This document shows, in pieces, positions 1 to 30,290 of a stretch of 30,290 nt of DNA (within the stretch, counting starts at the first letter, position 1; each line of letters begins with the position of its first letter). This stretch comes from a virus. The notes below the pieces were generated by a model, which saw only the letters and a list, made by a program, of their open reading frames with translations, ran no database searches and was not told the origin of the DNA. Where the stretch lies: positions 1 through 30,290 of IMG/VR virus record IMGVR_UViG_3300018083_000096; one strand, given 5' to 3'. The position numbers were made by a program, and so were the translations under genes.

Positions 1-674
1 ATCGGGGGCGGCGGAGTTTGCATCATTGGCTGGCGCTGCTGCGGTTGCCGTTGCGAGGCCAGTTGACGGGCTTGATTGGCCATCTTTACGTAGTCCGCCA
101 TCCCTGCACCGCCGCCCTTGCTGACAGGAGCAGCTTGCGCAATGTCGCCCATCCCGCTTCCAGCATAAGACATAGGAAGAGTCTGGCCACCCGCGCCCGC
201 TGCGGGATAAAGATTAGAGCCGGTAAAAGCTAAATCCGAGGGAGCCAAAAGAGATGAACCTTCGGTCAAAGCACCGGCAGTAAGTGGATGCGCCGCAGCC
301 CCGGAAGACAATGCACCAACTCCAGTGCCTGCCCCCGCTGCGTTGAAAACTCCTGCTGCAGGTGTCAATGCCCCGGTCATCAAGCCTGCAGCGCCCCCAC
401 CGGTCGTCAACACCCCGGTCGCAGTTGGCGCAACAGCCCCGGCAGTAGCCAAACCCCCGCCAAGCGAGCTTCCTGCTCCACCGGCTGCAGCCAACTCAGC
501 TGCTGTGAGGGTGCCCGCTGCGGTTCCAGCACCTGCTCCTGCGGCCCCGGCTGCTCCTGCCCCGCCCATTGCCGCTGCTAAAGCAGGTGTCGCTGCGCCG
601 GCGGTATAAACGGTCGCAGCCGCAGCGGCGGCAATTGCGGCGGCTTTGAGCCAGTCTTTTTTGTGGAAGGACAT
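1..674 (-). CDS. Ala/Gly-rich virion-cluster protein, C-terminus beyond window edge
   Basis: An open frame runs from the ATG at 672-674 to the left edge with no stop, giving about 224 visible residues. It begins MSFHKKDWLKAAAIAAAAAA, then continues as a long Ala/Gly/Thr-rich low-complexity stretch, and ends at the edge in a Gln/Pro/Met-rich segment (QRQPQQRQPMMQTPPPP). The start overlaps the stop of the upstream gene as TAATG, so it is translationally coupled. Hydrophobic Ala/Gly-rich proteins at the end of podophage virion operons are often internal or DNA-ejection proteins. That role is inferred from position and composition only. No enzymatic motif is visible. Confidence 0.72.
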   Translation of the reverse strand, partial: MSFHKKDWLKAAAIAAAAAATVYTAGAATPALAAAMGGAGAAGAAGAGAGTAAGTLTAAELAAAGGAGSSLGGGLATAGAVAPTATGVLTTGGGAAGLMTGALTPAAGVFNAAGAGTGVGALSSGAAAHPLTAGALTEGSSLLAPSDLAFTGSNLYPAAGAGGQTLPMSYAGSGMGDIAQAAPVSKGGGAGMADYVKMANQARQLASQRQPQQRQPMMQTPPPP

Positions 675-1630
675 TACATGAAGCTCCCACCGGCACCAAG
701 GGCAGCCCCGAGCCACGGAGCATACGAGGAATAATCACCGAACATACCCGTTGCACCGGCACCTGCCCCCAACATTGCGCCACCGAAAGCCCCCCCGAGC
801 GGGTTGGCCTTGGGTGCGCCGCCGCCTGTTTGCGTGGTGACCGAGGAACCACCCAGGGACTTGCCGAGAGCAGAACCGAGACGATCAAGCTGCAACCACG
901 GGTAATTCATCATCTGGTCGTAGTCGGCCTTCGCAGCGTTGATCTGGTCTTGCGTGTAGCCGCGCATTGCATCGCCGGTCTGGAGCAGCGTCTTCCCGGC
1001 GTTGATATCCATCGCTTGACCGCCCATACCGCCTTGCGCAGCTTGCATTGCCCGTGCTGCATCGGTTTGCCAAGCACCTAAGCCCCGGGTGATTGCCGAT
1101 TCTTGCAGACCTGCCTTCTGGGCGTAATCCTGGAACATGAGATTCGACGTATTCTCACCCAGAGACTTTGCGAGCGCCCCCTGAGCATCGGCCTGCTTCT
1201 GTTCCCACAGCGAACCACCGTAACCGCCTTGTCGAGCAAACGCGGTGTCAATCCCGGGCGCGATGCCCTTCATGTAATTGCCGGTGATTGCCTCGTTGGA
1301 TTTATTGATCATCGCCGTCAGTTCCGGATTGCCGGTCTGGGCGTAAGAATTCGCTTGAGTGGCCCACGGGTTCTGGTACTTGCCGCCCATTTCGTCAATG
1401 TAACGCTGACGGGCGGCAATGGTGTCCGGAGAACTTCCAGTGGCGGCCCCGGCAATCATCCCGAGACCTTGTTCCTGCGCCGAATTCATCGGCGCAATGG
1501 TCATCCCTTGATAGGGACTGTAAGGCTGGGAAACGAGCGATCCGGCAGTAGTCAGAATGCCTTGCGCGTATGGTCGCGCCCACTCCGGAATATCGTGAAT
1601 TTGAGTTGCAGAACCTTCGTCGCCGCCCAT
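674..1630 (-). CDS. putative internal virion / DNA-ejection protein
   Basis: The 318-aa protein starts at ATG 1628-1630, which overlaps the upstream stop as TAATG. The first half is rich in Gln, Ala and Gly with helical segments (residues about 50-240). The last 60 residues are a Gly/Ala-rich hydrophobic tail (LGGAFGGAMLGAGAGATGMF). The pattern 'TPWAxxQANSYAQTGNPELTAMINKS...' resembles proteins of similar size near the end of virion operons in short-tailed phages, where they are annotated as ejection or internal proteins. I recognise the context more than the family. The gene lies between a GNAT-like protein and another Ala/Gly-rich protein. It could also be a tail accessory protein. Confidence 0.72.
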   Translation of the reverse strand: MGGDEGSATQIHDIPEWARPYAQGILTTAGSLVSQPYSPYQGMTIAPMNSAQEQGLGMIAGAATGSSPDTIAARQRYIDEMGGKYQNPWATQANSYAQTGNPELTAMINKSNEAITGNYMKGIAPGIDTAFARQGGYGGSLWEQKQADAQGALAKSLGENTSNLMFQDYAQKAGLQESAITRGLGAWQTDAARAMQAAQGGMGGQAMDINAGKTLLQTGDAMRGYTQDQINAAKADYDQMMNYPWLQLDRLGSALGKSLGGSSVTTQTGGGAPKANPLGGAFGGAMLGAGAGATGMFGDYSSYAPWLGAALGAGGSFM

Positions 1631-2118
1631 TACATGGTCCCTTCCATCATGACGTTGACGACTCTACAACCGTGATTCTTGTTGGCGCGGAGCCAACCGG
1701 GGCGACCTTCGAAACGGGCTTTGGTGACACCCATGTTCCGAGCGACGTCTTTGAAGAACTTCACAGCGTTCTCCCCGAATTCATCGTCCCAATCTTGGAC
1801 GCCCAAGATAAACACGAAGAGGTAGGGATTACCAGAATATCGAGCGAAATCCTTTCGGACCACCACGAAACCATGGTATACTTCATTTTTGTAAACGAAG
1901 AAAACGGTCGAAATCCCGGAAAGAATTTCATGAAATACGTCCTCCGGTATCCAATCGACGTCTCCTTTTCTCTTTACTGCCAGGAGTTTCAGACGGAAGT
2001 CATCCCAGTTCTTTCTGATCGTTGTCGGCGGAATAAGTTCCCACCGATACGCGGCGGGTACTGCTAGTGTATCGCACCCGCCGACTAGGGTCAAGATACC
2101 CTGCGTTCCGTCTGTCAT
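1630..2118 (-). CDS. GNAT-like small virion-cluster protein
   Basis: The 162-aa product starts at ATG 2116-2118, preceded by GAGG at 5 bases. A TTG one codon earlier is less likely. The start overlaps the tail fibre stop as TGATG, and its stop overlaps the next start as TAATG. The C-terminal half has the strand-helix order of an acetyltransferase-like fold: a strand (YLFVFILGV), a helix (ENAVKFFKDVARNMGVTKAR), then EGRPGWLRANKNHGCRVV, which resembles the GNAT C-terminal 'GW...GF' ending. Small GNAT-fold proteins are common in podophage virion operons and are often structural or internal rather than proven enzymes. No clear acetyl-CoA binding loop (Q/RxxGxG/A) is visible, so catalytic activity is doubtful. 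Confidence 0.75.
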   Translation of the reverse strand: MTDGTQGILTLVGGCDTLAVPAAYRWELIPPTTIRKNWDDFRLKLLAVKRKGDVDWIPEDVFHEILSGISTVFFVYKNEVYHGFVVVRKDFARYSGNPYLFVFILGVQDWDDEFGENAVKFFKDVARNMGVTKARFEGRPGWLRANKNHGCRVVNVMMEGTM

Positions 2119-3305
2119 CAAATCCTCGCGTCTGCAACCCAGTGAGCACCAAACCAGTGAGCAGCTGCTCCACCGGCATCAACAACGGTACCAATACCTA
2201 ATTGATTCATTGAAGTCCAAGCTTGCGTGGCGGCATTGACATTGATATTCGTCACGAGATTCCTGGTAGTATTCGCAACAGCGGCCAGCGGGTTGTACCA
2301 CGTTATTGCCGGTGTTTTAAACATCTGGGTGTACGTTCGAATGGTTGAAAAGGTTGCAGCACCGGGACCGACACCTGACATCCAAACGTGCGCACCAATC
2401 GTGTTGCCGACATTCATCACTGGAGCTACACCATACGGGAACGAGCGTTGATAATATCGCTGACACTCAAACAGTTCCCGAGCGAACGGTTTCCCTTGGA
2501 ATATTCCGTTATCATAGCCAACGTTTAGCTGACAACCGGTGATTTCTATCCAGTCGTTGGCACCCGCAGTACCAAAAGACTGAAAACTGACGGCAAATGC
2601 CAATGACGACATGTTTGCCGCGAACGTAATCGGAATTGAGAAACGCTTCCAGACAGTGCTAACTCCATTCATCAACGCTACGGTACCGCCAATATTGGTA
2701 TATGGAGCAGCCCGCCAATACGCATCATCAACCACCGAACTTTGAAATATCCGAATGGCCGCGCCAGAATTACCATTAGCGGGGTTAATGCTGCTCCAAT
2801 CCGCGCCAACGCGAGCCCAACAAGATATATACCCAAGTTGATTCCGCAGCGGATAGCATTTCTCCGATTCAATGTCCTGCAAAAACATCGGATTGGAATT
2901 GCTGATAGTCTTTCCGGGCACCCGCTGGCACCTGAGTGCGTTCTTGAATCCCGGAAGATCAGTTACGGTGGTGCGCGTGTAGGTAAAGTCCCCGGTCGCA
3001 AAAGTGCCAAGCCAAGTCCACATGTCAACTAGATTACGCCCCCCGGGGCCGCCAAGAGGGCCTGGGAACGTGGGGGTGTAAGGAGCAGAACCATCCTGCC
3101 ACACCTGGAAATCCCCGTTGACTATCAAATTGTTCGGAAAGGTATTCAGAACCTTGACACCGGCCCCGTAATAGCCCCCGGCAGACTCAATGACCCTCAG
3201 ACGTTCTTCTAGCTCCCGTTGATGGTCTTGAAGGTATCGAGAGATAAGCCCCGAATTACCTTCTCGGATCTGCGGGGGAGTATTACGGAAGACCTTATTT
3301 CCCAC
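2118..3305 (-). CDS. tail fibre / receptor-binding protein
   Basis: The 395-aa protein starts at GTG 3303-3305 and overlaps the preceding gene by 11 bases. Residues 18-42 form a short charged coiled coil (SRYLQDHQRELEERLRVIES), typical of a trimerising fibre stem. At residues 59-70 comes NLIVNGDFQVWQ, the usual opening of phage beta-sandwich carbohydrate-binding-like modules ('N.x.NG.F..WQ'). At residues 275-289 is FARELFECQRYYQRSF, the hallmark 'E...CQRYYQ.S' motif of phage tail and receptor-binding proteins. A beta-rich Thr/Asn-rich C-terminal region follows. These features support host surface recognition. The length is short, so it may be a fibre tip or may work with another fibre outside the window. 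Base composition is more AT-rich than the flanking capsid genes, which is common for exchanged receptor-binding genes. Confidence 0.8.
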   Translation of the reverse strand: MGNKVFRNTPPQIREGNSGLISRYLQDHQRELEERLRVIESAGGYYGAGVKVLNTFPNNLIVNGDFQVWQDGSAPYTPTFPGPLGGPGGRNLVDMWTWLGTFATGDFTYTRTTVTDLPGFKNALRCQRVPGKTISNSNPMFLQDIESEKCYPLRNQLGYISCWARVGADWSSINPANGNSGAAIRIFQSSVVDDAYWRAAPYTNIGGTVALMNGVSTVWKRFSIPITFAANMSSLAFAVSFQSFGTAGANDWIEITGCQLNVGYDNGIFQGKPFARELFECQRYYQRSFPYGVAPVMNVGNTIGAHVWMSGVGPGAATFSTIRTYTQMFKTPAITWYNPLAAVANTTRNLVTNINVNAATQAWTSMNQLGIGTVVDAGGAAAHWFGAHWVADARI

Positions 3306-4815
3306 GAGTGCCGCCCGAATCTGTCATCAGCCCAATCACGCCGAATTCGAAGATACCGTTCAAGAAGAATTTCAACCGGAGGAAGTTATTACTGATCTGC
3401 CCGTCGTATGAATATGCCGAAACATTACTCTTGGGGACAAACGCATTTGGGATGGTGGTTCCGACGTCCCCCGGAGCAGCTTTTGTGATGCAATTGATAA
3501 ATCCAGCACCACCGGCAGCGCTGGAAAAATCATTCTTCAACCACACCGGAACCACTCGACTGATGACCGTGAAGTTGACGGAATCCCCGATATCCCAAAG
3601 AGTGGCATAAGCGTCCGCAAAGTACCCGAAGGCCGGATCGTCATACTTCCCGACATCGGCACTAAACCCCACAAGCACCGTTGGGGTGGCATTGGTGTAC
3701 TTCGAATTCGCGATGATCATGTTCGGGTCGAACGTAATGATCTCGCGAGCGTAGATGTTGTTGCCGGGAGAACCTTCCAGCCGGTAGATATTGTGGGTGA
3801 TTGTCCAGAGACCGCTCAACTGGTTCCAAACAATCCATTCCCGCGCGTCGAAATTATTCTGGGAACCAACGTACGACGCCCAAAGATTGTGGCGAGCCGG
3901 ATCCCACTTCATCTGGCAAGTATCGGAAACTAGACCATTACGAACAATGGTCGCCCAGTAATCATGCACGAATCCAGGAAGCGGCACTGGGTACGAGCCG
4001 TCATACTTCCAGAAGCCGCGTCGGTCGGCAAAGTACACAACGTCATTGACCACGCAACACATGTTCTTACCGCAGCAACCGATGTCAGCAGCGATCCGGA
4101 CCCATTCCCAAATGGCATCCCCACCAACGTAACGACCCCGGTACATTCCGTCCTGCTTGAACGCAATCGCTCCATCCCGGTACGGAACAGCCGCAACTAT
4201 CGGACCGGTCGGTTCCAACATCCGAACAGAGCCGGAACCGTTCGCCAAGGTCCGCGTCCACATTGCATAGTTACTGTAACCCGACCAGTAAATCCCGTCG
4301 GGGGTGTCAGTTCCATCATCGTAATTGAACGCGATTATGAACGGAGTGTCCGGAGGACCCGCGTTGATGATGATCGAGGCTTTGGGGGCACCCGCAACGA
4401 CAGCAAAGGCCGCCGGAAGCGTCGCGAACAGAATGTTGGAGGTCTTATTGACCGCCATGGTAATGTCACCAAACTCACAAAAGCTCCACGTAGCCGCTTC
4501 CGAAGCCGTGTAAGCCGCTCCGGACCGGTCAACGTGGGTGAAGGGGCTGATAATGCCCGACAACTGGTAAATCTTGGTCGCTGTACCAACAAGGGCTATC
4601 GGGGTACCGTTGACCTTCTTGAGGTAGGCCGTCCCGTAAGTCTTCGCCCCCGCAATGGTGTCGCTGCTCCCGCCCGCATTCCCGATTGTGGGGGCCGCCG
4701 TGAATCCCCTGGACGTCGGAATGATCTGATTGGTGTCTGTGAATATGCCCTTGGTGGTCGGAGGTATGTCCGGTGCCCATCCAAGCAGTTTGACTTCTTC
4801 GTAGCGAGCAGGCAC
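3295..4815 (-). CDS. P22 gp10-like DNA stabilisation / tail hub protein (candidate)
   Basis: This 506-aa beta-rich protein starts at GTG 4813-4815 with GAGAGG upstream inside the previous gene's end. It has repeated Trp/Gly/Tyr-rich strands (for example DGIYWSGYSNYAMWTR, REWIVWNQLSGLWTI) consistent with a beta-propeller or multi-sheet hub. Size, content and position, directly after the head-tail adaptors and before the tail fibre, fit the packaged-DNA stabilisation/tail hub proteins of short-tailed phages (P22 gp10 type). The assignment rests on these features and not on an exact motif match. Residues 244-257 include ADIGCCGKNMCCVV, an unusual Cys pair cluster for an extracellular structural protein. 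Confidence in a virion role is high; confidence in the specific gp10 equivalence is moderate. Confidence 0.7.
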   Translation of the reverse strand: MPARYEEVKLLGWAPDIPPTTKGIFTDTNQIIPTSRGFTAAPTIGNAGGSSDTIAGAKTYGTAYLKKVNGTPIALVGTATKIYQLSGIISPFTHVDRSGAAYTASEAATWSFCEFGDITMAVNKTSNILFATLPAAFAVVAGAPKASIIINAGPPDTPFIIAFNYDDGTDTPDGIYWSGYSNYAMWTRTLANGSGSVRMLEPTGPIVAAVPYRDGAIAFKQDGMYRGRYVGGDAIWEWVRIAADIGCCGKNMCCVVNDVVYFADRRGFWKYDGSYPVPLPGFVHDYWATIVRNGLVSDTCQMKWDPARHNLWASYVGSQNNFDAREWIVWNQLSGLWTITHNIYRLEGSPGNNIYAREIITFDPNMIIANSKYTNATPTVLVGFSADVGKYDDPAFGYFADAYATLWDIGDSVNFTVISRVVPVWLKNDFSSAAGGAGFINCITKAAPGDVGTTIPNAFVPKSNVSAYSYDGQISNNFLRLKFFLNGIFEFGVIGLMTDSGGTRGK

Positions 4816-4816
4816 C

Positions 4817-5488
4817 CTAATTCCTCTCGTTCATCAAAACCATATCAAGCGAGATGTCATTCCCGTGGCCGCTGCTCAGCTGTGTCGATTCTTCCTGGAC
4901 CTCACGCCACAGGTCGTCGTACATCTGCTTCCATCGGGGAACGCGGGGATCGTCTTTCAACCACGCCGCGCCAATCAACAACGACCCGTACAAATAGAGT
5001 TCCGGATGCCGCCGGAGGAACCAACTATAAGCATTTGGCATCGTGCCAGTTCCGAATGAATCCAGTTCGTCCCAATATTCAAGAACAGTGGAATATGTCA
5101 CACCAACAGGAGGTTTCGGTGCCACTTTAATGAACGGCCCAGTACGTGATGGAATCGTATCCGGACAACCAACGATCGCATAAACCTCCGGAGGACCAAC
5201 CGAATCCCCATATCGCCTTACAAGCTCGATATGCGATACGAGCATGATTTCCCGACCGTTGTAAAACCAGTGCTTAATGAACCCCCCAGTAGCAGTAGGG
5301 ATTGCCGGGTAATTTATATCCAGCAGATAAGCCCTGTTCAGTATAGTATTTCCCGCGAGACGCGCCCTACGTTTGATACTCCTATCCGCTAAATTAATGA
5401 AAGTCGGTACCTTAGAGTTCAAATCAGGGCGCGACAAGTAATCAACAATAGCGGCTTGAAGAGTCCCATAATCAACAATGGCAGCCAT
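4817..5488 (-). CDS. head-tail adaptor protein, paralogue B
   Basis: The 223-aa protein starts at ATG 5486-5488 with GAGAGGAA upstream. An N-terminal helix (YGTLQAAIVDYLSRPDL) and an 'INLADRSIKRRARL' segment are followed by 'LVRRYGDSVGPPEVYAIVG'. A long C-terminal helical region has 'LYLYGSLLIGAAWLKDDPR...WKQMYDDLWREVQEES'. This layout matches the SU10-like phage adaptor family, small proteins that bind the portal and link it to the tail. The gene is a tandem paralogue of the preceding gene: the last 59 residues are about two-thirds identical, and both end in DMVLMNERN. The adaptor role follows from family resemblance and from position between capsid and tail genes. Confidence 0.8.
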   Translation of the reverse strand: MAAIVDYGTLQAAIVDYLSRPDLNSKVPTFINLADRSIKRRARLAGNTILNRAYLLDINYPAIPTATGGFIKHWFYNGREIMLVSHIELVRRYGDSVGPPEVYAIVGCPDTIPSRTGPFIKVAPKPPVGVTYSTVLEYWDELDSFGTGTMPNAYSWFLRRHPELYLYGSLLIGAAWLKDDPRVPRWKQMYDDLWREVQEESTQLSSGHGNDISLDMVLMNERN

Positions 5489-5489
5489 A

Positions 5490-6215
5490 TCAGTTCCTCT
5501 CGTTCATCAGAACCATATCAGGAACAATATCATTACCATGGCCACCAGCTGCTTGAGCAGATTCCTCCTCAATCTCGCGCCAAATATTATCGTAAGCTTG
5601 TTTCCAGAATTCAATCCGAGGATCGTCCTTCAACCACGCTTCCGCAGCTAACAAAGCAGCGTACAAATAAGCGTCGTAATATTTCCCAGATGCCCAACTA
5701 TAATACCATGTAGGCGACCAAAGATGAGGCGGTGGTCCCTCCCACCATTCCATCACGGAACGATAGACGGTAACTCCTGGATTCGGACCAATCAACAGTC
5801 GCGGAGCTTGAACACTAGCAGTCGGGATATTTGGACTGTCAAATGAGTTGTGACCAACGATTGCGTAATGTCGTGGAGGGCCGATTTCATCCCCATACCG
5901 GCGCACAAGCTCTGTATGGGACAACAATTTCAATTCTGTGGTAGGAGAAGCACTATACCAAGAACCGCCCACCGGAGCAGCTCCTGGAATAAACCAGTGC
6001 TTAATTCCGAGAAAATTACCTCCCATCATGCTAGGAGGCGTGAGATAATCAGAATTGATCTGAAAATTCTCATTCATCCTTAAAGCGGCAGTAACTCGCA
6101 TCCGCCGACCAATAGCATTGTGGGCCGAAACCAAAAAATCATCGGCTCGCGAAGATAAATCAGCCCTATCCAAAAACCCGATGATGTCCGCAATCAGGTT
6201 TTGATAATCAGCCAT
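5490..6215 (-). CDS. head-tail adaptor protein, paralogue A
   Basis: The 241-aa protein starts at ATG 6213-6215, coupled to the upstream stop as TAATG. It shares the whole architecture of the next gene: an N-terminal 'LIADIIGFLDRADLSSRADDF', 'AHNAIGRRMRV', 'ELVRRYGDEIGPPRHYAIVG', and the C-terminal 'LYAALLAAEAWLKDDPR...WKQAYDNIWREIEEES'. It is longer in the middle through Pro/Trp/Tyr-rich loops (PPPHLWSPTWYYSWASGKYY). It resembles SU10-like adaptor proteins that form the ring below the portal. Its composition is more AT-rich than its partner. Two adaptors in a row could form two stacked rings, or one could be a specialised variant; the sequence does not decide this. Confidence 0.8.
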   Translation of the reverse strand: MADYQNLIADIIGFLDRADLSSRADDFLVSAHNAIGRRMRVTAALRMNENFQINSDYLTPPSMMGGNFLGIKHWFIPGAAPVGGSWYSASPTTELKLLSHTELVRRYGDEIGPPRHYAIVGHNSFDSPNIPTASVQAPRLLIGPNPGVTVYRSVMEWWEGPPPHLWSPTWYYSWASGKYYDAYLYAALLAAEAWLKDDPRIEFWKQAYDNIWREIEEESAQAAGGHGNDIVPDMVLMNERN

Positions 6216-6556
6216 TACCGCTTCCCGGCGATGATGATTCCAGCATGGGTACGTGTTGGCGCACAGACAAACTTGGACTCTTCCCGAAGCTTTGCGCGCA
6301 CCTTCTTCTCGTCGTCGGGGTTGAAGATGTCGACCCCCTCAGTCTTCCACCGGCAAACCGTCACGAGGTCAATGTCAGCCAATGGGCGCATGCCGTCGCT
6401 CTTTTCGAACCCGAAAAGGCCGTCTCTGCGCACTTGGTTGGCATCGAGAATATCCGAAATATCGTCGATGACCGTCTCAACAGTCACATTGCCCGCTTCG
6501 TCAATGTGAGCGTATTCTTTGATGCAGCCGAAGCTGCCGAGGTAAAAGCATTCCAT
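6215..6556 (-). CDS. conserved small virion-cluster protein of unknown function
   Basis: The most likely start is ATG 6554-6556, preceded by TTGGAGGCGAC; an in-frame GTG at 6596-6598 would read through a hairpin. This gives 113 residues. A central segment 'SDGMRPLADIDLVTVCRWKTEGVDIFNPDDEKKVRAKL' and a C-terminal 'FVCAPTRTHAGIIIAGKR' resemble a family of small proteins encoded next to the major capsid gene in many short-tailed phages. Their function is not known to me. They may be decoration or head-completion proteins, given the location directly downstream of the capsid gene and upstream of the adaptors. Confidence 0.75.
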   Translation of the reverse strand: MECFYLGSFGCIKEYAHIDEAGNVTVETVIDDISDILDANQVRRDGLFGFEKSDGMRPLADIDLVTVCRWKTEGVDIFNPDDEKKVRAKLREESKFVCAPTRTHAGIIIAGKR

Positions 6557-6570
6557 GTCGCCTCCAACAA

Positions 6571-6592
6571 CCCCCGGGCCAAAGCCCGGGGG
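6571..6592 (-). terminator. strong hairpin after the capsid gene
   Basis: A perfect 9-bp GC stem (CCCCCGGGC / GCCCGGGGG) with a 4-base loop lies 11 bases past the capsid stop and before the next RBS. No clear U-tract follows on the minus strand (TTGTTGG). It may be a partial terminator or an mRNA processing/stability element that raises capsid expression relative to downstream genes. Either role is inferred. Confidence 0.55.
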
Positions 6593-6602
6593 AAGCACTC
6601 GA

Positions 6603-7562
6603 TTACGGCAGGATCGCCGTGTTCAGGTCTGCGAGAACACCGTGCGCTGCTTCGTTCTTCATGCGCAGAGTGTAGGAACACCACATCTGCTTGCGGCGGG
6701 TCAAGCCAGTGACCGCGAGGTCTTGCGAGGCCGGCGTTTCCAGGTACGAGATCGCCGCGTATTCCGGATCGATCAGATGAATCGTCCGGTCGCGTTGGAA
6801 GCGGTTCGGAACGATCTTGAGTGCGCCGAAGTCCGTTTCGTAGATCGTCACCGTTGCGACGAGCTTCTTTTCCTCGATGCGATAGAACTTCGTCGCGCCG
6901 CCGGTCAGCTTCGTGGAGCAGTTGACGCGGTTCACGGGGCCGCACATCAACACCGTGGGCTTTGCGCCGTTGGCGTAGCACAGTTGCATCAGCGCCTTGA
7001 CGAGGGGTTCCGACAGGTCACGCTGCGTCCCATCAGTCGGAGCAGTAAGCGCTCCGCCGTTGGCTCCCGTCGCGCCCCGGCTGGTGTTCGTGGCGTACCA
7101 CGCTTCCAGGGAACGGAGCTTGCGGGCCGTACCGGTTGCGCCCGCAACAGCGGCTTGGTTCTGCGTGATGATGGACTCCATGTCACGCTTCAATTCCTTG
7201 CCGCGCTTGACGAGCTGGTAGGCCATTTCCGTCTGGAGACGGCCCGCCTTCTTGACGGCGCTGTTTTGGATCGTCGAGACTTGCGCCACCTTGTCCGACG
7301 TTTGGCAATAGTTCCCGATGCGAACGGTCGGAGCGATGGAATCGTTCGTCGCGTCGTCACCTTCGATCACCGCATTCGCGAGATCGACGGCGGCGAAAGC
7401 ATCGGTTTGCCATTCCGTGAAGGCCGCCTCGGCGCGTTCTCCACGACCGACAAGGGTCATGAATGGCGTCTCGGACGGGCTGATGTTGTAGATCATTCCG
7501 GACAGGTCCTCGCGATTGCCGATCGCTTGGAATGTCTGGAAAGTACCGGCAGGTGCGCCCAT
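6603..7562 (-). CDS. major capsid protein (SU10/DUF5309-like)
   Basis: This 319-aa protein starts at ATG 7560-7562 with AGGAAA upstream. The N-terminus 'TFQAIGNREDLSGMIYNISPSETPF' followed by 'G...A....FEW..D...' and 'RIGNYCQTSDKVAQVSTIQNSAVKKAG' is characteristic of the SU10/DUF5309 major head protein family, an HK97-fold capsid. Later segments include 'KRGKELKRDMESIITQNQAAV' (spine-helix-like), 'TVLMCGPVNRVNCSTKL', and 'FGALKIVPNRFQRDRTIHLIDPEYAAISYL'. It builds the icosahedral shell. It follows the scaffold gene directly, as expected. Base composition and codon use are GC-rich and regular, as in highly expressed genes. Confidence 0.93.
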   Translation of the reverse strand: MGAPAGTFQTFQAIGNREDLSGMIYNISPSETPFMTLVGRGERAEAAFTEWQTDAFAAVDLANAVIEGDDATNDSIAPTVRIGNYCQTSDKVAQVSTIQNSAVKKAGRLQTEMAYQLVKRGKELKRDMESIITQNQAAVAGATGTARKLRSLEAWYATNTSRGATGANGGALTAPTDGTQRDLSEPLVKALMQLCYANGAKPTVLMCGPVNRVNCSTKLTGGATKFYRIEEKKLVATVTIYETDFGALKIVPNRFQRDRTIHLIDPEYAAISYLETPASQDLAVTGLTRRKQMWCSYTLRMKNEAAHGVLADLNTAILP

Positions 7563-7564
7563 TG

Positions 7565-8650
7565 TTACTTTCCTTTTGCGAGAAGATAGCGGACCGCATC
7601 TTCGTCCGACCGCGACTTCATGAAGCGCTTGGCAGCGTCCGTGACTCCACCGTTGGCCTTGAACTGCCCTCCGACGCCGCCGCGAGAAATCCGCTTGGGT
7701 GCCGCTTGGACCTTCTTGGCCGTGATGCCCTTCCGTCCTTGAAGCTCGCGATACTTCGCGGCGTCATGGAGGACCTTGATGAGCCTCGGATCAATTACCG
7801 CAGCCACTTCACCTGGCGCAAAGCCGTACGCGTCCACGGCAGTTTTGAGCAGCGAATGGTAAATCTGGTCATTCCAGTTCGGAATGGCCTGTTTGAGGGT
7901 TTGCTGACTCAATCTGACAGCAGCGGCCCGGGCCTCACGGCCTTCCGCAGCTGACTTCTCGGCTTCTGCGTCCCTCGCTTGTTTCAGAGCGTTGAGTGCC
8001 CCATTGATCTCATCCATGCGGGCCTTGGCCGCCACGTAAGTCGACGGATCGTCTCGCGCCAACTTGTTCATGTCGACGCCTTCGAACTCCGGAAGCGCGA
8101 CCGTCATCAGCCACGATTCCATGTTGTTGATGGTCTTGGCGTAATTCGCCCGATGCGCTTCCAGGGCTTGGTGCGCCTTGAAACCAATTTGCTCGTATTC
8201 GCTCCGAATGCTCTCGAAGGCCTTCCGAGCCATCGGGAGTTCCTCGAATGCTTGGCGCATGGCACCAAAGGTCGTCTCGACCGGCTTGCCATCCGCACCC
8301 TTCAGCGTAATTACCCTGTCATCCCGGGGATCAGCGGGTGAGGCTTCCGCTCCCTCTTCCTCGGCATTCTCGAGATCTGTTTCTTCATCGCCTTCTTCTT
8401 CAAGCTCCCCCTCACCTTCTTCGTCGGCCTCGTTGACGGTGGAGGGGTCTTGTAGCGGGTCGTCAAGTTCGGTGTCGCGCTCCGATTCTTCTCCCGGTAC
8501 AGAAGTTCCCAGCGGAGCGTGTTCAAGATCTTCTGGAGAGACGTCATCGCCCCCTCCCATACTCTCGATTGACTGGTACGGAGTGTCGTCCGGGGCCGGA
8601 GTGTACGTCGGACCTTTCGGGGGCTTCGGGTCAAGCGTGATGTCGGGCAT
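7565..8650 (-). CDS. head scaffolding protein
   Basis: This 361-aa protein starts at ATG 8648-8650 with AAAGG upstream and ends two bases before the capsid start. Residues 30-112 are very acidic and Pro/Ser-rich (runs such as EADEEGEGELEEEGDEE). Residues about 120-270 are predicted helical and coiled. The C-terminus (about 310-361) is basic (KRISRGGVGGQFK, KRFMKSRSDEDAVRYLLAKGK). Acidic N-terminus, helical middle, basic C-terminus and position immediately before the capsid gene are the classic signature of internal scaffold proteins, whose basic C-terminus binds the coat protein. It should be present in the procapsid and removed during maturation. No protease motif is seen inside it. Confidence 0.85.
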   Translation of the reverse strand: MPDITLDPKPPKGPTYTPAPDDTPYQSIESMGGGDDVSPEDLEHAPLGTSVPGEESERDTELDDPLQDPSTVNEADEEGEGELEEEGDEETDLENAEEEGAEASPADPRDDRVITLKGADGKPVETTFGAMRQAFEELPMARKAFESIRSEYEQIGFKAHQALEAHRANYAKTINNMESWLMTVALPEFEGVDMNKLARDDPSTYVAAKARMDEINGALNALKQARDAEAEKSAAEGREARAAAVRLSQQTLKQAIPNWNDQIYHSLLKTAVDAYGFAPGEVAAVIDPRLIKVLHDAAKYRELQGRKGITAKKVQAAPKRISRGGVGGQFKANGGVTDAAKRFMKSRSDEDAVRYLLAKGK

Positions 8651-8668
8651 AGCTGTACCTTTCTAGTT

Positions 8669-9970
8669 TTATTCCCAGGGGTATTTCTCTCTGAGATACC
8701 ATGGTGTTTGTTCTTGGCTCGCTGCAAGTTTCTGAAGGTAATCCGGACCGCTCGGAGCCGAACTGATTGCACCAGAATTGAAGGGACCCTGAATAATACC
8801 ACTACGAAGCCGTTTCGGGTCATCTTTTGCGGCGTCAAGAACGTATTGGGGATATTGCTGGCCGGAAGGGTTGAACGCGGACAGGGTGCCCTTCATGGCC
8901 CGCTGCTCCGTGTCATACGCTTCCCGCTCTCCGAGACTTCTGAGATACAGTTCAATCCCGGTGGTTTCTTCCAGACGATCAAGGCGATACTTCTTCTCCT
9001 TGGGGGACATCCTGGAATTCATAATCTGCTTCTTGGCGTGGTCCAGGGATTGATCGAGACGTTTTGGGTCGTCTCCGAAAGGCCATCCATGGGCCTTCTG
9101 AACCAGATGCGTCATTTCGTGATACAGGCCGCTTTCACCCAACTGACGATTCGGGGCCGAGACAGCAAGCTCGCCGGTAATGGTGTCGTAAGACCCTCCC
9201 GGGCGTTGCAATTTTGGATCGATGTTGATGTGAACCGGCGTGTTTTCGTACATACCCTTTTTCGGGGCAGATGCGAAAAATTCCGGCCAATCAACGACAT
9301 CGCCAAGCAGCTTGTTGGTGTCTCCGGTATTCTGAATATCCACCTTACGGCTCGAGGGGTCAATCGGGAACCGGACGGCACTTAGGGCACTCTTGCCCTC
9401 CTTCGCGCCTCCAATGTAACCCTCGGAACGCGGCCCGGGGAGGAGCTTGCCACTCTCGTGCACGTTGATGAGGTTTTCGACTTCCCGGTCCGACAAGTTG
9501 GGACTGAGAACTCCCTTGTACATGTCCTTCTTGACCGGAGCGTTCTTCGTCATCAACTTGCCGGTGGCGGCACCTAAAACCCCACTCCCAAGCCGGGAAG
9601 TGGAGTCCTCGGTTTCGCCTAGGACTCCCTGCAAGCCCCCTCCAACGACGGCTTTCGAGGTCAGAGCTTTGAAGGGTAGGGAAGCTACTCTGCCGCCTGC
9701 CAACATCACAGGGTCCGCGAAGCCCCCCGCGAGTTCAGCGGCCCAACCGCCTGGGGTTTTGTCGGAGAGTTTGGAGGTCAGCGCGGCATTCGCGGCAAGT
9801 TCGTCGATGTCTTGGTCGGTGGTTCCGAGGGCCTTCGACTTCAATCCTGCGCCGTGAGCTATTTGCTTGGCCCCGTGGATGCCTCCCATCATTCCCGACC
9901 CGAAGAGAGCCAAATACTTCTCCCATGGGGTCATTTCATCGATGGTTGACGTTTGACTCAGCGCGGCCAT
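8669..9970 (-). CDS. virion-cluster protein with HExxH metallopeptidase-like domain (LPD23-like)
   Basis: The 433-aa protein starts at ATG 9968-9970 with GGAG upstream and TAATG coupling; a TTG 11 codons earlier lacks support. Residues 20-140 are Gly/Ala-rich and partly hydrophobic (membrane- or DNA-ejection-like). Residues 280-291 contain GLYHEMTHLVQK, an HExxH zinc-site motif (H284, E285, H288). At 346-357 is LGEREAYDTEQR, which fits the downstream Glu ligand pattern of phage large-polyvalent-protein domain 23 (LPD23-like, usually 'HE.QH...GE.EA'). Between them 'ITGELAVSAPNRQLG' fits the strand preceding the active helix. It sits between portal and scaffold. It may be packaged and injected, or process head proteins; neither is shown by sequence. 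Confidence 0.75.
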   Translation of the reverse strand: MAALSQTSTIDEMTPWEKYLALFGSGMMGGIHGAKQIAHGAGLKSKALGTTDQDIDELAANAALTSKLSDKTPGGWAAELAGGFADPVMLAGGRVASLPFKALTSKAVVGGGLQGVLGETEDSTSRLGSGVLGAATGKLMTKNAPVKKDMYKGVLSPNLSDREVENLINVHESGKLLPGPRSEGYIGGAKEGKSALSAVRFPIDPSSRKVDIQNTGDTNKLLGDVVDWPEFFASAPKKGMYENTPVHINIDPKLQRPGGSYDTITGELAVSAPNRQLGESGLYHEMTHLVQKAHGWPFGDDPKRLDQSLDHAKKQIMNSRMSPKEKKYRLDRLEETTGIELYLRSLGEREAYDTEQRAMKGTLSAFNPSGQQYPQYVLDAAKDDPKRLRSGIIQGPFNSGAISSAPSGPDYLQKLAASQEQTPWYLREKYPWE

Positions 9971-10338
9971 TAAACGACTCCGGGTTGCTCCGGGTTCTGC
10001 CAATAGGAACGGATCTTCTGGAGCATGCTCTTGTTGTCGTCGCGTTGCTGTAACTGCTCTACCGCTAGTCTACCAGTCTCCAGATGCGACCGCAAGATAC
10101 CCTCTATTCCCGTGATGGCCTGATACTTCTTGTGGAGGTCCTCCCGGTACGCTTCCTGGCCCGTCGCGGAGTTTTGCCAAGCCTGCAGAATATGCCCCTT
10201 GATCGAGTCGAACGCTTCGACAACAAGAGGGTTCCTCAGGATCTGCTCGGCCTCAACGGCCCTTCCAAGCTCTTCCGAGAGTTGTTCCTCGATTTCCTCG
10301 ATTTCTGGATCGTTAGCTTGCGCTTGTCGATTCGCCAT
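9970..10338 (-). CDS. small helical protein of the portal cluster
   Basis: The 122-aa protein starts at ATG 10336-10338 and overlaps the end of the portal gene by 26 bases; its stop overlaps the next start as TAATG. It is almost wholly charged and helical, with an acidic N-terminus (PEIEEIEEQLSEELGRAVEAE) and a Gln/Arg-rich C-terminus. No known domain is recognised. Its position between portal and protease/scaffold genes and its tight coupling suggest a head assembly role. Confidence 0.75.
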   Translation of the reverse strand: MANRQAQANDPEIEEIEEQLSEELGRAVEAEQILRNPLVVEAFDSIKGHILQAWQNSATGQEAYREDLHKKYQAITGIEGILRSHLETGRLAVEQLQQRDDNKSMLQKIRSYWQNPEQPGVV

Positions 10339-12685
10339 GATTGGTCACACCCCCGTTGATGAGTTCACCCGATTGCGCGCGGAGTGCCGCCGCAACCTCC
10401 TCTACATTTACATCTTTGATGCCCTTCTCCGCAAGCTGCGCCACAATCTTGATGGCCGCCACGTTGATAGTGTTGATGATTTCCGTCTGCGACCGAAGGT
10501 TTGCAACCTTCAGTTCTGTGTCCGCTTGAGTGGTGATGCGGAACTTTGTGACTGACGCCTCGGTTTGAGCACGCTGCATGTCCACTTCCTTGTTCGCGTC
10601 GGCTTGTACCTTCGCCGTCTTTGCCTGCGCTTCCGCCTGGATTTGCGCGTCGGAAGGCTTGTTCGGGGGCATGGTGCCCGGAGGAACCATCTTGAAGAAT
10701 TCCCCGGTGTTCTTGAAGCCGTTCAGATCCAGTTGACGCTTGAGCGTGTTGTAGATCATCGACAGGTCGCACATTCCTGCGCCCATCGCCGTCATTTGCT
10801 TGTTGAGGATGCCTTCCAGAATCGCGTTTTGCTGTTCCTTGTCCCCGGTGCCGAGACCAACATTGCACACCATGTCGTACTTGTTGGCCCAAGCACGCGG
10901 ATCAACCTCTTCGTATTCCTGGTTGCGCAGACGAACCATCATGGGCTTGTCTTGATGCTTGATCAGCAGGTGTTGGATGCCGTAGAACAGCTCCTTGACC
11001 CCCGTCTCGGCGAAGACTTGCGCGATGAGCTTCACGCGCTTCATGGAGGCATCCATGATTTGTGTGATGCCGTGAGCCGTCTTATTGAGGCTGTTGGCGT
11101 CGAGACCCTGATTGTAGCGGGTGACGGAAGTACGATTCTCGCGCACTTGATCGAGATATTCGACCACCGGGAAGCTGTCCCGAGCCACGAAAGGTATCTC
11201 GAGGGGTTGCACAGCGTTGATGTCGGTCATCCGGATGATTCCACCCGGGCGGACCTGCGTCAAGTCGTTCATCCGCACGAAGTTCTCGAGAACACGCATG
11301 CGCGGGTTGTTTGTAAGATACAGATTGTCCAGGACTTGCCGGAAGATCGTCGACTTGATCCGCTGAATATCCATGACCAGTTCAGCGATCGAACGGCCAT
11401 AGAAACGGTGGGTCATGACAATCGGCGTGATGGCCGCGAAGGGCACGTAGTCGGTTTCTTCCGTTTCCGACTCGACGATTGTATCTCCGATCAACCCGAT
11501 CTTCCACAGCTCGGGCACTCCATCCCCGTTGTAGTCGATTCGGGCGTAGATTTCGTCGTACGGGTACTTCTCTTCCAGATCGGAGTCCTCGTTGAAGGTG
11601 CCCATCTCCTCTTCCACGGTGTCCCGGGCCATCGCTTGCTCTTCAATATCCCAGGAACCCTGTCCGGAGGGCAGGATGTCAATGTCCGAGTCCTTGAGGC
11701 CCATCTGGTAAAGGTCGGAACGCCCAAGCATGGTCCGGTGACCGCAAAGGGTCGCGTCCTGCAGGGAAACGCTCGTGTGCCTCCGACCCACAACGAATTC
11801 CTCGGGCGGTATGCACTCGATCTTGATCATCCCGTCCGTCTTGATGGTACGAACAGTAACGTCGTACAGCATCGGAGGACCCATCTGGGGCATTCCACCG
11901 GGTCCGGGGACTTTCGGGCCGGGAGGGGGTGCTCCGGGAGGGGGTCCCGGGGGTCCGGGAGGCATTCCAGGCGGCTTCATGCCTTGCGGCGGCATCATTC
12001 CCGGCGGTCCCGGGGGCGGCGGCATCATTCCCGGCGGGGGTCCAGGCGGCCTTGCGCCCGGGGGCGGCATCATTCCCATCGGAGGCATTCCCATCGGAGG
12101 CATGCCCAAAGGGGGCATCGGAGGCATCTTTGGGGCATCCGGGTCGGGGTACTGGTGAATGTCTTCCAGTTCGACGTCTTCGTCGGACATGAGGAAGGTG
12201 ATTTCCTCCAGGGTCAACCCCTCGTACTCCTCTTTCTTGTCCGATTTCGTCTCGTCCCACCAGAATTTCATGATGCCGGTCTTCTGCAAGAGGGCATCCT
12301 TGAACCACGTGTAAAACTCGAGAAATCCCTTGTTGAGGGACATCACGATGTAGTTGCACGCGTCGGTAGTCTGTTCGGCAGCCTTCGCGTGCTGAGCCGT
12401 GCGCGGGCGGAACTCGACGTACTTGTCCGAACTCGTGAAAACTTCCAGGAGCATCGGAAGCATCCACTCGATGGTGTCCATTACGTCGGACATTACCACC
12501 TGTGAACGGCCCCTCATTTCGTCTCCGAAGGGCCTTCCCAGGTAATAGTTCATCAAGTCGATGCGGTCTTGGCCGAGTTGCCCGTAATTCGTTTGGGCCG
12601 CTTGGTCAAAGGCGGCCCGTATTTGGGACTTAAACTCGTCCTTCGTCATCGGGGCGCGAGGACGGGCTGCTTTGACGGCGGGCAT
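10313..12685 (-). CDS. portal protein (P22-type) with Pro/Gly/Met-rich insertion
   Basis: The chosen start is ATG 12683-12685 (MPAVKAARPR), with GGAG six bases upstream and the upstream stop directly before it; an ATG 18 codons earlier has no RBS. The 790-aa protein forms the dodecameric DNA entry channel. Features in order: N-terminal 'YYLGRPFGDEMRGRSQVVMSDV' and 'WMLPMLLEVF' (typical portal N-terminus), 'FYTWFKDALLQKTGIMKFWWD', a low-complexity insertion (residues about 180-272), then 'EFVVGRRHTSVSLQDATLCGHR', 'YGRSIAELVMDIQRIKSTIFRQVLDN' (stem/crown helix), 'NSLNKTAHGITQIM', and a long Gln/Ala/Lys-rich C-terminal coiled helix (about 690-770) like the barrel of P22-type portals. Confidence 0.93.
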   Translation of the reverse strand: MPAVKAARPRAPMTKDEFKSQIRAAFDQAAQTNYGQLGQDRIDLMNYYLGRPFGDEMRGRSQVVMSDVMDTIEWMLPMLLEVFTSSDKYVEFRPRTAQHAKAAEQTTDACNYIVMSLNKGFLEFYTWFKDALLQKTGIMKFWWDETKSDKKEEYEGLTLEEITFLMSDEDVELEDIHQYPDPDAPKMPPMPPLGMPPMGMPPMGMMPPPGARPPGPPPGMMPPPPGPPGMMPPQGMKPPGMPPGPPGPPPGAPPPGPKVPGPGGMPQMGPPMLYDVTVRTIKTDGMIKIECIPPEEFVVGRRHTSVSLQDATLCGHRTMLGRSDLYQMGLKDSDIDILPSGQGSWDIEEQAMARDTVEEEMGTFNEDSDLEEKYPYDEIYARIDYNGDGVPELWKIGLIGDTIVESETEETDYVPFAAITPIVMTHRFYGRSIAELVMDIQRIKSTIFRQVLDNLYLTNNPRMRVLENFVRMNDLTQVRPGGIIRMTDINAVQPLEIPFVARDSFPVVEYLDQVRENRTSVTRYNQGLDANSLNKTAHGITQIMDASMKRVKLIAQVFAETGVKELFYGIQHLLIKHQDKPMMVRLRNQEYEEVDPRAWANKYDMVCNVGLGTGDKEQQNAILEGILNKQMTAMGAGMCDLSMIYNTLKRQLDLNGFKNTGEFFKMVPPGTMPPNKPSDAQIQAEAQAKTAKVQADANKEVDMQRAQTEASVTKFRITTQADTELKVANLRSQTEIINTINVAAIKIVAQLAEKGIKDVNVEEVAAALRAQSGELINGGVTNHGESTSAS
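11870..12150 (-). repeat. Pro/Gly/Met low-complexity repeat inside the portal gene
   Basis: About 92 codons encode degenerate short units such as PPMGM, PPPGMM and PGPPG. The DNA is a near-repetitive run of GGCATCATTCCCGGCGG-like units on the plus strand. It lies within the portal and is flanked by well-conserved portal segments, so it looks like an expansion within a surface loop. Confidence 0.85.
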
Positions 12686-12686
12686 G

Positions 12687-12935
12687 TTAGGCTCCGTTGA
12701 GGTTGATCGGCACTGGGCCACCAACTTCGTCGATATCAATCCGCTGGTTCTTGGGCATGGCAGAGTTCATGCTCTTCACCAGTCCGGTAAGGTAACTGAC
12801 GCGCCCGTTCAGATGTTGTACGAGCTTGAGGTCATCTTCGCGCTGCAGCCCGTATTCCTTGAGCGCGTGCGAGAGCAACTCTTGGCGCTCTTTCATTGCT
12901 TTGAACTCTTGAATCTCCTGGATTGCCATTGCCAT
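12687..12935 (-). CDS. short coiled protein between terminase and portal
   Basis: The chosen start is ATG 12933-12935, six bases after AGGAG; a GTG one codon earlier is also possible. The product has 82 residues. It is helical and charged, with a heptad-like stretch (EIQEFKAMKERQELLSHALKEYG), then a short C-terminus (IDIDEVGGPVPINLNGA). Its stop abuts the portal start. No family is recognised. Genes of this size between terminase and portal are often small virion or assembly factors. Confidence 0.7.
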   Translation of the reverse strand: MAMAIQEIQEFKAMKERQELLSHALKEYGLQREDDLKLVQHLNGRVSYLTGLVKSMNSAMPKNQRIDIDEVGGPVPINLNGA

Positions 12936-12947
12936 CACGTTCTCCTG

Positions 12948-14387
12948 TTAAACGATTCCTGTGTCGTCGTATTCGATAGCATCTTCGAGGTTGTCGGCCA
13001 GCGGGTAAACAATCCCAATCTGCGGGAAGGTAATCCACGCCAAGGCGTCCAACATGTCGTCGTGTGAGAGTGCAGGGAAAGCCGCGTATTCTTCTTCTAT
13101 GAATTCATTGACCATTTCAACGGCGCGGCCCGCTGTTGTGGTGTAGTACTGATGCTCCGGGAGGAATATCCTACCGTCCTGGAAGAGTGGGACCAGAGTT
13201 TTGATCCGGTCTGACTTCTTCAACTGGTTTGTGCCCAGTTCCACGATCCCGAACCGATAGTTCGTGTCTTCCATCCGGGAATATATATGTTCGATGTCAC
13301 TCTGCATCCCGATCTTTTCGTACCCTACCCGGGGCCTTCCGAATGATCGGTGAAGTTTGAAGAGCAACTCTGTGCGTTCAGTGAGGCTGAGACGATCTCG
13401 GATGAGTTTCCGGACGTAAATATTATGATCGGCACCGGCACCAACAACCCAGATGGCCGTAAAGTCGCTCTTCTTGCGCTTTTCGTTCGCCGGATCCACG
13501 AGAATATAATTGTTTGTCTTGTCCAGTGGCGGCGGATTGCGATAGTAGCGAAGCCAAGAGCGTTTGAACTCACCGCCGACCCCTGCTGTTGGGCGCTGCA
13601 TATAAAGGGCGGACCAGTCTCGCGGGCCAACGCTGAGCCTGATATTGTTCAATTCGCTGATTGGGAATGCTTCCGGCCAGAGCGGCTCGGATTCTGTTTC
13701 GTGGTCAACTGCAGGAAGGTCGATTACTGTCCAGTTCTCGTGCTTGTGTTCTTTGAGCAGCCATCCTGCAAGGTCATCCGGGTGCCAGCGGGTCTGTATT
13801 ACGACTATGGACCCTCCAGGCATCAGCCGCGTTCGCGCCGTCGAGGTGTACCATTGCTTCTTTTTCTCCCTCTCAAGCGTTGAGTCTGCGTCTTCCCGGT
13901 TCTTCACCGGATCGTCAATCAGCAGAACATCCGCGCCCCTTCCCGTCAAGGGTCCTCCGACGCCGGCGGCGAAGTACATCCCGCCCTTCGTGGTCGTGAA
14001 TTTGACGCTACTTTGTGAGTCAGCGCTTAGCATGCACTCTGGAAAGAGAAGTCCCCAATCATCCTCTTGCAGCTGGTTCCGGACCTTTCTTCCCCAGTCC
14101 GTGGCCAAGTCTTCCGCATAGGTCGCGCTGATAATCTGTTTTGTTGGGTTGTTGCCAAGGTACCAAGCGGGAAAATATTCGCTTGACAGCATGCTCTTCC
14201 CGTGCCGGGGTGGCACGAAGATCATGAGCCGCTTGATCTCCCCCGACTCGATACTCTCGAGGGCTTTCGCGATTTTCCTGTGATGCCATGATGCCTTGTA
14301 GCCAGGGAACCGAGAAATTGCGTAAGCGATCAGCGACTGGCGTGCAAAGCTAATGCTGGCTGTTGTTCTTTGTGCGGGGGTCAGCAA
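12948..14387 (-). CDS. terminase large subunit
   Basis: The 479-aa packaging motor has an N-terminal ATPase and a C-terminal RNase H-like nuclease. Visible motifs: Walker A FVPPRHGKS (residues 57-65), Walker B VLLIDDP (154-160) with motif 'GRGADVLL' before it, coupling motif IQTRWHPDDLAG (197-208), and nuclease acidic residues in YILVDPA (D298), VGYEKIGMQSD (E357) and SHDDMLDALAW (D443/D444). Length is normal for this family. The longest frame starts at TTG 14385-14387, overlapping the small terminase by 38 bases; no nearby ATG exists, so the start is uncertain. It translocates DNA into procapsids through the portal and cuts concatemers. PPRHGKS-type terminases occur in both P22-like headful and other podophages. 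Confidence 0.96.
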   Translation of the reverse strand: MLTPAQRTTASISFARQSLIAYAISRFPGYKASWHHRKIAKALESIESGEIKRLMIFVPPRHGKSMLSSEYFPAWYLGNNPTKQIISATYAEDLATDWGRKVRNQLQEDDWGLLFPECMLSADSQSSVKFTTTKGGMYFAAGVGGPLTGRGADVLLIDDPVKNREDADSTLEREKKKQWYTSTARTRLMPGGSIVVIQTRWHPDDLAGWLLKEHKHENWTVIDLPAVDHETESEPLWPEAFPISELNNIRLSVGPRDWSALYMQRPTAGVGGEFKRSWLRYYRNPPPLDKTNNYILVDPANEKRKKSDFTAIWVVGAGADHNIYVRKLIRDRLSLTERTELLFKLHRSFGRPRVGYEKIGMQSDIEHIYSRMEDTNYRFGIVELGTNQLKKSDRIKTLVPLFQDGRIFLPEHQYYTTTAGRAVEMVNEFIEEEYAAFPALSHDDMLDALAWITFPQIGIVYPLADNLEDAIEYDDTGIV

Positions 14388-14877
14388 AGTCGTGTCCCTG
14401 TTCAGACGCTAGAACCTCTTCCGCCATCGCGTTCATCTGCTCGGGCGTGAGGCGTACATTATACTTATGCTCCAGCGTACCCGCGTGCTCGTTGATTACT
14501 TTGGTCGCATAAGTTCCCGAATGCACCGACTGGGCTTCCCAACGGATATGAGCACCCAACTCCTTGATGAGGGAAATGCGATCGCGATTGTCATTTGCGA
14601 GCCGGATCTCGCGCATTACTAGGTCTTTGTAGGTCGCGACCAAAGCGTCCGCGCCTTCACGCCGCGCTTGCGTCGCTTTCTCCATCAACTCCGGGTCGCT
14701 CTTGAAATACTCGACAAGCACTTCGCGGTCAACCGTCAGCTTCACGGCCACTTCATAAACGTTATACCCGTTACGAAGCAGGTGCAAAGCCTTCTCCGCC
14801 ATTGCCGGATTCATGACACGGCTGAGCACTTGACCCTCAAGTGGCTCAGAAAGATGGGAGGGAAGATGCTCTGACAT
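14350..14877 (-). CDS. terminase small subunit
   Basis: The 175-aa protein starts at ATG 14875-14877. An N-terminal helix-turn-helix-like region (residues about 24-60: 'AEKALHLLRNGYNVYEVAVKLTVDREVLVEYFK') is followed by a helical oligomerisation region ('EKATQARREGADALVATYKDLVMREI...NRDRISLIKELGAHIRWEAQ') and a Gln-rich flexible C-terminus. It lies directly upstream of, and overlaps, the large subunit. It should bind the packaging start site (pac/cos) and regulate the large subunit. Its start codon lies six bases after a candidate -10 box, so its mRNA may be leaderless; no Shine-Dalgarno is visible. It is the first gene of the virion operon. Confidence 0.85.
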   Translation of the reverse strand: MSEHLPSHLSEPLEGQVLSRVMNPAMAEKALHLLRNGYNVYEVAVKLTVDREVLVEYFKSDPELMEKATQARREGADALVATYKDLVMREIRLANDNRDRISLIKELGAHIRWEAQSVHSGTYATKVINEHAGTLEHKYNVRLTPEQMNAMAEEVLASEQGHDFADPRTKNNSQH

Positions 14878-14883
14878 GCCGTT

Positions 14884-14913
14884 AGTCTACCACACGCGCA
14901 CGTACGTCGTCAA
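14884..14913 (-). promoter_or_regulatory. candidate late promoter, leaderless
   Basis: On the minus strand TTGACG (14913-14908), an 18-bp spacer and TGTGG-TAGACT (-10 at 14889-14884). The TGTGN extension matches the plus-strand promoters. The predicted transcript start falls on the ATG at 14877, so the mRNA would have no leader. No other leftward promoter of this quality was seen before the terminase. Confidence 0.55.
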
Positions 14914-14923
14914 GATAGGGGCA

Positions 14924-14938
14924 ATTCCTGCCAGGAAT
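14924..14938. promoter_or_regulatory. 15-bp palindrome upstream of the late promoter (operator candidate)
   Basis: ATTCCTG-C-CAGGAAT is a perfect 7-bp inverted repeat with one centre base, just upstream of the -35 box of the late promoter (starting about ten bases away). Position and symmetry fit an activator or repressor site. No binding protein is identified in the window. Confidence 0.5.
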
Positions 14939-14972
14939 ATTACAAAATATATATACGTATTTAAAAAGAAAG
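14936..14972. other. AT-rich island
   Basis: A roughly 37-bp run (ATATTACAAAATATATATACG...TTTAAAAAGAAAG) in an otherwise GC-rich genome, between the divergent operons. It could ease DNA melting, contain an overlapping promoter -10 for either direction, or act as a UP element or origin part. None of these roles is proven. Confidence 0.5.
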
Positions 14973-15063
14973 CAACTCTGAGATCGTCGAGTGACGGAAA
15001 CGGGTCCCTCTCCTCCCTCCCCCTCTGGGTCCTCCGACGCGCCCTGTCCGCCGCCTCCCCTTG

Positions 15064-15140
15064 AACGAGCGTTCGGGTCCCGGGCCGTTGTGCAACGCAG
15101 CAAACGAGCGTTCGCTAACCAAGGGGCGAACGAGCGTTCG
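15064..15140. promoter_or_regulatory. three repeated AACGAGCGTTCG boxes (GAAC-N4-GTTC type)
   Basis: Identical 12-base boxes occur at 15064-15075, 15103-15114 and 15129-15140. The third extends to CGAAC-GAGC-GTTCG, a full inverted repeat; the first is TGAAC-GAGC-GTTCG and the second AAAC-GAGC-GTTCG. Centre spacings are 39 and 26 bp. They lie just upstream of the first rightward promoter, so they look like operators. The layout resembles the Gram-positive-type LexA box CGAAC-N4-GTTCG, but identity of the regulator is unknown. Confidence 0.6.
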
Positions 15141-15163
15141 GTTGAGAGCGCGGGAGGCGCGTG

Positions 15164-15182
15164 TTGCACCATCGTGGTGCAA
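15164..15182. repeat. inverted repeat upstream of promoter P1
   Basis: TTGCACCA-TCG-TGGTGCAA is a perfect 8-bp inverted repeat with a 3-base centre, ending 29 bases before the -35 box of P1. It is a candidate operator or activator site. Confidence 0.5.
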
Positions 15183-15211
15183 GGGGATACCCCACGAGCC
15201 GACGAGCGGTA

Positions 15212-15240
15212 TTGTGCAGCGCCCCCGGCTGTGTTATAAT
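15212..15240 (+). promoter_or_regulatory. promoter P1, sigma-70 type with extended -10
   Basis: TTGTGC (15212-15217), 17-bp GC-rich spacer ending TGTGT, TATAAT (15235-15240). The same arrangement recurs at five other sites. The predicted transcript starts near 15247. It drives the gene at 15314 and the two small genes after it. Confidence 0.85.
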
Positions 15241-15246
15241 AGAGGT

Positions 15247-15265
15247 GCGGTCGATGAGAGACCGC
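15247..15265 (+). promoter_or_regulatory. 5' leader hairpin after P1
   Basis: GCGGTC, a 7-base loop, GACCGC, beginning at the predicted transcript start. A GC-rich inverted repeat (CCCCGGGG/CCCCGGGG) follows at about 15272-15289. Hairpins at an mRNA 5' end usually protect phage messages from degradation. Confidence 0.65.
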
Positions 15266-15313
15266 GGCGTTCCCCGGGGTCCCCCGGGGCGTCAACGAGA
15301 TAGGAGCCGCACA

Positions 15314-15721
15314 ATGAGCAAGCGCAACCGCACGACCGAGCAAGCCACCCAACCGATCGACGCGCCGGTTCAGCCGATCGAGCAACCGACCGAACAGGTC
15401 GCCGCCCCGATTCCCAGCCGGTCGATCGTCCCGGTTGAGTACCGCAAGGCGATGGCCGCCGCTTCGAAGGCCGACCCGGTTCGGTCCGCCGCGAAGACCG
15501 CCCGGGGCAACGCGGTGGTCGACAACGGGGATCCCGTTGCCGCCCGCCTCCGGGGTCAGCCGCTTGACGCGACCTGGGCGTTGGCGACCGAGGCGATGGG
15601 CGAATCGACCGTCCAGCTGCTGAAGGTCCGCTACGAGAAGCTGAACGTGGGCCAGATCCGGATGAACGTCGGCAACCGGATCCGGGCGATGATCAAGGAC
15701 GGTACCTTCGTCCTGAAGTAA
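15314..15721 (+). CDS. small protein with KLNVG-RMN-GN-IR domain (paralogue 1)
   Basis: The 135-aa protein starts at ATG 15314 with TAGGAG upstream; longer frames upstream lie before the transcript start. The N-terminus (1-40) is Gln/Pro/Thr-rich and disordered. Residues 54-135 form a domain shared with the protein at 19757-20359: 'KTARGNAVVDNGDPVAARLRG', an Ala-rich helix, then 'VRYEKLNVGQIRMNVGNRIRAMIK'. It is the first gene on the rightward side after P1, and has a GC-rich codon bias as for strong expression. The function is unknown. Its basic helix and conserved Asn/Arg suggest nucleic acid binding, which is an inference only. Confidence 0.85.
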   Translation: MSKRNRTTEQATQPIDAPVQPIEQPTEQVAAPIPSRSIVPVEYRKAMAAASKADPVRSAAKTARGNAVVDNGDPVAARLRGQPLDATWALATEAMGESTVQLLKVRYEKLNVGQIRMNVGNRIRAMIKDGTFVLK

Positions 15722-15728
15722 CGAACCC

Positions 15729-15752
15729 CCGGGGCGGCGCGAGCCGCCCCGG
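15729..15752 (+). terminator. intercistronic hairpin with GCGA loop
   Basis: A 10-bp perfect stem (CCGGGGCGGC / GCCGCCCCGG) closed by a GNRA-type GCGA loop, followed by TTCCC. Without a U-tract, it is more likely an mRNA 3'-end protection or partial terminator element behind a highly expressed gene. Confidence 0.6.
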
Positions 15753-15777
15753 TTCCCAACGAGCTAAGGAGATTGAC

Positions 15778-16023
15778 ATGACCAGGAAATACGCCGTAGC
15801 GTTGGTTTGGGCCGAAGCAGGCGACCCGATCCCGACCGTCGAGTTCGTGGAAGCAAATTCGCCCAAGGAGGCAGCCGAAGCAGCGATTTCGGTCTACGAA
15901 CCGACCAGCGATTGGGACGTTGATAAGTGGGACGCGAAGCCGATCCCGCCCGAACAACCCGACCCGATGTCGTTCAAGATCGAAGAAGTCGGCGTGTACT
16001 TGACCGTCAAGGAGATCGAGTGA
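15778..16023 (+). CDS. small acidic protein of unknown function
   Basis: The 81-aa protein starts at ATG 15778 with AAGGAG nine bases upstream. It is compact and acidic, with a strand-rich start (KYAVALVWAEAGDPIPTVEFVEA), a helix (SPKEAAEAAISVYE) and a C-terminal strand (FKIEEVGVYLTV). The order strand-helix-strand is a ferredoxin-like small alpha/beta pattern. It overlaps the next gene as TGATG. No family is recognised. It may be a phage-encoded modulator, given its early position. Confidence 0.75.
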   Translation: MTRKYAVALVWAEAGDPIPTVEFVEANSPKEAAEAAISVYEPTSDWDVDKWDAKPIPPEQPDPMSFKIEEVGVYLTVKEIE

Positions 16024-16193
16024 TGCCCCAGTTCACTGCGGTCCTGTTCGTAACGATCAACGCCGATTTCCCGACTCAGGAGGCGTTCGAAGCCAAGATC
16101 GGGGACATCCTGGAAACCGAACAGAACAACTGGGACAGCAACCCGTTTGATCTGGACAACAGCAAGGTTTCCATCCAAGTGCAAATCGCCTAA
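16023..16193 (+). CDS. small protein of unknown function, coupled
   Basis: The 56-aa protein starts at ATG 16023 within the TGATG junction. It has a beta-strand start (FTAVLFVTINADF), a helix (TQEAFEAKIGDILETEQNNW), and a final strand (KVSIQVQIA). The pattern parallels that of the preceding gene, so the two may be distant relatives or partners. It ends before a large non-coding stretch and a hairpin. Confidence 0.7.
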   Translation: MPQFTAVLFVTINADFPTQEAFEAKIGDILETEQNNWDSNPFDLDNSKVSIQVQIA

Positions 16194-16215
16194 GTCAACC
16201 GCAGTTCGTAGTCCA

Positions 16216-16242
16216 GCGCCCGGGGGCAGTTGACCCGGGCGC
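16216..16242 (+). terminator. terminator-like hairpin
   Basis: A perfect 9-bp stem (GCGCCCGGG / CCCGGGCGC) with a 9-base loop lies 23 bases after the stop of the last gene in the P1 unit. The downstream sequence is ATCTGTATTCGT, T-rich but not a strong U-tract. It probably ends or trims the P1 transcript. Confidence 0.55.
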
Positions 16243-16256
16243 ATCTGTATTCGTCA

Positions 16257-16310
16257 GTTGACTTTGGTTCGTGGGTTGACTTGTCACGGGGCGTTGACTT
16301 GCGTCCGCTT
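16257..16310. repeat. iteron-like array, 18-bp period
   Basis: GTTGACTT occurs at 16257, 16275 and 16293, exactly 18 bp apart, and GTTGAC also at 16229. Inverse copies (GTCAAC) occur at 16194-16199 and 16340-16345. Evenly spaced direct repeats of this size are typical of protein-binding iterons at origins or operators. Confidence 0.6.
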
Positions 16311-16391
16311 TACGTCAGGCACTCGGCCCACCAAAGCAGGTCAACCGACCGAATCCGGCACTTACTGCCCCGATTGACATTCCTCTCCTCG

Positions 16392-16403
16392 TACGTGCAC
16401 GTA
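16392..16403. repeat. 12-bp perfect palindrome
   Basis: TACGTGCACGTA is a perfect palindrome within the non-coding region; a candidate dimer-protein binding site. Confidence 0.45.
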
Positions 16404-16486
16404 TACCACGTAGACGCACGGGGATGTCGGTCGTCGGAGACAGTTTATATAGATAGTTCCCCGGACAGCACGCATACTTGCAGACC

Positions 16487-16510
16487 GTAGCGGCGTAGCG
16501 GCGTAGCGGG
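16487..16510. repeat. three tandem 8-bp repeats
   Basis: GTAGCGGC-GTAGCGGC-GTAGCGGG runs without gaps. Short tandem repeats can be slippage products or binding sites. No gene overlaps. Confidence 0.5.
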
Positions 16511-16518
16511 GGGTCAGC

Positions 16519-16534
16519 CTGTCGCCGACGACAG
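16519..16534. repeat. inverted repeat CTGTCG-N4-CGACAG
   Basis: A 6-bp arm inverted repeat with centre CCGA. As a formal pattern it also fits CTGT-N8-ACAG (Gram-negative LexA box), but the GC-rich centre argues against that; it could also be a small hairpin. Confidence 0.4.
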
Positions 16535-16644
16535 ACACCGCCGATATCCCCCCTATCCGGCCATATTTCACTGACCTGCCTTCCATTGCTTCGTCTCGCC
16601 ATGGGTCTTGCGTGCTGACCCCGGGCGTGGACGCGGCCTATCGG

Positions 16645-16660
16645 GTTAGTGATCACTAAC
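16645..16660. repeat. 16-bp perfect palindrome (operator candidate)
   Basis: GTTAGTGATCACTAAC is perfectly symmetrical and AT-richer than its surroundings. It resembles operators of phage repressors (Cro/CI type in style). It lies about 170 bases upstream of promoter P2. Confidence 0.55.
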
Positions 16661-16708
16661 TGGGTTTCGCATCCCCTTCGTGTCCAGGCGGTAGACTGGT
16701 CTGTCTTT

Positions 16709-16722
16709 GTGTAGCGCTACAC
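16709..16722. repeat. 14-bp perfect palindrome
   Basis: GTGTAGCGCTACAC is perfectly symmetrical. A half-site GCTACAC recurs downstream at about 16792-16798 before P2, so it may be one of a pair of operators for P2. Confidence 0.5.
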
Positions 16723-16827
16723 GCCAATCTTGGACGCAACATCTAGTCGTCTCTGACCCTATATCAGCCCTTCCTCTCACTGGAACTACGACGCTACACC
16801 CAAATGTCAAGCATGGAGCAATAGATC

Positions 16828-16856
16828 TTGTGCCGTCGGCCCCGGTGTGTTATAAT
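16828..16856 (+). promoter_or_regulatory. promoter P2 with upstream CAATAGATC element
   Basis: TTGTGC (16828-16833), 17-bp spacer with CCCCGG and TGTGT, TATAAT (16851-16856). The preceding CAATAGATC also occurs before P3 and P5. The transcript should start near 16863. It drives the cluster of small genes to 19666. Confidence 0.87.
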
Positions 16857-16864
16857 AAGCGCGT

Positions 16865-16881
16865 GGTGGGGAGTGCCCACC
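16865..16881 (+). promoter_or_regulatory. 5' leader hairpin after P2
   Basis: GGTGGG, loop GAGTG, CCCACC at the predicted transcript start. The hairpin after P3 has the same form (GGTGGG-N5-CCCGCC) with a compensating base-pair change. Confidence 0.7.
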
Positions 16882-16899
16882 CACAAAAGGAGATAAACG

Positions 16900-17073
16900 A
16901 TGCGCCGCTCGTTCAAGATTCAAATAGAGTTTCCCCCGGGCTATAACCCCGAACTCGCGCTCAACACGCTGCAGGGGTATGTCTTCGACTTTCCAGTGCC
17001 TGGGGTTGATGATCAAGTGGTCGCCTGTGAAGTGCGCTTTGTCAAGATCCTCTCCCCGCAGTTCCCGGGGTGA
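16900..17073 (+). CDS. small protein of unknown function (57 aa)
   Basis: Starts at ATG 16900 with AAGGAG upstream, following the P2 leader hairpin. MRRSFKIQIEFPPGYNPELA continues into 'NTLQGYVFDFPVPGVDDQVVACEVRFVKILSPQFPG'. Two strands and a Cys are visible, no known domain. The stop overlaps the next start as TGATG. It is the first gene of the P2 unit, so it is probably expressed early. The start is supported by the RBS and coupling, and the frame is free of overlap on either strand. Confidence 0.75.
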   Translation: MRRSFKIQIEFPPGYNPELALNTLQGYVFDFPVPGVDDQVVACEVRFVKILSPQFPG

Positions 17074-17453
17074 TGCTAATGAACAAGGAATCGACGACTA
17101 CGACGGTAATCCTTGATTACCTGAGGCACGTTGATGACTTCAAAACAACCGGGGAAGTGACGCGTTACACGGCGCGTCTTTACCCCGGGACACCGTTCGC
17201 CATCGTGCACAACCGAGTACAAGCTGGCCTTCATCACCTGAAGCACCGCAATGCTGTGGACTTCATGCGGTGCGACGGTAGGCTTTTCTGGTATGCGCGC
17301 CCAATTGGCGATGACAACAGGACCCGTCAAGTTACCGAGCGAGTGCCTGAGTCAAAGCCCCGCAAAACCCACTCCCGTAAGAAACGCGACCCGTTGACAC
17401 GTGATGAGCAATACCGGGGCATCCTCGACATCAAAGGAGATAAACGTGGCTAG
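17073..17453 (+). CDS. small winged-helix-like protein
   Basis: The 126-aa protein starts at ATG 17073 (TGATG coupling); an in-frame ATG at 17079 and a GTG at 17070 are alternatives. Residues 10-78 fit a winged helix: 'TVILDYLRHVDDFKTTGEVTRYTARLYP', a recognition-like helix 'AIVHNRVQAGLHHLKHRNAV', and a wing 'CDGRLFWYARP'. The tail is basic (KPRKTHSRKKRD). This composition suggests a DNA-binding regulator. The target is unknown, but operator-like sites lie upstream of P1 and P2. No identified family. Its stop lies in the start of the next gene. Confidence 0.72.
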   Translation: MLMNKESTTTTVILDYLRHVDDFKTTGEVTRYTARLYPGTPFAIVHNRVQAGLHHLKHRNAVDFMRCDGRLFWYARPIGDDNRTRQVTERVPESKPRKTHSRKKRDPLTRDEQYRGILDIKGDKRG

Positions 17454-17655
17454 AGCTTTCCCGCAAGTAACACTCGAAGGATTCGTTGACACGTACGGGC
17501 TTGCACGCGTGATCCGCGAGCTTTCAACGATATGTGACGTCAAGGCGGAACACATCCTCACGAACTGGCAGGACGAGAATAACGCAAAGACGTGGACGCG
17601 TTCGGGTGCCGATCTGGCAACCCTGGCCAACAAGATCGCGGCGAGGCGGCAATGA
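17446..17655 (+). CDS. small protein of unknown function (69 aa)
   Basis: Starts at GTG 17446 with AAAGGAG upstream; the start overlaps the previous gene by 8 bases. 'VTLEGFVDTYGLARVIRELSTICDVKAEHI' then 'GADLATLANKIAARRQ' are helical. No domain is recognised. It overlaps the next gene as ATGA. It is typical of the small phage takeover proteins in this kind of cluster. Confidence 0.72.
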   Translation: MARAFPQVTLEGFVDTYGLARVIRELSTICDVKAEHILTNWQDENNAKTWTRSGADLATLANKIAARRQ

Positions 17656-17867
17656 CAAAAATCCTGGACCCGACGGTTTATAGGGCAATCGTGATCTGCA
17701 ACGCCCTTACGCTGTATGCAAAAACGGGCATCAAGGCGAACACCGCGTACACGCCAACAGCAATGATGCGTGCCGCCACAGAAATCACGGGCAAGAAGTT
17801 CAAGGCCCGGGCGTACATGGAAGCAGCCGCCGCGCTGCGCGAATGGACCAAGGAGCAGTGTAAATGA
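17652..17867 (+). CDS. small helical protein of unknown function (71 aa)
   Basis: ATG 17652 overlaps the previous stop as ATGA. The protein is helical and basic: 'TVYRAIVICNALTLYAKTGIKANTAYTPTAMMRAATEITGKKFKARAYMEAAAALREW'. It resembles in style phage proteins of unknown function that share the pattern of a surface helix and TPTAMM..A loop, but I do not recognise a family. The next gene starts inside its stop (ATGA). Confidence 0.75.
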   Translation: MTKILDPTVYRAIVICNALTLYAKTGIKANTAYTPTAMMRAATEITGKKFKARAYMEAAAALREWTKEQCK

Positions 17868-18157
17868 TCATGACAATGTTCTACGTTGATGATTTCGGCG
17901 GCCACGAAGAAAAGATCGTGGTGGACTTCCCACCCGAACACTTCCAACCCATGCTCGTGCCGCAGGTTTTGCTGCGTAAATGGCTCGAGGAAAGCCTCGG
18001 GGACGATGGGTCTGGCAACATCGATGATTGCATGACAACGCACACGATTGACGCGGTGGTCCATGCAAGCCCGCATACTTGCGTGCTGGTTGGCACGTAC
18101 GAAGAAATGGCCCGCGTGCACTGGTCCCTGTTCGTCACACTCAACAAGCTGCCGTAA
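17864..18157 (+). CDS. small acidic protein of unknown function (97 aa)
   Basis: ATG 17864 overlaps the previous stop as ATGA, with GGAG upstream. The protein is acidic and mixed alpha/beta: 'MTMFYVDDFGGHEEKIVVDFPPEHFQPM', then 'TIDAVVHASPHTCVLVGTYEEMARVHWSLF'. No domain is recognised. The stop overlaps the next start as TAATG. Confidence 0.72.
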   Translation: MIMTMFYVDDFGGHEEKIVVDFPPEHFQPMLVPQVLLRKWLEESLGDDGSGNIDDCMTTHTIDAVVHASPHTCVLVGTYEEMARVHWSLFVTLNKLP

Positions 18158-18693
18158 TGTTCAACGCCGAGTACGAGAAGCGCAAGAATGCTTATTATCG
18201 GGCGCTTCTCGACTCGATTTCGCTCGCGAAACACATTCACAACATCGACCCCTTCCCGACACCTTTTATGGAGTCAACAATGACATTCGCCCTAAGCCGT
18301 AGTGAAATGATCGTCCGCATCCGGATGCTCGAAGAGGAAAACAATCGTCTCAATACGAGCCTTGGCGAGCACGAGGGAATCATCCGGGACTTGAGGCACG
18401 AGCTGAAGTGCCAGGACGAGCTGCTTGGCAAGAATATGGTCTTGAAAGGCGAGTTGATCGCGGCCAACGAGCGCCAGATGAAGACCATCAACATTCTGCG
18501 CGAGGAACTCCGCCTTGCCCGCATGGACCAGGAAATGGCCACGGATGCGCCAGCCGCCGTTGACGATGCGTTCAAGGAGCCGGTTGCCCACCCCACCACG
18601 CACTTGCGGTTCGTAAACGGGCGTCTGCAGCAACTGTGGCAAGATGACCGGGGCAACGAACAGTGGGAAATGGTCGAATCATGCATGACGTAG
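18157..18693 (+). CDS. coiled-coil protein of unknown function
   Basis: The 178-aa protein starts at ATG 18157 (TAATG coupling). A second in-frame ATG at 18280 has a better RBS (GGAG), so a shorter form may be the main product. A central long coiled coil (residues about 50-130: 'IVRIRMLEEENNRLNTSLGE', 'REELRLARMDQEM') is followed by 'LRFVNGRLQQLWQDDRGNEQWEMV'. Function unknown. Confidence 0.7.
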   Translation: MFNAEYEKRKNAYYRALLDSISLAKHIHNIDPFPTPFMESTMTFALSRSEMIVRIRMLEEENNRLNTSLGEHEGIIRDLRHELKCQDELLGKNMVLKGELIAANERQMKTINILREELRLARMDQEMATDAPAAVDDAFKEPVAHPTTHLRFVNGRLQQLWQDDRGNEQWEMVESCMT

Positions 18694-18818
18694 CGTGGTT
18701 CTGGATATTCGTAATATGGGTGGTCGGGTTCGGCACTTGGGGATTCGGCCTGTTGTGTGAACTGATTGACTGGTGGAGCGCCAAATGCGCAAGGAACCGA
18801 TCGGCATCGACGAAGTAA
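18681..18818 (+). CDS. tiny Trp-rich membrane protein (45 aa)
   Basis: Frame from ATG 18681 overlaps the end of the coiled-coil gene and the start of the next. 'VAWFWIFVIWVVGFGTWGFG' plus 'LLCELIDWW' is one long hydrophobic segment, so a single membrane helix is likely, followed by a basic tail. No clear RBS is visible. It is worth listing because such small membrane proteins are common in phage early regions and are usually missed. Confidence 0.55.
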   Translation: MHDVAWFWIFVIWVVGFGTWGFGLLCELIDWWSAKCARNRSASTK

Positions 18819-19276
18819 TACACGCCCTGCTTGGGCAAAAGGAAACGCGTGAAGATATGCTGCGCCGCGTCTATTCGGACCTGTTGCACGCACAGGTTGA
18901 GCGCGCAGTTGGCGACATGTTCGGGGAGCGCACAAAGTCGCCCGGGTATGGCGATCTCAAAGTGCGGGAGGCGCACGCATTCGAGGAGGAAATCGACTCG
19001 GCTGTGCACGCGTACGTTGACGGTAACGGATTCTTCGAATGGTTCGGCAAGCACGAGTTCCACATCGAGGAGATCCGCAAGTTCACGACTGACCAAGCAA
19101 TCCGGGTGACACAGGCAACCCTGGAAGACGCGAGCACCAAGCCCGGGAAAATGGCACGCGCAGCAAACGACGAGCTTGTGGAATTCGCACACGAGCAAGC
19201 TGTTGAAATCGTCGAGGATGTCGTAAATGAGATGGGCATTCTGTCGTTGATCCGTAGGAGGTCGAGTGAGCAATGA
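18785..19276 (+). CDS. small helical protein of unknown function (163 aa)
   Basis: Starts at ATG 18785 with GGAG six bases upstream; a GTG at 18773 is weaker. Acidic/basic alternating helices: 'MLRRVYSDLLHAQVERAVGD', 'EIDSAVHAYVDGNGFFEWFG', 'FHIEEIRKFTTDQAIRVTQATL'. No known domain is recognised. The stop lies after the start of the next gene. Confidence 0.75.
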   Translation: MRKEPIGIDEVIHALLGQKETREDMLRRVYSDLLHAQVERAVGDMFGERTKSPGYGDLKVREAHAFEEEIDSAVHAYVDGNGFFEWFGKHEFHIEEIRKFTTDQAIRVTQATLEDASTKPGKMARAANDELVEFAHEQAVEIVEDVVNEMGILSLIRRRSSEQ

Positions 19277-19463
19277 ACGTCTGGTAACACTGATCTGGGA
19301 CGAGGAAATCGTCACGGGTCCCAAACAGGGGGAAAAGACCACGGTCCGCCACCCCGGCTGCTTTATGGTACTTGCTGAAGTCGCGTGCATGAAGCAGAAC
19401 CTGTCAACCACCAACAGCAAAGGAGAGCCTATCGTCGCGTCCAACTTTCGGATCGAGCAATGA
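19266..19463 (+). CDS. small protein of unknown function (65 aa)
   Basis: Starts at GTG 19266 with AGGAGG four bases upstream, overlapping the previous gene. 'RLVTLIWDEEIVTGPKQGE' and 'CFMVLAEVACMKQNLSTTNS' suggest strands and a short helix. No family recognised. The stop overlaps the next start as ATGA. Confidence 0.7.
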   Translation: MSNERLVTLIWDEEIVTGPKQGEKTTVRHPGCFMVLAEVACMKQNLSTTNSKGEPIVASNFRIEQ

Positions 19464-19666
19464 GAAAGCTGCGCTGTTTACTGGGCTGGCACGGGCCGTA
19501 TTACACATCTAACATCAAATGTATCGGACGGTATTCCAGGGCATTCAAGCACGGGATGCGCGTTTGCCCGTTTTGCCAAACCCAGTGGCGCAATTACGGC
19601 ACGCTTGACCAGTGGCGTGTTATTCCACCGGACATAAGAGACATTGACTGGATGAAGAATCAATAG
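19460..19666 (+). CDS. small Cys/His protein of unknown function (68 aa)
   Basis: ATG 19460 overlaps the previous stop as ATGA. C5, C22 and a CPFC pair near residue 41 ('MRVCPFCQTQW') could bind zinc; the arrangement is C-x16-C...CxxC. The stop codon is part of the CAATAG element of promoter P3. Confidence 0.7.
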   Translation: MRKLRCLLGWHGPYYTSNIKCIGRYSRAFKHGMRVCPFCQTQWRNYGTLDQWRVIPPDIRDIDWMKNQ

Positions 19667-19669
19667 ATC

Positions 19670-19698
19670 TTGTGCCCTGTCGCGCCCTGTGGTATAAT
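19670..19698 (+). promoter_or_regulatory. promoter P3
   Basis: CAATAGATC, TTGTGC (19670-19675), 17-bp spacer, TATAAT (19693-19698) preceded by TGTGG. A hairpin (GGTGGG-GCACT-CCCGCC, 19707-19723) follows at about +3. It drives the gene at 19757. Confidence 0.87.
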
Positions 19699-19706
19699 CG
19701 GGGTGT

Positions 19707-19723
19707 GGTGGGGCACTCCCGCC
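19707..19723 (+). promoter_or_regulatory. 5' leader hairpin after P3
   Basis: GGTGGG, 5-base loop, CCCGCC with one G-U pair. Compared with P2, the same stem is kept by a T-A to T-G change. This is support for a functional RNA structure. Confidence 0.65.
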
Positions 19724-19756
19724 GCAATGACGAACTTCCGACAAGGAGATTTAACG

Positions 19757-20359
19757 ATGAAGACCGGTGACAAGGTGATGTACAACGAAAAGGCCGCAAC
19801 TGTCGTGGCCGTCAAGGGCAAGTTCATCTCGATCCAAGCGGGCAACAAGGAACTGACCGTGGATCAAGCTGTTCTGACCGAAATTCCGGCGGACACGCCG
19901 ATCAACAAACTCGGAAAGGTAGGGATAGGCTCCGTGATTCCCAAGGACGCACGCGCACGTTACATCGTGCACAAGAATGTCAAGACCGCCGGCGGAAAGT
20001 CGCCGTCCATCGACAACAACGATGATGTCGCAACGATCCTGCGCGGTGTCAGCATCGAAGACGCCTACGGAATCGCCGTCAAGCAGCTGAAGGACAAGGG
20101 CGTCGAAACGTCGGTCGAGGCGCTCAAGGCCAAGTACTCGAAGCTGAACGTCGGCATGCAGCGCATGAACATGGGCAACCTGATCCGGGGCGCGGGCAAG
20201 GAGCTGATCGCGAAGATGAAGAAGGACGAGGCGAAGGCTAAGCGCGACGAAGCTGCCGCCGCTGCCAAGGACGCGAAGGCGGAAGCAAAGGCCGCACCGG
20301 CCCCCGCGAAGCCCGCCCCCAAGGCGAAGCCCGCTGCGTCGAAGCAAGCGACTGCCTAA
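19757..20359 (+). CDS. paralogue 2: SH3/KOW-like N-terminus, shared domain and H1-like tail
   Basis: The 200-aa protein starts at ATG 19757 with AAGGAG upstream. Residues 1-44 (GDKVMYNEKAATVVAVKGKFISIQAG...) look like a small KOW/SH3-type barrel. Residues 75-156 are homologous to the protein at 15314 ('SIDNNDDVATILRG', 'KAKYSKLNVGMQRMNMGNLIR'). Residues 157-200 are a Lys/Ala/Pro-rich tail (APAPAKPAPKAKPAASKQA) like histone H1 tails. The combination suggests nucleic acid binding or compaction. Abundant expression is likely, with its own promoter and leader hairpin. The exact job is unknown. Confidence 0.87.
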   Translation: MKTGDKVMYNEKAATVVAVKGKFISIQAGNKELTVDQAVLTEIPADTPINKLGKVGIGSVIPKDARARYIVHKNVKTAGGKSPSIDNNDDVATILRGVSIEDAYGIAVKQLKDKGVETSVEALKAKYSKLNVGMQRMNMGNLIRGAGKELIAKMKKDEAKAKRDEAAAAAKDAKAEAKAAPAPAKPAPKAKPAASKQATA

Positions 20360-20377
20360 ACAGCAGTCGGTAGCGTG

Positions 20378-20401
20378 AAGGGGCTGCCAACGCGGCCCCT
20401 T
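20378..20401 (+). terminator. hairpin after the paralogue 2 gene
   Basis: AAGGGGC, 10-base loop, GCCCCTT, followed by TGCG. There is no U-tract, so partial termination or processing is more likely than full stop; the next gene lacks its own promoter. Confidence 0.5.
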
Positions 20402-20427
20402 TGCGATACACCCCAAGGAGATTAACA

Positions 20428-20580
20428 GTGGTAAATCAGGCGGTTCGTGCTACGCTGGCCGGAATCTGCGTAGCGTTGTTCACGTTCTACGATCAGTTCC
20501 CGCACTTCATCAACGCCTGTGCGTGGACGGTCGCGGTAGCAATCGTAGCGTTTCTATGTAGCCTAAGGAGAGATCAATGA
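20428..20580 (+). CDS. two-helix membrane protein (50 aa)
   Basis: Starts at GTG 20428 with AAGGAG upstream and overlaps the next gene as ATGA. 'ATLAGICVALFTFY' and 'FINACAWTVAVAIVAFLCSL' form two hydrophobic segments with a short loop, so a small inner-membrane protein with two helices is likely. The size would also suit an early membrane modulator, and a holin cannot be excluded although no endolysin lies nearby. Confidence 0.72.
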   Translation: MVNQAVRATLAGICVALFTFYDQFPHFINACAWTVAVAIVAFLCSLRRDQ

Positions 20581-20981
20581 GCTTTGTGGAAAAGGACTAC
20601 ACGGTCCGCACGTTTCTGGAGTACGCGGGCGAAATGTTGGGCGAAATCCACACGGAGTGGGAGCGCAAGTACGGTTCCCTCGACGAGGATTACCCCACGG
20701 CAGGGCAGGAACAGACGGCAGCTGTGAATGCGGCGCATTGCGCCATCGAGGACCTGGATTTCGACGACGAATTCTACGACACCAAGCTCGAATTCGCGCA
20801 GATTCACGGCATCGCCCGCATCAAGCAGTTGTCGAATGTCAAGAACGGACTTGAAGTGCTCAGAGGCGTCGTGGAACAGCTGGTGGCGTCGGGGCATTTC
20901 GATGATCCAAGCGAGCACCAGACCGCCGAGCAGAATTTCGAACGGCTCGACAAGGCATACACCCAACTCGACAGCATCTAA
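20577..20981 (+). CDS. small acidic helical protein (134 aa)
   Basis: ATG 20577 with AAGGAG upstream. Acidic and helical: 'YTVRTFLEYAGEMLGEIHTEWERKYG', 'AAHCAIEDLDFDDEFYDTKLEFAQI', 'IKQLSNVKNGLEVLRGVVEQLV'. No family recognised. Confidence 0.75.
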   Translation: MSFVEKDYTVRTFLEYAGEMLGEIHTEWERKYGSLDEDYPTAGQEQTAAVNAAHCAIEDLDFDDEFYDTKLEFAQIHGIARIKQLSNVKNGLEVLRGVVEQLVASGHFDDPSEHQTAEQNFERLDKAYTQLDSI

Positions 20982-20993
20982 AAGGAGATCAAA

Positions 20994-21212
20994 ATGATCA
21001 TCGAACGCAAGTCTCCCCTCACGGGTGAGATCAACAAAATGGACATCCCGCTCACGGATGCCGAAATCGCGGAACTGAACAGCGCCAACCGTCGCTCCAT
21101 CCAGGACGTTCTCCCCAATTGCACTCCCGATCAGCGCGAGTTCATCATGACGGGCTTCACCCCGGAGGACTGGAAAAAGATGTTCTCGGATGCTCACGAC
21201 CCGATGGAGTAG
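20994..21212 (+). CDS. conserved small phage protein (72 aa)
   Basis: ATG 20994 with AAAAGGAG upstream. 'RKSPLTGEINKMDIPLTDAEIAEL' and 'IQDVLPNCTPDQREFIMTGFTPEDWKKMF' match a pattern I recall from small phage and plasmid proteins ('R..LTG....M..P.T......IQD..P......REF...G.TPE.W'). Function is not known. Confidence 0.75.
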   Translation: MIIERKSPLTGEINKMDIPLTDAEIAELNSANRRSIQDVLPNCTPDQREFIMTGFTPEDWKKMFSDAHDPME

Positions 21213-21246
21213 GGGTCCGGAGGGGCACCCCGGAGGGCACGGGTAC

Positions 21247-21275
21247 TATGCGCGGCCCCCGGGGTGTGCTATAAT
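21247..21275 (+). promoter_or_regulatory. promoter P4 (weak -35)
   Basis: TATAAT (21270-21275) with TGTGC before it, GC-rich spacer. The -35 is degenerate (CTATGC with 18 bp or TATGCG with 17 bp). A leader hairpin follows (21279-21302, GGG-t-CCGGT...ACCGG-CCC). It drives the primase group. Confidence 0.72.
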
Positions 21276-21278
21276 AGA

Positions 21279-21302
21279 GGGTCCGGTACGCCCCACCGGC
21301 CC
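21279..21302 (+). promoter_or_regulatory. 5' leader hairpin after P4
   Basis: CCGGT, 7-base loop, ACCGG, extended by GGG/CCC with a single T bulge. Placed at the predicted transcript start near 21282. Confidence 0.6.
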
Positions 21303-21323
21303 AAATGGGGCTAGGAACCACCA

Positions 21324-21551
21324 ATGAGATTAATCAAGGTTGACATATGCCCAAACTGTCCCTACTCCACTCTGATGCAACTGAAGACGCCGTTCTGCAA
21401 AGCAGAGTCCAGGAAGCTCGAATCGCTGATCTGGCCTCAAATCCCCGAGTGGTGCCCGCTTCCCCACGCCCCACCAGAAAATGGGCGTACGCGGAAGCCG
21501 CGAGCCACAACAATAGCACCGCCTTCCGTCGTCGACAAGTCCAAAGGATGA
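21324..21551 (+). CDS. Cys-rich small protein (75 aa)
   Basis: ATG 21324 with AGGA upstream. Early Cys pair 'CPNCPYS', then 'FCKAESRKLESLI' and 'WCPLP' give a possible zinc site. Located immediately before the primase, so a replication-related role is possible. No firm family. Confidence 0.68.
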   Translation: MRLIKVDICPNCPYSTLMQLKTPFCKAESRKLESLIWPQIPEWCPLPHAPPENGRTRKPRATTIAPPSVVDKSKG

Positions 21552-21554
21552 AAG

Positions 21555-23123
21555 ATGCCGGTTGGCCAACTCGACGTTGAGCGCTTCGCAGCGCTATTCG
21601 ACGGGAATGAACGATCGCACGGAATCTGGAACCCACGTAATGGGAGGATGCACACAGACCCCAAACAAGCAGCACTGATCGATTACGAGGAGCACGTAAA
21701 TGGTAAACGCGGGCTTGGTATCGTCCCGATTCGGGATGACGGTCGTTGCATGTTTGGCGCTATTGATATTGATAATCATGGCAGCAAAGTTGATCTCCCT
21801 ATCGAGGAGGCCGAAGCCGCCCGTGAAAGAAATCGGCTCCCTATTGTTCTGTGCCGCTCTAAGTCTGGGGGTATTCATGGGTACCTCTTTCTCACTAGTC
21901 CTACTCCTGCAACGCTAGTTCGCACCAAGCTCACCCAATACGCGCAGGCACTTGGGTACCCAAATGCCGAGATCTTCCCGAAACAGGGCAAGGTTGGACA
22001 GGACGCGGACGGGAAACAACTCTTTGGTAACTGGATCAATCTGCCGTATTACGACGCAGAGGCATCAACACGCTACTCGGTCGACAAAGAGGGCGAACGG
22101 CTCAGCTTCACGGAGTTCCTGGATCTGGCCGAATCGCGCCTCACGCCTGAGGAGGCTCTGTCGGGGGTCCTCGGGACCCATCCGGAGGCCCCACCGTGCA
22201 TCCAGAGGCTCATGGACGAGGGCATAGATAGCGGGGTTCGGAATGAGGGGCTATACAATGTCGTGGTCTACTTCCGCAAGGCGTTTCCGGATGACTATCG
22301 AGACAGGGCATTCGACGCTAATAACCAATTCGTTAACCCGCCTTTACCAATGGTTGAAGCAAGGCGGACTGTCGCCTCAGCGGGCCGCCGCGATTATAAA
22401 TATAAGTGTGATGAAGAGCCGATCAAATCCAGGTGCAATCGTGCAGTATGTTTGCAGCGACGATTTGGAGTTGGATCAACCGATCAACATGACGGTAAAC
22501 AAGCCAACTCCGCGCTCCCCGCCTTCACAGAGTTGACCAAGTTCCTGACCGAGCCGATTCGGTGGTCGGTAAAGATGGACGGAGTGGTGGTTGATAACCT
22601 CGAAACAGAGGATATCTTGCGGTACAGCCGGATGGAGCGTATAATAATTGAGAGATTGGGGCGCGGTGCGCCAATGATCAAGGAGCGGGACTGGAGGGAG
22701 ATTCTCAACGTACTGTTGGATGGCCACAAAGTCGAGGCCGTCCCGGATGACGCAAGTACCCCGGGCATCATGCGGGCGCGGCTGGTGGAATTCGTGAAGA
22801 AAGCAGCGTTTACGGGCGGGATGGATGAATTCGATGACGACCGGTCGGTCCTATTGCGCGGACTTCCGATTCTGTACCGAGTGCCCGAAGGCACCAGTAC
22901 CCGGGAGTACGTGGCATTCCGTGGCCAGGACTTCATCGACCACCTGCGCCGCACAAAGTCGGAGGATATTCGCGGAACGAACCTATGGTTCGCCATCCGG
23001 GGGCTTGGCATCGAGCAGCACAATATCCGCGTCGGCACGCAAGTGCTCAAGGCGTGGTGTATCCCGATGAATGAAGAATGGCGACAAGCCATCAAGCCTG
23101 CGATATTTGGGAGGGAATTTTAA
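21555..23123 (+). CDS. AEP-type (TOTE-like) DNA primase with Cys cluster
   Basis: The 522-aa protein starts at ATG 21555. The archaeo-eukaryotic primase signature is present: GAIDIDNHG (D71, D73, metal ligands), then KSGGIHGYLF (residues 103-112; conserved basic and His108), and 'NWINLPYYD' (residue 167 D). A second region (211-306) 'PPCIQRLMDEGIDSGVRNEGLYNVVVYFRKAFPD...CDEEPIKSRCNRAVCLQR' contains four Cys (215, 285, 294, 299). This resembles the Cys-containing domain that follows TOTE-type primases and could bind a metal or Fe-S cluster; it is not identified as a known fold. The remaining 200 residues are alpha-helical and charged. Its role would be primer synthesis for the phage polymerase. 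Lies with SNF2 and UvrD helicases and PolA. Confidence 0.85.
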   Translation: MPVGQLDVERFAALFDGNERSHGIWNPRNGRMHTDPKQAALIDYEEHVNGKRGLGIVPIRDDGRCMFGAIDIDNHGSKVDLPIEEAEAARERNRLPIVLCRSKSGGIHGYLFLTSPTPATLVRTKLTQYAQALGYPNAEIFPKQGKVGQDADGKQLFGNWINLPYYDAEASTRYSVDKEGERLSFTEFLDLAESRLTPEEALSGVLGTHPEAPPCIQRLMDEGIDSGVRNEGLYNVVVYFRKAFPDDYRDRAFDANNQFVNPPLPMVEARRTVASAGRRDYKYKCDEEPIKSRCNRAVCLQRRFGVGSTDQHDGKQANSALPAFTELTKFLTEPIRWSVKMDGVVVDNLETEDILRYSRMERIIIERLGRGAPMIKERDWREILNVLLDGHKVEAVPDDASTPGIMRARLVEFVKKAAFTGGMDEFDDDRSVLLRGLPILYRVPEGTSTREYVAFRGQDFIDHLRRTKSEDIRGTNLWFAIRGLGIEQHNIRVGTQVLKAWCIPMNEEWRQAIKPAIFGREF

Positions 23124-23444
23124 ATGAGCGAAGACGAGTTCCAGGAAGACGCCGACGCCATGCGATTCGAGGCGGGGTTGCAGAATTTTGGGCAGCACAT
23201 TCTCCGTATCCTGGATTCGGAGGACAAGCCCATCAAGATGCCTCTGTTCATCAACTGGTTAGCCGAAACACTGGCGAACCTTCTAGCGCAACGTTACAGA
23301 GAGGAGGATGTTGAGAATCTACTGGCGCAGTTTAACTGCGAGGTAATCCGGATGGAAGAAACTGTCCGAGAACTGGTAAAACAGCGGCGTAACGACGCGA
23401 TCAGCCGCGCACTCCACGAATCCGTCAATAAGGCGAAACACTAA
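23124..23444 (+). CDS. small helical protein between primase and helicase (106 aa)
   Basis: ATG 23124 directly after the primase stop, with GAGGGAA upstream. Helical and charged ('FINWLAETLANLLAQRYREEDVENLLAQF', 'MEETVRELVKQRRNDAISRAL'). No family recognised. Its stop overlaps the helicase start as TAATG. A replication accessory role is likely from context only. Confidence 0.78.
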   Translation: MSEDEFQEDADAMRFEAGLQNFGQHILRILDSEDKPIKMPLFINWLAETLANLLAQRYREEDVENLLAQFNCEVIRMEETVRELVKQRRNDAISRALHESVNKAKH

Positions 23445-25150
23445 TGTACGCAGAAAACGCAAACCTGACTCTAGATTACAGCGATCGCACCAACCGATTC
23501 CACTTTTCGTGTCCGCCGTGGATGAATGATCTGGCCCGGGCGATACCCAACAGAAGGTGGTCGAACAAGGAAAAGGTCTGGACCGCCCCCGCGTTGCGTG
23601 CCAACGCTCGCTATTTCCAGGACTTGCGGGGCGTCAAGATCACCGAGGCGGCGCTCGAAAAGATCAAAGAGTGTCAAGCAGCGGCGCACCGCGTCAAGAA
23701 CATGTTCCCGCCGTGGTACCAGTTTAAGACGAAGCCGCGCCCGTACCAGTTGAAAGCACTGAACAAGACGTACGGGAACAAGGTTGGTGGGTTCATCATG
23801 GGGATGGGCACCGGCAAGACAAAAACGTATATCGACCTTGCCTGTGCAATGCGGATCGAAAATCTGATAGACCGCACGTTGGTGGTCTGCCCCATGTCAA
23901 TCCGGAACGAGTGGAAAGGGCAGCTGGAGTTGCACGCCTCGGTCCCGGTTGATGCGCACTTCCTGGACACGAGCAAGGAGTGGGATTTCGACCGGTGGCT
24001 CGACCGGAAACACGACTACAAGTGGCTGGTCGTCGCCGTTGAGTCCCTGAGCGTAGGCAAAGCGGCCCGCCTCTGCGAGCAATTCCTACTCGGGTCCACC
24101 AAGTGCTCGATGGTGATTGACGAGTCTACCAAGATCAAGAATCACGAGTCCAAGCGGAACGAGGCGTGCATGTTGTTGGCGACCCGGGCTGAGTACAGGC
24201 ACATTCTCACCGGCACCCCGCTCGCAAATGGACCGATGGACTATTACGCACAATTCGAGTTTCTCGACACCCAAATCATCGGGGTCGGGGACTATTACAG
24301 CTTCCGCAACTTGTACGCCGTAATGGGCGGGTACGAGGGCAAACAGATCGTCGGGTACACCAAGCTCGAGGAATTGGCGGCCATCATCGAGCCGTTCATC
24401 TACGAGGTCAGCAAAGAGGAGGCGCTGCCCGACCTGCCACCAAAGACCTATCAGCAACGGTTCGTCCAGTTGACCGCCGAGCAGAAGGAACTCTACACCC
24501 GGGTGCGCAAGCTGCCTCTGGTCAAGACCCCGCAGGGCGAAATCGAGCTGCAAAACGTGATGGTCCGCACGTTGCGCCTATCGGAGCTTACCAGTGGATT
24601 CTACACGGAAGCGGTTAGTGAAGACGGCGGTGAGCCGGAGTTTGTCAAACAGTGGTTCCCCAAAAGCCCCAAGTTGGTCGAGCTACTCGATGTACTTGAA
24701 GAAGCGGGCGACAAGCCAACCATCATCTGGACCCGATTCAAGCCAGAACTCAAGCTCATCAAAGATGCCCTCCGAGAGCGTTATGGAAATGACAAATTTG
24801 TTGAGTATTCGGGCGACGTCTCTGAGGATGATCGTGCAATCAACAAACAGCGATACCTGTCCGGGGATGCTCAATTCTTCGTGGCAACGCCGCAATCCGG
24901 GGGGATGGGCCTCAATCTGCAAGTGACCGAGCTAGAAGTCTTCATGTCAAATAGCTACAACTACCTGGAGCGAGTGCAAGCCGAGGATCGGGGGCACCGA
25001 ATGGGCACCACCAAGCCAGTGCTCATCGTCGACATTCTTGCGGAGGGAACCGTAAACGAGCACGAGCTAAAGGCGCTGCAGAACAAGCACGGGGTCAGCG
25101 AGTACATGAGGGAACTGATCCGGTCGAAGCGAGTTTCGGAAGTCCTGTAA
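23444..25150 (+). CDS. SNF2-like SF2 helicase / DNA translocase
   Basis: The 568-aa protein has an N-terminal region (residues 10-60, 'NRFHFSCPPWMNDLARAIPNRRWSNKEKVW') like the HARP-type substrate-recognition module that precedes many phage SNF2 helicases. Motifs: Q-like 'PRPYQLKAL' (99-106), Walker A GMGTGKT (120-126), motif Ib/II 'VIDESTKIK' (224-232, DEST in place of DEAH), motif III LTGTP (255-259), motif V region 'ATPQSGGMGLNLQ', motif VI 'QAEDRGHRMGTT' (512-523). It should translocate on or unwind DNA in replication or recombination. No nuclease domain is fused. Its last gene before promoter P5. Confidence 0.92.
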   Translation: MYAENANLTLDYSDRTNRFHFSCPPWMNDLARAIPNRRWSNKEKVWTAPALRANARYFQDLRGVKITEAALEKIKECQAAAHRVKNMFPPWYQFKTKPRPYQLKALNKTYGNKVGGFIMGMGTGKTKTYIDLACAMRIENLIDRTLVVCPMSIRNEWKGQLELHASVPVDAHFLDTSKEWDFDRWLDRKHDYKWLVVAVESLSVGKAARLCEQFLLGSTKCSMVIDESTKIKNHESKRNEACMLLATRAEYRHILTGTPLANGPMDYYAQFEFLDTQIIGVGDYYSFRNLYAVMGGYEGKQIVGYTKLEELAAIIEPFIYEVSKEEALPDLPPKTYQQRFVQLTAEQKELYTRVRKLPLVKTPQGEIELQNVMVRTLRLSELTSGFYTEAVSEDGGEPEFVKQWFPKSPKLVELLDVLEEAGDKPTIIWTRFKPELKLIKDALRERYGNDKFVEYSGDVSEDDRAINKQRYLSGDAQFFVATPQSGGMGLNLQVTELEVFMSNSYNYLERVQAEDRGHRMGTTKPVLIVDILAEGTVNEHELKALQNKHGVSEYMRELIRSKRVSEVL

Positions 25151-25162
25151 GAGCAATAGATC

Positions 25163-25191
25163 TTGTGCCCCGGTATGGGGTGTGCTATAAT
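25163..25191 (+). promoter_or_regulatory. promoter P5
   Basis: CAATAGATC, TTGTGC (25163-25168), 17-bp spacer, TATAAT (25186-25191) with TGTGC before it. The transcript should start about 25198. No leader hairpin is visible. It drives genes at 25216-28581. Confidence 0.87.
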
Positions 25192-25215
25192 AGAGGATAC
25201 GAGAGGATAGATGAA

Positions 25216-25548
25216 ATGCCTAAAGTCTGGGTCACTCACGAAATCGAGGTTGACTACTCCGCCGCCGAGCAGTATGGCGAAGTGGAGGTCGTCACTTCCC
25301 GCGACATCAGTAGCCTTCCGGGCAGCCACATCAACAAGGAGCTGATGGCACAGATTCGCGATGCGATGCGCAAATACGACGAGGGCGACTACATCCTTTC
25401 CTCCGGGTCCCCGTACGTCAGCATGCTATGTTTATTCTGGGTCGGGCGGCACCGTCGCGCCGAAACCGTCCGCTTCCTGCGTTGGAGCAAACAGAATAAG
25501 AGGTACTTCCCAGTGACGGTTGATGTCCATACGGAGATTGCTGCATGA
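25216..25548 (+). CDS. small protein of unknown function (110 aa)
   Basis: ATG 25216 with GAGAGGA upstream. Beta-rich start (KVWVTHEIEVDYSAAEQYGEVEVVTSRD), helix, then 'SMLCLFWVGRHRRAETVRFLRWSK'. No family recognised. Overlaps the next gene as ATGA. Confidence 0.75.
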   Translation: MPKVWVTHEIEVDYSAAEQYGEVEVVTSRDISSLPGSHINKELMAQIRDAMRKYDEGDYILSSGSPYVSMLCLFWVGRHRRAETVRFLRWSKQNKRYFPVTVDVHTEIAA

Positions 25549-26012
25549 GTGAAATCATCAATGAGGAAATGAGCTACGTCCAGACCAAAGAAAAGGTCCG
25601 CGAGCAGTACAAGGACATGGACGTTCAACAGCTCGCTACAGAAATGGCCTCCTTGCAGGGACAAAAGGCCGTGATAGCGATGCAACTGGCCGGCGTCAAT
25701 GCGATACTGGACGTTATCCGTTTCGATCTGATCCCGGAAAAAATGGATGACGAAGGGATCGAGCGGGCCACTTACGAAGGGATCGGCACTTTGTACCTGA
25801 CGTCTGGGGTGCGTGCGTCGATTGTACCGACAGCAAAACCGGACGCGTATCAATGGCTAGATGACAACGGCCATGGTGGATTGATCACGCAAACCGTGAA
25901 CGCACAGAGCTTAGCCTCCGCTTGCAAGGCGATGTTGAAGAAGGGGGAGGCAATCCCGGAGAACCTGTTCAAGGTGACTCCATTCACGCAGGCCGTCATC
26001 AAATCCGCATAG
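25545..26012 (+). CDS. conserved phage protein of unknown function (155 aa)
   Basis: ATG 25545 (ATGA coupling). N-terminal helical (VREQYKDMDVQQLATEMASLQGQKAVIAMQL), then 'TYEGIGTLYLTSGVRASIV' and 'DDNGHGGLITQTVNAQSLASACKAMLKKGEAIPENLFKVTPF'. I recall similar C-termini in phage proteins near replication genes. No catalytic motif is visible. Confidence 0.8.
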   Translation: MSEIINEEMSYVQTKEKVREQYKDMDVQQLATEMASLQGQKAVIAMQLAGVNAILDVIRFDLIPEKMDDEGIERATYEGIGTLYLTSGVRASIVPTAKPDAYQWLDDNGHGGLITQTVNAQSLASACKAMLKKGEAIPENLFKVTPFTQAVIKSA

Positions 26013-26020
26013 GAGCAATC

Positions 26021-26302
26021 ATGTCCCGCAAACGCTACGATCAAGTCGAAGGCACGACCGAGCCGGTCGAAGGCGAAACGCCCGAGGCGCAGGAAGCACC
26101 GATCCTGACAGCCCAGGAAGTCGTCGACAAGATGGACAACATGCGCAAGGTCTACCCGGTTCTCAACGGCGACCTGTACGAAATCGCGCGCTACGTTCAG
26201 AGCGTCGACCCGAGCGTCGTCATTCCCGGAACGGAAGAACCGGCGCCTACCGCAACTCTCGGTGGCAAGGCCGTCGAACCGGAGAAAGAAGCAATCGAAT
26301 AG
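26021..26302 (+). CDS. small acidic protein (93 aa)
   Basis: ATG 26021 with AGGAG upstream. Disordered acidic N-terminus (QVEGTTEPVEGETPEAQEA), helix 'TAQEVVDKMDNMRKVYPVL' and disordered tail. No family recognised. A pair of small hairpins (GCCACC/GGTGGT and GCCGG/CCGGC) follow at 26303-26340. Confidence 0.72.
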   Translation: MSRKRYDQVEGTTEPVEGETPEAQEAPILTAQEVVDKMDNMRKVYPVLNGDLYEIARYVQSVDPSVVIPGTEEPAPTATLGGKAVEPEKEAIE

Positions 26303-26360
26303 GCCACCGTCCGGTGGTCTGCAACAGCCGGTAATCCGGCACCCAAAGGAGAAGTGAAAC

Positions 26361-27137
26361 ATGGCAACGAAAAAGACGCAACTGGCAACGGTCCCCGCAG
26401 CGCAGGATGACGGTGGATTCATGACGGAACGCCCGGAGTACCTCAAGGACCAACCGGGGAACAGAGGGTCGGAGGGCGTCCAGTCCGCCGACTTGATCAT
26501 CCCCCGGTTGGAGCTGGTGCAATCGACCTCGCCGGTCCGCGATGAAACGGACCCCGCGTGGATCGAAGGTGCCACCGATGGCGACCTGTACAACACCGTT
26601 TCCCGACAGCTGTACGGAAAGCAGGCGTTTGTCGTGCCCGTGTATTACCGCAAGGAGTGGAACGTCTGGGCCAAACGCAAGAAGGGTGAAGGCCCGAAAG
26701 AGGACATCGGCGATTTCCAGGGGTCGTTCGCGACCGAGGAAGAGGCAGAAGCAAAGCGCGTAACCCTGCCCGAGGCTGATTGCTACGACGTCATCGAAAC
26801 CCCCACCAACTTCTGTCTGTTGGTTACGGGTCCCGGTAAGTCGGAAGAGATCATCGTGTCGATGCCTCGCACGAAGTTCAAGGTCGCGAAGAAGTGGAAT
26901 TCGCTGATTCGCATGGCGGAGGGTGACCGTTTCAGCCGCGTGTACAAGTTGGAACCGGCCCGTGAAGAAAACGCGCACGGGAAGTTCTTCAACTTTGCGG
27001 TGAGCATGGTCGGCTTCCCCTCCGAGGACCTGTTCCACAAGGCGGAAAAGCTGTACGCGATGATCAGCGCGGGCGATCTGAAGTTCCGCGCCGACGTTGA
27101 CGAACCCATCAACAAGGGTGGCGATACCGAGTACTAG
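26361..27137 (+). CDS. conserved phage protein, candidate ssDNA-binding
   Basis: ATG 26361 with AAAGGAG upstream. 258 residues. A disordered start (about 1-40) leads to 'SADLIIPRLELVQSTSPVRDE', then a beta-rich region ('LYGKQAFVVPVYYRKEWNVWAKRKKGEG...', 'TPTNFCLLVTGPGKSEEIIVSMPRTKFKVAKKWNSLI'). It belongs to a family common in phages, often annotated as hypothetical or as ssDNA-binding. A short acidic-ended C-terminus fits an SSB-like protein, and placement among replication genes supports this, but it is not proven. Confidence 0.82.
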   Translation: MATKKTQLATVPAAQDDGGFMTERPEYLKDQPGNRGSEGVQSADLIIPRLELVQSTSPVRDETDPAWIEGATDGDLYNTVSRQLYGKQAFVVPVYYRKEWNVWAKRKKGEGPKEDIGDFQGSFATEEEAEAKRVTLPEADCYDVIETPTNFCLLVTGPGKSEEIIVSMPRTKFKVAKKWNSLIRMAEGDRFSRVYKLEPAREENAHGKFFNFAVSMVGFPSEDLFHKAEKLYAMISAGDLKFRADVDEPINKGGDTEY

Positions 27138-27150
27138 CCTGCTGAAGCAC

Positions 27151-27174
27151 CCCGCCCTGGGAAACCGGGGCGGG
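27151..27174 (+). terminator. hairpin before the UvrD-like gene
   Basis: CCCGCCC, 10-base loop, GGGCGGG followed by TTAACG. GC-rich stem of 7 bp, weak T-run. It could attenuate or stabilise the transcript ahead of the helicase. Confidence 0.5.
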
Positions 27175-27189
27175 TTAACGAGAGGAACG

Positions 27190-28581
27190 ATGAAAGCCTA
27201 CGCGATTTACGGACCCCCGGGGACCGGTAAGTCTCACAGCTTAATTGAGATTGCGAGCACCTTCGCGCCGGAAACCAAATACCAGTTTGTTTCTCACACG
27301 CGGGCCGCCGCACGAGAATTAGTCGGGCGGCTAGGAGATCCGGATAAAGGGTGCACCCTGCACTCGCTGTGTTACCGATTGACTGACGTCTCGCCCCGGT
27401 CTTTGATCGATCGCGAGAAGCTCGAGGAGTTCACACAGAAAACGGGGATTCGCACCACTGGGGGCGACATTGATGATGGTATCATTCCGGAGGGGGACGA
27501 ATACCTGCAAGTCATCGACTACGCTCGCAACTCCTTGAAGCCGGTTGACCAGTGCTATGATGCAATGGGCCGCCCGGGGAACCACGCACGATTCACCAGC
27601 TTCCAGCAATCGTTCAAAAACTGGAAGGGCATGTACGGGTACGTCGATTTCACCGATATGTTGGAGCGGTACGTAAACCGCCCCCGCAACCCGAATCTTC
27701 ACACACTGTTGATCGACGAAGCCCAGGACCTGTCGCCGCTACAGTGGAAGGTGGTAGAAGTGCTCAGCCAGTACCTGCAAGTAATCTATATTGCCGGTGA
27801 CGACGACCAATCCATCTACGAATGGGGTGGGGCCGACCCCCAGGGAATGCCCCGATTTGAGGAGTTGCACAGTGCCCAACGAACCGTCCTCTCCCAATCC
27901 TTCCGTGTCCCCATTCGGGCACATGTTCTTGCTCAGTCAGTTATTCAACGGGTGCAAAGTCGGGTCGCGAAGTCTTATCTTCCTACCGACCAAACTGGCA
28001 GCATCATTAGAGTCGGAAGTATGGAGCAAATTGATATCGATGGGAGCGAACATATCACAGTGCTCGCAAGGGACAATTATAAGTTACGGGAAATTGAGCG
28101 GGGATTACAGTCCCGAAGAATCCCCTACCATGTTGGTGGAAATCGAGGCCCCCTTCGAACAAAGTACGGAAGAGCCATGCGAAGCTACCGAAAGGTTGAA
28201 GCAGGTGAGCAGCTTACTCCGCAAGAGATCAAGAACCTCTACGAAGGGACGGACCCCAAAGCGAAAAGCCTAGTCGTCAATCGCGACTGGGCCGGTCTGA
28301 TCAAGCGGGGGTGGGTCGTGTCGATTCCCATGCCCACGCCACTGTTTGACTACTTCAACCACGTGGACCTGCTCAACGAGCCGAAGATCAAAATGTCCAC
28401 GATCCACGCCGCCAAGGGAACCGAGGCTGAGAACATCCTCATTTACCTGGGCCGGTCGCAGCGAATCATCGAGGCAGAGGCGATTAACCCCGACCCGGAA
28501 CACCGGCTGTTTTACGTCGCCGTCACGCGCACTTCCAATCGGCTGGCTATTGTGGATGGGTACGGAGGATACCGCCTGTAA
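27190..28581 (+). CDS. UvrD/PcrA-like SF1A helicase
   Basis: ATG 27190 with GAGAGGAACG upstream; 463 residues, shorter than typical UvrD (about 700). Motif I GPPGTGKS (8-15), motif Ia 'QFVSHTRAAARELVGRL', motif II LLIDEAQDLS (173-182), motif III AGDDDQSIYEWGGA (202-215), motif IV 'LSQSFRVP', motif V 'STIHAAKGTEAENILIYLG', motif VI 'EHRLFYVAVTRTSNRL'. 2B-like insertions are reduced. It should unwind DNA 3' to 5' during replication or recombination. It is the last gene of the P5 unit. Confidence 0.92.
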   Translation: MKAYAIYGPPGTGKSHSLIEIASTFAPETKYQFVSHTRAAARELVGRLGDPDKGCTLHSLCYRLTDVSPRSLIDREKLEEFTQKTGIRTTGGDIDDGIIPEGDEYLQVIDYARNSLKPVDQCYDAMGRPGNHARFTSFQQSFKNWKGMYGYVDFTDMLERYVNRPRNPNLHTLLIDEAQDLSPLQWKVVEVLSQYLQVIYIAGDDDQSIYEWGGADPQGMPRFEELHSAQRTVLSQSFRVPIRAHVLAQSVIQRVQSRVAKSYLPTDQTGSIIRVGSMEQIDIDGSEHITVLARDNYKLREIERGLQSRRIPYHVGGNRGPLRTKYGRAMRSYRKVEAGEQLTPQEIKNLYEGTDPKAKSLVVNRDWAGLIKRGWVVSIPMPTPLFDYFNHVDLLNEPKIKMSTIHAAKGTEAENILIYLGRSQRIIEAEAINPDPEHRLFYVAVTRTSNRLAIVDGYGGYRL

Positions 28582-28587
28582 TAGTAC

Positions 28588-28616
28588 TAGCGCCCCGGGT
28601 CCCGGTGTGGTATAAT
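28588..28616 (+). promoter_or_regulatory. promoter P6 (weak -35)
   Basis: TATAAT (28611-28616) with TGTGG before it, CCCCGGGTCCCGG spacer. The -35 is poor (TAGCGC at 17 bp). It sits directly behind the UvrD stop and drives the DNA polymerase. Confidence 0.72.
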
Positions 28617-28635
28617 GGTGGTCGGAGGATAGATA

Positions 28636-30290
28636 ATGAGATTTCCGTCGTTGAGTGGGCAGCTAGTCTTCGCCGATACCGAAACCACGGGCCTCAGCTG
28701 GATTGAGGATTCCACGTTCGGGGTGTCGGTAAAGGTCGGGTTGGAGCAGCCCGCTGAGTATTACGACCTGCGAAAGACCCCACAGGCGATCGACTGGCTC
28801 AGGAACGAGCTGCCGTACGCCAAACGCTACATCAATCACAACGCGAAATTCGACTACCACTTCCTGCGGGAAGCCGGGGTTGACATGGACCGAGTGCCTG
28901 AGGTTGAGTGCACGATGGTCAACGCGGCGCTGATTGATGAACATAAGTACGAATATAACCTCGATGTCCTGTTGAAGGAGGCGGGGCTACCGGGGAAAGA
29001 GGACATCTGGAAGGAACTGGCCGCGATATTTGGCGGTGCGCCGACTTCCAAGGCACAGATCGGGAACCTATCACGCGCCCCGGTGGCGATCGCCGCAAAG
29101 TACGCCAATCGTGACGTTGACGGCACCGCGCAACTGTGGGCGTGGCAACAGGCAGAAATCACGCGGCAGGGCCTGGAGCGAATCGTGCACTTGGAGAGGC
29201 AAGTGCTCCCCGTCCTCGCTCGCATGGAATACCGGGGTGTCCGAGTCGACATCGAGAAAGCGGCCAGGGCAGTTATAAAATTCGACAAGTGGGCGATCGA
29301 CCTGCAACAACAGATCAACCAGATCGCGGGCAGGGATCTGAACGTCAACAGCAGCAAACAGATCATCGAGGTCCTCAAGCCAGAGAGACGCGCGGACGGC
29401 GCGTGGGTTCTCCAGGGGGCTATAGTCATACCCGCCACAGAAGGCGGTGCCCCGTCCGTGGGCGCGGAGACCCTACGCCGACTACCCGGGGACCTACCCG
29501 CAGCCATCCTGCGGCTGCGCAAAGTGATCAAGACGAGGGATACTTTCCTCAAGGGGCACATTCTCGGGCACCATGTTGGGGGAGTCATCCATTGTAACTA
29601 CAACCAAACGCGTGGCGACAACGAGCTTGGCACCGGTACCGGAAGGCTGAGCGTCAATGACCCCGCGCTTCAACAGATCCACAAACGGGACCCGGAACTC
29701 GCGTCAGTCGTGCGGGCCTGTTTCCTGCCGGATAAAGGGCAGGCTTGGTGCAGCGCCGACTGGGACCAAAAGGAATTCCGGTGGTTCGCCCACTTCGCGA
29801 AGAATCCCACCATCCTGGAAATGTACCGGAAGGATCCCAATACCGACTTCCACGCCGCCGTAGCGGAATTAACCGGCCTACCACGCAGTAACACACCCGG
29901 GATCAAGGGCAACGCCAAGCAGATCAATCTCGGGTTGGTATTCGGGATGGGGATGGGTCGACTGGCACTTGAGATGGGACTTCCGTACGAGGAAAGACAG
30001 GGCCGCCGGGGCAAATCCTATCTCGTGCCCGGGGTCGAAGCGGAACAGGTCTTCGAGAAATACCACCGAGCGGTGCCGGGGGTGAAGCAGCTGTTGGCTG
30101 ACGTTGACGCGGTTGCCTCCTCAAGGGGCTGGATCGAAACAGTCGGCGGGCGGCATATCCGGTTCCCACGGGGCGGCACCCATAAGGCAGCGGGCCTGTT
30201 ATTCCAGGGGTCCAGTGCCGATTGCATGAAGCAGAAAATGGTGGAGCTAGACAAGGAATTTGCGGGAACGGATACGGAATTGCTCCTGTC
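28636..30290 (+). CDS. family A DNA polymerase with 3'-5' exonuclease (C-terminus off edge)
   Basis: ATG 28636 with GGAGGA upstream; 551 residues seen. Exonuclease: FADTETTGL (D14, E16), INHNAKFDYHFL (66-77), YANRD (Y156, D160). Polymerase: template/fingers 'GTGRLSVNDPALQQI' (334-348), motif A WCSADWDQKEFRWF (371-384, D375 metal ligand, E380), motif B 'KGNAKQINLGLVFGMG' (424-439; K424, K428). The residue matching E. coli Pol I Phe762 is Leu432 and that matching Tyr766 is Phe436. 5'-3' exonuclease is absent, as in phage enzymes. Motif C (HDE) lies outside the window. It should replicate the phage genome with the nearby primase and helicases. Confidence 0.96.
   Translation, partial: MRFPSLSGQLVFADTETTGLSWIEDSTFGVSVKVGLEQPAEYYDLRKTPQAIDWLRNELPYAKRYINHNAKFDYHFLREAGVDMDRVPEVECTMVNAALIDEHKYEYNLDVLLKEAGLPGKEDIWKELAAIFGGAPTSKAQIGNLSRAPVAIAAKYANRDVDGTAQLWAWQQAEITRQGLERIVHLERQVLPVLARMEYRGVRVDIEKAARAVIKFDKWAIDLQQQINQIAGRDLNVNSSKQIIEVLKPERRADGAWVLQGAIVIPATEGGAPSVGAETLRRLPGDLPAAILRLRKVIKTRDTFLKGHILGHHVGGVIHCNYNQTRGDNELGTGTGRLSVNDPALQQIHKRDPELASVVRACFLPDKGQAWCSADWDQKEFRWFAHFAKNPTILEMYRKDPNTDFHAAVAELTGLPRSNTPGIKGNAKQINLGLVFGMGMGRLALEMGLPYEERQGRRGKSYLVPGVEAEQVFEKYHRAVPGVKQLLADVDAVASSRGWIETVGGRHIRFPRGGTHKAAGLLFQGSSADCMKQKMVELDKEFAGTDTELLL

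Follow-up and report, generated by a model that had tools for sequence, protein, structure and literature searches.

In Z genomes, adenine is replaced by 2-aminoadenine. The phiVC8-type Z gene set comprises PurZ, DatZ, MazZ and DpoZ, and the polymerases of the phiVC8 clade, DpoZ-2, are marked by L455, F459, G548 and an insertion in helix O (PMC8599892). PurZ is paired with PrimPol in S-2L and with a PolA that lacks the DpoZ residues in Ochrobactrum OH. The window analyzed here, the whole 30,290-nucleotide stretch of viral DNA held in IMG/VR record IMGVR_UViG_3300018083_000096, carries a replication module with the following features:

21555..23123, + strand: primase (AEP-TOTE and PriCT-1)
23444..25150, + strand: SNF2-like helicase (superfamily II) within this replication module
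27097..28581, + strand: UvrD/PcrA-like helicase adjoining polA, as in PMBT28 and SH-Ab 15497
28636..30288, + strand: family A DNA polymerase, truncated by the window end and placed in the phiVC8-like DpoZ (DpoZ-2) clade (Pfam PF00476, clade residues and clade support)

The window polymerase has equivalents of L455, F459, G548 and R440 together with insertion 2, carries a Ser at the R161 equivalent, unlike the phiVC8-clade residue set of PMC8599892, and clusters with DpoZ-2 enzymes (clade support 98/99). Both the window and its record end inside polA, and no purZ lies within the window because it stops before that gene. Among 34 newly fetched loci that hold the closest IMG/VR relatives of this polymerase, purZ directly follows polA in 30, which, taken with the DpoZ-2 residues and clade, makes it very probable that the window comes from a Z phage of this class; we predict that it is a fragment of a phiVC8-type Z-genome phage with purZ past its edge.

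A sequence-only reading of this DNA had singled out two proteins, described them as paralogues whose common domain ends in '(K)Y.KLNVG..RMN.GN.IR', and recognized that domain from no named family. The features concerned are:

15314..15721, + strand: paralogue 1, 135 residues, pI 10.1, an N-terminal extension and the shared domain (BLASTP, PHROG, composition)
15479..15694, + strand: shared domain of paralogue 1, about residues 56-127 (profile E 3e-23, this sequence being in the profile)
19757..20359, + strand: paralogue 2, 200 residues, pI 9.8, an SH3/KOW-like domain, the shared domain and a Lys/Ala/Pro tail (BLASTP, PHROG, AlphaFold2, composition)
19757..19900, + strand: SH3/KOW-like N-terminal domain, residues 1-48 of paralogue 2 (AlphaFold2 strands in residues 6-36, pLDDT about 93-96; Foldseek matches to Tudor/KOW/Spt5)
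19964..20206, + strand: shared domain of paralogue 2, about residues 70-150, two predicted strands and then four helices (BLASTP, profile, AlphaFold2)
20207..20356, + strand: Lys/Ala/Pro-rich tail of paralogue 2, the first part predicted to prolong the last helix and the last 20 residues irregular (AlphaFold2, composition)

Both open reading frames translate as described, and all three claims hold. The two proteins align over 75 residues with 41% identity (BLASTP, E 5e-15), both contain the ending Y-x-K-L-N-V-G-x-x-R-M-N-x-G-N-x-I-R, and both match PHROG 8941, a group of unknown function that corresponds to the shared domain (E 4.1e-10 and 2.7e-8 for paralogues 1 and 2, respectively). Pfam, NCBIfam and PADLOC searches of the window proteins gave no significant match, a PDB sequence profile search gave none, and the HMM profile search of the shared domain returned no known unrelated family; PHROG 8941 is the only match, and we found no function, structure or literature attached to it. 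Nine aligned relatives share 15 invariant columns, and the domain core of ~65-80 residues retains nearly invariant D, A, L, Y, L, N, G, Q, R, M, N, G, N and R. Foldseek searches of the model's core against the PDB returned no match of note, the hits falling on the SH3-like N terminus, and the named top matches among viral models are Z-phage and uncharacterized proteins. Our literature searches found no published description of the domain family, nor any mention of the domain in three Z-phage papers (PMC12884076, PMC8342488, PMC8599892). Judged from sequence, the phage proteins with the shared domain, small and for the most part basic, would form a family not described before.

The SH3/KOW-like N terminus, ascribed to the second protein only, is borne out by a confident AlphaFold2 model (four strands within residues 6-36, mean pLDDT 89) and weak Foldseek matches to Tudor, KOW and Spt5 domains (E 0.04-0.3, none at E ≤ 0.001). 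The likeness to the SH3-like domains of Spt5/NusG KOW and Tudor is one of fold over the N-terminal 48 residues; the differences are these weak scores, the lack of the module in paralogue 1 and the lack of an NGN domain, which contacts RNA polymerase in NusG/Spt5 and gave no Pfam match in the window proteins. Pfam KOW also gave no match in paralogue 2. The tail of paralogue 2, likened earlier to histone H1, is 76% K+A+P over residues 151-200, against a maximum of 62% among 6605 other 50-residue stretches of the window's proteins. A Lys/Ala/Pro-rich C-terminal tail is the feature held in common with linker histone H1 and bacterial H1-like tails, whereas here 6 acidic residues stand among 13 basic ones and only some members of the domain family have such a tail. 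The globular winged-helix domain of H1 (PF00538) gave no Pfam match at E ≤ 1 in the window proteins, and the core, predicted by AlphaFold2 as two strands and four helices, is unlike it. Among relatives, some copies of the domain stand by themselves or have short tails, and others come with the N-terminal module 'EIVxVNGGWTTIxxxDGxxKKVRNGELS'. Long K/A-rich tails are seen in phiVC8, K300, Bm1 and the window, and zinc-ribbon/C2H2-like segments accompany the domain in PMBT28, Kokobel2 and SH-Ab. Multiple copies per genome are frequent, with two to three paralogues in phiVC8, ZP6, K300, Bm1 and the window.

Each gene had further been said to follow its own promoter and leader hairpin, from which high expression was read. 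The promoters are indeed present, each gene being preceded by an error-free copy of TTGTGC-N17-TATAAT, and a motif scan gave the following:

15212..15240, + strand: promoter of paralogue 1
16828..16856, + strand: further copy, before a small ORF
19670..19698, + strand: promoter of paralogue 2
25163..25191, + strand: further copy
28588..28616, + strand: degenerate copy with two mismatches, before the polymerase

The four copies with zero mismatches all lie on the + strand, and at two mismatches or fewer six copies are observed against 1.0 expected, a number reached in 0 of 100 shuffles. A generic sigma-70 scan did not pick up these promoters, presumably because the −35 element is TTGTGC. The leader hairpins of the two genes are no stronger than shuffled sequence (folding energies at z −1.3 and −0.75 relative to dinucleotide-shuffled controls, chance level) and are set aside; we infer at most that the two genes may be highly expressed.

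To place the domain among phages, we searched 50,697 phage records by tblastn and found it in 57, with hosts in Vibrio, Acinetobacter, Alteromonas, Klebsiella, Providencia, Stenotrophomonas, Burkholderia, Salmonella and Pseudomonas. Of the domain-bearing phages that we examined, six (phiVC8, SH-Ab 15497, PMBT28, ZP6, Bm1 and K300) have an annotated adenylosuccinate-synthetase-type gene (purZ), near which genes for a DNA polymerase and a DatZ-type hydrolase are found, and in Stenotrophomonas BUCT555, which also bears the domain, purZ was detected by profile. Per-genus counts from the domain and PurZ searches agree (Vibrio 38/38, Acinetobacter 10/10, Klebsiella 2/2 and Alteromonas 2/2). The domain shares genomes and replication region with the phiVC8-type Z gene set, whereas its protein is neither a nucleotide-metabolism enzyme nor a polymerase. 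Virion proteomics of phiVC8 identified four structural proteins, the domain protein not among them, at a depth too shallow to exclude it (PMC4802629).

The same linkage is found in environmental phages. A domain-profile search of IMG/VR gave 214 loci, and among the best 80 of these, PF00709 is present in all 25 domain-bearing records of at least 30 kb; the 13 records without it are all fragments under 27 kb. Searching again, this time with divergent members of the domain family, brought in 12 further records of 30 kb or more (PF00709 in 9), bringing the total to purZ/purA-family genes in 34 of 37 domain-bearing contigs of this size. Two of the three exceptions stop at or before the polA-purZ junction, one ending within a DpoZ-like polymerase, like the window, and the other having those domain genes too in a record that is shorter; the third, G112 (63.9 kb), has a DatZ-like gene, purZ and polA were not found in it, and it is unexplained. 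In the reverse direction, the domain occurs in 32 of 34 purZ-bearing records of at least 30 kb, a count made with a purZ query alignment (A3) that was built from domain-bearing phages and favors that subclass; an alignment was used because a search with a single PurZ protein reached close relatives only. The two records without the domain are G054, which lacks PolA, and a 32.7-kb record with polA near one end. Fifty records of at least 30 kb whose PolA polymerases are of other kinds served as controls; PF00709 exceeds the cut-off in one of them and the domain is absent from all, giving Fisher p values of 2e-19 (34/37 versus 1/50) and 4e-21 (32/34 versus 0/50), which overstate the evidence because related records are not independent. 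The domain is therefore a near-constant companion of PurZ/DpoZ-2 (2-aminoadenine) phages, an association that the sequence-only reading had missed. The terminases of the window, phiVC8 and the SH-Ab/PMBT28/Kokobel2 group gave no BLAST match among them, and Bm1 has baseplate genes of myovirus type; the domain thus moves with the replication module across structural lineages, and its linkage with purZ appears not to be mere relatedness of the phages.

Outside phages, we scanned 84,980 genomes of bacteria and archaea and obtained 10 matches. Five of these are proteins from alphaproteobacteria that have a restriction nuclease of the BisI family as their C-terminal part (Eco15I E 2.5e-45, NhoI 4e-36; PADLOC mREase_II; Foldseek NhoI). 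This group of BisI-family modification-dependent restriction endonucleases carries a divergent copy of the domain as its N terminus, spanning mainly the C-terminal helical half (E 2e-12 to 5e-10 against a phage-only HMM; hhalign 98.6% over 47 columns). An AlphaFold2 model of one fusion is poor (pLDDT 58), and the nuclease half was identified by sequence. The fusion is patchy, found in 1 of 201 genomes of the order sampled. The phage proteins differ in having no nuclease domain; PADLOC gave no BisI-like match in the window proteins, and only the bacterial homologues have that domain.

With the family, its PurZ/DpoZ-2 linkage, its multi-copy state, its module combinations and its promoters computed directly, the explanation that we favor, with moderate confidence, is a family of architectural proteins, early and DNA-binding, that would form part of the replication programme in PurZ/DpoZ-2 phages, the Z-genome phages of phiVC8 type. 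Each gene would be expressed from an early-type promoter of its own, and the conserved H-L-N-x-G-x-Q-R-M-N-x-G-N-x-x-R helix would bind the protein to the ZTGC DNA of the phage itself. Added affinity, or contacts with the replication or transcription machinery, would come from the accessory modules (H1-like tail, SH3/KOW or zinc finger), and the proteins would serve the modified genome in a nucleoid-like, architectural capacity. DNA binding is probable given the basic charge of the window proteins, the H1-like, SH3/KOW and zinc modules in relatives and the homologous N terminus of the BisI-type enzymes, a domain common to phage proteins and restriction enzymes being most simply DNA-binding; a preference for Z over A in that DNA is speculative. 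Of the earlier suggestion of a phage nucleoid or RNA-binding protein, DNA binding is thus plausible and nucleoid coating one option among several, and the only thing that speaks specifically for RNA binding is one module's SH3/KOW fold. Points that count against the favored explanation are that Z-type phages with other polymerases (S-2L, Ochrobactrum OH and PurZ0-type actinophages) lack the domain, that co-inheritance of one module could yield the linkage without a Z-specific role, that the core fold has no confident PDB match, that G112 bears the domain without purZ or polA, that the window, ending where it does, has no purZ of its own, and that the purZ query leans towards domain-bearing phages.

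A bolder form, which we consider unlikely, makes the domain a reader of Z-DNA: the helix with the invariant Asn, Gln and Arg would sense the extra 2-amino group in the minor groove, Z phages would organize or express their genomes by it, and some bacteria would have fused the reader to a BisI-type nuclease as an anti-Z-phage restriction enzyme. No Z-DNA reader or Z-directed restriction enzyme was found in the literature searched.

The distribution of the domain follows polymerase type. It is absent from S-2L, Ochrobactrum OH and PurZ0-type actinophages, and also from actinophages with PurA-like genes, Hiyaa and MaF61; it therefore goes with the DpoZ-2 system and not with Z itself, and Z-DNA as such does not need it. 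That every Z genome needs the domain is ruled out by S-2L, the PurZ0-type phages and OH. A natural control is provided by the remaining four of the 34 polymerase-relative loci (L377-L380), in which the domain is absent: a motif count gives four polymerases with Tyr for Phe at the steric gate, fitting these loci, and neither purZ nor datZ was found in the two largest Tyr-gate records (36-37 kb, scanned in full). The domain could accordingly be a replication partner of DpoZ-2, a clamp-like accessory factor that touches the polymerase or the primer-template and determines how processive the enzyme is or how strongly it selects Z over A. It follows the polymerase and not Z chemistry, being absent with PrimPol (S-2L), an atypical PolA (OH), no PolA (G054) and the Tyr-gate sisters, but its genes do not adjoin polA, its separate promoters, and one to three paralogues that differ in their architecture, point rather to a role in structure or regulation, and its restriction-enzyme homologue has no polymerase partner; we regard such a partner as doubtful.

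Less likely again is an early transcription factor that would engage the host RNA polymerase by its KOW/SH3 or zinc module and assist it in melting or reading ZTGC DNA or in passing early terminators. The resemblance of the N-terminal domain to Spt5 KOW and Tudor and the early-type promoters would suit such a factor, but the KOW module is missing from many members, paralogue 1 included, and the best fold match reaches E 0.04 only. It is improbable that the domain is a passenger, an ordinary early gene inherited with the dpoZ-purZ module and without a Z-tied role: its absence from other Z lineages indicates that Z genomes generally do not need it, but phages whose terminases are unrelated have retained it, in two copies or more, and it is lost or absent in the non-Z polymerase sisters. 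Counter-defence, in which the domain would mask phage DNA sites or compete with host modification-dependent restriction enzymes bearing the same domain, is the least probable: the alphaproteobacterial BisI-type enzymes do have it N-terminally, one beside Dcm, Vsr and EcoRII genes, but these fusions are rare and here alphaproteobacterial only, and most cultured carriers of the domain infect gammaproteobacteria.

Research on Z phages has so far been mostly on Z synthesis and incorporation; the organization, transcription and protection of ZTGC DNA appear little studied, and no dedicated DNA-binding protein of Z phages was found named in the Z-phage literature searched. Since the domain is almost confined to Z-genome phages, it may be a missing part of the handling of this unusual genome. 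It is a concrete candidate for that role and a genome marker of PurZ/DpoZ-2 phages, present in nearly all of those tested and not in the non-Z polymerase sisters, and its recurrence in BisI-type restriction enzymes offers a second, independent route to its function.

Five alphaproteobacterial loci encode BisI-type restriction enzymes in which a diverged version of the phage domain forms the N-terminus:

L093, 6714-7517, BisI-type enzyme with N-terminal domain copy
L094, 9848-10681, BisI-type enzyme with N-terminal domain copy
L095, 9893-10717, BisI-type enzyme with N-terminal domain copy
L096, 9848-10702, BisI-type enzyme with N-terminal domain copy
L097, 792-1601, BisI-type enzyme with N-terminal domain copy

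These are candidate modification-dependent enzymes of interest as regards Z-DNA; genes for a Dcm methylase, Vsr, and EcoRII adjoin that of L095. Separately, an 86-residue bacterial ORF (L353, 1477-1734) consists of the stand-alone domain only (E = 2e-8 with the phage-only HMM).

The linkage between the domain and purZ has an exception in G112 (L391-L394), a 63.9-kb phage contig that carries the domain and a DatZ-like hydrolase and in which neither purZ nor PolA was found. The 119.9-kb phage contig G054 (L107) harbors purZ, with both PolA and the domain absent; its DNA must be copied by another polymerase.

Within the window, AACGAGCGTTCG, which contains the inverted repeat AACG-AG-CGTT, occurs in three exact copies at 15064-15140 (expectation 0.26 with up to one mismatch permitted), in a divergent intergenic region ahead of the first early promoter; these repeats are a candidate operator or origin-like element. 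Elsewhere, virion proteins 4817-5488 and 5490-6215 are tandem paralogues (41% identity, E = 3e-49), and the replication-region protein 26361-27137 resembles Pam3 gp34 (PF23977, E = 3e-57) and also matches PHROG 2402, which has no assigned function.

Finally, phages G377-G380 (L377-L380) encode a DpoZ-2-like polymerase, with an apparent Tyr steric gate, and lack the domain; neither purZ nor datZ was found in the two of these records scanned over their full length. They are probably sisters with ordinary DNA and would help trace the origin of Z selectivity.
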